DNA of 64,000 nt from Agromyces sp. H66 (lineage in GTDB: Bacteria; Actinomycetota; Actinomycetes; Actinomycetales; Microbacteriaceae), in assembly GCF_004959775.1 (NCBI RefSeq), contig NZ_SJZG01000011.1, positions 1 to 64,000 on the forward strand. Direction: 5' to 3'. Numbering within the stretch: the stretch's first letter is position 1; the number at the start of each line of letters is the position of its first letter. This document shows, piece by piece, positions 1 through 64,000 of this stretch. Under the pieces are notes generated by a model. The model ran no database searches. It saw nothing but the letters and a program-made list of their open reading frames with translations, and was not told the origin of the DNA. The translations under genes and the position numbers were made by a program.

Positions 1-174
1 ATCTGCGACATCGAGGACAAGCGCGCCCGAGCCCGCGAGAAGGAACGCGGGCTACCCGCCGACAAACGCAAGGCCAGCGGCAGGCTCATCGAGGGCAACA
101 TCACCACGAACTGGAAACAGGCCCTCGAACAACTCGCGCTCGTCTACCCCGAACGCATCAACCCCCACCTCTAA
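1..174 (+). CDS. C-terminal fragment, possibly a mutator-type (IS256-like) transposase
   Basis: The reading frame is open from base 1 and ends at a TAA at 172-174, giving 57 residues of a protein whose start lies left of the window. The tail contains NWKQALEQLALVYPERINPHL-like sequence (residues about 38-57): a Trp, then an Ala-Leu-x-Gln-Leu-Ala core and an aromatic-Pro-x-Arg end. That pattern resembles the C-terminus of mutator-type transposases, but no catalytic residue is visible, so the identification is weak. If it is right, the left edge is the end of an insertion sequence. No terminal inverted repeat was recognised in the 100 bases that follow. Confidence 0.4.
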   Translation: MCDIEDKRARAREKERGLPADKRKASGRLIEGNITTNWKQALEQLALVYPERINPHL

Positions 175-277
175 CCACCATCCCCGTACCCGCTTACACA
201 GACAACTTGACAAGCCCCGAGGCACCAGAAGCAGCCCCCGGCCAGAACGTAGCTCTCCATCGCCATAGAGTAACGGC

Positions 278-1285
278 ATGACCTTCGTCGCCGCTCAGGA
301 ACGCTATGACCGCATGCGCTACAACCGGGTCGGCCGAAGCGGACTGAAGCTCCCCGCGCTCTCGCTCGGCCTGTGGCACAACTTCGGCCACGGGCGCCCG
401 CTCGACACGCAGCGCGTGATCGTACGGCGAGCGTTCGACCTCGGCGTCACCCATTTCGACCTCGCGAACAACTACGGTCCGCCCGCCGGGAGCGCCGAAG
501 AGAACTTCGGCCGTCTGCTCGCCACCGACCTCGCGCCGTACCGCGACGAGCTCATCATCTCGTCGAAGGCCGGATACGACATGTGGGCCGGACCGTACGG
601 CGACTTCGGGTCGCGCAAGCACCTGCTCGCCTCGCTCGACCAGAGCCTCGGCCGGCTCGGACTCGACTACGTCGACGTCTTCTACTCTCACCGACCCGAT
701 CCCGAGACCCCCGTCGAGGAGACGATGGGCGCGCTCGCCCACGCGGTGCGCCAGGGGAAGGCGCTCTACGTCGGCATCTCCAACTACGACCCCGAGCAGA
801 CCCGCGCGGCCGCGGCGGCCCTCGAGTCCGAGGGCGTGCCGCTCACGATCCACCAGCCGCGCTACTCGATGTTCGACCGCCACATCGAGGACGGCCTCTT
901 CCCGGTGCTCGAGGAGGTCGGCGCGGCGAGCATCGTGTTCTCGCCGCTGGCGCAGGGCCTGCTCACCGATCGCTACCTCTCGGGCGACGTGCCTGCGGAC
1001 TCTCGTGCGGCGACCAGCCGATTCCTCTCGGCGGAGCGCATCAGCCCCGATTACCTCGAACGCGTGCGCGGTCTCGAGGAGATCGCAACCGAGCGGGGCC
1101 AGACGATCGCCCAGCTCGCCCTCTCGTGGGTGCTGCGCGAGCCGCTCGTCGCGAGCGCACTCATCGGCGCCTCGAGCGTGGCGCAGCTCGAGCAGAACAT
1201 CGCGGCCCTCGACGCGCCGGCGCTCACCGACGACGAGATCTCACGCATCGAGCCCTTCGCCGCGCACGGCACCGTGCTCGCCTGA
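278..1285 (+). CDS. Aldo/keto reductase of the YghZ / L-glyceraldehyde-3-phosphate reductase type
   Basis: 335 residues, the usual length of this AKR group. The expected catalytic tetrad is present: Asp61, Tyr66 (in NNYGPPAGSAEENFG), Lys97 (SSKAGYDMW) and His138 (YSHRPDPETP). The N-terminus (ERYDRMRYNRVGRSGLKLP) and the block LGLWHNFG match the YghZ branch, which reduces L-glyceraldehyde 3-phosphate and detoxifies methylglyoxal with NADPH. The ATG at 278 fits the family N-terminus better than the internal ATG at 314. It stands alone, with no obvious operon partner. Substrate is inferred from family only. Confidence 0.88.
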   Translation: MTFVAAQERYDRMRYNRVGRSGLKLPALSLGLWHNFGHGRPLDTQRVIVRRAFDLGVTHFDLANNYGPPAGSAEENFGRLLATDLAPYRDELIISSKAGYDMWAGPYGDFGSRKHLLASLDQSLGRLGLDYVDVFYSHRPDPETPVEETMGALAHAVRQGKALYVGISNYDPEQTRAAAAALESEGVPLTIHQPRYSMFDRHIEDGLFPVLEEVGAASIVFSPLAQGLLTDRYLSGDVPADSRAATSRFLSAERISPDYLERVRGLEEIATERGQTIAQLALSWVLREPLVASALIGASSVAQLEQNIAALDAPALTDDEISRIEPFAAHGTVLA

Positions 1286-1399
1286 GCAGGGCCGGCCCGC
1301 GAACCTCCCACCGTGGTCCGTCGCCCCGCGACGGATGACGGTGGGTCCGCGTACCGTCGAACCAGACGCAGGGCCGGCTGCACGAGGAGAGGAGCGACG

Positions 1400-1651
1400 A
1401 TGTCCGTCACCATGCTCGCACGGCCCCGCGAGAGCTTCCCCGCCCGGGTGCCCGGGCTCACGATCACGCAGGCGGCGCCGTCGCTCTGGCGGGTCTCGCG
1501 CACCGGCGGACCCGTGCTGGGGCATATCGAGCGCCATGAGGTCGGCGGGCTCGAACGCTGGGCGGCACGCCGACTCGTGGCCGGCGGCATCCGGTCGATG
1601 CCCCTCGGGGAGTTCTGGTCGGCGCCCGACGCCGCCGAGTGCTTCCGTTGA
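1400..1651 (+). CDS. Small conserved-looking protein, 83 aa, function unknown
   Basis: An ATG at 1400 follows a good ribosome-binding site (GAGGAGAGG, about 6 bases upstream) and opens an 83-residue frame. The protein is soluble with no membrane segment; it has a run ITQAAPSLWRVSRTGGPVLG followed by an Arg/Leu-rich amphipathic stretch and ends with FWSAPDAAECFR. The strong ribosome-binding site and high third-position GC support a real gene. I do not recognise the family. It is followed after 74 bases by another unknown gene on the same strand. Confidence 0.6.
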   Translation: MSVTMLARPRESFPARVPGLTITQAAPSLWRVSRTGGPVLGHIERHEVGGLERWAARRLVAGGIRSMPLGEFWSAPDAAECFR

Positions 1652-1725
1652 CCGCCCCGACCCCTGATCCGGGCACGCCGTGCGGCATCGACCGCGTGGC
1701 GCATCGGCGACGTTAGCCTTCGCTC

Positions 1726-2370
1726 ATGGAGTGGTGGAACGACCTCATCTCATGGCTCACCTCGAGCGCCGCGCGCCCGACCGTGTTCGCCGCGGTGGTG
1801 CTGTTCGTCTCGGTGCTCGCGTCGGGCCTTCTCGCGGCCTGGATCGCCGGCACCGCGGTTCGCCGCGTCGTGGCGCAGCGCGACCGCGAGGCCAAGGCCG
1901 CGGCGATCGCCGCGCTCGTCGATTCCGCGACCGAGGCCTCGGTGTGGAACTCGCTCACGCCGCAGGAACAGGTGCTCGCCGACCGCATGGTCGGGCAGGC
2001 CGACATCCAGGTGCGGCTGCTGCCCGTCCGCGGATCCGACGTCGCCGCGAACTGGGCGGCCCACCAGTTGCACGAACTCAAGCGGGCGTCCGCCACGTTC
2101 GGCTACCAGCTCGACCCCGCCGTCGTCGAGTTCCGCGACCGGCTGCTCGCGTGGGAGCGGCATCCGTCACGCACCCGGAAGCAGTTCCAGGACGACCTCG
2201 TGCGGTGGCGGACCCAACGCCAGGAGCCCGAGCAGGCCGCGGTCGAGGCGCAGGACGCCTGGGTCGCCGAGCAGCACCACGCACGGTATCAGGGCACCGC
2301 CACCATCGACCCGGCGCCACGGGCGAACGACACGGCTCCGACGCCCACCCTCGACGACGCGCGCGCCTGA
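1726..2370 (+). CDS. Single-span membrane protein of unknown function, 214 aa
   Basis: Residues about 18-42 (TVFAAVVLFVSVLASGLLAA) form one clear transmembrane helix; the rest is a charged, mostly helical cytoplasmic domain rich in Arg, Gln and Glu (for example FRDRLLAWERHPSRTRKQF), ending in a disordered Ala/Pro/Asp tail. The type resembles small actinobacterial membrane-anchored coiled-coil proteins that have no assigned role. The ATG at 1726 starts just before the hydrophobic segment and is the only sensible start. Confidence 0.65.
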   Translation: MEWWNDLISWLTSSAARPTVFAAVVLFVSVLASGLLAAWIAGTAVRRVVAQRDREAKAAAIAALVDSATEASVWNSLTPQEQVLADRMVGQADIQVRLLPVRGSDVAANWAAHQLHELKRASATFGYQLDPAVVEFRDRLLAWERHPSRTRKQFQDDLVRWRTQRQEPEQAAVEAQDAWVAEQHHARYQGTATIDPAPRANDTAPTPTLDDARA

Positions 2371-2401
2371 GGATCGGGCGGCGCGCCCGAGGGTCAGGCG
2401 G

Positions 2402-3223
2402 TCAGATCCACCAATCGTCGAACATCGAGACGGGCACCGCCCGCTTGTGGCGCGTGTCGAGGAATCGCGCCTCGATGCGCTCGGCGATCCCGGCGTCGAT
2501 CTCCTCGCCCTCGAGGTACGCGTCGATGTCGTGATACTTCAGGCCCAGGTTCGCCTCGTCGGCCTGACCGGGATCGTGGTCGAGGAGGTCGGCCGTGGGG
2601 ACCTTGAGGTAGAGCCGCTCGGGGGCTCCGAGGTGCTGGAGCATGGCCCGACCCTGCCGCTTCGTCAGGCCGGTGAGCGGCAGGATGTCGGCGCCGCCGT
2701 CGCCGTACTTCGTGAAGAACCCCGTGACCGCCTCGGCGGCGTGGTCGGTGCCCACCACGAGCAGGCGGGCCTCACCCGCGATCGCGTACTGGGCGACCAT
2801 GCGCATGCGGGCCTTGACGTTGCCCTTGCCGAAGTCGGTCAGGGCGATGCCGGTCGCCTCGCCGACCTCCTCGGCGAGCTCGTCGACGGGCTCCATGATG
2901 TTGAAGACCATCGTCTCGGCCGGCTGCACGAAGTCGAGCGCCACCTGCGCGTCGGCCTCATCGCGCTGCACGCCGTAGGGCAGGCGAACCGCGACGAACC
3001 GCACCGGGTCGCCCTCCGCGGCGAGTTCCTCCACCGCCAGCCGGCACAGCCGGCCGGCGAGCGAGGAGTCCTGCCCACCGCTGATGCCGAGGACGAAGCC
3101 GGCCGCACCGGTGGTGCGCAGGTAGGTCTTCAGGAAGTCGATCCGGGCGCGCACCTGCTCGGCGGGGTCGATGGCCGGGCTGACGTGGAGCTCTTCGATG
3201 ATTCTCGCCTGCAGGTCGCGCAT
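2402..3223 (-). CDS. nadE: Ammonia-dependent NAD synthetase
   Basis: 273 residues, close to the 275 of E. coli NadE. The ATP-pyrophosphatase P-loop SGGQDSS lies at residues 48-54. The C-terminal region has the family pattern ([44 protein letters not shown]). It adenylates nicotinic acid adenine dinucleotide and amidates it to NAD with ammonia; the glutaminase domain of the larger NadE type is absent. The ATG at 3223 is chosen because [14 protein letters not shown] aligns with the normal N-terminus; an upstream ATG at 3256 would add 11 residues with no family match. Confidence 0.93.
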
Positions 3224-3358
3224 GCCACGACGATACCGCCGCGATGTTTCGTGCACGAAACGCCGAAACGCACGGACCGCGGACCCGCACCCCGAGACGC
3301 TCGCTCCGATACCATCTCGGCAGGCGCAGATGGGCGCGAGCTGGATCCGGGGGGCGCG

Positions 3359-4600
3359 GTGGAGTACACGATCGGCACGCTGGTGCTGTTCCCCGCCGTC
3401 GCCATCACGGCTCCGCTCCTGGTGCGGGCCGTCTCCCGCTGGATCGCGATTCCGCTCGTCGTGTTCGAGATCCTGCTGGGGCTCCTGCTCGGTCCGGCGA
3501 TGCTCGGCTGGATCGTGCCCGACCAGCTGATGGCGTTCCTCGCGGACTTCGGCCTCGCCATGCTCTTCTTCCTCGCCGGCAATGAGATCGACTTCCGCGC
3601 CATCCGAGGCCGGCCGCTCACCAGGGCGGCGATCGGCTGGATCATCTCGCTCGCCGCCGGCATCGGGATCGCCGCACTGCTCTCACCCGACCTCGCCGCC
3701 GCCGGATTCATCGGCATCGCGCTCACGTCGACGGCGCTCGGCACGATCATGCCCGTCCTCCGAGACTCCGGAGATCTTCGGACGCCGTTCGGGATCTCGG
3801 TGATCGCGCTCGGCGCGATCGGCGAATTCGGCCCGCTGCTGGCGATCTCGCTCTTCCTGAGCGGTCGTTCGCCCCTCACCGCCGCGCTCGTGCTCGTCGC
3901 GTTCGCCCTGATCGCCGGTGCCGCCATCTGGCTCGCCGCGCGCGGCGTCGGCCGACGCCTCCACCGCATCATCGGCGCCACCATGCACACGAGCGGCCAG
4001 TTCGCCGTTCGCCTCGTCGTGCTCGTCCTCGTGGCGCTCATCGCGCTCAGCGTCGAACTCGGACTCGACATACTGCTCGGGGCGTTCACGGCCGGGGTGC
4101 TCTACCGCCTCATCCTGTCGGGCGCGCCCGACCGAGACGTCGAATTCATCGAGGGCAAGGTCGAGGCACTCGGCTACGGGTTCCTCGTGCCGATCTTCTT
4201 CATCGCCACAGGGGTCACGTTCGACCTGGAGGCGTTGGTCGGCGACGTGCGCACCCTCGTGCTCCTGCCGGTCTTCCTCGTCCTGTTCCTCGTCGTCCGC
4301 GGCGTGCCGTCGATGTTCGCGGCACCGCCCGGGTCGAGTCGTCGCGATCTCGCCGCGACGGCGCTGTTCGGCGCAACCGGACTGCCGATCATCGTCGCCG
4401 TCACCGCCATCGGCGTCGACGCGGGCGACCTCTCGAGCGGCACCGCGGCCGCGCTCGTCGGCGCCGGCATGCTCTCGGTGCTCCTGTTCCCGCTCATCGC
4501 ACTCGCCCTGCACCGGCCATCGGCGGATGCCCCGAGCCGCCGCGCGCCGGATGCCCCGAGCCCGGGCGTCGACGACGAGCACGTGCCCGCCGACGACTGA
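3359..4600 (+). CDS. Kef/CPA2-type cation:proton antiporter
   Basis: A GTG at 3359 preceded by a G-rich site opens a 413-residue protein with about twelve hydrophobic helices and little loop sequence. The fold and motifs ([15 protein letters not shown] in the core, [33 protein letters not shown], and a PIFFIATG segment near residue 280) match CPA2 monovalent cation/proton antiporters. No C-terminal RCK/TrkA-N domain is present; the tail is a short Ala/Pro/Asp extension. The cation (sodium or potassium) cannot be told from sequence. A longer frame runs upstream to 2447 but is antisense shadow over nadE. Confidence 0.88.
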
Positions 4601-4649
4601 CGACGGCATTCGATCCCGGTCGATATGCTGTCAGTGCGTCGCTCCACCG

Positions 4650-4722
4650 CCCCCCGTAGCTCAGTGGACAGAGCAGGTGGTTTCTACCCACTTGGTCGGG
4701 AGTTCGAATCTCTCCGGGGGGA
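4650..4722 (+). tRNA. tRNA-Arg (anticodon TCT)
   Basis: Folds as a full cloverleaf of 73 nt. The acceptor CCCCCCG (4650-4656) pairs fully with CGGGGGG (4715-4721), discriminator A at 4722. D-stem GCTC/GAGC (4659-4662 with 4671-4674), anticodon stem GGTGG/CCACT (4676-4680 with 4688-4692, one G-U pair) with loop TTTCTAC giving TCT at 34-36, and T-arm GGGAG-TTCGAAT-CTCTC (4698-4714). It reads AGA codons, which are rare in this GC-rich genome. CCA is not encoded. Confidence 0.95.
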
Positions 4723-4776
4723 CGCCCGCTCCGCCGCCGCGGCGGCCATGTCCGACCGCCCCGGTAGACTCGGCGC

Positions 4777-5397
4777 ATGGCAACCTCGAGCGACCGACTG
4801 GTCTGGATCGACTGCGAGATGACCGGGCTCGACCTCGAGGTCGATGAGCTCGTCGAGATCGCGGTCGTCATCACCGACTACGACCTCAACCCCGTCGACG
4901 GCGGCCTCGACATCGTCATCAAGCCCGACGCGAGCGCCCTCGAGTCGATGGGCGAGTTCGTGCGCGCCATGCACACCGAGTCCGGACTGATCGAGGAGAT
5001 CCCCAACGGCGTGAGCGTCGCCGAGGCGGAGTACGAGGTGCTCGAATACGTGCTGAAGCATGTTCCCGACGAGCAGAAGGCCCCGCTCGCGGGGAACTCG
5101 ATCGGCACCGACCGCGCCTTCCTCGCGAAGTTCATGCCCCGCCTCGACGGGCACCTGCACTACCGCAACGTCGACGTCTCCTCCATCAAGGAGCTGTCGA
5201 AGCGCTGGTACCCTCGCGCGTACTTCAACTCTCCCGCGAAGAACGGCGGCCACCGGGCCCTCGCCGACATCCTCGAGTCCATTCGCGAGCTCCAGTACTA
5301 CCGCCGAGCGATCTTCGTCGCCGAGCCCGGTCCGTCGAGCCAGGAGCTGCAGACGCTCGCCGCCTCCGTCGTGGACGAGTTCGAGGCCAAGGTGTAG
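4777..5397 (+). CDS. orn: Oligoribonuclease
   Basis: 206 residues. DEDDh exonuclease motifs are all visible: Asp12-x-Glu14 in WIDCEMTGLDL, Asp112 in NSIGTDRAFLAKFMP, and His159 and Asp164 in KNGGHRALADILES. The enzyme degrades 2-5 nt RNA fragments (and pGpG) to mononucleotides and is typically essential in actinobacteria. It sits between tRNA-Arg and tRNA-His. The stop is a double TAG-TAA (5395-5400). Confidence 0.95.
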   Translation: MATSSDRLVWIDCEMTGLDLEVDELVEIAVVITDYDLNPVDGGLDIVIKPDASALESMGEFVRAMHTESGLIEEIPNGVSVAEAEYEVLEYVLKHVPDEQKAPLAGNSIGTDRAFLAKFMPRLDGHLHYRNVDVSSIKELSKRWYPRAYFNSPAKNGGHRALADILESIRELQYYRRAIFVAEPGPSSQELQTLAASVVDEFEAKV

Positions 5398-5440
5398 TAA
5401 TCTTTTTGAGTTGCCCGATCGCTTCGGCGGTCGACACATG

Positions 5441-5516
5441 GTGGGTATAGCTCAGTCGGTAGAGCGCCTGGTTGTGGTCCAGGAGGTCGCGGGTTCAAGC
5501 CCCGTTACTCACCCCA
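5441..5516 (+). tRNA. tRNA-His (anticodon GTG), CCA encoded
   Basis: Acceptor GTGGGTA (5441-5447) pairs with TACTCAC (5506-5512); discriminator C at 5513 followed by an encoded CCA (5514-5516). The anticodon arm CCTGG-TTGTGGT-CCAGG gives GTG. The T-arm is in the segment 5488-5505. This copy looks functional. It is followed without a gap by a partial, altered tandem copy of itself (next entry). Confidence 0.95.
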
Positions 5517-5582
5517 AGAGCGCCTGGTTGTGGTGCAGTATTCACAACCAGGTCGCGGGTTCAAGCCCCGTTACTCACCCCA
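5517..5582 (+). pseudogene. Partial tandem duplicate of tRNA-His with a remodelled anticodon arm
   Basis: This 66-base unit begins with 18 bases identical to 5461-5478 of the tRNA-His gene and ends with 35 bases (5550-5584) identical to 5484-5518, including the T-arm, acceptor 3' strand and CCA. The five bases CCAGG of the real anticodon stem are replaced by fifteen (5535-5549), so that CCTGGTTGTG and CACAACCAGG form a perfect 10-bp hairpin. The acceptor 5' strand and D-arm 5' half are missing, so it cannot fold as a tRNA. It may be a scar of aberrant replication or recombination, or an attachment-site relic. Confidence 0.85.
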
Positions 5583-5614
5583 AGTCTTCTCTCCGCCACC
5601 GATCGGAGCCGTGC

Positions 5615-5962
5615 GTGCACCTCGATGCCGAAGCGTTCGAGGCCCTCGTGGTCGACGAACTCGACCGCCTGCCCGACGAGATGGTCGACGGACTCGAGAA
5701 CGTCGTCTTCGTCGTCGAGGACCGCCCCGAAGACGGATCGCTCGACCTGCTCGGCCTCTACGACGGGTTCGCGCTCACGGAACGCGACCGATACGGCCTC
5801 GGCGAGATGCCCGACCGGATCATCCTCTACCGCGAGCCGCTGCTCGCGATCGCCGACGACGAAGCGGAACTGCGAGACGAGATCCACGTCACGCTCGTGC
5901 ACGAGATCGCGCATTTCTACGGCATCGACGACGACCGGCTGCACGACCTGGGCTGGGCGTGA
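5615..5962 (+). CDS. Small zincin-type metallopeptidase family protein
   Basis: 115 residues with the zinc-binding motif HEIAH at residues 96-100 inside HVTLVHEIAHFYGIDDDRLH, preceded by RIILYREPLL. This is the pattern of the small actinobacterial metallopeptidase family formerly described as a domain of unknown function. The GTG at 5615 is chosen because a GGAG site lies 6 bases upstream; the open frame runs further back only into the tRNA-derived repeat. The substrate is unknown. Confidence 0.8.
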   Translation: MHLDAEAFEALVVDELDRLPDEMVDGLENVVFVVEDRPEDGSLDLLGLYDGFALTERDRYGLGEMPDRIILYREPLLAIADDEAELRDEIHVTLVHEIAHFYGIDDDRLHDLGWA

Positions 5963-5986
5963 GGCTCGCCGCGTTACGCTGATGCC

Positions 5987-7243
5987 ATGACCTCCCCCGG
6001 CCGCATCGTCGGCATCGTCGTCGGCGCGCTGGCCATCCTCGGCGTGGGCGTATACGGCCCGGCCATGCTCCTGGGGCCGCTGCCCGACGTCGACGTGCGT
6101 CTCGAGCCGACCGCGGCCGCGACATCCGAGGTTCCCGCACTCGTGCTGCCCGACACGGGCGCCAGCGCGCTCGCGGTACTGGCCGACGACGGCACCGGCG
6201 AGACCGTCGCGACCGCAGGCGAGACCGGTGCCGTGCCCATCGGCGGCGCGGCGAAGCTCGTGACGCTGCTCGTGACGCTCGACTCGCTGCCCCTCCCCGC
6301 CGACGGCGAGGGTCCCGGCATCCCCATCGGCCCCGCGGACTACACCGACTACCTGCGATACTCGGCCGAGGGATCCCGCGTGCTCCAGGTCTCCCCCGGC
6401 GAGACCTGGACCCAGCGCGACGTGGTGCGCGCCGTGCTGCTCGCGTCGAGCAACAACCACGCCGACACGCTCGTGCGGTGGGCGTTCGGCGACCTGGGCC
6501 CCTACGTCGACCAGGCGAACGAGTGGCTCGACGAACACGGCTTCACCCAGACCCGCGTCGACGACGCGACCGGGTTGTCGGGCGACAACGTCGGCACCGC
6601 CGACGAGCTCGCCCGGCTCGCGGGGCTCGTACTGGCCGATCCGGCGCTCGCGGCGATGCTCGAGGACCCCGAGCAGGCGCCGCCCGCCGCGCGCCGGGTC
6701 CCCGACGTCGTCGACCGGTCCGAGAGCGGAGACATCCGCGCGATCACGCGGAGCTTCACCGATCAGGCCGCGCTCAGCTACGTGTTCACCACCGAACTGC
6801 CGGTCGCCGTGGGCGCCGACGGGGAGCCGACGCGCATCACGGGCGCCATGCTGCTGATGCCCGACTACGAGACGCTCGACCCCGCCGTCGCCGCCGCGGT
6901 CGAATCGGCGATCGCCGCCGCCGCACCGGTCACCGTCATCGAGGCCGGCACGCGGTACGCCCAGGCGGTGGCGCCGTGGGGCGACCGCGCCGACGTGGTC
7001 GCGTCGGTCAGCCGAACGGATGCCGCGTGGGGCAACGCGTTCGGCGAGGCATCCGTCGACGTCCAGGCGTTCTCGACCGCGCCCGACGGACGCGAGGTGG
7101 GCCGCGTGACCGTGTCGACCGCGACCGGTGAGCTGGCGTCGCCGCTGACGCTGTCTGGCGACATCCGCGACCCGGGTCCGGTGTGGCGGCTCACGAACCC
7201 GGCGCCGCTCATCGGCGCCTTCCTCGCGAGCCAAGCGGGCTGA
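5987..7243 (+). CDS. D-alanyl-D-alanine carboxypeptidase-like protein, probably catalytically dead
   Basis: 418 residues, with an N-terminal membrane anchor (residues about 7-29) and an extracytoplasmic penicillin-binding-like domain. The second active-site motif SxN is present (LLASSNNHAD, about 154-157). The first motif, normally SxxK, reads GGAAK with the Lys at 90, so the nucleophilic Ser is replaced by Gly87. No clear KTG motif is seen; the nearest candidate is RITG. It therefore resembles the DacB/DD-carboxypeptidase family in fold but should not acylate. It could be a regulatory or binding paralogue. A sequencing error cannot give a serine here by one simple indel. Confidence 0.75.
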   Translation: MTSPGRIVGIVVGALAILGVGVYGPAMLLGPLPDVDVRLEPTAAATSEVPALVLPDTGASALAVLADDGTGETVATAGETGAVPIGGAAKLVTLLVTLDSLPLPADGEGPGIPIGPADYTDYLRYSAEGSRVLQVSPGETWTQRDVVRAVLLASSNNHADTLVRWAFGDLGPYVDQANEWLDEHGFTQTRVDDATGLSGDNVGTADELARLAGLVLADPALAAMLEDPEQAPPAARRVPDVVDRSESGDIRAITRSFTDQAALSYVFTTELPVAVGADGEPTRITGAMLLMPDYETLDPAVAAAVESAIAAAAPVTVIEAGTRYAQAVAPWGDRADVVASVSRTDAAWGNAFGEASVDVQAFSTAPDGREVGRVTVSTATGELASPLTLSGDIRDPGPVWRLTNPAPLIGAFLASQAG

Positions 7244-7287
7244 CGGCGCACCGGCGCCCCCTGCGCACGGCAGGCGGGCGTCGATCG

Positions 7288-7548
7288 TCAGTCGTTGTCG
7301 TCTTGGTCGAACTCCACCGGGTCGGAGTCGTCGGCGTCGAACTTGAAGCGCACGCGCAGCTGGCCGTTCACCTCGCGCTGCTCCACGGCGTCGTACCAGA
7401 AGAGGGACTCGAGTCCGTCGACGGCGGCCATCATGCCGACACGGGTCTCTGGCTTGCCGCCGACGAGCGCCCGATGCTCGAAGTCGCCCTCGAGTGGGCC
7501 GTCGATGAACTCGGCGACGTAGTCGGTCTTTGCCGTGTCTGCGCTCAT
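7288..7548 (-). CDS. Small acidic protein, 86 aa, unknown function
   Basis: A soluble acidic protein with a folded-looking core (VAEFIDGPLEGDFEHRALVG, then LESLFWYDAVEQREVNGQLR) and an Asp-rich C-terminus. Length and composition suggest a conserved small actinobacterial protein, but I do not recognise the family. It lies just downstream of the thiamin-transport/kinase operon on the same strand, separated from the kinase stop by only 9 bases, and could be its last cistron. Confidence 0.65.
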   Translation of the reverse strand: MSADTAKTDYVAEFIDGPLEGDFEHRALVGGKPETRVGMMAAVDGLESLFWYDAVEQREVNGQLRVRFKFDADDSDPVEFDQDDND

Positions 7549-7557
7549 GTGTCTACG

Positions 7558-8100
7558 TTAGCGCGGCGATGCGTCGGGCACCGCACGCACGCGGAGGTCG
7601 GCGCGGCGCTCGGGCGATCGGCGGCGCACGTACCGGCGCCACTGGCGTTCCCAGAGCTCCCAGAACGGGTCGTAGGCGCCGTCGTCGCGATCGAGCGCCC
7701 GCCGCTTTCGGAGCGCATCCGGCGCGTCGACCCAGACGCGCAGGGCGTCGGGCTCCCCGTCGCCGACGACGAACGCGCCGCAACCCTCCACGATGAGCGG
7801 ACCGCCGGGGCGGAGCCGCTCGAGCGAGCCGGGCCTGGCCCGCGCCCAGTCCCAGCGACGCCAACCGCCCACCCCGCCACGGCGCACGGGCGGCACCAGC
7901 GAGCGGGCCAGGACGACGCCCGCCTGCTCGAGACCGGACCAGCCCGGGTACACGTCGTCGAGGCGCACGAGTCGCGGCGCGCGACCGGGCCACGCCGTCC
8001 GCACCGCATCGGCAAGGGTGCTCTTGCCCGCCCCGCTCGGCCCATCGATGAGCAGGAGGGGACCGCGGGTGCCGCGAAGCCGCTCGAGCACGGCGGACAC
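7558..8100 (-). CDS. P-loop kinase (uridine kinase-like), last part of the thiamin-precursor transport operon
   Basis: About 180 residues from a GTG at 8100. A Walker A motif GPSGAGKST is at residues about 20-28, followed by RLDDVYPGWSGLEQA and a lid-like Arg-rich region (RKRRALDRDDGAY). This is the uridine kinase/phosphoribulokinase type of nucleoside kinase fold. The frame is open upstream to 8286 over ykoC, and other starts cannot be excluded. It follows ykoC by 31 bases on the same strand. Its place behind a TPP-riboswitch-controlled ECF importer suggests, without proof, a kinase for an imported pyrimidine or thiazole moiety. Confidence 0.72.
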   Translation of the reverse strand: MSAVLERLRGTRGPLLLIDGPSGAGKSTLADAVRTAWPGRAPRLVRLDDVYPGWSGLEQAGVVLARSLVPPVRRGGVGGWRRWDWARARPGSLERLRPGGPLIVEGCGAFVVGDGEPDALRVWVDAPDALRKRRALDRDDGAYDPFWELWERQWRRYVRRRSPERRADLRVRAVPDASPR

Positions 8101-8131
8101 CGACGCCGTCGCGACCCGATCGGCCGCGACC

Positions 8132-8914
8132 TCACGCCGCCCAGACAACGTTCCACGTTCCCGCGAGGATCGCGGCCGTCGCCGCGATCGCCGCGACGAG
8201 GCATCCGACCGCGATGACCGACCACTCGACCGCGCCGAATCGCGCGGTCCTCGCCCAGGTGCGGTCCACGGGCGCACCGAAACCACGTGCCTCCATCGCC
8301 GTGGCCAACGTCGAACCGCGACGGATGGCGAGCACGAGCAGCGCGAACGCCTGGCCGAGCCCGCGCCGGACGATGCCGTGGTCGGCGACGCCCCTGGCCC
8401 GGCGAGCGAGCCGGAGCGTGCGCCAGTCGTCCACGCTCGACCCGACGAGGCGGAGGCCCGCGAGCGCCCCGAGCACGAACCGCGATGGCAGGTGCAGGGT
8501 CTGCGCGAGTCCGTCGGCGAGGTCGGTGGGGTCGATGGTCAGGAACAGCACCACGGCGGGAAGGGCGATCGCGATGACGCGCGTCATGGTGGCGAGGCCG
8601 ATGAGGAGCGACCCCTCGGTGACGTGGATGACCCCGAACTGCCAGTACGTCTCACCCGACGGCGCCCCGTAGAGCACCATGCTGAGACCGGTGAGCGGTG
8701 CGGCGATCCAGATCGGAAGCGTCCGCGGCGACCACACGAGCGGGCCGAGTCCGACGAGCGCGAAGACCAGCAGTTCGCAGGCGATCGCGACGGCCGCAGA
8801 GACGGGATCGAGGGTGAGCACGAGCACGATGCTGAGCGGCACGGTCGCGGCGACCTTCGCGACCGGATTCACGGCCGCGAGCGGCAGGCCGGGGCGAACG
8901 GAGGCGATGCTCAT
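8132..8914 (-). CDS. ykoC: ECF transporter transmembrane subunit (EcfT/YkoC)
   Basis: 260 residues with about five to six hydrophobic helices and the two short Ala-Arg-Gly coupling motifs typical of EcfT (RRARGVADHG and MEARGFGAPVD), which dock onto the two ATPase domains. It starts at an ATG (8914) that overlaps the ykoD stop by four bases (ATGA), so the two are translationally coupled. Together with the neighbouring two-domain ATPase and S component it forms an energy-coupling-factor importer. Confidence 0.88.
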   Translation of the reverse strand: MSIASVRPGLPLAAVNPVAKVAATVPLSIVLVLTLDPVSAAVAIACELLVFALVGLGPLVWSPRTLPIWIAAPLTGLSMVLYGAPSGETYWQFGVIHVTEGSLLIGLATMTRVIAIALPAVVLFLTIDPTDLADGLAQTLHLPSRFVLGALAGLRLVGSSVDDWRTLRLARRARGVADHGIVRRGLGQAFALLVLAIRRGSTLATAMEARGFGAPVDRTWARTARFGAVEWSVIAVGCLVAAIAATAAILAGTWNVVWAA

Positions 8915-10431
8915 CGACGTGCCTCCCCGGAGGCCGTTCCCGCGGGCGCGACCCGTTCGTCGCCCGCCGGCCGGTGCAGCTCGAGCCGACGGTCGGCGAC
9001 GGCGTCGACGAAGGCCTCGTCGTGCGTCACCGCGACGACGCCGACGCCGTCGTCGCGCAGGGCCACGATGAGCCGCGCCAACTCGCGCCAGGTGTTCGCG
9101 TCCTGGCCGAACGTGGGCTCGTCGAGCACGAGCATCCGCGGTCTCGTGGCGAGCGCCGTGGCGACCGATAGCCGCCGCTTCTCGCCGCCCGACAGCGTGA
9201 ACGGGTTGACGCCTTCGAGCCGGTCGAGGCGCAACGAATGCAGCAGCGCTTCGGTACGCGCGTCCACCTCCGCCGCGGGCAGCTTCAGCGCGCGCGGCCC
9301 GACCTCGAGTTCGGCGCGCACCGAACCCGCGAGGAACTGGTGCTCGGGGCTCTGGAACACCGTGCCGATACGGGTGAGGAGCTCGCGCGACCGCCAGCGC
9401 CACGGCTCGCCGTGCGCACCCTTCGCGAGCTCGGGACCCGCGATGAGCCGGCCGCCCTCGGGGCGCAGGAGTCCGGCGAGAGTCAGCGCGAGCGTCGACT
9501 TGCCGACGCCGTTCGGTCCGGTCACGGCGAGGATCCCGCCGCCGTCGACCTGCACGTCCACGCCGCGGAGCACGGGAACGCCCGGTACGCGGGCGACGTC
9601 GAGTCGATCGGCGGTGAGCAGCGGATGCCTCGACGCGGCGCCGGGGGCCGGCGCGTGCCACGGCACCTCCGACGGCAGCCACACGCCCGCGGCACGCAAC
9701 TCGGCGGCCCGCGCGTCGAGCACGTCGCCGGGCGCGCCGTCGGCGATGAGCGCACCGCCCGTGCCGAGCACGATCACGCGGTCGACGAGCGGAAGCCACG
9801 TGGACACGCGGTGCTCGATCACCACGAACGTGGCGCCCGACTCCTCGGCCACGCGTGCCACGGCGTCGCGGACCTCCAGGACCCCGGCGGGGTCGAGGTT
9901 CGCCGTCGGTTCGTCGAGCAGGATCAGCCCGGGACGCATGGCCAGCACGCCCGCCAGCGCGAGGCGCTGGCGTTGTCCGCCCGAGAGCTCGGCGGTGGAG
10001 TGGTCGCGCGGCAGGTCGAGGCCCACCGCGTCGAGCGCCGCGTCGACGCGCGGCCAGATCTCCTCGCGCGGGATGCCGAGGTTCTCCAGCCCGAACGCCA
10101 CGTCGTCGCCGACCCGCGCCATCACGACCTGGGCGTCGGGGTCCTGCAGCACGAGCCCCGACCGGCCGCGGGTCGCCGCGGCCGGCCGGCCATCGATGAG
10201 CAGCCGACCGGTCGCGTCGCCCTCGTCGTCTCCGCCCAGGACGCCGGCCATGCCGTGCAGCAGGGTCGACTTGCCGGATCCGGAGGCACCGAGCAGCAGC
10301 ACCCGCTCGCCGGGCGCGATCTCGAGGTCGAGGTCGTGCACGGCGGGCGTGCGCCGCCCGCCGTGCCGCCAGCCCCACCCCTGCGCGGAGACCGCGGCCG
10401 CACGGGCTCCGAGCGCCTCGTGCGGAGCCAC
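8911..10431 (-). CDS. ykoD: ECF transporter duplicated ATPase subunit (YkoD type)
   Basis: 506 residues containing two complete ABC domains in one chain. The first has GASGSGKST, the signature LSGGQRQRLALAG and LLDEPTANLD; the second has GPNGVGKST, LSGGEKRRLSVAT and LVLDEPTFGQD. Such fusions replace the separate EcfA and EcfA' subunits in the YkoEDC family. It starts with GTG at 10431, one base after the ykoE stop. Both Walker A and B motifs look intact, so both sites should bind and hydrolyse ATP. Confidence 0.92.
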   Translation of the reverse strand: MAPHEALGARAAAVSAQGWGWRHGGRRTPAVHDLDLEIAPGERVLLLGASGSGKSTLLHGMAGVLGGDDEGDATGRLLIDGRPAAATRGRSGLVLQDPDAQVVMARVGDDVAFGLENLGIPREEIWPRVDAALDAVGLDLPRDHSTAELSGGQRQRLALAGVLAMRPGLILLDEPTANLDPAGVLEVRDAVARVAEESGATFVVIEHRVSTWLPLVDRVIVLGTGGALIADGAPGDVLDARAAELRAAGVWLPSEVPWHAPAPGAASRHPLLTADRLDVARVPGVPVLRGVDVQVDGGGILAVTGPNGVGKSTLALTLAGLLRPEGGRLIAGPELAKGAHGEPWRWRSRELLTRIGTVFQSPEHQFLAGSVRAELEVGPRALKLPAAEVDARTEALLHSLRLDRLEGVNPFTLSGGEKRRLSVATALATRPRMLVLDEPTFGQDANTWRELARLIVALRDDGVGVVAVTHDEAFVDAVADRRLELHRPAGDERVAPAGTASGEARR

Positions 10432-10432
10432 G

Positions 10433-11059
10433 TCAGGCCGCCCGGAGCTCGCGTCCCGCGGCGAACCGATCGAGGGCTCCCGCGCGGGCGAGACCGCGCA
10501 CGGCCAACCAGGACAGCCCCCCGGCGATGAGGGCGCCGCCCACGATCGCCGAGATGACGTACACGATGGCGAAGGTCGGCGCTGCGCCCACGTACCAGAG
10601 GATCAGGTCGTTGATCGCCATGCCGAGCCCGGCGGCGGCACCGGCGAGCAGCGCGACCGGCAGGCGCCAGTTCCGGTACAGGAAGAGCGCGAAGAGGAGT
10701 TCGGCGCCCAGGCCCTGGACGAGCCCGGCCTCGATGGTGAGCAGGCCGCCCCACTGGCTGCCGATGAGCGCGGAGACGATCGCCGCGACGAGTTCGGTGT
10801 AGAGCGCGGCGCCCGGCTTGCGGATGATGAGCGCACCGAGCACGCCCGCCACGAGCCAGACGGCGGCCGGCGCGGCCTGGAGGCCGGGAAGGAGCGCCTC
10901 GATGGGTGCCGAGATCGGTCCCCAGACGACGCCCCAGGCCCAGAAGATCACGCCGACGGCGACGCCGACGACGCTCGCGACGACGATGTCGACGACCCGC
11001 CAGCGGAAGCGGCGCGAGCCGGTCGCGGTGGATTCGGATGAGGTGACGGTTGCGTGCAC
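10433..11059 (-). CDS. ykoE: ECF transporter substrate-binding (S) component, YkoE type
   Basis: 208 residues, about six hydrophobic helices (for example VVDIVVASVVGVAVGVIFW and LWYVGAAPTFAIVYVISAIV). The GTG at 11059 is preferred because AAAGGG lies 8 bases upstream and the preceding 45 bases are riboswitch leader; an ATG-started frame from 11185 would run through the riboswitch. YkoE proteins bind thiamin or its hydroxymethylpyrimidine precursor and feed the YkoD/YkoC energising module. Control by the adjacent TPP riboswitch supports that substrate class. Confidence 0.88.
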   Translation of the reverse strand: MHATVTSSESTATGSRRFRWRVVDIVVASVVGVAVGVIFWAWGVVWGPISAPIEALLPGLQAAPAAVWLVAGVLGALIIRKPGAALYTELVAAIVSALIGSQWGGLLTIEAGLVQGLGAELLFALFLYRNWRLPVALLAGAAAGLGMAINDLILWYVGAAPTFAIVYVISAIVGGALIAGGLSWLAVRGLARAGALDRFAAGRELRAA

Positions 11060-11103
11060 TGTTCGTGCCCTTTCTGTTCGTTGAAAGAGGCACGGGATTG
11101 AGA

Positions 11104-11200
11104 TGTGATGCCCTCCCTGCGCTGGCATGACCCAGATCAGGTTCGACGGTCGAAGGTTGAGAACCTTCCTCTCAGCCCGGCTCACCGGACTCCCGTGTTC
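11104..11200 (-). ncRNA. TPP riboswitch (THI element) controlling ykoEDC
   Basis: Read on the minus strand, the leader contains the conserved THI-box parts in order: a P1/P2 segment followed by GGGCTGAGAGGA (the CTGAGA pyrimidine-sensing loop), then after a variable helix the pyrophosphate-sensing part CCTGATCTGGGTCATGCC and a final GCGCAGGGAGGGC. It lies 45 bases upstream of ykoE. Binding of thiamin pyrophosphate would repress the importer. Whether it acts on transcription or translation is not evident; no T-run terminator is obvious between it and the start codon. Confidence 0.93.
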
Positions 11201-11207
11201 GCCACCG

Positions 11208-11213
11208 AGTATA
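11208..11213 (-). promoter_or_regulatory. Candidate -10 element (TATACT) of the ykoEDC transcript
   Basis: On the minus strand TATACT lies about 8 bases upstream of the first conserved base of the TPP riboswitch, the right distance for transcription to begin at the riboswitch 5' end. No convincing -35 was found at 16-18 bases upstream. Confidence 0.45.
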
Positions 11214-11241
11214 CGCCGCGACGTGGCGGCTCCGGCACGGG

Positions 11242-11574
11242 TCAGCGCTTGAGGGCGCGGATGACCACCTTCAGGGCCTTGCCGGTCACCCAGACGAGCG
11301 GAGTCACCACGAGGAGCAGCCCGATGAGGTTCGGTTCGAATCGAACGTCGCCGCCGCGACCGACATATGCGCCCAGCGGAATCGAAACGCCGCCGCCACC
11401 GCCGCCGCTGCCCTCGTCGCCCTTGTCGTCCTTGCCGCCGCCGGCCCCGAAGCCGTAGTAGCCGAGGGCCACGGGCACGATCTTGGTGCCGTCGATGTCG
11501 ACCGTCTCCCCGTACGAGGTCTTCACGCCGACGCCGGCGACGGTCTCTGCGAGTTCCAGTACGAGTTCAGCCAT
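11242..11574 (-). CDS. GerW/YtfJ-like family protein
   Basis: 110 residues. The sequence TSYGETVDIDGTKIVPVALG, followed by YYGFGAGG and a long Gly/Lys/Asp-rich loop, then VSIPLGAYVGRGGDVRFEP, is the layout of the spore-germination GerW (YtfJ) family, which is common in non-sporulating actinobacteria with unknown function. The C-terminus carries one hydrophobic helix (LIGLLLVVTPLVWVTG). ATG at 11574 is used; a GTG at 11583 would add three residues. Neither has a strong ribosome-binding site. Confidence 0.78.
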   Translation of the reverse strand: MAELVLELAETVAGVGVKTSYGETVDIDGTKIVPVALGYYGFGAGGGKDDKGDEGSGGGGGGVSIPLGAYVGRGGDVRFEPNLIGLLLVVTPLVWVTGKALKVVIRALKR

Positions 11575-11604
11575 GCGGGCCACGCTACTCGCCCGTGGTG
11601 CGGG

Positions 11605-12900
11605 CTACCACCCCCACCCGGCAGCGGCCGCCGCGGCGTCGTCGTCGTCGGGGTCGGTGCCGGGGCGCGGCCGTTCGCTCCGACGCTCCCCTCCGGGCCG
11701 CACGAGCGTGGCGGGACGCACGGCGCCGGTGCCGAACTTCGCGGTGACCTCGTCGATCGTGCGTTCGGCGTCGCGCCACTCCTCGTCGGGATCCCACAGC
11801 ATCGCGCCGCCGCCCGACGGCCGCAGGTGCTCGGCGCGGACGCCGATGAGACGCACGCGCTCGCCGTGGCCGACGAGCTCAGCCAGGGCGTCGGATGCCT
11901 CGTCGTAGATGCGGCGCGCGACATCCGTCGGCTCGGACAGCGTGCGCGACCGCGTGACGGTGCGGAAGTCGCCGTACCGGAGCTTCAGCGTCACCGTGCG
12001 ACCGAGGAGCCCGGCCTTGCGCAACCGCACCGCGACGTTGTTCGAGAGGCGGAGCAGCTCGCGCCGGATCTCGTCGGGGTCGGTGAGGTCATGGAGGAAC
12101 GTGTTCTCGTGGCCGATGCTCTTCTCGGCGCGGGTGGTGTGCACGTCACGCGGATCGATGCCGTTCGCGAGCCGCCCGAGCCGAGCCGCGAGCGCAGGGC
12201 CGACGGCGCGTTCGAGCGCGTCGTGGGGCATCGCGGCGACATCGCCGACGGTGCGGAGCCCGAGCCGGCGCAGCGACTCCTCGGTGACCCGGCCGACGCC
12301 CCACAGCGCCGAGACGGGAAGCGGGTGCAGGAACGCGACCGTGTCGGCGGCGGGCACCACGAGCATCCCGTCGGGCTTCGCCCGGCTCGAGGCGACCTTG
12401 GCGACGTACTTCGTGGCCGCGACCCCGATCGAGCAGGTGAGCCCCGTCTCGGCACGCACGCGCTCGCGGATCGTCCAGGCGATCTCTGCCGGGCTGCCGT
12501 GCAGTCGCCGGGCCCCCGACACGTCGAGGAACGCCTCGTCGATCGACAGCGGCTCGACGAGCGGCGTGATCTCGCCGAAGATCTCCATGACCCGCTTCGA
12601 GTACCTCGAATAGCTGGCGTAGTCGCCGCGCAGCACGACGGCGTTCGGGCAGCGCTGCAGCGCGATCGACATCGGCATGGCGGAATTCACGCCGAACCGG
12701 CGTGCCTCGTAACTTGCCGCGGACACCACGCCGCGACCGGCGGTGCCGCCGACGAGCACCGGCTTGCCGCGGAGGTCGGGACGGCTGAGCAACTCGACCG
12801 ACACGAAGAACGCGTCCATGTCGACGTGCAGGATCGGGGTCGCCGAGTCGTCGACCGGACCCGTCGTGACCTGACGCGACGAGCCGTCCTGCTTGCTCAT
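11605..12900 (-). CDS. dinB: DNA polymerase IV (Y-family)
   Basis: 431 residues. The palm motif ILHVDMDAFFVSVELLS carries the first catalytic Asp pair (27, 29), and SIDEAFLDVSG carries the second Asp-Glu pair. The thumb helix-hairpin-helix (VSALWGVGRVTEESLRRLG) and the little finger (NTFLHDLTDPDEIRREL, RTVTLKLRYGDFRTVTRS) follow. A short Arg/Asp/Ala-rich extension ends the protein instead of a clear beta-clamp peptide. It performs error-prone translesion synthesis. No SOS box was recognised in the short upstream region. Confidence 0.93.
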   Translation of the reverse strand: MSKQDGSSRQVTTGPVDDSATPILHVDMDAFFVSVELLSRPDLRGKPVLVGGTAGRGVVSAASYEARRFGVNSAMPMSIALQRCPNAVVLRGDYASYSRYSKRVMEIFGEITPLVEPLSIDEAFLDVSGARRLHGSPAEIAWTIRERVRAETGLTCSIGVAATKYVAKVASSRAKPDGMLVVPAADTVAFLHPLPVSALWGVGRVTEESLRRLGLRTVGDVAAMPHDALERAVGPALAARLGRLANGIDPRDVHTTRAEKSIGHENTFLHDLTDPDEIRRELLRLSNNVAVRLRKAGLLGRTVTLKLRYGDFRTVTRSRTLSEPTDVARRIYDEASDALAELVGHGERVRLIGVRAEHLRPSGGGAMLWDPDEEWRDAERTIDEVTAKFGTGAVRPATLVRPGGERRSERPRPGTDPDDDDAAAAAAGWGW

Positions 12901-12947
12901 GATGCGACCCTAGCCCGCACCGCCGTCATCGGCGGTTCCCGGCTCCG

Positions 12948-13556
12948 TCAGAAGCCGAAGTCGCCGCCGCCGAAGTCGCCGCCGCCCCAGTCACCACCGC
13001 CCCAGTCGCCACCGCCCCAGTCGCCACCCGCGTCACCCGACGCGTCGGCGCCGGAGGCATCTGCAGCGACGTCACCGCCATCGCCGCCCGCCTCGAACGC
13101 GGACGGGTCGGGAAGGAACGCCTGGGCGATCGCGGAGCCGATGACCACGCCGGCGATGGTGCCGAGCATCGAGCTGCCGATCATCTGCCCCATGGATGGC
13201 GCCGCACCGCGCGCGCCGGCGCCCGAGAACGCGCGCTCCATGGTGCCGGGCTCGCGCATCTCCGCTCGCGTGGCGGCGCGCGCCAGGGCTGCAGGTTCGT
13301 CGGAGACGAGGCGTTCACCGGGCGGGGCCTGCTCGGACAGCGTGCGGAAGACCTCGGCACGCTGCTGGGGCGTCAGCTTCGCGAACGCCTCGGCGTGCAC
13401 GGCCTCGATCGACTCGGGCGGCGCCGTGCGCAGCAGGTAGCGGTACCGCTCGACGGCCAGCTCATCTTCGCTCAGCGGCCGGGCTGGCGGGACCTGCCGT
13501 GAGGGCGGCGCCGTGCGCTCGTCCGATGCGCCGAACAGTCGGTCCAGGAAACCCAT
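12948..13556 (-). CDS. Protein with hydrophobic centre and Gly-Gly-Gly-Asp-Trp C-terminal repeats
   Basis: 202 residues. The N-terminal half is helical and charged (LSEDELAVERYRYLLRTAPP, VHAEAFAKLTPQQRAEVFR). The centre has a Gly/Ile-rich membrane-like segment (MIGSSMLGTIAGVVIGSAIA). The tail is a low-complexity repeat of GGGDW changing to GGGDF at the end, encoded by 15-bp units. Similar domain order occurs in uncharacterised actinobacterial proteins. Function is unknown; Trp/Phe-Gly repeats suggest an interaction or phase-separating tail. Confidence 0.65.
   Translation of the reverse strand: MGFLDRLFGASDERTAPPSRQVPPARPLSEDELAVERYRYLLRTAPPESIEAVHAEAFAKLTPQQRAEVFRTLSEQAPPGERLVSDEPAALARAATRAEMREPGTMERAFSGAGARGAAPSMGQMIGSSMLGTIAGVVIGSAIAQAFLPDPSAFEAGGDGGDVAADASGADASGDAGGDWGGGDWGGGDWGGGDFGGGDFGF
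12951..13026 (-). repeat. 15-bp tandem repeat encoding GGGDW/GGGDF units
   Basis: About five near-identical 15-bp units inside the end of the preceding gene. Each encodes Gly-Gly-Gly-Asp-Trp (or Phe). Repeats of this kind vary in number by slippage, so copy number may differ between strains. Confidence 0.75.
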
Positions 13557-13636
13557 GTCGTCCTCGTCAATCGCTCAGGGGACGACCAATCTACGGCCGT
13601 CGCCATTGAACCCGCTGTGAGCGCGATGCGTGGTCG

Positions 13637-15181
13637 CTATGCGTCTGCACCCGTGCTCGCCGCACGCTCGAGCACGAGCTCGCGCACGCGTGCGGCATCC
13701 GCCTTGCCCTGCATCGCCTTCATGACCGCGCCGATCACGGCGCCAGCGGCCTGCACCTTGCCGTCGCGGATCTTCGCGAGCACGTCGGGCTGGGACGCGA
13801 GCGCCTCGTCGATGGCCGCAACCAGCGCGCCGTCGTCGGACACGACGGCCAGGCCACGGGCGTCGACGACCTGCTGCGGCGAGCCCTCGCCGTCGGCCAC
13901 GCCCTCGAGCACCTGCCGGGCGAGCCGGTCGGTGAGCGTGCCGGCCTCGACGAGCGCCGCGAGCTCGGCGACGTCGGCGGGCGTCACGAGCGACGCGGCA
14001 TCCGTCTCGCGGGCGTTCGCGAGTCGGCTGAGCTCGCCCGTCCACCACTTGCGGGCCGCCGCGGGCGTCGCGCCGGCGGCGACGGTCTCGGCGACCTCGA
14101 CGAGCAGGCCACCGTTCACGACGCCCTGGAACTCCAAGTCGGTGAAGCCCCACTCGGCCTTCAACCGTCGACGGCGTGCCGCGGGCGGCTCGGGCAGCGC
14201 GGCCCGCAGCTCCTCGACGAGCTCCCTCGACGGCACCACCGGCAGCAGGTCGGGCTCGGGGAAGTACCGGTAGTCGTCGGCATCGGACTTCGGACGACCG
14301 GGGCTCGTGGTGCCGGTGTCCTCGTGCCAGTGGCGCGTCTCCTGGGTGATGGTGCCGCCCTTCGCGAGGATGGCCGCCTGCCGCTGGATCTCGTGGCGCA
14401 CCGCGCGCTCGATCGAGCGGAACGAGTTCACGTTCTTCGTCTCGGTGCGCGTGCCGAGGGGTTCGGCCGGCTCACCCGCCGCAGCGCGCCGGCGCAGCGA
14501 CACGTTCGCGTCGCAACGGAGGTTGCCGCGCTCCATGCGCGCCTCGGAGATGCCGAGCGAGATCACGATGTCGCGGATCGTCGACACGTAGGCGCGCGCG
14601 AGCGCGGGGGCATCCGCCTCACCGCCGAAGATCGGCTTGGTGACGATCTCGACGAGCGGCACGCCCGCGCGGTTGTAGTCGACGAGCGAGTACTCCGCAC
14701 CGTGGATGCGCCCGGTGGAACCGCCCACGTGCGTGAGCTTGCCCGCGTCCTCCTCCATGTGCGCACGCTCGATCGGCACCTGGAAGACCCGGCCGTTCTC
14801 GAGCTCCACCTCGACCGAGCCCTCGAACGCGATCGGCTCGTCGTACTGCGAGATCTGGTAGTTCTTCGCGAGGTCGGGATAGAAGTAGTTCTTGCGGGCG
14901 AACCGGCACGACTCGGCGATGCTGCAGCCGAGCGCCAGCCCGAGCGAGATCGAGTTGCGCACGGCCTCGCCGTTGACCACCGGGAGCGAACCCGGCAGGC
15001 CGAGGTCGACCGGGGCGACGAGCGTGTTCGGCTCGGCTCCGTGGAACTCGGAGTTCGCCGGGTTGGGCGCCGGGGAGAACATCTTCGTGCGGGTGTTCAG
15101 CTCGACGTGCACCTCGAGGCCGATGACCGGCTCGAACAGCTCGAGCGCCTCGTCGAAGTCCATCAGTTCTGCGCGCGCCAT
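13637..15181 (-). CDS. gatB: Asp-tRNA(Asn)/Glu-tRNA(Gln) amidotransferase subunit B
   Basis: 514 residues. The N-terminal cradle shows [24 protein letters not shown] and [11 protein letters not shown], and the middle shows [19 protein letters not shown] and [12 protein letters not shown], all hallmarks of GatB. The C-terminal YqeY-like domain is complete. It activates the misacylated tRNA with ATP and receives ammonia from GatA. Its ATG overlaps the gatA stop by one base (TGATG), so the gatCAB operon is tightly coupled. Confidence 0.96.
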
Positions 15182-16716
15182 CAGACGACACCCTCCTCGG
15201 CCGCGGCCATCTCATGTGACGAAAGATCGGGAGCCCGGTCGAGGAGCGGACCGCCCCACTGTTCGACCAGGAGCCGCTCGAGGGCGCCGCCCACGTTGTA
15301 GAGGCGAGCGTCCTCGCGCGCCGGCGCGAGGAACTGGATGCCGACGGGCAGGCCGTCCTCGGGGGCGAGACCGGCGGGCACCGAGATGCCGGGCACCCCG
15401 GCGAGGTTGGCCGGGATCGTCGCGATGTCGTTGAGGTACATCGCGAGCGGGTCGTCGAGCTTCTCGCCGAGCTTGAACGCGGTGGTCGGCGCGGTCGGCG
15501 TGGCGAGCACGTCGACCTTGGCGAACGCCGCGTCGAAGTCGCGCTGCACGAGCGTGCGCACCTTCTGGGCGCTGCCGTAGTAGGCGTCGTAGTAGCCGGC
15601 CGACAGGGCGTAGGTGCCGAGGATGATGCGCCGCTTCACCTCGGGGCCGAAGCCGGCCTCACGGGTGGCGCCCATCACCTGCTCCACCGTGCCGCCGCCC
15701 TCGGGCGTGACCCGCAGGCCGAAGCGCACCGAGTCGAACTTCGCGAGGTTGGAGGACGCCTCGGCGGGAAGGATGAGGTAATACGCGGCGATCGAGTACT
15801 CGAAGTGCGGCGCGCTCACCTCCACGATCTCGGCGCCGCCCCGCTCGAGCAGCTCGAGCGCCTCGTGGAAGCGCGATCGCACGCCCGACTGGAAGCCGTC
15901 GGAGTCGAGCTCCTTCACGACGCCGATGCGGAGGCCCGCGACATCCGCTCGCCGTACCGCGTCGGCCATGGACGGCCACGCCTCGGGGATGGACGTCGAG
16001 TCGCGCGGGTCGTGGCCCGCGATGACGTCCTGCAGGAGGGCGGCGTCGAGCACCGTGCGCGTGACCGGACCGACCTGGTCGAGCGACGAGGCCAGCGCGA
16101 TGGAGCCGTACCGGCTCACCGCGCCGTAGGTGGGCTTCACGCCGACGGTGCCGGTGACGTGCGCGGGCTGGCGGATCGAGCCGCCCGTGTCGCTGCCGAG
16201 CGCCACGGGGGCTTCGAAGGCGGCGACGGATGCCGCGGAGCCCCCGCCCGAGCCGCCGGGGATGCGCTCGAGGTCCCACGGGTTGTACGTGGGCCCGTAG
16301 GCCGAGTGCTCGGTCGAGGAGCCCATCGCGAACTCGTCCATGTTGGTCTTGCCGAGCACGACCATGCCGGCCTCGCGCACCCTGCGCACGGGTGTCGCGT
16401 CATACGGGGGCACCCAGCCCTCGAGGATGCGCGACCCGGCCGTCGAGGGCATGCCCTCGGTGACGAGCACGTCCTTGATGGCGATCGGCACGCCGGCGAG
16501 GGGGCCGAGTTCTTCGCCCGCGGCGCGGCGGCGGTCGATGTCGGCGGCCGTGTCGAGGGCGCGCTCGCCGTCGACGTGCAGGAACGCGTGCACCGCGCCG
16601 TCGACGGCGGCGATGCGGTCGAGGTGGGCTCGCGTGGCCTCGACCGAGGAGACGTCGCCCGAGGCGAGGCGCTCGCCGAGCTGGGCGGCGGTGAGCCGGA
16701 TCAGGTGTTCGCTCAC
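15181..16716 (-). CDS. gatA: Asp-tRNA(Asn)/Glu-tRNA(Gln) amidotransferase subunit A
   Basis: 511 residues of an amidase-signature enzyme with the catalytic triad in place: Lys81 (VPIAIKDVL), cis-Ser156 ([11 protein letters not shown]) and nucleophile Ser180 ([11 protein letters not shown]). It releases ammonia from glutamine for GatB. GTG at 16716 overlaps the gatC stop (GTGA), matching the usual gatC-gatA-gatB order. Confidence 0.96.
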
Positions 16717-17012
16717 TGTTCCTCCCCCAGGATCGCCGAGACCACGAACCGTGAGCCGTCGGACTCGGGTGCCCCCGAGAGCGCCTGCTCGACGGTGAGG
16801 ATGTCGCCCACGACGTCGTCGCGGAAGACGTTCTGCATCGGGATGGGGTGGCTCGTCGGCGGCACGTCGGGGGTGGCCACCTCGCTCACCTTCTCGACCG
16901 CCTGCATGATCTGGCCGAGCTCCGCCGTGAGGTGCTCGATCTCTTCCTCGGTGAGCGCGATGCGGGCGAGGTTCGCGAGGTGGGCGACCTGCTCCGCATT
17001 GATTTCGGACAT
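16713..17012 (-). CDS. gatC: Asp-tRNA(Asn)/Glu-tRNA(Gln) amidotransferase subunit C
   Basis: 99 residues. Typical GatC sequence: [20 protein letters not shown], then a linker with [18 protein letters not shown] and FRDD near the end. It clamps GatA and GatB together. It is the first gene of the operon; its ATG at 17012 follows a short leader. Confidence 0.95.
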
Positions 17013-17049
17013 GCTGCTCCGTCGTGTCGGGATGGGGATCCCACCGATT

Positions 17050-18852
17050 CTAACGGGGTGCGCCGAAGAGGCCGATGCCGTGCGTGTGGAGCAGTTCGTA
17101 GGCGTCGGCGTACGTCGCCGGCTCCTCCGCGCCGGGCGCGCCGTACTTCGCCAGCAGGAGTCCGAGGAGCCCCCGTGCGGGCGGGCTCAGCGGCTTGTCC
17201 TTGTGCGCGTGGGCCGGGTGCGGCGCCTCGGCCTGCGGGTTCGGCGGGAGGTACTGGGGCATGGTCGACGGCCACGTGATCGGCGGGCGCGGCTCGTCGA
17301 GGTTGACGGCGCCGAACAGGTCGTTGGCTCCGACATCCCGCCGGGTGAGCGGTTCGAGCCCGTGCAGCCGAGAGAGCGTCGCGATGACGGCGGCGTGGTG
17401 CGTCTCATCGTGCACGATGGTGCCCGCCCGCGTGTAGGCCGACACCGCGATCGCGGGGACGCGGCATCCGAGTCGGTCGAAACCGAACCCCATCTCGCCC
17501 TCGGAGCCGTCGTGCGGCGGGGTGGCCGGCGGGGGCGGCACATGGTCGTACGTGCCCCCGTGCTCGTCGAACGTGATGAGGAGCATCGTGTTCATCGCGT
17601 TCGAGCCCTCGGGCGCGTCGCTGCGCTTGATGGCCTCGTAGATCTCGTGCACGAGCGCCTCCCCCGCCCGCACGTCGGAGACGGCGCTGTCGATGACCGG
17701 GCGACCGTCGACGACCTCCTCCCGGAGTGCGCCGAACGGCGGGTGGAAGTCGTTGTGGTTGTACGTCATGCGCGGCTCGATGAACGCGTACGCCGGCAGG
17801 GTGCCGAGGCGCGCGTCCTCGTAGAACTCGGTCATCGTGGCGAAGTGCTCGGTGCGCCAGTACGGCTCGAGCACCGGGGCGTGCAGCACGCCCGTGAACG
17901 ACACGAGCTGCAACTCGTCGAAGTAGATCCGCCACGAGATGCCGGCGTCTTCGAGGCGGTTGAAGATGGTCGGCGTCGCGGGCGCATCGAGCCACTTCTC
18001 GTAGCCGCCGCCGTGCTTGTTCGTGACGAAGCCGTGCGAGGTCGAGGCATGGAAGAACGACCGGTTGCAGAACGTCTGCGACGGCACGGCGCAGTACCAG
18101 TGGTCGTAGACGGCGAAGTTCTTCGCCAGGGTCGAGAGCACCGGCAGCATCTGCGGCGAGAACGAGCCCATGATCTGCCGGGCCTCGTCGGCGGTGGGCG
18201 GCACGCCCTTGCGCAGGCGCATGAAGTTGATCCAGTAGTCGCGCACGAAGCCCGACATCGACGCCTCCGCGCCCTTCGGGGGCGTGTTGTAGGGCGCCTC
18301 CATGTGCTCGACGAACAGCTCGGCGTTCGTGGCCGGGTCGACGGTGCCGAAGAGCTGGGTGTTGACGTGCGGGAACTCCTCGCCCGGATCGGGATTCGGG
18401 CGACCCATGATCTCGTCGGTCGGCCCGTCGTAGACGTGTGCGGCGACCTCGGTGCCGTCGGGCGACGTGTTGCGGTGGTCGCCGAACGCGAGGCCCTCGA
18501 ACGCCTCGCCGTCGGGCAGGTCGTCGGGCGTGTAGAGGAAGCCGAGGAGGTTGTCGAACGACCGGTTCTCGCCCATCAGCACGACGAGATGGTCGAAGCC
18601 GGCCTCCTGCCGGGGCGTGAGGGGCACGACGTCGCCGAGACCCTCGTCGAGTCCTGCCCGATGGCCGACGGCGGCACCGACCGCCGCGCCCACGCCACCA
18701 CCGACCACGGCGCCGGCGGCCGCGGCGCCGCCGATCCTCAGGAAGTCCCGGCGGCTCGTGCCGGGAGCGCGCCCCGGGTCGGCGTCGGACCCGGCGTCCG
18801 GGTCGGCACCGGTGCCGGCATCGTCTGCACCTCGGCCCGCGTCATCCGTCAT
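17050..18852 (-). CDS. Tat-exported phospholipase C / acid phosphatase-type phosphoesterase
   Basis: 600 residues. A twin-arginine signal is visible at about 33-60 (TSRRDFLRIGGAAAAGAVVG). The metal-binding motifs of the phosphoesterase family follow: LMGENRSFDNLLGFLY, then NFAVYDHWYCAVPSQTFCNR, and LLITFDEHGGTYDHVPPPP near residue 390. Family members are non-haemolytic phospholipases C or acid phosphatases acting outside the cell. The N-terminus before the twin-Arg is a disordered Asp/Gly/Ala stretch. Substrate cannot be told. It is a lone gene between gatCAB and ligA. Confidence 0.87.
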   Translation of the reverse strand: MTDDAGRGADDAGTGADPDAGSDADPGRAPGTSRRDFLRIGGAAAAGAVVGGGVGAAVGAAVGHRAGLDEGLGDVVPLTPRQEAGFDHLVVLMGENRSFDNLLGFLYTPDDLPDGEAFEGLAFGDHRNTSPDGTEVAAHVYDGPTDEIMGRPNPDPGEEFPHVNTQLFGTVDPATNAELFVEHMEAPYNTPPKGAEASMSGFVRDYWINFMRLRKGVPPTADEARQIMGSFSPQMLPVLSTLAKNFAVYDHWYCAVPSQTFCNRSFFHASTSHGFVTNKHGGGYEKWLDAPATPTIFNRLEDAGISWRIYFDELQLVSFTGVLHAPVLEPYWRTEHFATMTEFYEDARLGTLPAYAFIEPRMTYNHNDFHPPFGALREEVVDGRPVIDSAVSDVRAGEALVHEIYEAIKRSDAPEGSNAMNTMLLITFDEHGGTYDHVPPPPATPPHDGSEGEMGFGFDRLGCRVPAIAVSAYTRAGTIVHDETHHAAVIATLSRLHGLEPLTRRDVGANDLFGAVNLDEPRPPITWPSTMPQYLPPNPQAEAPHPAHAHKDKPLSPPARGLLGLLLAKYGAPGAEEPATYADAYELLHTHGIGLFGAPR

Positions 18853-18874
18853 CGCCTGATCTCCCCGCTCCCGG

Positions 18875-21259
<2,385 letters not shown>

Positions 21260-21334
21260 TCATCGAACATCCGGATCTCCTCGGATACGCGACGAGGCGG
21301 GGCGCCCTCGCGCCCCGCCTCCGCCTCTCGCGGG

Positions 21335-22123
21335 CTACCGCTCGGGAACCAGGCCGGCGCGATCCACCTTGCGGTGGTAGTGCGTGCCGGCCTTGCCGCC
21401 GAGGATCGCGCCGCCGAGGCTCGCGATGATCACGACGATCGTGGTGATGATGCCGACCACAGTCAGATCGCCCTCGGCCACGGGGAACCGCGGGAAGACG
21501 TTCAGCTCGCCGAGCACGTCGTACTGGCTCCCCAGCACGACGCTGACCAGCGCCACGATGATCGCGATGACGAGCGCCCAGACCCACACCGCGATGCCCT
21601 GGAGGATCCCGTTGAAGCGGGCCATGCGGCCGGCGACGTAGCCGCCGGCGTAGTAGGCCACGAACAGGATCACGAGCAGCGCGATCGCGCCGACCCAGCC
21701 GACGGTCTCGGCGTCGACGGCGGCGTCGTCGACGGCCGTGTCGGACTCGACGATGCCGAGCCCGAGCGCCGCACCGGTCGCGGCGAGCAGCGCGGTGAGG
21801 AGTACGGCGGTGCCCGTGGCGGTGAGCCAGCCGAAGAACGCCGATCCCGCCTTCACGCCGCCGAACGCCTCGCGCTCGCGGGCGATGACCTCGTCGCGAT
21901 CGACGAGGTGGCGGTCGCGATCGACGACCTCGCGGCGGTCGTCCACGCCGTCGCGGTCGCGGTCCACGATCTCGCGGCGGTCGTCCACACGGTCGCGGTC
22001 GGCGACCTCACGGCGGTCGTCGACGCCGTCACGGTCGCGATCGACGACCGGGTCCGCGGGCGTGGATGCGGGCGTGTTCGCCGGGTAGGGATCTCGACCC
22101 GGCCGGTCGGATGAGGTGCTCAT
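21335..22123 (-). CDS. Multi-span membrane protein with Asp/Arg-rich repeats
   Basis: 262 residues. ATG at 22123 has a GAGGGG ribosome-binding site. Residues about 25-80 are a hydrophilic repeat built from DRDRDGVDDRREV and DRDRVDDRREI units. Then FGGVKAGSAFFGWLTATG starts a membrane part with about five helices, including VAYYAGGYVAGRMARFNGI and a final GGKAGTHYHRKVDRAG tail. The membrane half is clearly paralogous to the next gene upstream (22346-23062): FGGVK-GSAFFG, AGGYVAGRMARF and HYHRKVDR recur there. Function unknown. Confidence 0.75.
   Translation of the reverse strand: MSTSSDRPGRDPYPANTPASTPADPVVDRDRDGVDDRREVADRDRVDDRREIVDRDRDGVDDRREVVDRDRHLVDRDEVIAREREAFGGVKAGSAFFGWLTATGTAVLLTALLAATGAALGLGIVESDTAVDDAAVDAETVGWVGAIALLVILFVAYYAGGYVAGRMARFNGILQGIAVWVWALVIAIIVALVSVVLGSQYDVLGELNVFPRFPVAEGDLTVVGIITTIVVIIASLGGAILGGKAGTHYHRKVDRAGLVPER
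21895..22045 (-). repeat. Degenerate tandem repeat encoding DRDRDGVDDRRE units
   Basis: Four to five imperfect copies of a roughly 36-bp unit rich in GATCGCGAC-type triplets within the N-terminal coding part of the preceding gene. The protein product is a strongly charged, probably disordered or ion-binding arm. Confidence 0.6.
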
Positions 22124-22254
22124 GATGGTCCCCTCTCGTCGTGCGCCGCCCATGGGTGATGCCTGCGGCGCCGATCCGACCCTATGACGATGCGGGCGCT
22201 GCGGTAGGGGCCTTGACAGGCGCCCGATTCCCGTACTCGCGACGTGCAGCCAAC

Positions 22255-22330
22255 GCTCGGCGCGCGTTCAGGCTCGGCGCGCGTTCAGGCTCGGCGCGTT
22301 CAGGCTCCGCACGCGTTCAGGCTCCGCGCA
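22255..22330. repeat. 17-bp tandem repeats in the spacer between two paralogous genes
   Basis: Three full copies of a 17-bp unit (GCTCGGCGCGCGTTCAG and the variant GCTCCGCACGCGTTCAG) plus one 15-bp copy and a truncated copy, lying 16 bases downstream of the stop side of the 22346-23062 gene. They lie outside both genes. Each unit contains a CGCG core; function unknown. Confidence 0.75.
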
Positions 22331-22345
22331 CCGCGAGATCGCACG

Positions 22346-23062
22346 CTACGCGTCGAGCGCGACGCGGTCCACGCGTCGGTGGTACCGCATGCCGGCCATG
22401 CCGCCGAGCATGGCGACGCCCAGTCCCGCGACGGCCACGACGACGGCCGCGATGATGGCCGCGATCACGACGAAGTCCTCGGGAAACAGGAGGCGTCCGA
22501 ATCCGTCGACGCGGTCGGTCACGTCGTCGACCAGGCGGCCGCCGAAGAGGAAGCCGGCCACGCCTGCGAGGATCGCGACGACGAGCGCCCAGGCCCAGAC
22601 CGCGAGTCCCTGCACGAAGCCGCTGAAGCGCGCCATGCGCCCCGCCACGTACCCGCCGCAGTAGAACGCGACGAGCACGATCGCGAGCCCCGCGCTCAGG
22701 ACGAACCAGCCGACCAGCTCGGCGTCGAACGACGCGACCCGCGCCGGGACTCGCGGAAGCAGCAGCGGACCGAGTCCGAGTGCCGCGCCGGCGGTGGCGA
22801 GGACACCGCCGAGGATCGCTCCCACGGCCACGGTGATGAGCAGCCCGAAGAAGGCCGAGCCGACCTTGACTCCGCCGAATCGCTCCCGCTGGCGTTCGAG
22901 CAACTCCTCGGCCGTGGGCGGGCGGTCGTCGACGACGTTCTCCCACGCGCCGGGTCGCTGGCCGACGGTGGCCACCGGGGCAGTCATCGGCCCCGTGTCG
23001 AGCTTCCGGAACGGCTCGGCCGGGTCTGCGGTCGGATCGGCGGGGTACAGCGGGTAGGACAC
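22346..23062 (-). CDS. Multi-span membrane protein, paralogue of the downstream gene
   Basis: 238 residues. The hydrophilic N-terminus (PADPTADPAEPFRKLDTG, DDRPPTAEELLERQRERF) is unlike that of its paralogue, but the membrane part (FGGVKVGSAFFGLLITVAVG, YCGGYVAGRMARFSGFVQG, GGMAGMRYHRRVDRVALD) aligns throughout with the 21335-22123 product. The two genes are consecutive on the same strand and appear to be a tandem duplication that diverged in the soluble arm. Function unknown. Confidence 0.75.
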   Translation of the reverse strand: MSYPLYPADPTADPAEPFRKLDTGPMTAPVATVGQRPGAWENVVDDRPPTAEELLERQRERFGGVKVGSAFFGLLITVAVGAILGGVLATAGAALGLGPLLLPRVPARVASFDAELVGWFVLSAGLAIVLVAFYCGGYVAGRMARFSGFVQGLAVWAWALVVAILAGVAGFLFGGRLVDDVTDRVDGFGRLLFPEDFVVIAAIIAAVVVAVAGLGVAMLGGMAGMRYHRRVDRVALDA

Positions 23063-23233
23063 TGGTATCTCCTCGTCACGTGCATGGCGCCGGGGGTAGC
23101 GCCAGCCGCGAATCTACGCGACTCGGCTCCCTGCGGCGAGAGTCCGCACCGAAGCTGGGGATTTCCTCCGGGCGATTCCGGAGATCGACGGATGTCGCGA
23201 CGGCGCGATTGCCCGCAGCCCGCGACACCCTGC

Positions 23234-24340
23234 TCAGGCGTCGACGGGGACCGCGCTCACCGTTCGGTCGATGGTGCACTGGCCGAGCACGCGGGTGCCG
23301 ACGTACACCACCGCGGTCTGCCCGGGTGCCACGCCGTCGAGCGGATGCTCCGGGGTGATCACCAGTTCGCCGCCGGCCACGACCGCCATCGCGTGCACCG
23401 GGTCGGCGTGCGCCCGGATCTGCACCTCGCACGCGAACGGCGTCGCGGCATCCTCGGGCGGCTGCCCGGCCCACGTGTAGCGCGAGCCGGCGATCTCGGC
23501 CGTCGCGAGCGCCTCCTTCGGCCCGACCACGACGGTGTTCTCCTTCGGCCGCACCTCGAGCACGAAGCGCGGGCGGCCGTCGGGCGCGGGCGTGCCGAGG
23601 CGCAGCCCGCGGCGCTGGCCGACCGTGTACGCGTGCGCGCCCTCGTGCGACCCGACGACCTCACCCGACCGGTCGACGATGTCGCCCGTGGCCGTGCCGA
23701 CCTTGTCGGCGAGCCAGCCGCGGGTGTCGCCGTCGGGGATGAAGCAGATGTCGTGCGAGTCGGGCTTCTGCGCGACGCTCAGCCCGCGCCGGGCCGCCTC
23801 CTCGCGCACGAGCTGCTTCGAGGGCGTGTCGCCCAGCGGGAAGTAGGCGTGCGCGAGCTGCTCGGCGGTGAGCACGCCGAGCACGTACGACTGGTCCTTC
23901 GCCCAGGCGCTCGCCCGGTGGAGCTCGCGGTTCCCCGCGGCATCCGTCACGATGGTCGCGTAGTGGCCGGTGCACACCGCGTCGAAGCCGAGCGCGAGCG
24001 CCTTCTCGAGCAGCGCGGCGAACTTGATGCGCTCGTTGCAGCGCATGCACGGGTTGGGCGTGCGGCCCGCGGAGTACTCGGCGATGAAGTCGTCGACCAC
24101 GTCGGCCTTGAACCGCTCGGAGAAGTCCCACACGTAGTACGGAATGCCGAGCACGTTCGCGGCGCGCTGCGCGTCCATCGAGTCCTCGATCGTGCAGCAG
24201 CCGCGGCTGCCGGTGCGAAGGGTGCCGGGCATGCGGCTGAGCGCGAGGTGCACGCCCACCACGTCGTGCCCCGCGTCGACGGCGCGCGCCGCCGCGACGG
24301 CGCTGTCGACGCCGCCGCTCATCGCTGCCAGAACCCGCAT
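23234..24340 (-). CDS. mnmA: tRNA-specific 2-thiouridylase
   Basis: 368 residues. N-terminal PP-loop [11 protein letters not shown] (8-18), catalytic cysteine in [14 protein letters not shown], second cysteine in [12 protein letters not shown], tRNA-contact [12 protein letters not shown] and the central [12 protein letters not shown]. It makes the 2-thio group of the wobble uridine in tRNA Lys, Glu and Gln using persulfide sulfur. The adjacent upstream cysteine desulfurase on the same strand is the natural sulfur source. ATG at 24340 matches [13 protein letters not shown]. Confidence 0.95.
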
Positions 24341-24423
24341 CGTTCCAGTGTACGAAACCGGTGCTGAACGGATGCCGACGGGCCCGCGAGTGGATGCCGG
24401 GCGGATGCCGCGGGCTCGCCCGC

Positions 24424-25656
24424 TCAGCGGTCGAACGACGTCGCCCGGGCCGCGAGCCCGGCGCGAGCCGCCTGGGCGTAGGCGCCCGGCAGCGCCGCGA
24501 GGAACGCATCGACGTCGGCGTCGGTGGACCCGTGTCCGAGCGTGATGCGCAGCGCCCCGCGCGCGTCCGCCTCGGAGCGCCCCATCGCCATGAGCACGTG
24601 CGACGGCTCGGGCACACCCGCCTGGCAGGCCGACCCCGTCGAGACGGCGACGCCCGCCATGTCGAGCAGGAACAGCAGCGAGTCGCCCTCGCAGCCGGGG
24701 AACGAGACGTGCACGTTGCCGGGCAGTCGTCCGCCCGGCCTGGCGTCGCCCGACAACACCGCCGACGGCACCGCCGCCAGGACGCCCGCGATGACCCGAT
24801 CGCGCAGTCGCGACATCCGCTCGGCATCCGCGTCGAGTCGGTCGTGCACCGTGGATGCCGCCGCCGCGAACGCCGCGGCCGCCGCGACGTCCTGGGTGCC
24901 CGAGCGCACCTTGCGCTGCTGTCCGCCGCCGTGGATCAGCGGCTCGATCGTCGCCGACCGGTCGAGCACGAGCGCCCCGATGCCCACGGGCCCGCCGATC
25001 TTGTGCGCCGAGACGCTGAGGGCGACGAGACCGGCGCCGGCCGGGGCATCCGTCGCCCGGCGCAGACCGTGGAAATCGATCGGCAGCTGTCCGTACGCGG
25101 CGATCGCGTCGACGTGCAGCGGCACGCCGGCGCGCGCGGCGAGGCGGGCGACCTCGGCCACGGGCTGAATGGTGCCGACCTCGTTGTTCGCCCAGATCAT
25201 GGTGACGAGCGCCACGGATGCCGCGTCCCGCTCGAGTGCCGCGGCGAGCGCGTCGAGCCGCACCCGCCCCACCTCGTCGACCGGCACCTCCTCGACGACG
25301 GCGCCCTCGTGCTCGGCCAGCCACTCGACGGTGTCGATCGTGGCGTGGTGCTCCCCCGCCGGGACGAGGATGCGCGGGCGCGGACGGGACGTCGAGGCAT
25401 CCGCCTGCCGGCTCCACCACAGCCCCTTGATCGCGAGGTTCACGGCCTCGGTGCCGCTGCCGGTGAACACGACCTCGATGCCGTCGGCCCCGAGCGTCGC
25501 GGCGACGCGTTCGCGCGACTCCTCGAGCAGGCGCTTCGCCCCCTGGCCGGCACTGTGGATCGACGATGGATTCCCCACGACCCTCAGGGCGGCCGTGAGC
25601 GCCTCGATCGCCTCTGGGCGCATGGGGGTCGTGGCGGCATGGTCGAGGTAGACCAT
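24424..25656 (-). CDS. Cysteine desulfurase (NifS/IscS family)
   Basis: 410 residues of a PLP-dependent class V aminotransferase-fold enzyme. The N-terminus [15 protein letters not shown], the PLP lysine Lys219 ([15 protein letters not shown]) and the persulfide cysteine Cys344 ([15 protein letters not shown]) are all present. A strong GGGAGGAGG site precedes the ATG at 25656. Lying 83 bases upstream of mnmA, it most likely serves tRNA thiolation; a role in Fe-S assembly is also possible. It is divergent from glgX. Confidence 0.93.
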
Positions 25657-25752
25657 GACCACACCTCCTCCCGGAAACCCCCTCAGCACCCGACCCGCAG
25701 CACGGAACGCCGCGGCGCGGGGAGCGCTTCCACACGAACTACTGTAGATCGC

Positions 25753-27819
25753 ATGCCCGCGCCCGACCCCCTGCACGACCTCGGCGTCCGCACGGGTCCC
25801 GACGGCGGCACGATCCGGGTCTGGTCAGAGCACGCGACCTCGATCGAACTCGAGGTGTTCGACGACGGCGACGTGGGCTGGGCGACGTCGCGCGCCCCGC
25901 TCGTGCGCGACGAGCACGGCGTGTGGGAAGCGGCATCCGCGGCGCTCGTCCCGGGCGCCCGCTACGGCCTGTGCGTCGACGGCCCCGTGGGCCTCGAGCA
26001 CGCGTTCAACCCGGCGCACACGCTGCTCGACCCGTACGCGCGTGGGCTCGTCCCGGTCGCCGACGGGTCGTGGCGCGGGGTCGCGCTCGAGGCGCTCGTC
26101 GACGGCGGCTTCGACTGGTCGGGCACGACGAAGCCCCGTATCCCGCTCGACCACACCGTCGTGTACGAGGCGCACGTGCGCGGCTTCTCGAAGCTGAACG
26201 ACCGAATCCCCGAGCCGCTTCGCGGCACGTATGCCGGCCTCGCCCACGACGCGTCGCTCGAATACCTCACGGGGCTGGGCGTCACGACCGTCGAGCTCCT
26301 GCCCGTGCACGCGTTCGTCTCCGAGGAGCGACTCGTTCGGCAGGGCCGCCCGAACTACTGGGGCTACAACACGCTCGCGTTCTTCGCCGCGCATGCGCCG
26401 TATGCCACGGCTGCCGCGCAGGCCGAGGGCGCCCACGCGGTGCGGCGCGAGTTCGCCGGCATGGTGCGGCGGCTGCACGAGGCCGGCCTCGAGGTCGTGC
26501 TCGACGTCGTCTACAACCACACCGCCGAGGAGGGTCGCCAGGGGCCGACGTACTCGTTCCGCGGCATCGACAACGCGGCGTACTACCGGCACGACGCGCA
26601 CGGCCGGTACGTCGACACGACCGGATGCGGCAACACGCTCGACTTCGGCCGCGAGCCGGCCAGACGACTCGTGCTCGACTCGATGCGGTACTTCGCCGAC
26701 GAGCTGCAGGTCGACGGGTTCCGGCTCGATCTCGCGGCGACACTCGGCCGCGACGACCACGGCGCCTACACGCCCGAGCATCCGCTGCTGCAGGCGATGC
26801 TCGACGACCCCGTGGTCGGCGACACGAAGCTCATCGCCGAGCCGTGGGACGTCGGCCCCGGCGGCTGGCAGACCGGCAACTTCCCCGCGGGGTTCAGCGA
26901 GTGGAACGACCGCTACCGCGATCGCATGCGCGACTTCTGGCTCGGCGACCTGCGTCGGGAGCGCGAGACCGGCACCGCCGGCAGCGGCATCGGCCGGTTC
27001 GCCACCCGCCTCGCCGGCTCGTCGAACACCTTCTCGGTCGAGCGCGGGCCGCTCGCGAGCCTCAACTTCGTCACGGCGCACGACGGCTTCACGCTCGCCG
27101 ACCTGACCGCGTACGACACGAAGCACAACCTCGGCAACGGCGAGGCCAATCGTGACGGCACCGACAACAACAACTCGTACAACCACGGCGTCGAGGGCGA
27201 GACGGATGACGCGAGCATCCTCTCGGCGCGTCGGCGGAGCATCCGGAACCTGCTCGCCACCCTGCTGCTCTCGGCGGGCGTGCCGATGCTGACGGCCGGC
27301 GACGAGTACGGACGCAGCCAGCGCGGCAACAACAACGCGTACTGCCACGACTCCGAGCTCACCTGGCTCGCGTGGAGCGACAGCGAGCTCGACGCGAGAC
27401 TTCTCGCGACCACGAGGCGACTGCTGCGCCTGCGCGCCGAGAACCCGGCGATCCGGCCGGTGCGGTTCGGCCGGTTCGGTGAATCGACCCCGAGCGCCTC
27501 GCAGATGGACTGGTTCAACGCCGAGGGCACGACGATGACCATCGACGACTGGCACTCCCCCGAGCAGCGCACGCTGCAGTACCTCGCGGCGTCGACGCCC
27601 GAGTTCGAGGCGTTCAACCGCATCCTGCTCGTCGTGCACGCGCACGAGACCGAGACCGAGGTGTCGCTGCCGACGCACGAGGGCGTCACGGGCTACACGC
27701 GACTGTGGGACTCCTCGGGCGACGAGCCCGTCGACGTCGGCGCCGACCACGCGCCGGGCGAGCGCATCGCGGTGCCGCCGCTGTCGATGGTGCTGTTCCG
27801 CGCCCACGGGGAGCGATGA
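25753..27819 (+). CDS. glgX: Glycogen debranching enzyme
   Basis: 688 residues of the GlgX/TreX type: an N-terminal carbohydrate-binding domain (GTIRVWSEHATSIELEVF) then a GH13 barrel with region I DVVYNHTAEEG, region II DGFRLDLAATLG (nucleophile Asp), region III IAEPWDVGPGGWQ (acid Glu) and region IV VTAHDGFTLADL. It removes alpha-1,6 branches left by phosphorylase. ATG at 25753 is 97 bases from the divergent desulfurase gene. Its stop overlaps the next gene by an ATGA. Confidence 0.95.
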   Translation: MPAPDPLHDLGVRTGPDGGTIRVWSEHATSIELEVFDDGDVGWATSRAPLVRDEHGVWEAASAALVPGARYGLCVDGPVGLEHAFNPAHTLLDPYARGLVPVADGSWRGVALEALVDGGFDWSGTTKPRIPLDHTVVYEAHVRGFSKLNDRIPEPLRGTYAGLAHDASLEYLTGLGVTTVELLPVHAFVSEERLVRQGRPNYWGYNTLAFFAAHAPYATAAAQAEGAHAVRREFAGMVRRLHEAGLEVVLDVVYNHTAEEGRQGPTYSFRGIDNAAYYRHDAHGRYVDTTGCGNTLDFGREPARRLVLDSMRYFADELQVDGFRLDLAATLGRDDHGAYTPEHPLLQAMLDDPVVGDTKLIAEPWDVGPGGWQTGNFPAGFSEWNDRYRDRMRDFWLGDLRRERETGTAGSGIGRFATRLAGSSNTFSVERGPLASLNFVTAHDGFTLADLTAYDTKHNLGNGEANRDGTDNNNSYNHGVEGETDDASILSARRRSIRNLLATLLLSAGVPMLTAGDEYGRSQRGNNNAYCHDSELTWLAWSDSELDARLLATTRRLLRLRAENPAIRPVRFGRFGESTPSASQMDWFNAEGTTMTIDDWHSPEQRTLQYLAASTPEFEAFNRILLVVHAHETETEVSLPTHEGVTGYTRLWDSSGDEPVDVGADHAPGERIAVPPLSMVLFRAHGER

Positions 27820-28316
27820 TGGCCAGGCGAGCGGATGCCTCGGCCGGCACGCCTGCGACGGTCGCGCTCGCCAGGGCGGGCATCGCGTTCACGGTGCACG
27901 CGTACGAGCACGACCCGCGGGCCGCGGCCTATGGGCTGGAGGCCGCCGAGAAGCTCGGACTCGACCCCGATCGGGTGTTCAAGACGCTGCTCGCGAGCGT
28001 CGACGGCGCGCTCGCGGTCGGGATCGTGCCGGTCGCGCTGCAGCTCGACCTCAAGGCGCTCGCGCAGGCGCTCGGCGGCAAGCGCGCGGAGATGGCCGAT
28101 CCCGCCGTGGCCGAGCGGAAGACCGGGTACGTCGTGGGCGGCATCAGCCCCATCGGGCAGAAGACGGCGCTGCCGACCGTGCTCGACGAGTCGGCGATCC
28201 TCTGCGAGACGGTCTACGTGTCGGGCGGACGCCGCGGCCTCGACCTCGAGCTCGCGCCCGACGACCTCATCAGGGTGACCTCGGGCCGCTACGCCCCGAT
28301 CGCCCGCGAGCGTTGA
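27816..28316 (+). CDS. ybaK: Cys-tRNA(Pro)/Cys-tRNA(Cys) deacylase, YbaK type
   Basis: 166 residues of the YbaK/EbsC editing fold: AFTVHAYEHDPRAAAYGLEA, then FKTLLASVDG, KALAQALGGKRAEMADPAVA and YVVGGISPIGQKTALPTVLD. It hydrolyses Cys mischarged on tRNA-Pro. The ATG at 27816 overlaps the glgX stop; a second ATG at 27819 fits the GGGGAG site equally well. Coupling to a glycogen gene is probably positional only. Confidence 0.9.
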   Translation: MMARRADASAGTPATVALARAGIAFTVHAYEHDPRAAAYGLEAAEKLGLDPDRVFKTLLASVDGALAVGIVPVALQLDLKALAQALGGKRAEMADPAVAERKTGYVVGGISPIGQKTALPTVLDESAILCETVYVSGGRRGLDLELAPDDLIRVTSGRYAPIARER

Positions 28317-28360
28317 CCCGCCCGCGCTGCTCAGCCCGGAGGGGCGAAGTGCCCGATTCT

Positions 28361-28426
28361 GCGGATATACGATCCGCCACCCCGCGGATTCGCACCCGAA
28401 CCCGGCGCGCCCGATCGTATATCCGC
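28361..28426. repeat. Intergenic inverted repeat with 14-bp arms
   Basis: GCGGATATACGATC (28361-28374) is perfectly inverted as GATCGTATATCCGC (28413-28426) with a 38-base GC-rich loop. It lies between the convergent ybaK and glgP. The loop contains CCCCGCGGATTCG. There is no T-run, so a classic terminator is unlikely. A comparable element lies at 34724-34804. Confidence 0.85.
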
Positions 28427-28473
28427 CATTCATGACGCGGCGCGACGCGACGCGACGGAGGTGCCGGTGCCCC

Positions 28474-31041
28474 TCAGCCCGCGACCGCGACCAGTCCCAG
28501 CTCCGCGGGCGAGAGCATGAGCGGATGCCGCGGCACCACGCGCACCGTGTACCCGAATGCTCCCGCGCGGTCGAGCACGACGGTGCCCGTGTACAGGCGG
28601 GGGCCCGAGGCATCCGGAGCCCCATCGGGTTCGAGCGCCGTGCGCCGCACGTCCTCGATCGTCTCGTCGGAGCGGCTGCGACCGTAGACGACCTCGACGG
28701 CGACATCGTCGGGCGCGAGCCCGTCGAGCTCGACGTACGCACGCAGTCGCAACGCGTCGCCGACATGCGGCGACTCCACGCCGCCCGACTCCACGTGCGT
28801 CACGTGCACGTTCGGCCACGCGGCCCGCACCCGCGCGTCGAACGCGGCGAGGTCGCGGGCCCCCCGGTCGCCGTCGGCCTCCACCTTCGCCGCATGCTCG
28901 GCGGCCCGGCGGTAGAGCCGCTCGACGTACTCCTTCACCATGCGGTCGGCGCCGAGGTCGGGCGCGAGCGTCGCGAGCGTCTGCCGCACCCGGCGCACCC
29001 ACTCCACGGGCACGCCGTCGCCGTCGCGCTCGTAGTACCGGGTCACGACGCGGTGCTCGAGCAGGTCGTAGAGGGCGGACGCCTCGAGGGCGTCGCGCTC
29101 CCCCGCATCGCCCGCGGCATCCGCCGACGGAATCACCCAGCCGTAGTCGTCGCCCGCGTATTCGGCCCACCAGCCGTCGAGGATCGAGAGGTTGAGCGCG
29201 CCGTTCATGGCGGCCTTCATGCCCGACGTGCCGCACGCCTCGAGCGGCCGCAGCGGGTTGTTCAGCCACACGTCGCAGCCGGGGTAGAGCAGCTCGGCCA
29301 TGCCCATGTCGTAGTCGGGCAGGAACACGATGCGCTCGCGCAGTTCGGGCTGCTGCGCGAACTGCACGAGCTGCTGGATGAGCCGCTTGCCCTCGTCGTC
29401 GGCCGGATGCGACTTGCCCGCGATCACGAACTGCACGGGCCGCTCGGGGTTCGTGAGGATCGCCTTCAGTCGCTCGGGGTCCTGCAGCATCAGCGTGAGG
29501 CGCTTGTACGTCGGCACGCGCCGGGCGAAGCCCACCGTGAGCGTGTCGGGATCGAGGACCTGCGTCACCCAGGCCGGCGCCGACGCGCCGCCGTGCTGCT
29601 CCGACCACGCCGCGGCGAGGCGACGGCGCGCGTCCTCGACGAGTTGCAGTCGCATCCGTCGCTTGACGTTCCAGAACTCGCCGTCGGAGAGGGCGGGGCT
29701 CAGCCAGTCGGCGTGCTCGGTGTCGGCGGTGCCGAGCGTCGACTCGGCGAGGCCGACGAGCGCCGGGTCGGTCCAGGTCGGCGCGTGCACGCCGTTGGTG
29801 ATCGACGTGATCGGCACCTCATCGGCGTCGAAGCCTGGCCAGAGGTCGCCGAACATGCGCCGGCTCACCTTGCCGTGCAGCTTCGAGACGCCGTTGGCGT
29901 GCTGGGCGAGCCGCAGCCCCATGACGGCCATGTTGAAGGCGCTCGTCTCGGGGTCGGCGCCGGGCTCGACGCCGAGGGCGAGCGCGTCGGCGGGCTCCAC
30001 GCCCGGCAGCAGCGAACTCGTGAGGTAGCGCTCGACGAGTCCCCGGTCGAAGCGGTCGATGCCGGCGGGCACGGGCGTGTGCGTCGTGAACACGGTGCCG
30101 GCGCGCACGACCTGCAGCGCCTCGGCGAACGAGAGGCCCTCGGCGATGTGCGTGGCGATGCGCTCGAGCCCGAGGAATCCGGCGTGCCCCTCGTTCATGT
30201 GGAACACGTCGGGCGACGGCAGCCCTGCGAGCTCGGTGTAGGCGCGCACGGCGCGGGCGCCGCCGATGCCGAGCAGGAGTTCCTGCAGCAGCCGGTGCTC
30301 GCCGCCGCCGCCGTAGAGCCGGTCGGTCACCGAGCGCAGCTCGTCGGTGTTCGCCGGGATGCCGGTGTCGAGCATGAGCAGCGTGATGCGGCCGACCGCG
30401 GCCTTCCAGACGCGCGCGTGCAGCGACCGGTCGTCGGGAAGGGCGAGGGTCACCTGCACGGGCGCGCCGTCAGGGCGCCGCAGCACCGAGAGCGGCAGTC
30501 CGTCGGGGTCGAGCACGGGGTAGCGCTCCTGCTGCCACCCGTCGGGCGAGATCGACTGCGAGAAGTACCCCGCCTTGTAGAACAGGCCGACGCCGACGAG
30601 CGGGACCCCGAGGTCGGATGCCGCCTTCAGGTGATCGCCCGCGAGGATGCCGAGTCCTCCCGAGTACTGCGGCAGGGCGGCGGTGATGCCGAACTCGGGT
30701 GAGAAGTAGGCGACGAGTCGCGGCGCATCCGCACCGAGCGACTGGAACCAGCGCGGCTCGGCGAGGTACTCGCGCAGGCCCGCCCGCTCGCGCTCGGCCC
30801 ACTCGACGTAGTCGCCGTCGGCCGCGAGCTCGGCGAGACGCGCCGGGTCCACCTCGCCGAGGAAGGCGACGGGGTCGCGTCGCGAGCCCTGCCAGACGGC
30901 CGGGTCGATGTGCTCGAACAGGCGTTTGGTGGGCTCGTGCCACGACCATCGCAGGTTCCCCGCGAGCTCTTCGAGGGCCGAGAGCGCGCCCGGGACGACG
31001 GCACGGACGGTGAACTTGCGGATGGGCTTCACGGGTTTCAC
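28474..31041 (-). CDS. glgP: Alpha-glucan (glycogen) phosphorylase, GT35
   Basis: 855 residues: an N-terminal domain (LAGNLRWSWHEPTKRLFEHI) typical of the bacterial/archaeal short alpha-glucan phosphorylases, then the glycosyltransferase core with YFSPEFGITAALPQYSGGLG, EGHAGFLGLERI and the PLP lysine in ACGTSGMKAAMNGALNLS. A C-terminal beta domain (TALEPDGAPDASGPRLYTG) completes it. It releases glucose-1-phosphate from glycogen or accepts maltose-1-phosphate-derived glucan. GTG at 31041 fits MKPVKPIRKFTV; it faces the accessory block at 31.1-34.7 kb. Confidence 0.93.
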   Translation of the reverse strand: MKPVKPIRKFTVRAVVPGALSALEELAGNLRWSWHEPTKRLFEHIDPAVWQGSRRDPVAFLGEVDPARLAELAADGDYVEWAERERAGLREYLAEPRWFQSLGADAPRLVAYFSPEFGITAALPQYSGGLGILAGDHLKAASDLGVPLVGVGLFYKAGYFSQSISPDGWQQERYPVLDPDGLPLSVLRRPDGAPVQVTLALPDDRSLHARVWKAAVGRITLLMLDTGIPANTDELRSVTDRLYGGGGEHRLLQELLLGIGGARAVRAYTELAGLPSPDVFHMNEGHAGFLGLERIATHIAEGLSFAEALQVVRAGTVFTTHTPVPAGIDRFDRGLVERYLTSSLLPGVEPADALALGVEPGADPETSAFNMAVMGLRLAQHANGVSKLHGKVSRRMFGDLWPGFDADEVPITSITNGVHAPTWTDPALVGLAESTLGTADTEHADWLSPALSDGEFWNVKRRMRLQLVEDARRRLAAAWSEQHGGASAPAWVTQVLDPDTLTVGFARRVPTYKRLTLMLQDPERLKAILTNPERPVQFVIAGKSHPADDEGKRLIQQLVQFAQQPELRERIVFLPDYDMGMAELLYPGCDVWLNNPLRPLEACGTSGMKAAMNGALNLSILDGWWAEYAGDDYGWVIPSADAAGDAGERDALEASALYDLLEHRVVTRYYERDGDGVPVEWVRRVRQTLATLAPDLGADRMVKEYVERLYRRAAEHAAKVEADGDRGARDLAAFDARVRAAWPNVHVTHVESGGVESPHVGDALRLRAYVELDGLAPDDVAVEVVYGRSRSDETIEDVRRTALEPDGAPDASGPRLYTGTVVLDRAGAFGYTVRVVPRHPLMLSPAELGLVAVAG

Positions 31042-31110
31042 CCTAAGGCGAGCGCGTGACGAACGTGTGAACGTCGGATTCCGGGCGCCTTGGGGTGCCG
31101 TCTCGGACGG

Positions 31111-31506
31111 TCACGCGTCGCGGAGCCGGCGCACGAGGTCGGGCAGATGCGTGATGACGGTCGCCCAGAACACGTCGCCGTTCATGTCGGCGTAGCCACC
31201 GTGCGAGATGATGTTGCGGATCGTCCGGAGACTTCGGGATTCCTCCTCGGTCAGCACCTCACGAAGGTCGGAGAACTCCGACCGCTCGAGCAACCCGGTC
31301 AGCCGCACGACGGCGATCGACGCCGAGTCATATGACGGTGATCCGTCATGGAAGTCCTTGCGATCCGACCGGCGCACTCGTTCGAGCCGTTCGTCGATCT
31401 CGGCGAGTTCGGTCACGACATTCAGACGGTCGCGCTCGGACCGATCGGATGTCTCGCGTCGAGGTGCTCGGCTGAACCGCGCACCTCTGCCCGTCGATTC
31501 ATCCAT
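31111..31506 (-). CDS. hepT: HepT-like HEPN-domain ribonuclease toxin
   Basis: 131 residues. A helical HEPN domain with the Rx4H motif as Arg97-Asn98-x3-His102 (RTIRNIISHGGYADMNG) and the C-terminal helix VFWATVITHLPDLVRRL. In MntA-HepT systems the HEPN protein is the RNase and the nucleotidyltransferase MntA inactivates it by AMPylating a Tyr near the motif; here the Tyr is at 105, one residue further from the His than usual. Its ATG overlaps the mntA stop by one base (TGATG). The partner is broken (next entry). Confidence 0.78.
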   Translation of the reverse strand: MDESTGRGARFSRAPRRETSDRSERDRLNVVTELAEIDERLERVRRSDRKDFHDGSPSYDSASIAVVRLTGLLERSEFSDLREVLTEEESRSLRTIRNIISHGGYADMNGDVFWATVITHLPDLVRRLRDA

Positions 31507-31768
31507 CAGAGAGGAACGGCTTCCTGCACGATGCGCGTTGCGGCGGCCGAGCCGGACACGCCGGAGTCAGCGACGACATCGACCGGAAACCCGGTGAGCT
31601 CCTCGATATCGGCCGCCAGTGCCGCGAGGGTGAACAGGCTGGTCTGCGGGGACGGCGTCACCAGCAGTCGATATTGCTGTCGAAGTGGTCTTCACCACGG
31701 ACCCCTGATCCGAACACTCGGGGATTCGTGAGGCCACGACCCGCGGCCAACTCCCGTATGTGCGGGCA
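31506..31768 (-). pseudogene. mntA: mntA nucleotidyltransferase antitoxin, frameshifted and mutated
   Basis: On the minus strand the sequence reads ...LTNPRVFGSGVRGEDHFDSNID and then, if one base is restored at about 31666-31669, continues LLVTPSPQTSLFTLAALAAD...AATRIVQEAVPL and stops at 31506. As found, the frame runs from DSNID into C-W-stop. The catalytic pair that should be Asp-x-Asp (DSDID) reads Asn-Ile-Asp. No start codon exists before the in-frame stop upstream. Three lesions indicate a dead gene rather than one sequencing error. Confidence 0.8.
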
Positions 31769-31783
31769 GATCCTTGAGGAAAA

Positions 31784-31800
31784 ACTAGTCTACGACTAGT
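31784..31800. promoter_or_regulatory. 17-nt palindromic operator of phd-vapC, overlapping its promoter
   Basis: ACTAGTC-TAC-GACTAGT is a perfect inverted repeat with 7-bp arms. A candidate promoter runs through it: -35 TTGAGG (31774-31779), 17-base spacer, -10 TAGTCT (31797-31802). Phd-type antitoxins bind such palindromes to repress their own operon. The -10 is only 6 bases from the ATG at 31809, so the message is probably leaderless. Confidence 0.75.
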
Positions 31801-31808
31801 CTGATTAC

Positions 31809-32045
31809 ATGAGCACGATCAGCGCCTACGACGCCAAGACGCACTTCTCGTCGCTGCTGGAACGCGCCGGCGACGGTGAGACGGTTGTCATCACCAAGCA
31901 CGGCCGGCCCGTCGCGAAACTCGTACCCTTCGACGTGCGTCCTGCGGTCGACGACCTCGTCGATGCGCTGCTCGAAGCCCGAAAGGGAGTGCGACTCGAC
32001 GGCCTTCACACGCGCGACCTCATCGAGAACGGACGTCGGTACTGA
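31809..32045 (+). CDS. Phd/YefM-family antitoxin
   Basis: 78 residues. STISAYDAKTHFSSLLERAG, then TVVITKHGRPVAKLVPF is the canonical N-terminal DNA-binding fold of Phd/YefM antitoxins; the C-terminus (LEARKGVRLDGLHTRDLIE) would bind the toxin. It has no ribosome-binding site, consistent with a leaderless start at the promoter just described. The stop overlaps the toxin start by one base (TGATG). Confidence 0.92.
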   Translation: MSTISAYDAKTHFSSLLERAGDGETVVITKHGRPVAKLVPFDVRPAVDDLVDALLEARKGVRLDGLHTRDLIENGRRY

Positions 32046-32449
32046 TGTCATTCGTACTCGACGCCTCGGTCACGCTCGCATGGTGCTTCGAGGACGAGTC
32101 GACCGTAGAAACGGATGAGCTCCTGACTCGGCTTCGCACCGACAGCGCGATCGCGCCGTCGATCTGGGTCTTCGAGATCGCGAACGCACTGACCGTCGCC
32201 CAGCGGAGGAGACGACTGGTCGAGGCGAAGGCCGTGCTGTTCGCCTCGACGCTGCGGTCACTCCCGATCGAGGTGGCTCCGGCGCCATCGATGGCATCGA
32301 TCCTGGCCGTCGCCTCAGCGCACAAACTCAGCGCGTACGACGCGGCCTACCTCGAACTCGCCGAGCGCACTGGGATGCCGCTTGCCACGCTGGACGAGCG
32401 GCTCCGTGCTGCCGCGGGTGCAGCGGGTGTCCAGGCTCTTCCCGATTGA
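32045..32449 (+). CDS. vapC: VapC-type PIN-domain ribonuclease toxin
   Basis: 134 residues with the PIN acidic residues: Asp6 (VLDASVTLAWCF), Glu in VFEIANALTVAQRR, and the Asp pair in LSAYDAAYLELAERTGMPLA and LATLDERL. It should be an Mg-dependent endoribonuclease, often cutting initiator tRNA or 23S rRNA. Paired with the Phd antitoxin; all catalytic residues look intact. Confidence 0.92.
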   Translation: MSFVLDASVTLAWCFEDESTVETDELLTRLRTDSAIAPSIWVFEIANALTVAQRRRRLVEAKAVLFASTLRSLPIEVAPAPSMASILAVASAHKLSAYDAAYLELAERTGMPLATLDERLRAAAGAAGVQALPD

Positions 32450-32501
32450 CGCCCGACGCTCCGGTTCGGGAAACACCCTCGCCGTGTGCTCCATGAGGCG
32501 C

Positions 32502-33092
32502 TCAGTCGCCCGCGGGCTTCGCGACCCCGAACATCAGCGTGCGATGCACCAACTCCGCCACCTCGACGTCGGGCGACGGCGCGGCGCGCACCGCCGCGAC
32601 GAGCAGCGACGCCATCGTCGTGACGATCCACTCGGGTGAGAGACGATCATCGAGGAGACCCTCGCGCTGCCCCCGCCTGACGACGTCTGCAAGGGGCGAC
32701 AACACCTGTGCGCGCCGGGCGAGGAACTCCGGGTCGGAATCAGGAGCCTGCAGCACCATGAACCGGAGACTCATGGCCTGCGCGCTCAGCGCTCGAATCA
32801 CCCGGCCCAGCACCTCCACCGCCGTGCCGTCGTCGAGTCGGCAGTCGGCGAGCGCCCCGGAGGCCCGGTCGAGCGCATCCGAGCGGATGGCCGCCTCGAG
32901 CGCCTCCCGGTTCGCGAAGTGGCGGTAGACGGTCGCCCGCGTCAACTCGGCCGCCCGAGCGATGTCGCCCATCGAGGCCTCGGGATTGCGGGTGAACTCC
33001 TCGGTGGCCGCGGCGATGAGCATCTCACGGTGGCGGGCGACGTCGCTTCGGCGCGTCGGGGCGGGCGAGGAGGCATCCATGGTTTCCACCAT
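32502..33092 (-). CDS. TetR-family transcriptional regulator
   Basis: 196 residues. The N-terminal helix-turn-helix is clear: RHREMLIAAATEEFTRNPEA then MGDIARAAELTRATVYRHF. The C-terminal ligand domain is not assignable. It is divergent from a flavin monooxygenase with a shared 56-base region containing a palindrome, so it most likely represses that gene and itself. ATG at 33092 (MVETMDASS) is used; ATG at 33080 is equally plausible. Longer upstream frames overlap the monooxygenase and are rejected. Confidence 0.87.
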   Translation of the reverse strand: MVETMDASSPAPTRRSDVARHREMLIAAATEEFTRNPEASMGDIARAAELTRATVYRHFANREALEAAIRSDALDRASGALADCRLDDGTAVEVLGRVIRALSAQAMSLRFMVLQAPDSDPEFLARRAQVLSPLADVVRRGQREGLLDDRLSPEWIVTTMASLLVAAVRAAPSPDVEVAELVHRTLMFGVAKPAGD

Positions 33093-33112
33093 ATCCGGAA
33101 CCCAGCCGAAAC

Positions 33113-33128
33113 GAGACATACGTGTCTC
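33113..33128. promoter_or_regulatory. Operator palindrome between tetR and the monooxygenase gene
   Basis: GAGACA-TACG-TGTCTC is a perfect 6-bp inverted repeat with a 4-base spacer, flanked by further A/T. Its left arm coincides with the best -35 of the monooxygenase gene, spaced 17 bases from -10 TACGAT (33136-33141), so bound TetR would block RNA polymerase. The -10 lies 6 bases before ATG 33148, again a leaderless arrangement. Confidence 0.72.
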
Positions 33129-33147
33129 ATTTTGATACGATGTCGAC

Positions 33148-34695
33148 ATGACCCCTTCCCCGAACCGTGCGCCCGACCTCCCCCAGCCGCCCTCGCCCGT
33201 CGACGTCGACCTGCTCGTCGTCGGCGCCGGCCCGACCGGCCTGACCGCGGCCTGCGAGGCCCTCCGACTCGGACTGACGGTGCGCATCGTCGACCGCAAG
33301 CAGGGACTGTCGACGCATTCGAAGGCCCTTGTCACGCACGCCCGCACCATGGAGGTGCTCGAGACGATGGGAGTCGCCGACGCGATGCTCGAGGCCGGGG
33401 TGCCGTTCGCCGCCCTGAACGCACACGCCGGGCCCGGGAGGCGCCCGACGAGGGTGGACCTCCTCGGACTCCCCTGGGGCGACACGTCCTACCCGTTCTG
33501 GCTGTCGATCCCGCAGTACGCCACCGAGCAGGTACTCGAGCAGCACCTCCAGAACCTCGGTGGCGCCGTTGAGTGGGGCACCACGTTCGCCGACCTCGAC
33601 GACCGAGGCGATCACGTCGTTGCGAGGATCGAGGTCGGCGGCGAACCGCAGGAGGTCCGAGCCCGATGGGTGATCGGCTGCGACGGCGGCCGCAGCACCG
33701 TGCGCGACCAGATCGGGCTGCGACTCGACCGTCGCGAATCCGGGGTGCGATTCCTGCTCGCGGATGTCGCGGGCACGGCGCCGCTGGTCGAGGACGAGGG
33801 GTACGCCTATCTCGCGCCGGAGGGCCTCCTGATCATCGTGCCCGTGCCGGAGCCCGGTCGCTGGCGGATCATCGCGCACGTCGACGACGCGGAGGAGAGG
33901 ACGATCGACGCGGCGTACCTCGACGACCTGATCGCCGAGCGCACCGGGCTCGACTTCGGCGCCCGAGATGTCGGCTGGACCTCGCGATTCACGCTCAGCC
34001 ACGGCGTCGCGGACGCCTACCGGCGGGGTCGGGTGTTCCTCGCCGGAGACGCCGCGCACGTGCACAGCCCCGTGGGCGGGCAGGGCCTGAACACCGGCAT
34101 CCAGGACGCCCACAACCTGGTCTGGAAGCTCGCCGAGTCCGGGCGGGCACAAAGTCGGGCGGCCGCCGAAGCGCTGCTCGACAGCTACGAGCGCGAGCGC
34201 CGCGCCGCCGGAGCGAAGATGGTCGCGACCGTGGCCAGGATGACGGCGCTGATCACCGTGCGCAACCGCGGAATCCGACGCGTGCTCGGATGGATCGCCC
34301 CTCGCGCGCTCGCACTCCCCCGCCTGCACGCGCGGCTCGGTCGTGGAGCGGGGATGCTGGAGACCGCCTATCCCGACGGACCGATGGACGCGGGTCCCGG
34401 TGCGGGACGACGCCTTCCCGATCCCGAGCTCGCCGACGGACGCCGGCTCTCCGCACGCCTGCCCGGCACCGGGTGGTGCTGGGTCGTGCGGACCCGGGCC
34501 GGCGATGCCACGCCAGACCTCGAGGGGCCGCGCTGGCGTGGCCTGCCCGTGGTCGTCGTGCGGGAGGAGGAACTGCTCGACGGCGGCCGAGCGGGCTCCC
34601 TCGACCACCCGATCGCCCTCGTTCGCCCGGATCGCGTGCTCGCCGGCGTGGGCTCCGCACCCGAGGAGCTCCGCCCGCCGACGCTCGGCGGCTGA
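33148..34695 (+). CDS. FAD-dependent aromatic-ring monooxygenase
   Basis: 515 residues of the class A flavoprotein monooxygenase family. FAD-binding GxGxxG in DLLVVGAGPTGLTAACEA (near residue 28), the DG motif in VIGCDGGRSTVRDQIGL, and the GD motif in VFLAGDAAHVHSPVGGQGLN. A C-terminal thioredoxin-like extension (from about 430) is present as in PheA/PgaE-type enzymes. It would hydroxylate a phenolic or polyketide substrate using NAD(P)H. Control by the divergent TetR suggests induction by such a compound, perhaps an antibiotic. Confidence 0.88.
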   Translation: MTPSPNRAPDLPQPPSPVDVDLLVVGAGPTGLTAACEALRLGLTVRIVDRKQGLSTHSKALVTHARTMEVLETMGVADAMLEAGVPFAALNAHAGPGRRPTRVDLLGLPWGDTSYPFWLSIPQYATEQVLEQHLQNLGGAVEWGTTFADLDDRGDHVVARIEVGGEPQEVRARWVIGCDGGRSTVRDQIGLRLDRRESGVRFLLADVAGTAPLVEDEGYAYLAPEGLLIIVPVPEPGRWRIIAHVDDAEERTIDAAYLDDLIAERTGLDFGARDVGWTSRFTLSHGVADAYRRGRVFLAGDAAHVHSPVGGQGLNTGIQDAHNLVWKLAESGRAQSRAAAEALLDSYERERRAAGAKMVATVARMTALITVRNRGIRRVLGWIAPRALALPRLHARLGRGAGMLETAYPDGPMDAGPGAGRRLPDPELADGRRLSARLPGTGWCWVVRTRAGDATPDLEGPRWRGLPVVVVREEELLDGGRAGSLDHPIALVRPDRVLAGVGSAPEELRPPTLGG

Positions 34696-34723
34696 GCCCC
34701 CGCGCCCACACCGCGGCCTCCCA

Positions 34724-34804
34724 CCCGTAACCGAGGAGATCCGGCGTTCTCAGGTCGTCCCCGCAGAATCCGCCCTCGGACGCCGCGATCTCCTCAGTCA
34801 CGGG
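34724..34804. repeat. Intergenic long imperfect inverted repeat
   Basis: The arm 34724-34746 (CCCGT, then GAGGAGATC, then GGCG) is matched by 34781-34804 (CGCC, GATCTCCTC, ACGGG) with small internal mismatches and a 34-base loop. The loop has CCCCGCAGAATCCGCC, similar to the loop of the 28361-28426 element. It follows the monooxygenase stop by about 30 bases and precedes glgE by 65. Confidence 0.78.
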
Positions 34805-34868
34805 AAACGCGATCACGCCGCACGGCGATCACCGCGCCTGGTCGACCGATCCGCGCTACGGTCGGAAC

Positions 34869-36902
34869 GTGACGACCAACGCAGTGCTGGCCGGCCGGAT
34901 TCCGGTGACCCGGGTCACCCCCGCGCTCCCCGACGCGCGGTGGAGACCGAAGGCCTTCGAGGGCGAGGTCGTGCCGTTCCGGGCGACCGTGTTCCGAGAG
35001 GGGCACGACATGGTCGGCGCCATGCTCGTGCTCACGAGCCCGTCGGGCAGGGTCACGCGCGAGCGGATGTCGCCGCTGGCGCCGGGCACCGACCGCTGGG
35101 AGGCGAAGGCGCTGCTCGAAGAGCAGGGCATCTGGCACTGGCACGTGACGGGATTCGACGACGAGGTCGCGACCTGGCGGCACGACGCCGCGCTCAAGGT
35201 GGATGCGGGCGTCGACGTCGAGCTCATGTTCGAGATCGGCGCGCGCCTCCTCGACCGCGCGGCGGCCGAGACATCCCGCACCCGCGCCGTGCGGACGCGG
35301 CTCACGACGCTCGCCGCCGCGCTGCGCGACGGCGCGACATCCGCGGCCCACCGCCGCGCCCTCATCGACGACCCGATCCTCGAGGAGTTCGGCCCGCGCC
35401 CGCTCACGCGGCTCGCGACCGACTCCCCCGAGCACGAGATCCTCGTGGAGCGCCGCCGCGCGGGCGTCGGCTCGTGGTACGAGTTCTTCCCGCGCTCCGA
35501 GGGAGCGCGCCGGTTCAAGGACGGCCGCTGGCGCAGCGGCTCGTTCCGCACCGCGGCCAAGCGCCTCGACGGCGTCGCCGCCATGGGCTTCGACGTGGTG
35601 TACCTCCCGCCCATCCACCCGATCGGCGTCACGAACCGCAAGGGCCGCAACAACACGCTCGACCCGGGCCCGTTCGACCCCGGCTCGCCGTGGGCGATCG
35701 GAGGCCCACTCAGAGACGGCACCCCCGGCGGCCACGACGCCGTGCATCCCGACCTCGGCTCGCTCGCCGACTTCCGCGCGTTCGTGCGGCGGGCCGCCGC
35801 GCTCGGCATCGAGATCGCCCTCGACCTCGCGCTGCAGGCCTCCCCCGACCACCCGTGGGTGACGGAGCACCCGAACTGGTTCACGCAGCTGCCCGACGGC
35901 ACCATCCGCTACGCGGAGAACCCGCCGAAGAAGTACCAGGACATCTACCCGATCGACTTCGACGACGACTTCGAGGGCCTCGTCGTCGAGGTGACCCGCA
36001 TCGTGCGGCACTGGATGAAGCAGGGCGTGCGCATCTTCCGCGTCGACAACCCGCACACGAAGCCGCTCGCATTCTGGGAGCGGCTCATCGGCGACATCAA
36101 TGCGACCGACCCCGACGTCGTGTTCCTCGCCGAGGCGTTCACGCGGCCCGCGATGATGCAGGCCCTCGCGATGGTGGGCTTCCAGCAGTCGTACTCGTAC
36201 TTCACCTGGCGCAACACCAAGGCCGAGCTCGAGGAGTTCCTGACGAGCGTGACGCAGGACACCGCCGACTTCATGCGGCCGAACCTGTTCGTCAACACTC
36301 CCGACATCCTCACCGAGTACCTCCAGTTCGGCGGTCCGGCGGCGTTCACGGTGCGCGCGACCATCGCGGCGACCGCCGCGCCGACCTGGGGCGTGTACTC
36401 GGGCTTCGAGCTGTTCGAATCGGTGGCCCGGCCCGGCGCCGAGGAGGCCATCGACAACGAGAAGTACGAGTACAAGCCGCGCGACTTCGCCGCCGCCGAG
36501 CGCGAGGGGCGCTCGCTCGCGCTGTACCTCGGCATCCTGAACCGCATCCGCGCCGAGCACCCGGCGCTCGGCCAGCTGCGCAACCTCCGCATCCACGCGA
36601 GCGAGGACGACGCCGTGCTCGTGTACTCGAAGCACCTCGAGGGGCGCTTCACGCCCAGCGGCGTCGACGACACGATCATCGTCGTCGCGAACGTCGACCC
36701 CCACTCCGTCAGGGAGACCACCGTGCATCTCGACCTCGCCGCCATCGGCCTCGAGCCCGGCGCCCGCTTCGAGGTCGCCGACCTCGTCACCGGCGATCGC
36801 TGGACCTGGAGCGCCGCGAACTACGTCCGGCTCGACGCGTTCACGCAACCCGCGCACGTCCTGCACGTCGTGCGAGACGCGGATGGGGGCGACGATGCCT
36901 GA
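34869..36902 (+). CDS. glgE: Alpha-1,4-glucan:maltose-1-phosphate maltosyltransferase
   Basis: 677 residues of the GH13_3 family. The N-terminal domains ([20 protein letters not shown]) precede the barrel, which has [51 protein letters not shown] (nucleophile Asp) and [14 protein letters not shown] (acid/base Glu). It extends glucans with maltose-1-phosphate. GTG at 34869. It overlaps glgB by 8 bases; treS, which often lies between or near them, is not in the window. Confidence 0.95.
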
Positions 36903-39138
36903 CCGGCCAGAGACGGAGCCCGAGCACGAGCCCGAGACGACCGACCGGATGCCTCGCACCGGCCCCGCGGTGCACGACGACGTGCTGGCGGCCGTCGCCG
37001 AGGGCCGGTACTTCGACCCGCACGCCGTGCTCGGCCAGCACGGGTTCGACGTGGCCGGCACGCCTGGCGTGCACACCGTCATCCGCGCCCGCCGGCCGCT
37101 CGCCGACGCCGTCGAGGCGATCCTCGACGACGGCCGGGTCGTGTCGCTCGGCCACATCGGGCACGGCATCTGGGCGGGCGAGGGCGACTTCGGCCCCACC
37201 GGCTACCGGGTGCGGGCGCGCTACGGCGACGACGAGTGGACGAGCGACGATCCGTACCGGTTCGCCCCGACGATCGGCGACCTCGACCTGCACCTCATCG
37301 GCGAGGGCCGGCACGAGGAGCTCTGGCGCGTGCTCGGCGCGCACCACCGCGAGCACTGGGGCGCGGGCGCCGGGGTGCGCGGCACGGGTTTCACGGTCTG
37401 GGCCCCGCACGCGCGCGCGGTGCGCGTCGTCGGCGAATTCAACCGCTGGGACGGCGCGGGCCATGCCATGCGCAGCATGGGCGGCACGGGGGTCTGGGAG
37501 CTGTTCGTGCCCGACCTGCCGCCGGGCACGATCTACAAGTTCGAACTCCTCACGCCGAGCGGCGAGTGGGTCATGAAGGCCGACCCGATGGCCCGGCAGG
37601 CCGAGGTCTCGCCCGCCACCGCATCGGTGGTGAGCACGAGTTCGCACGTGTGGGGCGATGACGAGTGGATGTCGCGACGGACGCACGCGAATCCGCACGA
37701 GCTCCCCATGAGCATCTACGAGCTCCACCTCGGATCATGGCGCCCCGGCAAGGGCTACCGCGACATCGCCGACGAGCTCATCGAGTACCTCGACTGGCTG
37801 GGCTACACGCACGTCGAGTTCATGCCGCTGGCGGAGCATCCCTTCGGCGGTTCCTGGGGCTACCAGGTGACCGGCTACTTCGCCGTGACCAGCCGCTTCG
37901 GCTCCCCCGACGACCTCAAACACCTCATCGATCGGCTGCACCGCGCCGGCATCGGGGTGATCATGGACTGGGTGCCGGGCCACTTCCCGAAGGACGACTG
38001 GGCGCTCGCGCGCTTCGACGGCGAACCGCTCTACGAGCACCCCGACCCGCGTCGCGGCGAGCAGAAGGACTGGGGCACGCTCGTCTTCGACTACGGAAAC
38101 CCGCGGGTGCGCAACTTCCTGGTGGCGAACGCCCTGTTCTGGCTCGAGGAGATGCACGTCGACGGCCTGCGCGTCGACGCGGTCGCGTCCATGCTGTACC
38201 TCGACTACTCGCGCGAACCGGGCGAGTGGCTGCCGAACATCCACGGCGGCCGCGAGCACCTGGAGGCCATCGGGTTCCTGCAGGAGGCAACCGCGACGGC
38301 GTACAAGCGCAATCCCGGCATCGTGATGATCGCCGAGGAGTCGACGAGTTGGCCCGGCGTGACGGCACCGACCACGTCGGGCGGGCTCGGCTTCGGCTTC
38401 AAGTGGAACATGGGCTGGATGCACGACACGCTGCAGTACATCCGGAAGGACCCGATGTACCGGTCCCATCACCATGGCGAGCTCACGTTCTCGTTCCTGT
38501 ATGCGTTCAGCGAGCACTTCGTGCTGCCGATCAGCCACGACGAGGTCGTGCACGGCAAGGGGTCGCTGCTGCGCAAGATGCCGGGCGACCACTGGCAGCA
38601 GCTCGCCAACACGCGCGCCTACCTCGCCTACATGTGGGCGCACCCGGGCAAGCAGCTGCTGTTCATGGGGCAGGAGTTCGGTCAGCTCTCGGAGTGGAGC
38701 GAGGAGCGCGGCCTCGACTGGTGGATCCTCGACCAGCCGAGCCACCGGCAACTCGCCGAGTTCGTCGGCTCGCTGAACCGCGCCTACCGGTCGACCCCGG
38801 CACTGTGGCAGCTCGACGACGACGCCGCGGGCTTCGAGTGGATCGAGGGCGGGGCCGCCGCCGAGAACGTGATCGCGTTCCTCCGCTACGACCGCGACCG
38901 CCGGCCGCTGCTCTGCGTGGTGAACTTCGCGGGGCGCCCGCACGTGGGCTTCCGTCTGGGGCTTCCCTCGACCGGGCGCTGGCGCGAGGTGCTGAACTCG
39001 GATGCCACGGAGTTCGGCGGTTCGGGCGTCGGCAACCTCGGCGCGGTCGACGCGACGGATGCCCCGTGGGCGGGTCGTCCCGCGTCGGGCGTGTTCACGC
39101 TGCCGCCGCTCGCGGCCGTGTGGTTCGCGCCGGAGTGA
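36895..39138 (+). CDS. glgB: 1,4-alpha-glucan branching enzyme
   Basis: 747 residues. Two N-terminal carbohydrate domains ([14 protein letters not shown] and [20 protein letters not shown]) and a GH13_9 barrel with [38 protein letters not shown] (Asp nucleophile), [14 protein letters not shown] (Glu acid) and [15 protein letters not shown]. It makes alpha-1,6 branches in glycogen. ATG at 36895 has a GGGGG site and overlaps glgE; ATG 36883 would also fit. Together with glgX and glgP this gives synthesis and breakdown of glycogen in one region. Confidence 0.95.
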
Positions 39139-39171
39139 CCGCTGGTCGGGTCGGCTCGCCGGCGCCGGACC

Positions 39172-40113
39172 TCAGAACAGCAGGTTGGTGAGCCGTCGAC
39201 GGGCCGCGATGACGCGCGGATCCTCGGTGCCGGCGACCTCGAACAGCTCGACGAGGCGTTCGCGCACGCGCTTCTTGCCGTCGGCGTCGAGCTTCGGGAA
39301 CAGCGTCAGCAGCCGGTCGAACGCGTCCTCGACGTGACCGCCCGAGAGGTCGAGGTCGGCCACGTCGAGCTGCGCATCGACATCGTCCGGGGCGGATGCC
39401 GCGGCGGCCCGGATCTCGTCGAGCGTCTTGCCCTGCAGGCGTGCGAGGAGGTTGACCTGGGCCAGGCCGGCCACGGCGAGCGCGTCGCGCGGATCCTGCG
39501 CGATCGCCGTTCGGTAGGCGGATGCCGCGGCGTCGAAGTCGCCGCGCTCGATCGCGTCGTACGCCTCCTGGTGGAGCGGCGGCAGGGGCGGCTCGGCCGG
39601 TTCGGCGGACTCGGCGCCGGGCTCCGCGCCGGTCTCGACCCGTCCGGACGCGCCGTGCTGCGCGGCGAGCTCGAGCAGCTGGTCGAACACCTGCCCGATC
39701 ACCTCGTCGGGCTGGACCCCCGCGAACAGCGGCACGGGCTGGCCGGCCACCACCGCGACGACCATGGGAATGCCCTGGGCCTGGAACGCCTGCACGAGCT
39801 GAGGGCTGCGATCGGCATCGGCGGCGGCGAGCACGAGACGCCCCTCGCGCGCACGCACCAGCCGCTCGAGCGTGGCGACGAGCTGCGTCGACTGCTCGCT
39901 CCACGAGGCCCACAGCACGACGACGACCGGAACGGTGCGCGAGAGTTCGAGCACGGAGCCGAATGCCGCGTCATCCGTCTCGAACACGATCGCGTCGCCG
40001 CCGGCCGGCGCCTGCGTCGATTGCCCGTGCTGCGGGGTGGTCTGCGAACGTTGCACGAGCGCGGAGAGGTCGACGGCTCCGCGCAGTGCGCTCGGCGGGG
40101 TGGGGTCGGTCAC
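39172..40113 (-). CDS. Thioredoxin-fold/TPR co-chaperone, CnoX (YbbN)-like
   Basis: 313 residues. A thioredoxin domain (VVVVLWASWSEQSTQLVATL) in which the CxxC is replaced by Ser-Glu-Gln-Ser, so it has no redox dithiol, followed by a tetratricopeptide part (AYDAIERGDFDAAASAYRTA, ALAVAGLAQVNLLARLQGKT). This is the layout of CnoX/YbbN chaperone-holdases. GTG at 40113 overlaps the upstream membrane-protein stop (GTGA), so the two are co-translated. Confidence 0.83.
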   Translation of the reverse strand: MTDPTPPSALRGAVDLSALVQRSQTTPQHGQSTQAPAGGDAIVFETDDAAFGSVLELSRTVPVVVVLWASWSEQSTQLVATLERLVRAREGRLVLAAADADRSPQLVQAFQAQGIPMVVAVVAGQPVPLFAGVQPDEVIGQVFDQLLELAAQHGASGRVETGAEPGAESAEPAEPPLPPLHQEAYDAIERGDFDAAASAYRTAIAQDPRDALAVAGLAQVNLLARLQGKTLDEIRAAAASAPDDVDAQLDVADLDLSGGHVEDAFDRLLTLFPKLDADGKKRVRERLVELFEVAGTEDPRVIAARRRLTNLLF

Positions 40114-42032
40114 GGTACCTCCGATGCTCCGATCAGGCTCTCGGACCAGCCGAGAAGGCGGATCTTCTCATCCGAGCCGACGCTCGGCACGTAGAACAGG
40201 AGCTGCACGCCGATGACGCGCTGCACGCCCTTCGCGCTCTTCTCGGTGAAGCCCGAGAGCGCGGCGCCCGGGGCGCCCTCCTGGAAGCCGATCGTACCGC
40301 CGTCGTTGGGCGCGACCTTCTCGGTCTGCTCGATCGACACGGTCACCAGCGCGCCCGAGTCGTTCGTGGCGAGGGCCACCGTCGGGCCGTCCCCGACGGC
40401 GTTCGAGAACGCGATGTCGGCCGTCTCGGGCAGGTCGGCGGCCGCGGCCGCCTGGCCGGTGACGCCGAGCTGCTCCTGCAGCACGTCGCCCTCGGGGTCG
40501 AAGAACTCGTAGTACTCGGATGCGTCGCCCAGCAGCAGCACGTCGGCGTAGGCCGCGGCGACCTGGCCGGGCAGCATCACGAGACCCTTGAACTCGGGCG
40601 AGATGAGCGGGGCGCCGATCGACGCGGGTGCCACCTCGGGCACGTCGGCGTCGGGCGCGAGCGACATGGCGTAGACGATCTTGTAGTTGTCGCGCGGCGT
40701 CGCCTGCTGCAGCACGAGCGCCGTCGGGGCGATCGTGGGGTCGGAGTTCTGCGCGATCGTGAGCACCGTGCGTCCGCTCGCGGGCCAGCCCGCCACCTGC
40801 TGGGGCAGCGTCAGGGTGAGCGGCGACGCCGGGACCGCCACGGGCGCGGCATGGTCGGGCAGGGTCGCCCGGATCGCGTAGTTGGCCAGCCTGGCCTCGA
40901 GTGCCGGGCCGTCGAAGCGCTGCGCGATGGCCTCGGCGTCGAGGGCCTTGTCGGCTTCGTCGGTGAAGACCGCGACGCGGCGCATGATGCGCTCCATCTG
41001 CGGCACGGTGACCGCGGGCTCCATGGCCTCGTCCTCTTCCTCGACGGGTGCGTCCGTGGGCGAGGGCGTCGACGTCGTCGCCGGAGCGGTCGACGGGGGT
41101 GCCTGGTCGAAGCTCGGCCAGTAGTCGGGCGAGCAGGCCGTCAGCGCGAGCGCGGGCACGGCGATCAACGGGACGAGGGCGATGCGCTTGGCCCGCCCGA
41201 TGGCGCGGCGGCTCCCGCCCGTCACCTGGCTGCGACGGATCGAGGGCGGCTTGGGCGCGCTCGGGAGCTTTCCGCGCCGCCCGCCCGGGAGGTTGCGGCG
41301 CGGACCACGCGAGCGGCGGTGGTGCACGAAGCCCGAGATGAGCAGGGCGACGCCGACGAGGAACACGAGCGCGCCGCCGGCGATCAGCGGACCCGCCAGC
41401 GGGGTGGAGTTGTCGAGCGGCCAGGAGACCTCGAGGTCGGTGGGCGCGGGCGCCGTGCCGTCGCTCGCGAGCAGCACCGAGATGCCCTCGGGCACGTCGA
41501 TCGTGGTGGTGAGGGATCGTTCGTCGGTGAACTCGTCGAGCCAGAGGTCGGATCCGGCCGGGGACGCCGCGGGGTCGGGCGTGGCCTCGGCCTCGGCCTC
41601 GGGGGTCGCCGGCGGGGTCGTCGGCGTCTCCGTGCCGGTCGAGCCGTCGTCGGCCACGGGTGCCCCCGTCACGACCTCGCTCGTGAGCGCCTCGGTCTCG
41701 GCGTCGTAGCGCACGGCGACGTACGGTTCGTCGCCGAGCCAGGCCTCGACGTCGGAAGCACGGCCGTACGCCAGGAACACCGTCTCGGAACCCGACACCG
41801 TCAGCGTCTGCTTGCCGGGGTAGGCGCCGAGCGCCTCGGGTTCGACGACGACGTAGGCCGCCTGCCCCTCGAACTCGCTTGAGAGCGTCACGCGATCGGG
41901 GTCGAGATAGACGGTGCGCTGGGCGATGCCGAACCCGATCATCACGGCCGCGGCGACGAAGGCCACGATGGCGAGGGCGAAGCGCACGAACAAACCTCCG
42001 GTGCCGCCGGCGGCGGCTTCGAACAAAGACAT
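40110..42032 (-). CDS. Large membrane protein with an internal lipoprotein-type signal, 640 aa
   Basis: Residues 15-40 form a first membrane helix, followed by an extracytoplasmic domain (about 40-210, with an Ala/Thr/Pro/Glu-rich linker) and a second helix (about 217-240, LIAGGALVFLVGVALLISGF). A basic stretch (about 242-290) leads into a third hydrophobic segment ending LALTACSPDYW, a typical lipobox, at about 297-312. A second extracytoplasmic domain of about 330 residues follows. This looks like a fusion of a membrane glycoprotein with a lipoprotein. No function is known to me. Confidence 0.78.
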   Translation of the reverse strand: MSLFEAAAGGTGGLFVRFALAIVAFVAAAVMIGFGIAQRTVYLDPDRVTLSSEFEGQAAYVVVEPEALGAYPGKQTLTVSGSETVFLAYGRASDVEAWLGDEPYVAVRYDAETEALTSEVVTGAPVADDGSTGTETPTTPPATPEAEAEATPDPAASPAGSDLWLDEFTDERSLTTTIDVPEGISVLLASDGTAPAPTDLEVSWPLDNSTPLAGPLIAGGALVFLVGVALLISGFVHHRRSRGPRRNLPGGRRGKLPSAPKPPSIRRSQVTGGSRRAIGRAKRIALVPLIAVPALALTACSPDYWPSFDQAPPSTAPATTSTPSPTDAPVEEEDEAMEPAVTVPQMERIMRRVAVFTDEADKALDAEAIAQRFDGPALEARLANYAIRATLPDHAAPVAVPASPLTLTLPQQVAGWPASGRTVLTIAQNSDPTIAPTALVLQQATPRDNYKIVYAMSLAPDADVPEVAPASIGAPLISPEFKGLVMLPGQVAAAYADVLLLGDASEYYEFFDPEGDVLQEQLGVTGQAAAAADLPETADIAFSNAVGDGPTVALATNDSGALVTVSIEQTEKVAPNDGGTIGFQEGAPGAALSGFTEKSAKGVQRVIGVQLLFYVPSVGSDEKIRLLGWSESLIGASEVP

Positions 42033-42109
42033 TCCACACTACCGGCGGTGTCTGGGAGTCTCCTAACCACAGCCTGTGGGCAGCGTGCACGAGGAGTCGC
42101 CCGTGCCCG

Positions 42110-42115
42110 TACAAT
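42110..42115 (+). promoter_or_regulatory. Candidate -10 (TACAAT) for the DivIVA-domain gene
   Basis: TACAAT lies 52 bases upstream of the ATG at 42168 in the gap between divergent genes. The -35 is poor (TGCACG at 18 bases). The leader carries the GGAGGAAG ribosome-binding site. Confidence 0.45.
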
Positions 42116-42167
42116 CGACACATCCCGCATGAGCCCCCACGAACGCGGGACAGAGCCCGGAGGAAGA

Positions 42168-43784
42168 ATGGCCGTCGAAGAGACCGAGTTCACGCAGGTG
42201 TTCCGCGGATACGACAAGGATGAAGTCGACAAGAGCCTCAACGGGCTCCGACGCGACATCATCAACGCGAACAACCAGCTCGCCGAGCAGGCCAAGGAGA
42301 ACAAGCGTCTCCTCGCCCGCATCGACGAACTCACCGCAGAGCTCGAGGAGGTCGGCAGCCCGACGTTCTCCGGACTCGGCACCAAGCTCGAGAACACGCT
42401 TCGCGTGGCCGAAGAGCAGTCGACGCGCCTCATCGCGCAGGCCGACATCGACGCCGAGAAGCTCCGCCGGGCCGCCGAGGACGAGGCGCACCTCATGCGT
42501 TCCGACGCGCACGAGGTCGCCGAGCGCACCCTCAGCGAGGCCCGCTCCCAGGCCAACCGCGTGCTCGAGAACGCGCGGGCCGAGGCCGACGACATGGTCT
42601 CCCGCGCGCACGAGGCGAGCGAGCAGCTCCGCCAGGAGGCCGCTCGCGACGCCGCCGCGATCCGCGGCGCCGTGGCCACCGAGTCCGCCGAGCTCCGGTC
42701 GAGCGCCAAGCGCGAGGCGGCGGCCACCGTCGCGGCGGCCGAGCGCAAGGCGTCCGAGATCCTCGTCGCCGCGAACACCGAGGCCAACGAGGCCCGGGCC
42801 ACCGCCGCCGGCCTCGCCCAGGAGACCGAGCAGACGCGAGCCGAGGTCGCGATCGAGCTCGACCGTGCCCGGGCCGAGCTCGCGAAGGAGACCGAGCAGG
42901 CCCGCATCGACCTGGCCCGCGAGACCGAGCAGGCGCGACTCGACCTCGAGCGCGAGACCGCCGAGGCACGCGCCGGCATCGAGGCCGAGATCGCCGAGCG
43001 GCGCGCCGCCCTCGTGCACGAGCTCGAGCAGGCCCGCACCGACCTCGATCGCGAGCTCGAGGCCAGCCGTGAGGAGCTCGCGCAGCAGAAGGAGCAGGCC
43101 AAGGTCGACCGCGAGCGCGAGGCGGAGGCCGCGCGCCTCAAGCTGCAGCACGAGCTCGAGCGCATCCGCGCCAAGCACGCCGCCGACCTCGACCAGATGC
43201 GTGCCGACCTCGCCCTCGAGCAGGAGCAGGCGCGCGCCGACTTCGAGGCCGAGGCCGAGCAGGCCCGTATCGACCTCGACAACCAGTTGACCTCGATGCG
43301 CAAGAAGACCACCCACGAGGTCAACCGGATGCGTCGCGAGATCGAGAAGGCCCACCTCGACCTCGAGGCCGAACTCACCCGCAAGCGCGACGAGGCCGAG
43401 CAGGAGATGCTCACGGCGCACCAGGAGGCCGCCGCGCAGACGCAGAAGTTCCTCGACGACGCCAACGCCGAACTCGCCGAGGCCGTGGCCCGCACGGCCG
43501 AGAGCCGCGCCGAGGCCGAGCGACTCGAGACGAAGGTTCGCACCGAGATCGCCGCCGTCCGCGACCGGGCCGACGAGGAGGCGCGCGAGCGCATCTCCGC
43601 GGCGCACGACCAGGCCCGCAAGCTCATCGCCGACGCCGAGGAGCGCACGCGTGCCCTCGTCGCCGACGCCGAGGACCGCCTCTCGCAGATCAAGATCGAG
43701 CGCGATGCGGTGGCCGGTTACTTCGAGAGCCTGCGCGGCGTGCTGACGCAGGCCGAGCAGGTGGCCGCGGAGTCGCGCCGCTAG
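42168..43784 (+). CDS. DivIVA-domain coiled-coil protein
   Basis: 538 residues. The N-terminus FTQVFRGYDKDEVDKSLNGL is the DivIVA/GpsB membrane-binding motif. Nearly all the rest is a long, strongly charged coiled coil of Glu/Arg/Ala heptads (for example TEQARIDLARETEQARLDLE repeating from about 200 to 300). It is reminiscent of the polar scaffold proteins (DivIVA, FilP or Scy type) of actinobacteria. ATG at 42168 has a near-consensus ribosome-binding site. The AI-2E family permease follows after 22 bases, probably in the same operon. Confidence 0.85.
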   Translation: MAVEETEFTQVFRGYDKDEVDKSLNGLRRDIINANNQLAEQAKENKRLLARIDELTAELEEVGSPTFSGLGTKLENTLRVAEEQSTRLIAQADIDAEKLRRAAEDEAHLMRSDAHEVAERTLSEARSQANRVLENARAEADDMVSRAHEASEQLRQEAARDAAAIRGAVATESAELRSSAKREAAATVAAAERKASEILVAANTEANEARATAAGLAQETEQTRAEVAIELDRARAELAKETEQARIDLARETEQARLDLERETAEARAGIEAEIAERRAALVHELEQARTDLDRELEASREELAQQKEQAKVDREREAEAARLKLQHELERIRAKHAADLDQMRADLALEQEQARADFEAEAEQARIDLDNQLTSMRKKTTHEVNRMRREIEKAHLDLEAELTRKRDEAEQEMLTAHQEAAAQTQKFLDDANAELAEAVARTAESRAEAERLETKVRTEIAAVRDRADEEARERISAAHDQARKLIADAEERTRALVADAEDRLSQIKIERDAVAGYFESLRGVLTQAEQVAAESRR

Positions 43785-43806
43785 TCCGGGCGACCCGCGT
43801 CAGCCG

Positions 43807-44871
43807 ATGAAGATCCAGAACGCGTTCCGAATCGGACTCGTCGGAACGCTCGGGGTCGGCGTCGGCCTGCTCATCCTCACGTCCATCGCGACCCTGTCGA
43901 CGATCATCGCGTACGTCGGCGCGGCACTCTTCCTGGCCCTCGGCCTCGACCCGGCGATCAGCTGGCTCGAGCGCCGGGGGCTTCCGCGTTGGGCGGCGAT
44001 CGTCATCGTCATGACCGGTGTCGGCCTCCTGCTCGCCGCGCTGGTGCTCGCGGTGGTGCCGATCATCGTCGACCAGGTGGGCCAGCTCGTCGAGGAGATC
44101 CCGGCCATCTTCCGGCGGGTGAGCAGCTTCGAGTGGGTGGAGTCGCTCGAGGAGCAGTTCCCGCAGCTCGCGATCAGCGACCTGCAGCAGCAGGTGTCGG
44201 CGGCGATCACCGATTTCTTCACCAACCCCGAGAAGCTGAGCGAGCTCGCGGGCGGCGTACTGCAGGTGGCGATCGCCTTCGGCACGGGCCTGTTCGCGGT
44301 CGTGATCGTGCTCATCCTCACGCTCTACTTCGCGGCATCCCTCAACAGCATGAAGCGCGCGAGCTACCAGCTCGTGCCCGCCTCGAAGCGCGCGCGGTTC
44401 GCCGACCTGACCGAGCAGATCACCCAGTCGGTGGGGCGTTACGTGCTCGGCCAGGTGTCGCTCGCCGCCGTGAACGGCATCCTGAGCTTCATCTTCCTCT
44501 CGATCATCAAGGCGCCGTTCCCGGCCGTCCTGGCCTTCCTCGCGTTCCTGTTCTCGCTCGTGCCGCTGGTCGGCACCCTCTCGGGCTCGGTGCTGATCGT
44601 GCTGGTGTGCCTCATCCCGGGCCTCGGTTCCCCGCTCACGGCGCTCGTCGCCGCGATCTACTACCTGATCTACATGCAGGTCGAGGCGTACTTCCTGAGC
44701 CCGCGCATCATGACCCGCGCCGTGAAGGTGCCCGGTGCGCTCGTCGTGGTCGCGGCCCTCGCGGGCGGATCGCTCCTCGGCATCCTCGGCGCGCTCATCG
44801 CCATCCCGTTCGCGGCGTCGATGCTGCTCATCATCAAGCAGGTCGTGATCCCGCGCCAGAACGAGCTCTGA
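43807..44871 (+). CDS. AI-2E family (YdiK/PerM-type) transporter
   Basis: 354 residues with about seven to eight helices. The typical features are FLALGLDPAISWLERRGLPR near the start, a long extracytoplasmic helical stretch (residues about 95-150, VGQLVEEIPAIFRRVSSFEW), and VSLAAVNGILSFIFLSII, LSPRIMTRAVKVPGALVVVA and the terminal GGSLLGILGALIAIPFAAS. Members export diverse small molecules or ions; substrate unknown. Start ATG 43807 has only a weak ribosome-binding site. Confidence 0.87.
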   Translation: MKIQNAFRIGLVGTLGVGVGLLILTSIATLSTIIAYVGAALFLALGLDPAISWLERRGLPRWAAIVIVMTGVGLLLAALVLAVVPIIVDQVGQLVEEIPAIFRRVSSFEWVESLEEQFPQLAISDLQQQVSAAITDFFTNPEKLSELAGGVLQVAIAFGTGLFAVVIVLILTLYFAASLNSMKRASYQLVPASKRARFADLTEQITQSVGRYVLGQVSLAAVNGILSFIFLSIIKAPFPAVLAFLAFLFSLVPLVGTLSGSVLIVLVCLIPGLGSPLTALVAAIYYLIYMQVEAYFLSPRIMTRAVKVPGALVVVAALAGGSLLGILGALIAIPFAASMLLIIKQVVIPRQNEL

Positions 44872-44914
44872 TCCCGCGCTCGACGCAGGCTCGGCCGAGC
44901 CCGTCGGCCGGTGC

Positions 44915-45658
44915 TCACCCGGTGGCGGATGCCGCGGGCCAGGTGGTCGGCAACGGCAGCGCCGACGGATTGACGGCCGCGACGATCTCCTCGAGCACCC
45001 GGCGGGTCTGCGACTCGCCGACCCAGAGGTGCTTGCCGCCCGCCACGTCGATGCGGCGCACGCGCGGCAGCACTGCGAATCGCTCGGCAGCGGCATCGGG
45101 CTTCAGGAAGTCGTCGTGCTCGGGGATGAGGGCGACGATGGGCGCCGACGAGGCGTTCCAGCGACGGAGTTCCTCCTCGCTCGTGCGGTGCAGCGGCGGC
45201 GAGAGCAGCACGGCCCCGGCGATGCCGTGCTCGAGCCCGTACTTGAGCGCGAGCTCGGTGCCGAACGACCAGCCCACCAGCCAGGGGTTCGGCAGGCCGC
45301 GCTCGGCGACGAACGCCATCGCGGCCGCGACATCCGCCCGCTCCTCGATGCCCTCGCCGAACGAGCCCTCGCTCGTGCCGCGCGGCGAGGTGGTGCCGCG
45401 GGTGTTGAACCGCAGCACCGCCAGGTCGGCCAGGGCGGGCAACCGGGCGGCCGCCTTCCGCAGGATGTGGGAATCCATGAACCCGCCGGCGGTCGGCAGC
45501 GGATGCAGCGTCACGAGCGTGGCGACCGGCGGCCGGTCGACCGGCGTGGCCAGCTCCCCCACGAGCGTGAGCCCGTCGGCGGTGTGCAGCTCGATCTCCT
45601 CGCGGAGCGCCGGCAGCTCGACGCCGGCCCTGATCTCGACCTGGTTCTCGTGGTTCAC
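44915..45658 (-). CDS. Alpha/beta-hydrolase, KANL3/YqiA-like
   Basis: 247 residues. The nucleophile elbow is LVGWSFGTELALK (GxSxG with Ser), an Asp in PEHDDFLKPDAAAE and the His in AGGKHLWVG complete the triad. The lead motif LVTLHPLPTAGGFMDSHILR and LRFNTRGTTSPRGTSEGSFG is of the putative dienelactone hydrolase group. Substrate not known. GTG at 45658 overlaps the upstream stop (GTGA), so it is co-translated with the next gene upstream. Confidence 0.84.
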   Translation of the reverse strand: MNHENQVEIRAGVELPALREEIELHTADGLTLVGELATPVDRPPVATLVTLHPLPTAGGFMDSHILRKAAARLPALADLAVLRFNTRGTTSPRGTSEGSFGEGIEERADVAAAMAFVAERGLPNPWLVGWSFGTELALKYGLEHGIAGAVLLSPPLHRTSEEELRRWNASSAPIVALIPEHDDFLKPDAAAERFAVLPRVRRIDVAGGKHLWVGESQTRRVLEEIVAAVNPSALPLPTTWPAASATG

Positions 45659-45963
45659 GGGGTGACGATCCTCCAGCAGTGGGTGTGCCAATGGCGGCGG
45701 GCGGCCAGGTCGGCGGCGTCGCCGAGCACGCCGTCGGCACGCCACACCACGAGGTGGGCGATGCCGGGCGCCACCTCGAGTCCGCAGCCGGGGCAGAGAT
45801 ACGCCTTCACGGCCTGCAACTCGGAGACGGGCTGGACGTTCCATTCGCGTCCGCCGCGGACCTCGGTGCGTCGCCAGCCGGCCGTCATGCGCTCGACGTC
45901 GAGTTCGGGATGCGGCTCACGCGCCCGGGCCGCACGTCCCCGGGATCGGTTCGAGCGCGCCAT
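45655..45963 (-). CDS. Small zinc-ribbon-like protein, 102 aa
   Basis: A basic N-terminus (ARSNRSRGRAARAREPHPEL) precedes a compact part with CPGCGLEVAPGIAHLVVW and RRHWHTHCWRIVTP, giving Cys-x2-Cys and His-x-His-Cys metal ligands. Homologues are widespread in actinobacteria under vague names. It overlaps the hydrolase start by four bases. Function unknown. Confidence 0.75.
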   Translation of the reverse strand: MARSNRSRGRAARAREPHPELDVERMTAGWRRTEVRGGREWNVQPVSELQAVKAYLCPGCGLEVAPGIAHLVVWRADGVLGDAADLAARRHWHTHCWRIVTP

Positions 45964-46056
45964 GGTTCCAGTCTAGGGTCGCCGATCGGTGGCTCGAGGC
46001 ATCCGTTCGATGCCTCCCGCTGCGGCCGACTGCGGGCCGCACGGCCGGCCGTCGGC

Positions 46057-46707
46057 TCAATACCAGCCGACGTCCTGCGAGTGCGCCCAGGCGCCGCAGG
46101 GCGAGCCGTAGCGGCCCTGGATGTAGCCGAGGCCCCATTCGATCTGGGTCGCGGCGTTCGTCTCCCAGTCGGCGCCGGCGGTCGCCATCTTGGAACCCGG
46201 CAGCGCCTGCGGGATGCCGTACGCTCCGCTCGAGGCGTTGTAGGCGTTCACCCGCCAACCCGACTCCTTGTTCCAGAGCGCGACGAGGCAGTCGAACTCC
46301 GTCGACGGCCAGCCGCGCGCGGCCACCGCGCCGGCGGCGTACGCCTGCGCCGAACCCGGATCGGGGGTGATGGCGGGTGGCGCCCACCCGCTGTCGGAGG
46401 ACGTCGAGGCGGGCGCGAGTCGCACCTCGGGCTTCTTCTCGACGACGTATCCCTCGCGGGCGACGCCCATGGTGTAGTCGCCCTCGACGTCGTACGCCTG
46501 CACCTCGGCACCGCCGAACCGATCGCCATCGTGGGCGTAGTCGGAGGAGGCGGTGGCGCCCGAGAAGGGGTCGACGACGTTCACGAGGAGGAAGCTGACC
46601 GAGGCGGCGAAGGCGAAGAGCACGATGGCCGCCTGCTTGACCGGACCCCGCGTACTGGAGCCCCTCGTGTGCGGTCGCACGGCGACGGTCGCCTCGTTCG
46701 TTCCCAT
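46057..46707 (-). CDS. Membrane-anchored lytic transglycosylase-like (SLT fold) protein
   Basis: 216 residues. A basic N-terminus then one helix (KQAAIVLFAFAASVSFLLV) targets the export route. The C-terminal domain starts FDCLVALWNKESGWRVNAYN with the catalytic-type Glu, then SSGAYGIPQALPGSKMA and IEWGLGYIQGRYGSPCGAW, which is the SLT domain layout. It probably cleaves or binds peptidoglycan at the surface. ATG at 46707 is used; a GTG 12 bases earlier is possible. Confidence 0.85.
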   Translation of the reverse strand: MGTNEATVAVRPHTRGSSTRGPVKQAAIVLFAFAASVSFLLVNVVDPFSGATASSDYAHDGDRFGGAEVQAYDVEGDYTMGVAREGYVVEKKPEVRLAPASTSSDSGWAPPAITPDPGSAQAYAAGAVAARGWPSTEFDCLVALWNKESGWRVNAYNASSGAYGIPQALPGSKMATAGADWETNAATQIEWGLGYIQGRYGSPCGAWAHSQDVGWY

Positions 46708-46763
46708 GTGCCTGCCCACGATGCGTCGAGTGTATCCGAGCCGTCGCGACCTCGTCGAACGGC

Positions 46764-47318
46764 TCACCGAACCGCGAGCATGACGTCGACGACGGCGTCG
46801 AGCACGAGGTCGACCTGGGACTCGCGGTAGCCGCCGCGCTGCGTGGTGAACACCACCGTGCGCACGTCGTCGATCGAGATCGGCCATCCGTCGCGGAAGT
46901 ATCGGGTGAGCTTGTCGGCGAACCGGTCGACCTCGCGCACGCGGTACCCGAGGGCGAGCGGGCTCACCCGGTCGAAGCGTTCGCCCTCGGGCCGGGCGAG
47001 CCGGTTCGTGATCACCTGGGCGGTCGTGCGCGCATCGGCGAGCCACGCCTCGGTGCCGTGCAGCCGAGCGGCCACCTGGCGTTCCTCGGCGGCGAACGCG
47101 TCCTCCAGGCGCTCGAGCGCGGCATCCACGTGCGCGGTGGAGTACCCGCCCTTCTGCATCGCGAAGGCGGTCAGCCGGATCCGCTCGGAGCTGAGCGGCG
47201 GATCGCCGGGGCGAGCTGTTCCGTCGTACGCTCGACGGGCGACCTGCAGGAACTCCTCGACCTGTTCGACGTTGTACCCGAGGTGAGGCTTTCGCGCGCG
47301 GGGGAAGGTGGCATCCAC
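46764..47318 (-). CDS. DivIVA-domain (DivIVA/GpsB fold) protein, 184 aa
   Basis: Two repeats of the DivIVA-like turn: FPRARKPHLGYNVEQVEEFL near the start and PLALGYRVREVDRFADKLTR in the second half, each followed by RIRLTAFAMQKGGYSTAHVD or VRTVVFTTQRGGYRESQVD. These are a duplicated motif of a small actinobacterial family with unknown role. A GTG at 47318 starts it. It is only 20 bases downstream of the cdsA stop side on the same strand. Confidence 0.75.
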   Translation of the reverse strand: MDATFPRARKPHLGYNVEQVEEFLQVARRAYDGTARPGDPPLSSERIRLTAFAMQKGGYSTAHVDAALERLEDAFAAEERQVAARLHGTEAWLADARTTAQVITNRLARPEGERFDRVSPLALGYRVREVDRFADKLTRYFRDGWPISIDDVRTVVFTTQRGGYRESQVDLVLDAVVDVMLAVR

Positions 47319-47338
47319 CGGACCATTATCCCGGACGC

Positions 47339-48322
47339 TCAGCCGAAGATCTGGAACGCCACGAACGCGACGGCGGCCGAGGGCAGGATCGAGTCGAGCC
47401 GATCGAGGAAGCCGCCGTGCCCCGGCAGCCACGAACTCATGTCCTTGATGCCGATATCCCGCTTCACGAGCGACTCGGCGAGGTCGCCCAGCGTGGCGGT
47501 GAGGAAGATCGCCGCGCCGAAGACGAGCCCGAACCACCACGTGTTGCCGAGCATGAGCGTGGAGAGCAGCACGCCCGCGATGAGACTCGCCGCCGCTCCC
47601 CCGGCGAAGCCCTCCCACGTCTTCTTCGGACTGATCACGGGGGCCATCGGGTGCTTGCCGAACAGGAGCCCCGACGCGTACGCCCCCGTGTCCGCCGCCA
47701 CGGCCGTGACGATGAAGGCGAGCGTCCACCACTGTCCGCCCTCGGCCGCCGTGAGGACGACGGCGAAGGTCGCGAGGAACGTGACGTACCCCTGGACGAA
47801 CGCGCCCGCGATGAGGTCACGGAGGAGGCTCGGACCCGTGCGACGCAGGCTCGGAACCAACTGCTCGCCCACCCGCCAGAGGCTGACCACGCCGATGCCG
47901 ATGATCACGGCGAGGAGTTGCCCGCCGGCGCCGCCGTAGTAGGCCGCCGGCACCGCCGCGACCGCGACCGCGACGGTCGGGATGCGGGGCACGCGGTAGT
48001 CGTCCTTGCGCAGCGCCTGTGCGAGCTCGTAGCTCGCGAACCCCGCGAGCAGCACCGCGAAGAGCATGAACAGCTCTTTGATCACGAGGAGGCTGAGGAG
48101 CAGCGCCCCGCCGAACACGAGGCCGATGAGGATCGCGAGGATCAGGTTGCGACCGGTGCGCGCCTGGATCTTCTCCTGCGCCTGGTCGAACTGCGCCTTC
48201 GAGGCCTCGAGCTGCCGTTCGAGGTCGGCCTTCCGTGCATGCACCTGCGCACGGAAGTCTTCACGCGCGGTTCGGTCGTGCCCCCCGGCGTCCGACTGAT
48301 CCTCCCTTGGGACGCCCGACAT
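47339..48322 (-). CDS. cdsA: Phosphatidate cytidylyltransferase
   Basis: 327 residues, with a hydrophilic coiled N-terminal extension (about 1-60) not found in the shorter enzymes, then about eight helices. The CDS signature is present: PKKTWEGFAGGAAASLIAG and, at the end, GDLAESLVKRDIGIKDMSSW and LPGHGGFLDRLDSI. It makes CDP-diacylglycerol for phospholipids. It lies in the frr-cdsA order usual in actinobacteria. Confidence 0.94.
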   Translation of the reverse strand: MSGVPREDQSDAGGHDRTAREDFRAQVHARKADLERQLEASKAQFDQAQEKIQARTGRNLILAILIGLVFGGALLLSLLVIKELFMLFAVLLAGFASYELAQALRKDDYRVPRIPTVAVAVAAVPAAYYGGAGGQLLAVIIGIGVVSLWRVGEQLVPSLRRTGPSLLRDLIAGAFVQGYVTFLATFAVVLTAAEGGQWWTLAFIVTAVAADTGAYASGLLFGKHPMAPVISPKKTWEGFAGGAAASLIAGVLLSTLMLGNTWWFGLVFGAAIFLTATLGDLAESLVKRDIGIKDMSSWLPGHGGFLDRLDSILPSAAVAFVAFQIFG

Positions 48323-48333
48323 CGTGTGCCCCC

Positions 48334-48888
48334 TCAGACCTCGAGGAGTTCGGCTTCCTTGCGCTTGAGCGCATCGTCGATCGCGTCGACGTTGGCCTTC
48401 GTGATGTGCTCGAGCTCCTTCTCGCCGCGCGCCACCTCGTCGTCGCCGACCTCGCCCTTGAGGGCGTCGAGGTCGTCCTTCGCCTTGCGACGGATGTTGC
48501 GCACCGAGACCTTGGCGTCCTCCGCCTTGGAGCGCACGATCTTCACGAACTCCTTGCGGCGCTCCTCGGTGAGCTCGGGGAGCGTCACGCGGATGATGTT
48601 GCCGTCGTTCGAGGGGTTCGCACCGAGGTTTGGCGTATCGCGGATCGCCTGCTCGATGTCGCGCAGCGCGCCCTTGTCGTAGGGCGTCACCACGAGCGTG
48701 CGAGCCTCGGGGTTCTGCAGCGAGGCGAGCTGCGACAGTGGCGTCGGCGTGCCGTAGTAGCTCACCATGATCTTCTGGAACAGCTGGGGGTTCGCCCGGC
48801 CCGTGCGCACGGTCGCGAAGTCATCCTTGGCGACTTCGACGGCCTTGTGCATTCGTGCGGTGGCATCGGAAAGTACATCCGCGATCAC
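48334..48888 (-). CDS. frr: Ribosome recycling factor
   Basis: 184 residues, normal length. Typical sequence: [60 protein letters not shown] and ending [18 protein letters not shown]. It splits post-termination ribosomes together with EF-G. Eleven bases separate it from cdsA. Confidence 0.96.
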
Positions 48889-48921
48889 GGGGGCTCCTTT
48901 TCGGTTCGCTATCGGGACAGT

Positions 48922-49653
48922 CTACCGAGTTGACGCCGGCACGCCGTTGCTCACCACGGTGCCGAGTTCGGCGCCGAGGATGGCGGCCGTGACGTTGCCG
49001 CTCGGCTCCATGCCGAAGACCTGCATCGGCATCCCGTTGTCCATGCAGAGGCTGAACGCCGTCGAGTCGACCACCTTGAGGCCGCGCTGCAGCGCCTCCT
49101 GGTAGCTGATCCGGTCGATCTTGTGGGCGTCGGGGTTGGTGCGGGGGTCGTCGGAGTACACGCCGTCGACCCCATTCTTCGCGACGAGCACGACGTCGGC
49201 GCCGATCTCCAGCGCACGCTGTGCGGCGACCGTGTCGGTCGAGAAGTACGGCAGCCCCGCGCCGGCGCCGAAGATGACGACACGACCCTTCTCGAGGTGT
49301 CGCTCCGCACGCCGCGGGATGTACGGCTCGGCGACCTGCGTCATCGAGATCGCCGACTGCACGCGCGTCTCGGCACCCGCCTGCTCCAGGAAGTCCTGCA
49401 GCGCGAGCGAGTTCATCACGGTGCCCAGCATGCCCATGTAGTCGGCGCGTCCGCGGTCCATGCCGCGCTGCGAGAGCTCGGCGCCCCGGAAGAAGTTGCC
49501 GCCGCCGACGACGATCGCGACCTCGACGGTGCGCGCGGCATCCGCGATCTCCTTGGCCAGCGCGGCCACGACGTCGGGATTGACGCCGAGCGCCCCGCCG
49601 CCGAACGCCTCGCCCGACAGCTTCAGCAGCACCCTTCGCTTGCGTTCCGTCAT
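48922..49653 (-). CDS. pyrH: UMP kinase
   Basis: 243 residues. [15 protein letters not shown], the nucleotide-binding [19 protein letters not shown]-type [19 protein letters not shown], and [18 protein letters not shown] are characteristic of bacterial PyrH. It phosphorylates UMP to UDP and is an essential hexamer. The ATG at 49653 has purines (GGTCGAGG) directly before it. Confidence 0.95.
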
Positions 49654-49815
49654 CCTCGACCCGTCCCTTCGTGCCCGTCTCAAAACTAGTTGGCTCACCG
49701 ACCTCGGCGTAGTCGCCGGTGCCGGATGTCGCGCGGCGACCATCGATGCCCGTGCACGTCGCGGCGGCATCCGCTCGAGCCGGCTCCGTGCGCGGAGCCG
49801 TCCACGCACGGAAAA

Positions 49816-49849
49816 GGGAGTCCGGATCGCTTGCGCGAACCGGACTCCC
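49816..49849 (-). terminator. Rho-independent-like terminator of the rpsB-tsf operon
   Basis: A perfect 10-bp stem, GGGAGTCCGG with CCGGACTCCC, and a 14-base loop, followed on the minus strand by TTTTCC. It begins 10 bases after the tsf stop. Confidence 0.85.
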
Positions 49850-49858
49850 TCACCTGAG

Positions 49859-50689
49859 CTAGGCGCCGACCTTGAAGCGAGCGAAGTCGCTCACCGAGAG
49901 GCCCGCGTCCTCGACGACCTTGCGCACCGAGAGCTTGTTGTCCTTGGCGTAGTCCTGCTCGAGGAGCGCGACCTGCTTGAAGTAGGCGCCGAGGCGACCC
50001 TCGATGATCTTCGGGAGGGCGGCCTCGGGCTTGCCCTCCTCGCGCGAGATCTGCTCCACGATCGCGCGCTCCTTCTCGACCGACTCGGCCGGGACGTCGT
50101 CGCGCGAGAGGTACTCGGGGTCGGCGAAGGAGATGTGCTGCGCGATGCTGCGCGCCGTGTCGGCGTCGTCGCCCGCGTAGCCGAGCACGACGCCGACCTG
50201 CGGCGGCAGGTCCTTCGACGTCTTGTGCAGGTAGATCGCGAAGTGCTCGCCCTTCACGAGGCGGATGCGACGCAGCTCGACCTTCTCGCCGAGGATCGCG
50301 GCCTCCTCGCTGATCACGTCGGCGACGGTCTTGCCGTCGGCCGGCGCGGCCAGGGCGGCCTCGACGGTCTCGGCGCGTGCGGCCGCCACGGCGGCGAGCA
50401 CGCGCTCGGCGAGCGCGACGAACTTGTCGCCCTTGGCGACGAAGTCGGTCTCGCAGGCGAGCTCGATGAGGGTGCCGGTGCCGTCGCCGTTGTCGACGGC
50501 GGCGACGAGGCCCTCGGCGGTGGAGCGGTCGGCGCGCTTGGCGTTGCCCTTCGCGCCCTTCAGGCGGAGGATCTCGACCGCCTTCTCGAGGTCGCCGTCG
50601 GCCTCGACGAGCGCGTTCTTGGTGTCGACCATGCCGGTGCCGAGGCGCTCGCGCAGGGTCTTGACGTCTTCGAGGGTGAAGTTGGCCAT
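49859..50689 (-). CDS. tsf: Elongation factor Ts
   Basis: 276 residues. N-terminal [20 protein letters not shown] and [20 protein letters not shown] contact EF-Tu; then [20 protein letters not shown] is the coiled core. It is the nucleotide exchange factor of EF-Tu. A strong GGAGACTTCC-type site precedes ATG 50689. It follows rpsB by 43 bases in the same transcript. Confidence 0.96.
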
Positions 50690-50732
50690 GTTGTGGAAGT
50701 CTCCTGGACTCGTGGTCGTGTGTGGAGTGGTC

Positions 50733-51662
50733 TTACTTGGTCTCGGCGGCGGCGGCGCCCGCGGCGTCGGCCTCGGACTCGGTCGCGGCCTCCGCGGTGG
50801 CATCCGCCGACACCACGTCGACGACCTCGGCGACCTCGGCGGCCTCGGCGGTCGCCTCGTCGACCTTTGCGGTCTCGGCGGACGACTGCTCGGGCGTCTG
50901 CGCCTGGAGGAGCTCCTGCTCCCACTCGGCGAGCGGCTCGACGGCCGACACGTTGCCCTCGGCCTCGGGCTTCTGGTGGCGCTCGATGAGGCCCTCGGCG
51001 GCGGCGTCGGCGATGATGCGGGTGAGCAGGCTCACCGAGCGGATCGCGTCGTCGTTGCCCGGGATGGGGTACTGCACCTCGTCGGGATCGCAGTTCGTGT
51101 CGAGGATGCCGATCACGGGGATGCCGAGCTTCTTGGCCTCGTCGATCGCGAGGTGCTCCTTCTTGGTGTCGACCACCCAGAGCGCCGACGGGGTCTTCGA
51201 CAGGTTGCGGATGCCGCCGAGCGACTTGTGCAGCTTGTCGAGCTCGCGCTTCTTGATGAGCAGCTCCTTCTTCGTGAAGCCGCTCGTGGTGCCCTCGAAG
51301 TCGAGTTCCTCGAGCTCCTTCATGCGCGCGAGGCGCTTGGAGACCGTGGCGAAGTTCGTGAGGAGGCCGCCGAGCCAACGCTGGTTCACGTAGGGCTGGC
51401 CGACACGGGTCGCCTGCTCGGCGATGGACTCCTGGGCCTGCTTCTTCGTGCCGACGAAGAGGATGGTGCCGCCGTGGGCGACCGTCTCCTTGACGAAGTC
51501 GTACGCCTTGTCGATGTAGGCGAGCGACTGCTGCAGGTCGATGATGTAGATGCCGGAACGCTCGGTGAAGATGAAGCGCTTCATCTTCGGGTTCCAACGG
51601 CGGGTCTGGTGCCCGAAGTGCACGCCGCTGTCGAGCAGCTGGCGAATGGTGACGACGGCCAT
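50733..51662 (-). CDS. rpsB: 30S ribosomal protein S2
   Basis: 309 residues. [59 protein letters not shown] and [20 protein letters not shown] are standard S2 segments. The C-terminus is extended by a disordered Ala/Glu/Val tail of about 50 residues, common in actinobacteria. First gene of rpsB-tsf. Confidence 0.96.
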
Positions 51663-51819
51663 GAGCCGTACTCCTTCTGTTCTCAGTTGTCGCTCCGACC
51701 GGCGGCCGGAAGCCCTGGTGCCCGGCACGGCTCCGCCCGGCTCGTGCGAGTGGGACTGAGTGGAGTCGTCGGCCGAAATGGCACGCGTAGTCGCCCCGGC
51801 AGGCCGAGGCGCTCTCGAC

Positions 51820-51848
51820 ACTCTACCACCGGCACCGGTCCTCCCCAA
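51820..51848 (-). promoter_or_regulatory. Candidate promoter of rpsB-tsf
   Basis: On the minus strand, -35 TTGGGG (51843-51848), a 17-base spacer and -10 TAGAGT (51820-51825). It would give a leader of about 150 nt before rpsB, in which an autoregulatory structure is possible but was not resolved. Confidence 0.5.
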
Positions 51849-51925
51849 CCGCGGTGCGGCGCCTCCAGCGCACAGTCCGGACGGAATCGGTGAACGGATG
51901 CCGCGGGCACGGCGAGCATCGACGC

Positions 51926-52534
51926 ATGCTCGCTTCCCGCCCTCTGGTTCCCCCGTCACGCCGCCGCCGCGGGCGCCCCGCCCGGCGCGGCCGCCACGCG
52001 ACGCTCGTGGTCGTGGCATCCGCCCTGCTGCTCGCAGCCTCCGTCGCAGCCGTGCTGCTGATGCCGGCGGCGGCGAACGCCGGCCCGCCGAGGTCGGTGG
52101 TCGCCGAGCCGCCCGAGCCGTCCGCCCCGTGGGAGTGGCCGATCGCGCCGCCGATCGCCGTGGTGGCGCCGTTCCGGGCGCCGCCCACCCCGTACTCGGC
52201 CGGTCACCGCGGCATCGACATCACCGCGGAATCCGGCGACCCGGTGGTCGCACCGGCGGCCGGCGTCATCCGATTCGCGGGGCCGGTGGCCGGGCGGGGC
52301 GTCGTGTCGATCGATCACGGCGACGGCGTGCTGAGTGCGATCGAGCCGGTCGACGCCACCGTGGCGGCCGGAACGGAGGTGGCCCCCGGTGACGTCGTGG
52401 GCGCCGTGGCATCCGGCGGTCACTGCGACGCGGTGTGCGTGCACTTCGGCGTGCGGGTCGACGGCGAGTACGTGTCGCCGTTCCTGTTCCTCGGCGGGCT
52501 GCCGCGCGCGGTGCTGCTGCCGATGGGTCCGTGA
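51926..52534 (+). CDS. M23 (LytM)-family peptidase-like protein with a changed active site
   Basis: 202 residues: a basic N-terminus, one helix ([20 protein letters not shown]) and an exported LytM domain. The first zinc motif HRGID (in [20 protein letters not shown]) is present. The last motif, normally HxH, reads Cys-Val-His (DAVCVHFGV), so the first His, the usual catalytic base, is a Cys. It may act as an activator of other hydrolases rather than an enzyme. ATG at 51926 precedes the signal; an upstream ATG at 51854 lacks support. It is divergent from rpsB and convergent with xerC. Confidence 0.82.
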
Positions 52535-52535
52535 C

Positions 52536-53471
52536 TCAGGCGCGCGGATGCGCGGTGCGGTAGCTCTGCTTGAGCCGCTCCGCCGAGACATGCGTGTAGA
52601 TCTGCGTCGTGCCGAGGCTCGCGTGCCCGAGGAACTCCTGCACGGCGCGCAGGTCGGCGCCGCCGTCGAGCAGGTGCGTCGCCGCGCTGTGGCGCAGCGC
52701 GTGTGGCCCGCTGGGGCCTGCGCCCGGAATCGACGAGAGCATCGAGGCGATCAGGCGGTGCACGCTCCGCACGCCGAGTCGGCCACCGCGCGCGCCGAGG
52801 AACACCGCCGAAGCGGCCGGTGCACCGGTGTTCGCGCGATGCTCCTCCGCGGCCGCGAGGATCTGCGGGCGCGCCACTTCCAGGTATCGGTCGAGCGCCC
52901 GGGCGGCCGGGGCACCGTACGGCACCACGCGTTCCTTGGCGCCCTTGCCCGTCACGCGCACCGTGCGGCGCCGTCGGTCGAGGTCGGCGAGATCGAGTCC
53001 GACGAGTTCCGAGACGCGCAGCGCCGACGCGTACAGCAGTTCCGCGATGGCGGCGTCGCGCACGGCGACCGGGTCACCGCCTGCCGCGCGATCGGCGAGC
53101 GCGGCGAGCGCATCGGCGAGCGCCCGTTCGGTGACGACCCGCGGCAGCGTGCGTTGCGCACGAGGCGCCTTGAGTCGCACGCCGGGGTCTGCGGCGATCA
53201 CGCCGCGTCGAAGCATCCACGCCGTGAAGCCGCGGGCGGAGGCCGCTCGCCGGGCGATGCTCGCGCGGGCCAGTCCACGCTCCGTCGCCGTCCACAGCCA
53301 GTCGCGCAGCAGCGCCAGGTCGAGGCGCGCGGGCTCGCCCACGCCGCGCCCGTCCGCGAAGTCGACGAGCTCGACGAGGTCGGCGCGGTAGGCCGCGACG
53401 GTGTGGTCGGAGTACCCGCGCTCGGTGCGTACATGCGCGAGGTACTCGTCGACCATCCCGTCGAGGTTCAT
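52536..53471 (-). CDS. xerC: Tyrosine recombinase XerC
   Basis: 311 residues. An N-terminal SAM-like domain (VDEYLAHVRTERGYSDHTVA), then the catalytic set: Arg in YASALRVSELVGLDLADL, Lys in VTGKGAKERVVPYG, His-x2-Arg in HALRHSAATHLLDGG, His in EFLGHASLGTTQIY and the nucleophile Tyr in QIYTHVS. It resolves chromosome dimers. This locus (next to dprA, M23 and rpsB) is the usual actinobacterial XerC position. Confidence 0.95.
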   Translation of the reverse strand: MNLDGMVDEYLAHVRTERGYSDHTVAAYRADLVELVDFADGRGVGEPARLDLALLRDWLWTATERGLARASIARRAASARGFTAWMLRRGVIAADPGVRLKAPRAQRTLPRVVTERALADALAALADRAAGGDPVAVRDAAIAELLYASALRVSELVGLDLADLDRRRRTVRVTGKGAKERVVPYGAPAARALDRYLEVARPQILAAAEEHRANTGAPAASAVFLGARGGRLGVRSVHRLIASMLSSIPGAGPSGPHALRHSAATHLLDGGADLRAVQEFLGHASLGTTQIYTHVSAERLKQSYRTAHPRA

Positions 53472-53478
53472 GACGGGC

Positions 53479-54381
53479 TCACGGCCCCGGCGGCCGCTTG
53501 CGCGAGAACCGATCGAGCCGTTCCTCGGGCGTGAGCCGCTCGAGTTCGGCGAGGAACTCGGCGCCGAAGCTCGTCACGAGCGGGAAGGGCCCGACCGGCA
53601 CCACCGACGTCACGATCGAGTCGTCGTAGACGTGCACGAGCGTGAACGAGCGGCCGCCGTCGAGTCCCACGAGTTCACCGGGCGGTGCGGAGAGATCCAT
53701 CGTGTAGGCGGTCGCGCCCGCGACCGACACGGGGATGCCGGCGAACATGCCGCTGGTGGCGTAGTGCAGGTGACCGCCGAGGATCATCCGCACGTCGCGT
53801 CCGCGCACGATGTCGGCGAGCTCGTCCTGGTCGCGGAGTTCGAGCACGTCCATGAGCGCGAGCGGCGTCGCGATGGGCGCATGGTGCATGGCGATCAGGG
53901 TGCCCTCGGGTGCGGGATCGGCGAGCACCGCGTCCAGCCAGGCGAGGGATGCCGCGTCGAGCGCGCCGTGGTGGTAGCCGGGCACGCTCGTGTCGAGCGC
54001 GATGATGCGGAGTCCGCCGACCTGCGTGACCTGGTGCACCGGCTGGTCGGTGGCGGGCTCGTCGAGGAGCTCGGACCGGAACACCGCGCGCTCGTCGTGA
54101 TTGCCCATGACCCATATGAGTTCGGCGCCCGTCTCTGCGGCCAGCGGTTCGAGGGCGGCCCGCACGCGCCGGTACGCGTCGGGTTCGCCGAGGTCCGTGA
54201 CGTCGCCGGTCACGACGATCGCGTCGAGGGTGCCGTCGAGCCGAGCCAGTTGGCGCGTCGTGCGTTCGAGCGCCGTGACGGTGTCGGCCACGCCGCCGAG
54301 TGGGGCGCCGGCAGCGAGCAGGTGCGTGTCGCTCACGTGGGCCACGACATGTCGGGCCGAGGGATATCGTCCGAGCTGCAT
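53479..54381 (-). CDS. Calcineurin-like metallophosphoesterase (CpdA type)
   Basis: 300 residues. Metal-binding motifs in order: VSDTHLLAAG, VVTGDVTDLGEP, WVMGNHDERAVF, AMHHAPIATP and ILGGHLHYATSG. These match the cyclic-nucleotide/phosphodiesterase class of calcineurin-like enzymes. A GAGGAGG site precedes ATG 54381. Substrate unknown. It lies between xerC and the broken dprA, divergent from the HAD phosphatase. Confidence 0.88.
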   Translation of the reverse strand: MQLGRYPSARHVVAHVSDTHLLAAGAPLGGVADTVTALERTTRQLARLDGTLDAIVVTGDVTDLGEPDAYRRVRAALEPLAAETGAELIWVMGNHDERAVFRSELLDEPATDQPVHQVTQVGGLRIIALDTSVPGYHHGALDAASLAWLDAVLADPAPEGTLIAMHHAPIATPLALMDVLELRDQDELADIVRGRDVRMILGGHLHYATSGMFAGIPVSVAGATAYTMDLSAPPGELVGLDGGRSFTLVHVYDDSIVTSVVPVGPFPLVTSFGAEFLAELERLTPEERLDRFSRKRPPGP

Positions 54382-54448
54382 CCGGGCCTCCTCGCGCTCT
54401 GGCGTCCTCGCCCAGCATAGGGTCGCGTTCGGCGTGCATGATGGAGGC

Positions 54449-55228
54449 ATGGCGGGTGTCCTGCTGGATCTCGACGGTGTCGTCTACGTGGGCGACGAGG
54501 CGGTGCCCGGTGCCGCCGAGGCGGTTTCGTGGCTCGCGCGCGAGGGCATTGCGCATCGCTATCTGACGAACACCACCTCGCGTCCGCGGAGCGCAATCGT
54601 CGAGAAGCTTGCGCGCATGGGCATCACCGCGGACGCCTCGAGCATCCTTACGCCCGGCGTCGTCGCGGCGGCGTGGTTGCGTCGGGAGGGCGTCGAACGC
54701 CCGGCGCTGTTCGTGCCGGACGCCACGTCGGCCGAGTTCGCGGGCCTGGAACCGCTGCCCGTCTCGGCCGAGGAGGGCGCCGACGCCGTCATGGTCGGTG
54801 ACCTCGGGAGCGGATGGGACTTCGCGACGCTCAATCGTGCGTTCCGCCTGCTGATGGCCGACCCCGGCGCCCCGCTGGTCGCGCTCGGCCTGACCAGGTA
54901 TTGGCGCGCCGACGACGGCCTGCGTCTCGACGCCGGCGCGTACGTGCGCGCCCTCGAGTACGCGAGCGGCCGGGAGGCGGTGGTGCTCGGAAAGCCCGAC
55001 CCGGCGTTCTACCGCACGGCCGTCGACGACCTGAACCTCGCTCCCGACCAGGCTGTGATGGTCGGCGACGACGTTCTCACCGACGTCGAGGGCGCCCAAC
55101 GCGCGGGTCTCGTCGGCGTGCTGGTGCGCACCGGCAAGTTCACCGAGGCCGACCTCGCAAGCGAGGTCACGCCCGACGCCGTGCTCGACTCGATCGCCGA
55201 CCTGCCGCGCTGGTGGTCGGAGCGCTGA
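54449..55228 (+). CDS. HAD-IIA family phosphatase
   Basis: 259 residues. DxD nucleophile in LLDLDGVVYVGDEAVPG, motif II LTNTTSRPR, and motif III/IV GKPDPAFYRTAV and VMVGDDVLTDVEGAQRAGLV. The order with a large C2 cap places it near LHPP (phosphohistidine phosphatase) and NagD. It is on the opposite strand to the neighbouring genes. ATG at 54449 has GGAGG one base before it; a longer start is unlikely. Confidence 0.9.
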   Translation: MAGVLLDLDGVVYVGDEAVPGAAEAVSWLAREGIAHRYLTNTTSRPRSAIVEKLARMGITADASSILTPGVVAAAWLRREGVERPALFVPDATSAEFAGLEPLPVSAEEGADAVMVGDLGSGWDFATLNRAFRLLMADPGAPLVALGLTRYWRADDGLRLDAGAYVRALEYASGREAVVLGKPDPAFYRTAVDDLNLAPDQAVMVGDDVLTDVEGAQRAGLVGVLVRTGKFTEADLASEVTPDAVLDSIADLPRWWSER

Positions 55229-55255
55229 CTCGACTGACGTCCGTCGACACAGCAT

Positions 55256-55770
55256 TCACCCCTTCGACCGCCGGATCCAGCCGTCGTCGCGACGCATCGC
55301 GACGCCGTGGAGCTCGAGCGGCCCGAGCACGCCCATGACCTCGCGCACCGACATGCCCGAGCGGCGCGCGATCTCGTCGATGCTGCGCGGACTCCGAGTG
55401 CTCAGTGCATCGGTGACTCGCAGTACGTCGGGTGAGGGCGCCGCGACATCCTGATCCAGATCCGCGGGACCCCCGCGGCGCCTCGCCCCGTTCGGACGCA
55501 CATCGCCACGGGCGCGCACCGGCTCTCCCCCGCCCGCGAGCTCCGCCATCTGCTCGGCGTCGACGACGCACACGGCGTCGTACTCCCGGAACAGTCGATG
55601 GCACCCCGCCGAGGCCGGGCTCGTCACGGGTCCGGGGACGGCGCCGAGTGGCCGGCCGAGCTCTGCGGCGTGCCCGGCGGTGTTGATCGAGCCCGAGCGC
55701 AGGCCCGCCTCGAGCACGACCGTGGCATCGGACGCCGCGGCAATGAGCCTGTTGCGTTGGCGAAACCTAC
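55256..55770 (-). pseudogene. dprA: dprA, C-terminal fragment; 5' part removed by insertion of a mobile element
   Basis: On the minus strand the sequence reads RFRQRNRLIAAASDATVVLE (the DprA Rossmann-fold part), then SGSINTAGHAAELGRPLGAV and a C-terminal winged helix (SPRSIDEIARRSGMSVREVM), with a stop at 55256. The frame is cut at about 55755-55770, where a serine recombinase gene starts. The N-terminal half of DprA is therefore beyond the window or lost. DprA loads RecA onto ssDNA in natural transformation; this fragment should not function alone. Its normal neighbour xerC lies downstream. Confidence 0.9.
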
Positions 55771-55779
55771 GATAAGTAC
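55745..55779. other. Left junction (attL) region
   Basis: dprA codons RFRQRNRL run up to about 55771 on the minus strand; the integrase ATG is at 55780. The core where recombination took place must lie in this segment, which is unusually close to the integrase gene. It includes TACGAT (55768-55773), a good -10 six bases before the integrase start. The exact core cannot be set without the right junction. Confidence 0.75.
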
Positions 55780-57222
55780 ATGACCGCTTTGACCTCCCCC
55801 TCCGCCCGCGTCGCGATCTATGCCCGCCAGTCCGAAGACGTCCGCGAAGGCATCGACCGCCAGATTGAGCGCTGCGAGGCCCTCGCCGCCGTCCGCGGCT
55901 ACGACGTCGTCGCCCGCTACCGCGACAACGACACATCGGCCTTCAAGCAGCGCGGCGAAGGCACGGAATGGGCCCGGATGCTCGCCGCCCTTCGCCGCGG
56001 CGAGGCCGAGATCGTGGTCGCCGTCGACCTCGACCGCCTCCTCCGCGACCCCCGCGACCTCGCGACGATCATCGACACCGGGGCCCGCCTCCTCACCGTC
56101 GACGGCGAGATCGACCTCACGACCGCCGACGGCGAATTCCGCGCCTCCATGCTCGCCTCGCTGGCCCGCTTCGAGGTCCGCCGCAAGTCCGAGCGCCAGC
56201 GCCGCGCCAACGAGGCCCGCGCCGCGAAGGGCCGCCCGACGCCCGGCCGCCGCCGCTACGGCTACGAGGTCGACGGCGTCACCCCTCGCGAAGCCGAGGC
56301 CGCCGTCGTCCGGCGCATGTTCCAGCACGTCGCCGAGGGCGGCTCGCTCCGCTCCCTCGCGCTCGCACTCACCGCCGAGGGCGTCGACCCCGCGCCCGGC
56401 CGCTCGTGGTCGACCGGCCGCGTCCGCTACATCCTGACGAACCCCGCCTACGGCGGATCCGTCCACCGCTTCGGCGAGGCCCTCCCCTCCGAGATCGTCG
56501 AGCCGATCGTCGCCCCGGCGCTCGCTGAGGAGGTCCGCGCAATCCTCGCCGACGAGAAGCGCCGCGTGACACCCGGCCCGACTCCCCGCTACCTCGCCTC
56601 GGGCCTCGTGAGTTGCGGCATCTGCGGCGGCCGAATCTTCAACCTCGCGAAGGCTTACCGCTGCAAGGCCGACAGCTCGCACCCGACGATCAAGCGCGAG
56701 CTCCTCGACGACCGCCTCCGCCGCGAGGTCGCCCTTGCCTTCCTGACGACGGCCCGCGACCTCCTCCCCGGCCAGCGATCCGCCGAGCTCGCCCCGCTCC
56801 TCGACGAGCTCCGCCGCAACGATGCCGCCGCCGCCGCAACGGCCGCCGACCGCGACGAGGGCCTCCTCTCGCCGACCGCCGCCCGAGAGCGCCTCGTCTC
56901 CCTCCGCGACGCCCGCCTCTCGATCGAGGCGAAGCTCGACGCCGCGCGCGTGGAGCGCTCGGCCTCCTCGGCGCTCGCCGACGTCGCCGCCGACCTCCTC
57001 GGCGACGCCGACAGCGTCCCTCTCGGCGACGTCTTCGGCCCCATGGCGGACGAGGTCGCCGCCCGCTTCGCCGACCTCGATATCGACCGCCAGCGCGACA
57101 CGGTCCGCGGCCTCCTGTCGGTCGAGCTTTACCCCGGCCGCGATCCTCGACGCGTCCGCGTCTGGCACCTGATCGCAACGCACCTGAACCCCGACGCCGT
57201 CGAAGACTACGACGCCGTCTAG
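55780..57222 (+). CDS. Large serine recombinase (integrase)
   Basis: 480 residues. The catalytic domain has YARQS with nucleophile Ser18 and Arg16, then IVVAVDLDRLLRDPRDLATI and EFRASMLASLARFEVRRKSE. A recombinase domain (residues about 165-265, RRYGYEVDGVTPREAEAAVV, RVRYILTNPAYGGSVHRFGE) is followed by a zinc ribbon (SCGICGGRIFN ... YRCKADSSHPT) and a coiled-coil stretch (residues about 335-400). It is the phiC31-type enzyme that would integrate the element. Ribosome-binding site absent; probably leaderless. Confidence 0.93.
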   Translation: MTALTSPSARVAIYARQSEDVREGIDRQIERCEALAAVRGYDVVARYRDNDTSAFKQRGEGTEWARMLAALRRGEAEIVVAVDLDRLLRDPRDLATIIDTGARLLTVDGEIDLTTADGEFRASMLASLARFEVRRKSERQRRANEARAAKGRPTPGRRRYGYEVDGVTPREAEAAVVRRMFQHVAEGGSLRSLALALTAEGVDPAPGRSWSTGRVRYILTNPAYGGSVHRFGEALPSEIVEPIVAPALAEEVRAILADEKRRVTPGPTPRYLASGLVSCGICGGRIFNLAKAYRCKADSSHPTIKRELLDDRLRREVALAFLTTARDLLPGQRSAELAPLLDELRRNDAAAAATAADRDEGLLSPTAARERLVSLRDARLSIEAKLDAARVERSASSALADVAADLLGDADSVPLGDVFGPMADEVAARFADLDIDRQRDTVRGLLSVELYPGRDPRRVRVWHLIATHLNPDAVEDYDAV

Positions 57223-57232
57223 ACCCCACCCC

Positions 57233-57275
57233 CGAAGGCCGCCGACCGCGTTTACACGCCCTCCGGCGGCCTTCG
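57233..57275 (+). terminator. Hairpin after the integrase gene
   Basis: CGAAGGCCGCC (57233-57243) pairs perfectly with GGCGGCCTTCG (57265-57275) over a 21-base loop, 10 bases after the integrase stop. There is no strong T-run, so termination is inferred from position and stability. Confidence 0.7.
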
Positions 57276-57425
57276 TCATGCCCGGCGCGACACGCCGATG
57301 CACAGGATTCCTGCGACTTTCGACCGCTGATTCGCCGTGCTCGTTGCGTCGCAGTACAGGCGGACGCAATTGAATTGTGTCTCCTGACGATCCCACGCCA
57401 AACGGCCATGAAACGTGCCGTACTG

Positions 57426-57483
57426 CTGGCCCTCTCCTCCTGTGGAGGGGTAGTCCGCGTAGTCCTGGCCCTCTCCTCCTGTG
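57426..57483. repeat. Two identical 19-base repeats containing CCTCTCCTCCTGTG
   Basis: CTGGCCCTCTCCTCCTGTG occurs at 57426-57444 and 57465-57483. Read on the minus strand each contains CACAGGAGGAGAG, a perfect Shine-Dalgarno sequence; read on the plus strand each resembles the 16S rRNA 3' end. No start codon follows either minus-strand copy at a proper distance. Confidence 0.7.
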
Positions 57484-57502
57484 AGCCCCCTAGGGCCCAT
57501 TC

Positions 57503-57527
57503 GCCCGCCCTCGCGGCGGGCCTTTTT
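57503..57527 (+). terminator. Rho-independent terminator
   Basis: GCCCGCC-CTCGC-GGCGGGC stem-loop followed by CTTTTT. It is a classic plus-strand terminator between integrase and coat protein and shows they are separate transcription units. Confidence 0.85.
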
Positions 57528-57938
57528 CTTCGCGGTCAACCTGTGACCGCCAAAGACTCGCGACCGTCGCCAATGACGCCGACGGCCCGCGAGGGCGCGC
57601 CGTTTGTAATGAGGTTCCCGGCGCGCGAACTGCATCGCCCGGCTGCTTTCTCTGAGGGCCTTTCGGGCCGACGCGATGCACCGGGCGAGCCGCCCTCCCG
57701 CGCCTGTTGGGGTGGCGACGGGGAAGGGGATCTCCTCGGCTCGCCCCCTCCAAGCTTCCGCCCGCGTGGCATCGCCACGACGAGCGGCTCCCGCCTTCCG
57801 AGAGCAGGCCTCTCCACGGCGACCCCCGGCGACCCCGCCACCCCCTAGAGCAACCCGTCGATCAGGCATCGGCGACGACCTCTCCGCTAGACGCGGCTCC
57901 TCCCATCCACCCCAGCTACCCACAAGGAGCAAGCCACC

Positions 57939-58814
57939 ATGGCGAACGCATTTGAGAACCCCGATACCGTCGCACGAGTCGCCGCCAAGCTCGTCGGCCT
58001 CGACCTGAACCTCGGTCAGTACCTCTACAAGGACCTCGCCCACGATTTCAGCGAGGGCAGCGGCCGGATCGTCTCGATCCGTGTCCCCGGCTCGGCGGCT
58101 GTGAGCAAGCGCGACGTCGGCGACACGACGACCCCGCTCGCTCAGGGCTCGATCAACGAGCAACTGATCCCGGTCGAGCTGAAGGACCACGTCTACAGCT
58201 CGGTCCCCCTCTCCGAGGAGGACCTCACGCTGAACATCGAGAACTACACGTCTCGCGTCCTCGTGCCTCAGGCCAGCTCGATCGCCCGCGACATCGAGGC
58301 GACCGTCGCCGCCGGGATGCAGGCGACGCCCGAGTCGACCGCGATCACCTATGACGCGCTCACTCCGGCGAAGACCTTCACGAAGATCCGCGCGAAGCTC
58401 CGCGAGAACGGCGTCCCAACCGGGGCCCGCATGATCGCCGCCGTCGGCTCCGGCGTCTACGGCGACCTCCTCGACGCCGAGGCGATCGACGGCAACGGCA
58501 AGGTCCGCGGCTTCGAGATCGTAGAGTCGACCCGCCTCGCCGCCGACGAGGTTATCGGCTTCATCCCGAACGCCTTCGCGCTCGTGGTGCGCGCCCCGCT
58601 CGCCCCCGAGGGCGCGCCCTACTCGGCGTCGGTGACTCACGGCGGCTTCGCGCTCCGCGTGATCCGCGCCTACGACCCGACGGTCGCGGTCGAGCGCTCG
58701 CTCGTGAGCTCGTTCGTCGCCGTGAAGCCGCTCCCGCTCCCCGTCGACAACGAGGACGGCACCGTCTCGCTCGTCGCGAACGGCGGCGCGGTCCGCGTAC
58801 TCACCGCGGCGTAA
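57939..58814 (+). CDS. P22-coat-like phage major capsid protein
   Basis: 291 residues. GRIVSIRVPGSAAVSKRDVG, then INEQLIPVELKDHVYSSVPL, SEEDLTLNIENYTSRVLVPQ, and in the C-terminal half ARMIAAVGSGVYGDLLDAEA and FEIVESTRLAADEVIGFIPN are the pattern of HK97-fold coat proteins of the P22 type used by actinophages. ATG at 57939 has AAGGAG 9 bases upstream. It stands alone: no scaffold, protease or portal gene neighbours it, and a terminator closes the unit behind it. An encapsulin-like role is an alternative. Confidence 0.87.
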   Translation: MANAFENPDTVARVAAKLVGLDLNLGQYLYKDLAHDFSEGSGRIVSIRVPGSAAVSKRDVGDTTTPLAQGSINEQLIPVELKDHVYSSVPLSEEDLTLNIENYTSRVLVPQASSIARDIEATVAAGMQATPESTAITYDALTPAKTFTKIRAKLRENGVPTGARMIAAVGSGVYGDLLDAEAIDGNGKVRGFEIVESTRLAADEVIGFIPNAFALVVRAPLAPEGAPYSASVTHGGFALRVIRAYDPTVAVERSLVSSFVAVKPLPLPVDNEDGTVSLVANGGAVRVLTAA

Positions 58815-58824
58815 TCACCCCTTC

Positions 58825-58876
58825 GCGGGGCCGCCTCTCTCCTTCTTCGGAGCTGAGGGGCGGCCCCGCTTTCTCT
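58825..58876 (+). terminator. Rho-independent terminator after the coat-protein gene
   Basis: GCGGGGCCGCC (58825-58835) and GGCGGCCCCGC (58859-58869) form an 11-bp perfect stem followed by TTTCTCTC, starting 11 bases after the capsid stop. Confidence 0.88.
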
Positions 58877-58903
58877 CGCACTCAATCCGTGACTGGAGGC
58901 CTC

Positions 58904-59116
58904 ATGCTTCACTCGATCCGCTGCATCCGTTGCGGCGTCCGCTTCGACTCGCCGCGCTCCCACGCTCAGACATGCTCGGACGCCTGCCGTAAGGCCCTCA
59001 GCCGAACCCGCCGCCGCTCGGCGCTGATCCTCGACGCCGCGGCATTCTTCGCGACGGCCGACGGCCCAGATCTCGACCGCGCCAGCGCCCTCCTCGGCGA
59101 CGACGAGGCCGTGTAA
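58904..59116 (+). CDS. Small two-Cys-pair zinc-finger-like protein, 70 aa
   Basis: CIRCGVRFDSPRSHAQTCSD carries Cys-x2-Cys and Cys-x3-Cys (with the next CR) separated by about 14 residues, then a basic RTRRRSALI and an acidic tail. GGAGG precedes the ATG 58904 well. Similar mini-proteins are common in actinophage genomes. Role unknown, perhaps DNA binding. Confidence 0.72.
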   Translation: MLHSIRCIRCGVRFDSPRSHAQTCSDACRKALSRTRRRSALILDAAAFFATADGPDLDRASALLGDDEAV

Positions 59117-59138
59117 ACGGCCCTCGCTCCCTGAGGGG

Positions 59139-59175
59139 GTGAACAGTTCGCGTGTGCGTGGTGGTGAATCACCAC
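59139..59175 (+). repeat. 37-nt repeat, copy 1
   Basis: Begins GTGAACAGTTCGCGTGTGCG and ends GAATCACCAC. It shares 32 of 37 positions with copy 2. It contains an internal TGGTGGTGAATCACCA-type partial palindrome. Confidence 0.85.
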
Positions 59176-59298
59176 TTCGTATCTCCCCCTCTCTGGGTCG
59201 AAAAGGTGGCAGTTCTGCGGACCTCGCCGGTCCACCACGCCGAAGAGGGCGGGCGACGCCCCCGGGCCACGCCGAGCGAAGCCCTGAGCCCTCCCAAG

Positions 59299-59335
59299 GT
59301 GAAAAGTTCGCGTGTGCGTGGTGCTGAATCGTCAC
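59299..59335 (+). repeat. 37-nt repeat, copy 2 (left arm of a 122-nt palindrome)
   Basis: Begins GTGAAAAGTTCGCGTGTGCG and ends GAATCGTCAC. Together with the inverted copy 3 (59384-59420) it frames a near-palindrome 59299-59420 with centre near 59360; the sequence between them (CTCTACTAGC ... GCTCTAGTG) continues the pairing imperfectly. Confidence 0.85.
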
Positions 59336-59383
59336 TCTCTATTCCCTCTACTAGCGCGCTCGCTCTAGTGCAGGAGAAGGGAA

Positions 59384-59420
59384 GTGACGATTCACCACCA
59401 CGCCCACGCCAACTCTTCAC
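59384..59420 (-). repeat. 37-nt repeat, copy 3, inverted
   Basis: On the minus strand begins GTGAAGAGTTGGCGTGGGCG and ends GAATCGTCAC. Four positions differ from copy 2. Copies 2 and 3 are separated by 48 bases, copies 1 and 2 by 123. Confidence 0.85.
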
Positions 59421-59508
59421 CCCACCCGAAAGCGCCCGCCCCGGCGCTGCAATGCGGCCCCCGGCCGCCTCCCCGCCCAATCACCCACCCCGAGCCTTGG
59501 AACCTCAC

Positions 59509-60498
59509 ATGAACCTCACCCCAGAACAGGCCGCCGCGATCACCCAGCAAAGCGTTGCCGCCCTTCCCTCCGGCGAGTGGGCCGCCCACGCGGTCAGCCT
59601 CGCCCGCGTCATCGCCGACGAGCTCGCCACCCGCGGCCTCCGCATCGTCGAGCACGAGACCTACTCGACCGTCCTCGACGTCTCCGGCGACGAGCCCCGC
59701 CGGATCCCCCTCGACGAGCTCCGGCCCCTCGTCGGCGACCTCGCCCTCGCCGCTCTCGACGCCGCCGCCGACCTCGTCGACGACGCCCGCGCCCGCGCAC
59801 GCGCGACGGCCACCGCCCGAGCGATCCGCGACCACGCCGACGGCGGATACCTCCGGCGACTGACGGCCCACGCCCGCGACCTCCTCCCGGAGGCAACCGA
59901 CGACGACCTCGACGCCCTCGCCGAGGCCGCACGCGCCCGTCGCGCCGCCAAGCGCACCGCCCTCGGCCGCACGACCGCGAACGCCTACGCCGCCGCCTCT
60001 CGCTCCCGCGACCGCGACGACGCCCGCGCCGTCCTCTCGAAGTGGCTCCCGACGCTGACCTCCGGCCGCCACCTTCTCGGCGACGTCTGGGACTCATGGC
60101 GAGCCGCCGTCTCCCACTCCGGGCGCGTCCGCGAGGCCTTCCCCGGCGCTCTCCGCGTCGGCCGGACGACCTTCTATGAGCTCCTCGACGAGCTCGGCGA
60201 GATCGTCTCCGGCGGAGCCCGACGCCGCTACCTCGTCATCCCCGAACCCACCCGCGCAACCCCCGAGGAGCCCACCATGACCCAGCCCACGCCCGACGCC
60301 GCCACCCCGGCGACCCGCGACCGTATCGCCGCGCTCTACCTCGACGCGATCCGCGAGCGCCTCGCCGCCGGAGACAAGCTCGGAGCGTTGCTCCTCCAGC
60401 GCGACCGGCGCGAGCTGGAGGCCTCCGACGAGCCCCTCGACCTCGACGCCGCCCACGCCGCCATTGCGGCCCGTACCCACGAAAGGACCTCACGATGA
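59509..60498 (+). CDS. Island protein with C-terminal winged-helix-like segment, 329 aa
   Basis: The N-terminal part is helical (TPEQAAAITQQSVAALPSGE), the middle strongly Arg/Ala-rich (RARARATATARAIRDHADGG), and the C-terminal third holds a helix-turn-helix-like block (LGDVWDSWRAAVSHSGRVRE, LRVGRTTFYELLDELGEIVS). Such an end resembles winged-helix domains of phage primase/helicase or replication regulator proteins, but no catalytic motif is seen. No good ribosome-binding site; ATG 59509. Its stop overlaps the next gene by ATGA. Function unknown, possibly replication-related given the repeats just upstream. Confidence 0.7.
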   Translation: MNLTPEQAAAITQQSVAALPSGEWAAHAVSLARVIADELATRGLRIVEHETYSTVLDVSGDEPRRIPLDELRPLVGDLALAALDAAADLVDDARARARATATARAIRDHADGGYLRRLTAHARDLLPEATDDDLDALAEAARARRAAKRTALGRTTANAYAAASRSRDRDDARAVLSKWLPTLTSGRHLLGDVWDSWRAAVSHSGRVREAFPGALRVGRTTFYELLDELGEIVSGGARRRYLVIPEPTRATPEEPTMTQPTPDAATPATRDRIAALYLDAIRERLAAGDKLGALLLQRDRRELEASDEPLDLDAAHAAIAARTHERTSR

Positions 60499-60692
60499 CC
60501 CCTCAGACCTCCCCCCAGTCGCTCGTCGACCTCGTCGACCGCTTCGGCCTCGCCGCGCTGGAGGCCCTCGCCGCGAGCCGTGGCCCGAGGTTTGCCGCCC
60601 GCCTCGGCCTCGGCCGGATCGAGGCTCGGCTCGACTCGTATCTGGCCGCGCATCCATCGGCGTTCCCCGCCCCCGCCGAGGCCCGCTCGTGA
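60495..60692 (+). CDS. Small helical protein, 65 aa
   Basis: Two amphipathic helices (SLVDLVDRFGLAALEALAAS, IEARLDSYLAAHPSAF). ATGA overlap with the gene before and GTGA overlap with the gene after make it part of a tightly coupled chain. AAAGGACC precedes it. Not recognised. Confidence 0.65.
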   Translation: MTPQTSPQSLVDLVDRFGLAALEALAASRGPRFAARLGLGRIEARLDSYLAAHPSAFPAPAEARS

Positions 60693-61405
60693 AGCGCTGC
60701 ACCCGATGCGGCGAGACGAAAGCCCTCGACGACTTCCCCCGCGACAAGCGCCGCCGCGACGACCGTGCCTCGTCCTGCCGCGAATGCGACCGCGAGCGTA
60801 AGGCCCGCTACCGCGCTGAGAACGCCGACAAGGTCCGCGAGCAGCAGGCCCGCTACCGCGCCGAGAACGCCGACAAGATCCGCGAGCGCTCGCGCGAGTA
60901 CTCCCGCCGCCGCGTCGCCTCCGGCCGTGACGCCGAGGATACCCGCCGCAAGCACGCCCGCCGAGCCGCCCGCTCCGACGCCGAGATCGCCGCCGACCGC
61001 GCCCGCCTCCGCCCGGACGGCCTGAAGCGCTGCCGCACCTGCCGCGAGCCGCTGCCCCTCGCAGCGTTCGGCGACGACCGGAGCAGGCCCGACGCCCTCC
61101 GTGCCTCATGCCGCGACTGCGCCGCCGCCCGTGCCGCCCGCCGCTACCTCGGCGTCTACCTCGACGACTGGGAGCGCCGCGACCTCTGGACGTGCGCTTA
61201 CTGCGGCGGCCCCTTCTCCGACGTCGAGCACGTCGAGCCCGTCTCCCTCGGCGGCCTCGACGTCCCGGAGAACACCGTCCCCGCTTGCTGGAGCTGCAAC
61301 CGCGGCCCCGGCGGCAAGCACGACCGCCCCCTCTTCGACTGGCGACCGGACCTCTACGACCTCGTGAAGGACTGGCCCCGCCGCTTCGTCGAGCTCCCCG
61401 CCTGA
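60689..61405 (+). CDS. HNH endonuclease with N-terminal zinc fingers
   Basis: 238 residues. Two Cys-pair fingers: CTRCGETKALDDFPRDKRRR ... CREC, and CRTCREPLPLAAFGDDRS ... CRDC, with a Lys/Arg/Asn repeat (ARYRAENADKVREQQ twice) between. The C-terminal HNH motif is CAYCGGPFSDVEHVEPVSLG ... ENTVPACWSCN. GTG at 60689 overlaps the previous stop. Such HNH enzymes nick DNA, often near cos or as a packaging partner; they may also be homing enzymes. Confidence 0.85.
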   Translation: MKRCTRCGETKALDDFPRDKRRRDDRASSCRECDRERKARYRAENADKVREQQARYRAENADKIRERSREYSRRRVASGRDAEDTRRKHARRAARSDAEIAADRARLRPDGLKRCRTCREPLPLAAFGDDRSRPDALRASCRDCAAARAARRYLGVYLDDWERRDLWTCAYCGGPFSDVEHVEPVSLGGLDVPENTVPACWSCNRGPGGKHDRPLFDWRPDLYDLVKDWPRRFVELPA

Positions 61406-61430
61406 ACCCCGACCGAAAGGAAGAACCTCC

Positions 61431-61673
61431 ATGCATTACCTCAGCCCCCGCCTTCAGGAAGCCATGTACGCCGCGATCGAGGCCGCCCGCCTGCCGAAGA
61501 CCCTCGACGAGCTCTCTCCGGCGTCTCGCGCCCACGTCGAGCGCTACGCCGCCGAGCGCGGCCTCGACCCGCAGGAGGCCCTGACTCAGGCCCGAGCGGC
61601 TCAGAGGGCCGCAATCGCCGAGGCGCGAGCCTACGAGAAGCTCGCCCTCGACGCCCGGAAGGCGGCCCGCTGA
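61431..61673 (+). CDS. Small helical protein, 80 aa
   Basis: RLQEAMYAAIEAARLPKTLD then DELSPASRAHVERYAAERGL and an Ala-rich helix. GAAAGGAAG site before ATG 61431. The stop overlaps the next ATG (TGATG). Unknown. Confidence 0.68.
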   Translation: MHYLSPRLQEAMYAAIEAARLPKTLDELSPASRAHVERYAAERGLDPQEALTQARAAQRAAIAEARAYEKLALDARKAAR

Positions 61674-61840
61674 TGGGCGCGTCCGTCCGCGCCTTGGGAG
61701 CAGGCGACCGCGGCCTGAAGCGCTCGCAGCTCCAGCGCCCGCGGCTCGCCGCCCCGTCCCCGTCGGCCCCGACCCGTCCCATGTCCTCCCGCGAGGCCCG
61801 TCGCGCCGCTGAGCGCGCCGCCGCCCGAGCATCCCGTTAG
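61673..61840 (+). CDS. Basic mini-protein, 55 aa
   Basis: Starts at ATG 61673 overlapping the previous stop by one base. Arg/Ala/Pro-rich (RGLKRSQLQRPRLAAP and SSREARRAAERAAARASR). It could be a nucleic-acid-binding or spurious frame; the coupling and spacing argue for a real one. TAG at 61838-61840. Confidence 0.5.
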   Translation: MGASVRALGAGDRGLKRSQLQRPRLAAPSPSAPTRPMSSREARRAAERAAARASR

Positions 61841-61850
61841 GAGCCCCGTC

Positions 61851-62240
61851 ATGCCCGCTCTCCCTCCCCCCGTCTCCGCGCTGGAGTCTCGCCTCGGCGT
61901 CCCCGTGGGATCTCTCGCCGCCGAGGACCTCGTCCGAGCCGAGTCCGCCCTCGCCGACGCGACGACCCTCGCCCTCGCTGAGGTCCCGGCCTCCGTCGCG
62001 GCCTCGTGGGAGCTCGACGCCCCACCGATCGCCGCGTCCGTCGTCCTGAAGGCCGCCCGCCGCGAGTACGAGAACCCCCGCGGCATCGCACAGGAGACGC
62101 TCGGCGAACACTCCGTCGGCCTCTCCGAGTCCTCCGGCGTCTATCTGACCCGCCGCGAGATCCGCTACCTCCGCCGCGCCGCGACGGGCCGCTCGCGCGG
62201 CTTCGTCGGCACGGTCCGCACGCCCTCCGCCCACTCCTGA
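61851..62240 (+). CDS. Phage head-tail connector-like (gp6 type) protein
   Basis: 129 residues. SALADATTLALAEVPASVAA, then SVVLKAARREYENPRGIAQE, TLGEHSVGLSESSGVYLTRR and EIRYLRRAA is the helix-loop pattern of the gp6-like DNA-packaging/connector proteins of siphophages and actinophages. TAGGAG precedes the ATG 61851. If right, the element encodes at least two virion parts. No direct catalytic evidence is possible. Confidence 0.68.
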   Translation: MPALPPPVSALESRLGVPVGSLAAEDLVRAESALADATTLALAEVPASVAASWELDAPPIAASVVLKAARREYENPRGIAQETLGEHSVGLSESSGVYLTRREIRYLRRAATGRSRGFVGTVRTPSAHS

Positions 62241-62254
62241 AAGGACCCCGCCGC

Positions 62255-62626
62255 ATGACCACCACCCCGACCGCCCCGCTCTCCGTCGCCGCCCGCCGCC
62301 AGCTCGATATCTTCCAGCGCTTCGTCGAGGGCGTCGACGTGCGACGCGCCCCGGCGAACCTCCGCCGCCCTCACAGCATGGGCGAATGGGCCCGCCTCTC
62401 GGCGGCCGAGCGCCTCGCGCACGCCGAGCAGCGCTCCCGCGAGCTCACGGCCCCGAAGACCGCGAAGCTCGCCCCCTCGAAGCCTGCCGCCCCGAAGCCC
62501 GAGGCCGTCCGCGCCTTCCGCCCCGGCGAGCGCCTCGCCCTCTCGGACGTCTCTGGCGAGTGGCTCCCGATCGCCGAGATCCGCCGCGAGGAGGCCGCCG
62601 CCCGCGCCGCCCGTCGCGCGGCGTAG
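62255..62626 (+). CDS. Island protein, 123 aa, unknown
   Basis: A helical start (ARRQLDIFQRFVEGVDVRRA), a Lys/Pro/Ala linker (TAKLAPSKPAAPKPEAV), then RLALSDVSGEWLPIAEIRRE and a basic tail. AAAGGACC before ATG 62255. Not recognised; follows the connector by 14 bases. Confidence 0.68.
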   Translation: MTTTPTAPLSVAARRQLDIFQRFVEGVDVRRAPANLRRPHSMGEWARLSAAERLAHAEQRSRELTAPKTAKLAPSKPAAPKPEAVRAFRPGERLALSDVSGEWLPIAEIRREEAAARAARRAA

Positions 62627-62670
62627 CCCCCGGCCCGTCGACGAACCCGCCCCCAACGAAAGGACGCCCC

Positions 62671-62976
62671 ATGCCGACGCTCCCCGCCCCCCTCGACGAG
62701 CTCGCCGAGGAGACGCTCCTCCTCGCCCATGTCCTCGGCGCTGCCGAAGACGTCCAATGGACCCGCGGGCCCACGCCCCGGCCCCGCGACGACGAGGGAC
62801 GACGCTCGCCCGGCGGCGTCCCGGACCCGACCGGGGACACTGTGGCCGACCCTCGCCGCCTCGCCGTCCGCGCGGCCTACATCCAAGGCCGCCGGGCCCT
62901 CGCGGCGTCCATCGCGACGGTACAGCGCACGAGCGCGAAGCTCGACGAGCTCGACCTCGGCGCTCCGTCGGCGTGA
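62671..62976 (+). CDS. Actinophage-type small protein, 101 aa
   Basis: The segment VQWTRGPTPRPRDDEGRRS, then VPDPTGDTVADPRRLAVRAA, is a motif I associate with small proteins recurrent in mycobacteriophages and related phages. Its function is not known to me. GAAAGGACG precedes ATG 62671. It ends the tight gene chain. Confidence 0.7.
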   Translation: MPTLPAPLDELAEETLLLAHVLGAAEDVQWTRGPTPRPRDDEGRRSPGGVPDPTGDTVADPRRLAVRAAYIQGRRALAASIATVQRTSAKLDELDLGAPSA

Positions 62977-63003
62977 CTTCCTGAGAAGCCCCCCGGCTCG
63001 CTC

Positions 63004-63043
63004 GGAGGGGGTGGGGGATGTCTCCCCTCCCCCCTACGGCTTC
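63004..63043 (+). terminator. G/C-rich hairpin after the island gene chain
   Basis: A purine block (GGAGGGGGTGGGGGA) is followed by its complement-like pyrimidine block (TCTCCCCTCCCCCC) with a short loop. There is no T-run, so it is only a possible terminator. Confidence 0.5.
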
Positions 63044-63074
63044 CACATCGGTGTGGCATAGCGCCTCATTGTCC

Positions 63075-63102
63075 GTACGTATAGCTCCGGATTTTTACGT
63101 AC
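63075..63102. promoter_or_regulatory. Inverted repeat GTACGTA / TACGTAC
   Basis: Perfect 7-bp arms at 63075-63081 and 63096-63102, 14 bases apart, in an AT-richer patch (ATTTTTACGT). It lies 38 bases upstream of the next small gene. Possible operator. Confidence 0.6.
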
Positions 63103-63139
63103 ACCGCCCCGTTTTCCACGACCCCCGAAGGGAGCCCCC

Positions 63140-63280
63140 ATGCAGCGATGCGTCGGCCCATGCGGCCGCCTCCTCCTCGTCGGCGACTTCCCGCAGAACG
63201 GCTACGGCCGGTGCTGGGATTGCCAGCTCGACCGCGAGACGTCGCATCCCGGCTACGACGTCCTCACCCGTCGCGGCTGA
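63140..63280 (+). CDS. Cysteine-pair mini-protein, 46 aa
   Basis: Two Cys-containing pairs (RCVGPCGR and RCWDCQ) around GDFPQNGYG form a likely zinc ribbon. GAAGGGAG site well placed before ATG 63140. Too short for most gene finders; the structure and ribosome-binding site support it. TGA at 63278. Confidence 0.7.
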   Translation: MQRCVGPCGRLLLVGDFPQNGYGRCWDCQLDRETSHPGYDVLTRRG

Positions 63281-63340
63281 CCCCGCCCCGCTCTAGCCAG
63301 CCTCGTCCCGGCCGCAGGCGATTTGTTGGCGGCTGATTAC

Positions 63341-63371
63341 GCTCCGCCCCTGTCTCGCACTGGGGCGGAGC
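63341..63371. terminator. 10-bp perfect hairpin
   Basis: GCTCCGCCCC (63341-63350) pairs with GGGGCGGAGC (63362-63371) with an 11-base loop. It separates the last mini-gene from the methyltransferase. No T-run follows on either strand. Confidence 0.6.
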
Positions 63372-63439
63372 TGTCGTCAGTTCTGCGGCCCGCTGAGCGC
63401 CGCGCCCGGCAAGTCGGCCCGGACCTATAGGCTCGCGAC

Positions 63440-64000
63440 GTGGCGGACAACAAGCTCTTTTACGGTGACAACCTCGAAGTACTCGCGAAGCTACCGACGG
63501 ACTCCGTCGACCTCGTGTATCTGGATCCGCCCTTCAACTCCGCCCGCAATTACAACGTCATTTTCGCCCGAGGAACCGACGCCCACCACGACGTCGGCGC
63601 ACAGATCGAAGCGTTCACCGACACTTGGACATGGACGCAGGCGACCGAGGAGGAATTCGCCGCGTACGTCAGTGGCGGTCTACCGGTTACCGTCGGCGAT
63701 GCCCTCACGGCATTTAGAACGCTACTCGGCGAGAACGACGCGCTGGCGTACCTCGTCAACATGGCTCCACGCCTAGTTCAGCTTCGCCGCGTTCTGAAGC
63801 CAACTGGCTCGCTCTGGCTTCATTGCGACCCCGTAATGTCGCACTACTTGAAGGTGCTACTGGACGCGATATTCGACCCTCGCAGCTTCCGGAACGAGGT
63901 CATTTGGAAACGCACGTCGTCCAAGAGTCACTCAACCACTCGACTTGCGAGTAACCACGACGTCATTCTCGTGTACGCAGCTAGCGAGAAAGCGGTTTGG
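63440..64000 (+). CDS. DNA N6-adenine/N4-cytosine methyltransferase (type III Mod-like), 3' end beyond the window
   Basis: 187 residues up to the edge. FYGDNLEVLAKLPTDSVDLV then YLDPPFNSARNYNVIF gives motif IV DPPF at residues 29-32, near the N-terminus, the beta-class order found in type III Mod subunits and many solitary methyltransferases. LKPTGSLWLHCDPVMSHYLK and FRNEVIWKRTSS follow. GTG 63440 has no ribosome-binding site and lies 8 bases after TATAGG (63426-63431), suggesting a leaderless mRNA. Base composition is less GC-rich than the rest of the element. Confidence 0.85.
   Translation, partial: MADNKLFYGDNLEVLAKLPTDSVDLVYLDPPFNSARNYNVIFARGTDAHHDVGAQIEAFTDTWTWTQATEEEFAAYVSGGLPVTVGDALTAFRTLLGENDALAYLVNMAPRLVQLRRVLKPTGSLWLHCDPVMSHYLKVLLDAIFDPRSFRNEVIWKRTSSKSHSTTRLASNHDVILVYAASEKAVW

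Follow-up and report, generated by a model that had tools for sequence, protein, structure and literature searches.

A complete element with its own coat gene, head-tail adaptor and cos-like site in Agromyces sp. H66: a probable cos-packaged phage satellite

The stretch of 64,000 nucleotides of Agromyces sp. H66 analysed here ("the window", numbered as contig NZ_SJZG01000011.1, from which it was taken) contains a phage coat gene and a connector gene within a compact region displaying neither a portal nor a terminase gene. What could be the use of a shell to an element that has nothing to fill it with? The initial annotation proposed a capsid-encoding satellite relying on a helper or, as another reading, an encapsulin-like compartment. 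The data presented below point to an integrated, cos-packaged phage satellite that probably exploits an actinophage of the JuneStar/Liebe/GardenState type while supplying its own coat.

Bounds and gene content of the element

The element extends from position 55,755 to contig base 65,316 (9.56 kb), is complete and interrupts dprA, whose N-terminal part restarts at approximately contig base 65,317 and is likewise recognized by Pfam DNA_processg_A. The att core is intact at both ends, and the joined flanks, i.e., the empty dprA site, are uninterrupted in 54 of 60 genomes of the genus. The features are, in order:

55256..55760, minus strand: C-terminal part of dprA (Pfam DNA_processg_A and DprA_WH)
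55755..55759: attL, core CGTTG, read directly; the same core forms attR at contig 65,312-65,316, just past the window
55780..57222, plus strand: large serine integrase, 480 aa (PF00239 1.7e-24; PF07508 1.3e-12; phrog_95 integrase 4.8e-74)
57223..57938: gap of 716 bp between integrase and coat, with no called genes and a 26-nt direct repeat
57939..58814, plus strand: major capsid protein (coat), 291 aa (phrog_283 'major head protein' 1e-30; PDB 8zdh chain A, a solved capsid protein, 2.5e-27; tree)
58889..59116, plus strand: small zinc-finger-like protein (DUF2116 'probable treble clef' 0.0013, under the cut-off)
59117..59511: repeat stretch, containing two direct repeats of 39 nt as well as imperfect inverted repeats of 61-62 nt
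59509..60498, plus strand: 329-aa protein with no convincing Pfam or PHROG family
60495..60692, plus strand: small ORF, 65 aa (gene call)
60689..61405, plus strand: HNH / endonuclease VII-like nuclease, 238 aa (PF01844 1.4e-7; phrog_1035 8.7e-32)
61431..61673, plus strand: small protein, 80 aa (family c17/c52/c67)
61851..62240, plus strand: head-tail adaptor (connector), 129 aa (phrog_137 head-tail adaptor Ad1 1e-13)
62255..62626, plus strand: small protein (c32, common to sister elements L031 and L052)
62671..62976, plus strand: DUF7169 protein, 101 aa (PF23773 1.9e-26)
63010..63094, plus strand: cos-like packaging site, predicted cut 63,059/63,060 (phage-site motif score 33.6)
63440..64000 and on to contig 65,068, plus strand: DNA methyltransferase of 542 aa whose C-terminal domain is endonuclease-like

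HMM searches of contig bases 54,900-74,899, a span that includes the whole element, revealed no large terminase, portal, protease or tail gene; the usual terminase-portal-protease-capsid order is missing, as the annotation had stated. The full structural module just right of the window that, according to the same annotation, would turn the element into an ordinary prophage is likewise absent, the element closing at its attR. Small terminase and scaffold genes were not detectable by HMM in the element. The region displays several properties expected of a phage satellite: it is bounded, has an integrase as well as attachment sites, does not reach the size of a phage, is incomplete in its virion gene set and is provided with a helper-type packaging signal.

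As annotated, no called gene lies between the serine integrase and the coat that follows it, and a similar integrase-coat gap of ~0.6-1 kb is seen in several sister elements. On the other hand, the claim that the coat is closed by its own terminators did not hold, since the two terminator-like sites in 57,200-59,520, compared with 1.2 expected from shuffles, are located one upstream of the coat and the other ~0.5 kb past it.

The repeat stretch is, by inference, a candidate origin or operator. A role in replication for the 329-aa protein would be a guess, which Pfam, PHROG and the cluster HMMs do not back; comparable places are occupied by an ATPase-like 519-aa protein in L011 and by the c8 family in six sisters, with no link between the 329-aa protein and c8 detected by HMM. 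Identification of the HNH nuclease with the cos-side HNH of the phages was considered and set aside, the similarity being short, local and weak (best 0.002). The methyltransferase gene combines PF01555 (2.7e-44) with Mrr_cat PF04471 (7.2e-6) and PF22722 'inactive Restriction Endonuclease 1' (4.9e-12), matches PADLOC methyltransferase models and likely represents restriction or defence cargo.

Coat, adaptor and packaging site in a family of sister elements

The coat is a phage major capsid homologue: by tblastn it matches 310 phage records, every one with <60% identity, and the phage records among the matches listed are annotated as major capsid or major head protein. The label "P22-like" given to it earlier is valid only in a wide sense, because the match to Pfam P22_CoatProtein (2.1e-4) is under the family cut-off. 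An AlphaFold model built from ten sequences reached a mean pLDDT of only 44, and homology to PDB 8zdh was therefore used instead of a fold search.

As a single query against the genome contigs the coat found no relative, whereas an alignment used as query found seven. Altogether, 18 loci possess a coat gene but are devoid of both large terminase and portal, as opposed to 25 prophage-type loci; gene boundaries in the sister loci derive from a simple codon-usage caller and not from annotation. These counts leave out G1076 and both G898 matches (coat match, not read at 20 kb), as well as L012, L013 and L098, cut by contig ends or ambiguous; L047, L050 and L053 coincide with L030, L032 and L033, and L123, with a cos as in L052, was not counted again. 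A serine integrase is present in 17 of the 18 coat-only loci, the exception, L054, being an incomplete contig. Relatives of the zinc-finger-like protein (HMM clusters c31/c6, E < 0.05) occur in 17/18 elements (weakly in L032, 0.019; none in L091), near the coat in most of them, and the c17/c52/c67 family is common to seven sisters (L030, L031, L033, L034, L035, L049 and L052).

Sixteen of the 17 intact coats of the elements fall into one clade (support 99/97), that of L091 lying outside and the coat gene of L049 being frameshifted. This clade is sister (100/99) to the coats of Arthrobacter, Curtobacterium and Microbacterium phages, which are the phages having the same cos: the site in the window resembles their genome ends. 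The window coat is 38-42% identical to the phage coats. The connector recognized in the annotation is indeed present, its product sharing 64.8% identity with the protein annotated as adaptor in Arthrobacter phage JuneStar and 52-67% with the adaptors of six phages. The higher conservation of the adaptor compared with the coat is only partly special to the element, because one comparison between a prophage and a phage yields a similar contrast (67% for the adaptor, 55% for the coat). For the adaptor, two pairs give a dN/dS of 0.30-0.42, and another pair, in which changes are few, gives 0.86.

The cos motif was built from seven phage sites, excluding phage Footloose, which has a different end sequence and whose coat lies outside the helper-type clade. 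The score of the window site compares with values ≤6.7 in 300 simulated elements. Its 12-mer GGCATAGCGCCT occurs in one copy in the 4.23-Mb genome; with one mismatch, however, it is present in 23/100 window shuffles and is therefore not rare by itself. Scores ≥26 are reached in 13 of the 18 elements, the background being 11.3 for the best of 38 flank pieces (a match yielded by two overlapping pieces of one flank) and 3.5 for the top-scoring one among 17 other prophage loci. A further prophage, L085, contains a cos site (30.1) that had been seen before the motif was built and was kept out of it, and L124, an element unused until then, scored 35.9. The motif is at background level in L054, L081 and L091, was not detected by the scan in L083, and missed L082, in which the core alone is present.

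A small-terminase family, whose members adjoin the cos, is found in six of the 18 elements and, in prophage L126, precedes the large terminase (3e-13). In the elements with a small terminase the right half of the cos is diverged (Mann-Whitney p = 0.008, in a test that takes in weak sites and L082, whose site was placed by its core); the right half of the window site, in an element with no detectable small terminase, is also diverged (-3.2).

The satellite reading and its alternatives

Since coat and cos are present without portal or packaging motor, the element looks like a phage parasite that supplies the shell and borrows the rest. The suggestion of a capsid-encoding satellite with helper reliance is borne out along four lines that can be read from the sequence, namely a bounded element with an empty counterpart site, an intact coat and adaptor, and no structural module past the window end; a group of similar elements, devoid of large terminase and portal, whose coats form one clade adjoining specific phages; the occurrence of the cos of those phages inside most elements, that of the window included; and the small-terminase genes adjoining the cos in six sisters.

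Upon infection by a helper phage, the serine integrase would excise the element, which would then replicate; its coat would assemble on the helper scaffold and portal, forming a shell fitted to the small genome; the helper terminase, in some sisters together with the satellite small terminase, would cut the satellite cos and fill the shell; and the satellite adaptor would connect the filled head to the helper neck and tail. In this scheme, induction, replication, the hybrid particle, its small shell and its transfer are what we infer. Some family members would also supply scaffold, adaptor and small terminase, whereas terminase, portal and tail would be borrowed. With moderate confidence, the elements can be regarded as an actinobacterial "shell-swap" family, in which the satellite coat, with or without scaffold and adaptor, is combined with the portal, large terminase, protease and tail of the helper; because the lineages that gained a small terminase of their own would have altered the matching half of the cos, the specificity of their packaging would have switched from the helper to the satellite.

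The large terminase and portal of JuneStar, one phage whose genes served as queries, had no matches at 1e-10 in 12 element-bearing genomes (those of L048, L049 and L051 being outside this sample); since no JuneStar-type helper prophage is found there, a helper would have to be an infecting phage or belong to a type other than the one sought. The Agromyces sp. H66 genome itself contains one weak large-terminase-like match. As the common cos names the likely helper types, the system is testable with sequenced phages.

The alternative that survives best, although unlikely, is that the lone coat, possibly with the adaptor, is a decoy that poisons helper capsids by assembling together with them, the element being mainly an anti-phage island with restriction cargo, for which transfer is secondary. 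The presence of a coat without portal, large terminase and protease would suit this function, as would the restriction or defence-type genes found in the window element, L030, L032, L033, L034 and L051; however, the retention of cos and integrase, the cos/small-terminase pairs of the sisters and the scaffold genes of L049, L082 and L084 would be left unexplained. Interference and satellite roles may also exist side by side.

Far less probable, and already contradicted, is the derivation from ordinary prophages that lost their other genes. The frameshifted L049 coat and the adaptor-like ORF of L083, only 88 aa long, might be taken as signs of decay, but independent decays would scatter across the prophage tree, whereas the 16 intact coats make up a single clade in spite of different insertion sites and at least two families; furthermore, the coat is under purifying selection (dN/dS 0.14-0.41 across 7 pairs), the small genes recur and the att core is intact.

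An encapsulin compartment consists of a shell gene beside a conserved cargo gene, and the idea that the coat builds a nanocompartment housing a cargo enzyme in the cell, to which the lack of a packaging motor might lend some appeal, is barely credible, given that the nearest relatives found for it are major capsid proteins of phages, that integrase, cos and head-tail adaptor belong to the same element, and that the genes recurring beside the coat are small and phage-type, with no conserved cargo gene among them.

Relation to known satellites

The closest known systems, compared through their descriptions, are the mycobacterial integrase-plus-capsid candidate PICIs and the capsid-forming PICIs (cf-PICIs). 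The former, phiRv1 and phiRv2 included, are integrated and defined by the joint presence of an integrase and a major capsid gene; serine integrases occur in some of them, and helicase, terminase or scaffold genes in some (PMC10654092). The window element fits this definition, being a phage-like region with both genes that is not a full prophage. For the mycobacterial elements, the available part of that description does not demonstrate mobilization (PMC10654092). They differ in host genus, and the one Mycobacterium phage coat in our tree, that of phage Archie, is far from the element clade. The same part of the description mentions neither cos nor covariation between small terminase and cos (PMC10654092); in the present elements, unlike those described there, coat clade and cos indicate the same named phages.

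The cf-PICIs make their own capsid and take tails from the helper, encoding coat, protease, portal, connectors and both terminase subunits (PMC10690885, PMC11389934). By this account, the window element shares with them its own coat (57,939-58,814) and lacks its own portal, protease and large terminase; large terminase and portal are missing, by HMM, from its sisters also. Among the Streptomyces phage satellites, as far as their description is available, MulchRoom and MiniFlayer are likewise actinobacterial and have their own coat, scaffold and adaptor, but differ in that they encode the large terminase and the portal and possess terminal repeats; the integrase of MulchRoom is of the tyrosine type, and MiniFlayer is seemingly non-integrating (PMC10690885).

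Surveys demanding coat and large terminase together lose such elements; in a Curtobacterium survey, according to the portion available, further analysis was limited to regions with both (PMC9862828).

P4 and the cos-type SaPIs resemble the present elements in having a cos site cut by the helper terminase, and other SaPIs in having their own small terminase; on the same partial account they differ in lacking their own coat, scaffolding proteins redirecting that of the helper (PMC10690885). If the satellite reading is true, these elements, replacing only the shell and small parts, would provide the missing intermediate between satellites that remodel a stolen coat and satellites that bring a whole capsid plus motor, and bear on the exchange of coat, portal and adaptor among viruses.

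Boundaries and gene content of the element

The DNA bearing the coat gene is a complete element of 9.56 kb, as follows from a split dprA gene, CGTTG at both junctions and uninterrupted joined flanks elsewhere in the genus. In the 4.23-Mb genome, of whose contig C3 the window represents bases 1-64,000, the C-terminal part of dprA stops near 55,760 and the N-terminal part restarts near 65,317 with strand unchanged, each half matching Pfam DNA_processg_A. Among 60 genus genomes (that of the window included), the joined flanks are uninterrupted in 54, broken in two (the window genome and G345) and without full-length match in four (G1133, G1138, G1142 and G1157). The element is arranged as follows:

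55,755-55,759: CGTTG, left junction
next: serine integrase
57,939-58,814: coat (major capsid protein)
next: small zinc-finger-like protein
59,117-59,511: two direct repeats of 39 nt and imperfect inverted repeats of 61-62 nt in two pairs, a candidate origin or operator
next: 329-aa protein, no family assigned; small ORF; HNH/endonuclease VII; small protein common to seven sister elements
61,851-62,240: head-tail adaptor
next: two small proteins, one of them DUF7169
63,059/63,060: predicted cut of the cos-like site
next: methyltransferase with endonuclease-like domain; small gene at the right end
65,312-65,316: CGTTG, right junction

Contig bases 54,900-74,899 gave no match to profiles for large terminase, portal, protease, scaffold or tail genes, the profiles being derived from nine prophages and two phages with annotation, so that the lack of terminase and portal noticed in the initial annotation holds past the right edge of the window; the full structural module that might have lain there, making this an ordinary prophage, is absent, the element ending at 65,316. 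Elsewhere in the genome, contig C12 has a weak large-terminase-like match (354,548-355,057; phrog_2, 2.8e-5).

The natural-transformation gene dprA is also the insertion gene of two related loci, L033 and L034, and its C-terminal cluster recurs in L032. In L034, serine recombinase genes lie at 7,331-8,836 and 17,672-18,883, about 9 kb apart, the second being past the N-terminal portion of the interrupted dprA. L048, L081 and L083 are inserted in a T2SSE gene (7.8e-33 to 2.5e-36), which we take to encode a type II/IV secretion ATPase of the TadA/CpaF kind; a fragment of this cluster in L051 has no Pfam match. Both insertion genes are connected with DNA uptake or pili. Restriction or defence-type genes, differing by element, occupy the variable part of L030, L032, L033, L034, L051 (its right end not being fixed) and the window (63,440 onward), which suggests a cargo slot.

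A family of elements with a common coat

Relatives of the coat were matched at 1e-10 in 16 of 398 genomes at family level (own genome included), 12 of 396 for the order, 15 of 394 for the class and 6 of 60 for the genus, these sets overlapping; two successive searches yielded none and then seven in genome_contigs, three and then two in viral_contigs. Classification of the loci after reading about 20 kb, or up to contig ends, gave 18 that have a coat gene but lack both large terminase and portal: L009 (the window), L011, L030-L035, L048, L049, L051, L052, L054, L081-L084 and L091. A serine integrase is present in 17, the exception being L054, on a contig of 6.8 kb. The adaptor occurs in eight (L009, L011, L035, L052, L054, L081, L082, L084), a scaffold in three (L049, L082, L084) and a stopper in L054. 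Named hosts are Curtobacterium, Actinotalea, Mycetocola, Microbacterium and Agromyces; further hosts fall in the family of the window, in one more family of its order (f10) and, in the case of L091, in a different family of the class (f35). In L049 (10,001-10,894 and 11,242-12,472) the coat gene is frameshifted, yet this locus retains scaffold, cos and a phage-type HNH gene, directly ahead of cos in a phage-like arrangement.

Another 25 loci are of prophage type, recognized by terminase or portal HMM (L036-L044, L085-L087, L089, L090, L092, L093, L095, L096, L100), by another type of terminase and portal, verified on L088 (L088, L094, L097, L099, L101), or being L126. The genus set added one further coat-plus-integrase element, L124, and a locus intermediate between the two types, L125 (genome G1127, 5,829-13,233), with serine integrase, scaffold, coat, adaptor, protease and portal, no large terminase within 20 kb and a cos-like site scoring 18.5.

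Could the elements be the remains of prophages that decayed repeatedly? Of 50 coats placed in a tree, 17 are from elements (L049 omitted for its frameshift), and 16 of these form a single clade (ultrafast bootstrap 99, SH-aLRT 97), L091 lying outside on a long branch. The sister clade (99/96) holds the actinobacterial phages JuneStar, Mysterium, Tweety19, Liebe, Caron and GardenState with prophage L036, and the two are joined at 100/99. Furthermore, dN/dS is 0.14 to 0.41 for the coat (seven pairs) and 0.42, 0.30 and 0.86 for the adaptor (three pairs, the one at 0.86 having few changes). A single origin and prolonged retention of the coats speak against repeated decay.

The cos-like packaging site

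The joined ends of JuneStar and Mysterium contain sequence common to several elements. A position matrix based exclusively on seven phage sites (six from the ends of the phage records, one from prophage L036) scores 26.0-55.4 in 13 of the 18 elements, 9.1, 4.8 and 3.2 in L054, L081 and L091, and misses L082 (-6.0) and L083 (-1.6); L082 has an exact cos core directly upstream of its small-terminase gene. The window site scores 33.6, against at most 3.8 in bases 1-55,700, and L124, which played no part in building the matrix, 35.9. The top score was 11.3 in 38 flank pieces and 6.7 in 300 simulated elements; among 18 other prophage loci L085 reaches 30.1 and the remaining 17 at most 3.5. Upon leave-one-out, each omitted phage site was scored 18.9 to 73.8 by the other six. 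Across the genome the 12-mer GGCATAGCGCCT has a single occurrence, which lies within the element; with one mismatch permitted it is found in 23 of 100 window shuffles.

In the six phage records the HNH gene is always last and gene 1 is the small terminase in five, that of Tweety19 being annotated hypothetical. A small-terminase family of two types occurs in L033, L048, L052 (PF05119 2.2e-4, below cut-off; phrog_1496 8.5e-7), L054, L081 and L082; the types match each other (hhalign probability 84), and each matches the protein directly ahead of the L126 large terminase (3e-13, 4e-13). A cos-like site lies directly upstream of this gene in all six, those of L054 and L081 scoring at background level. 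Compared with the 11 remaining site-bearing elements, these six match the phage motif more poorly in the right half of cos (Mann-Whitney p = 0.008), and by eye the words of this half are common to elements of the same small-terminase type. Exceptions, diverged yet devoid of the gene, are the window (-3.2), L051 (-0.6) and L032 (-4.9); L011 and L084 (7.0) fall between the two groups. TACGTAT lies within the right half of the window, L011, L051 and L124. By eye, GardenState is the phage most alike the window in this half; Liebe aligns best over the whole 110-bp site.

Proposed helper dependence and comparison with known systems

With boundaries, gene content, coat clade and cos established, the following pathway is probable. 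Upon helper infection the element would excise and replicate, its coat would assemble on helper portal and scaffold, the helper terminase would package its DNA at cos, and its adaptor would link the head to helper tails. The window adaptor shares 52-67% identity with its phage counterparts, vs 38-42% for the coat, a closeness that fits an adaptor still having to meet helper parts; between L036 and JuneStar the adaptor is likewise better conserved (67% vs 55%). The element coat has 291 aa vs about 308-324 aa (from coordinates) in the six phages, which may be related to a smaller shell. Since none of 12 element-bearing genomes has a JuneStar-type large terminase or portal (control genome G093 being positive), an infecting phage is the likely helper. 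The complete element, the coat clade, the cos and the lack of portal and large terminase are real, and the initial proposal of a phage satellite with its own coat is supported.

Concerning known systems, the cf-PICIs encode coat, protease, portal, connectors and both terminase subunits (PMC10690885); the window element, having neither large terminase nor portal, does not belong to them, although the logic is alike. A Curtobacterium prophage survey carried forward only regions with coat and large terminase (64 of 70; PMC9862828). Among the matches listed from the open-licence literature no report of such elements in Microbacteriaceae was found, which does not show that none has been published. 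The nearest known kind are the Mycobacterium candidate PICIs, phiRv1 and phiRv2 among them, whose definition is an integrase together with a capsid (PMC10654092). The family described here is set apart by its hosts and by its coat clade and cos, both of which indicate named phages.
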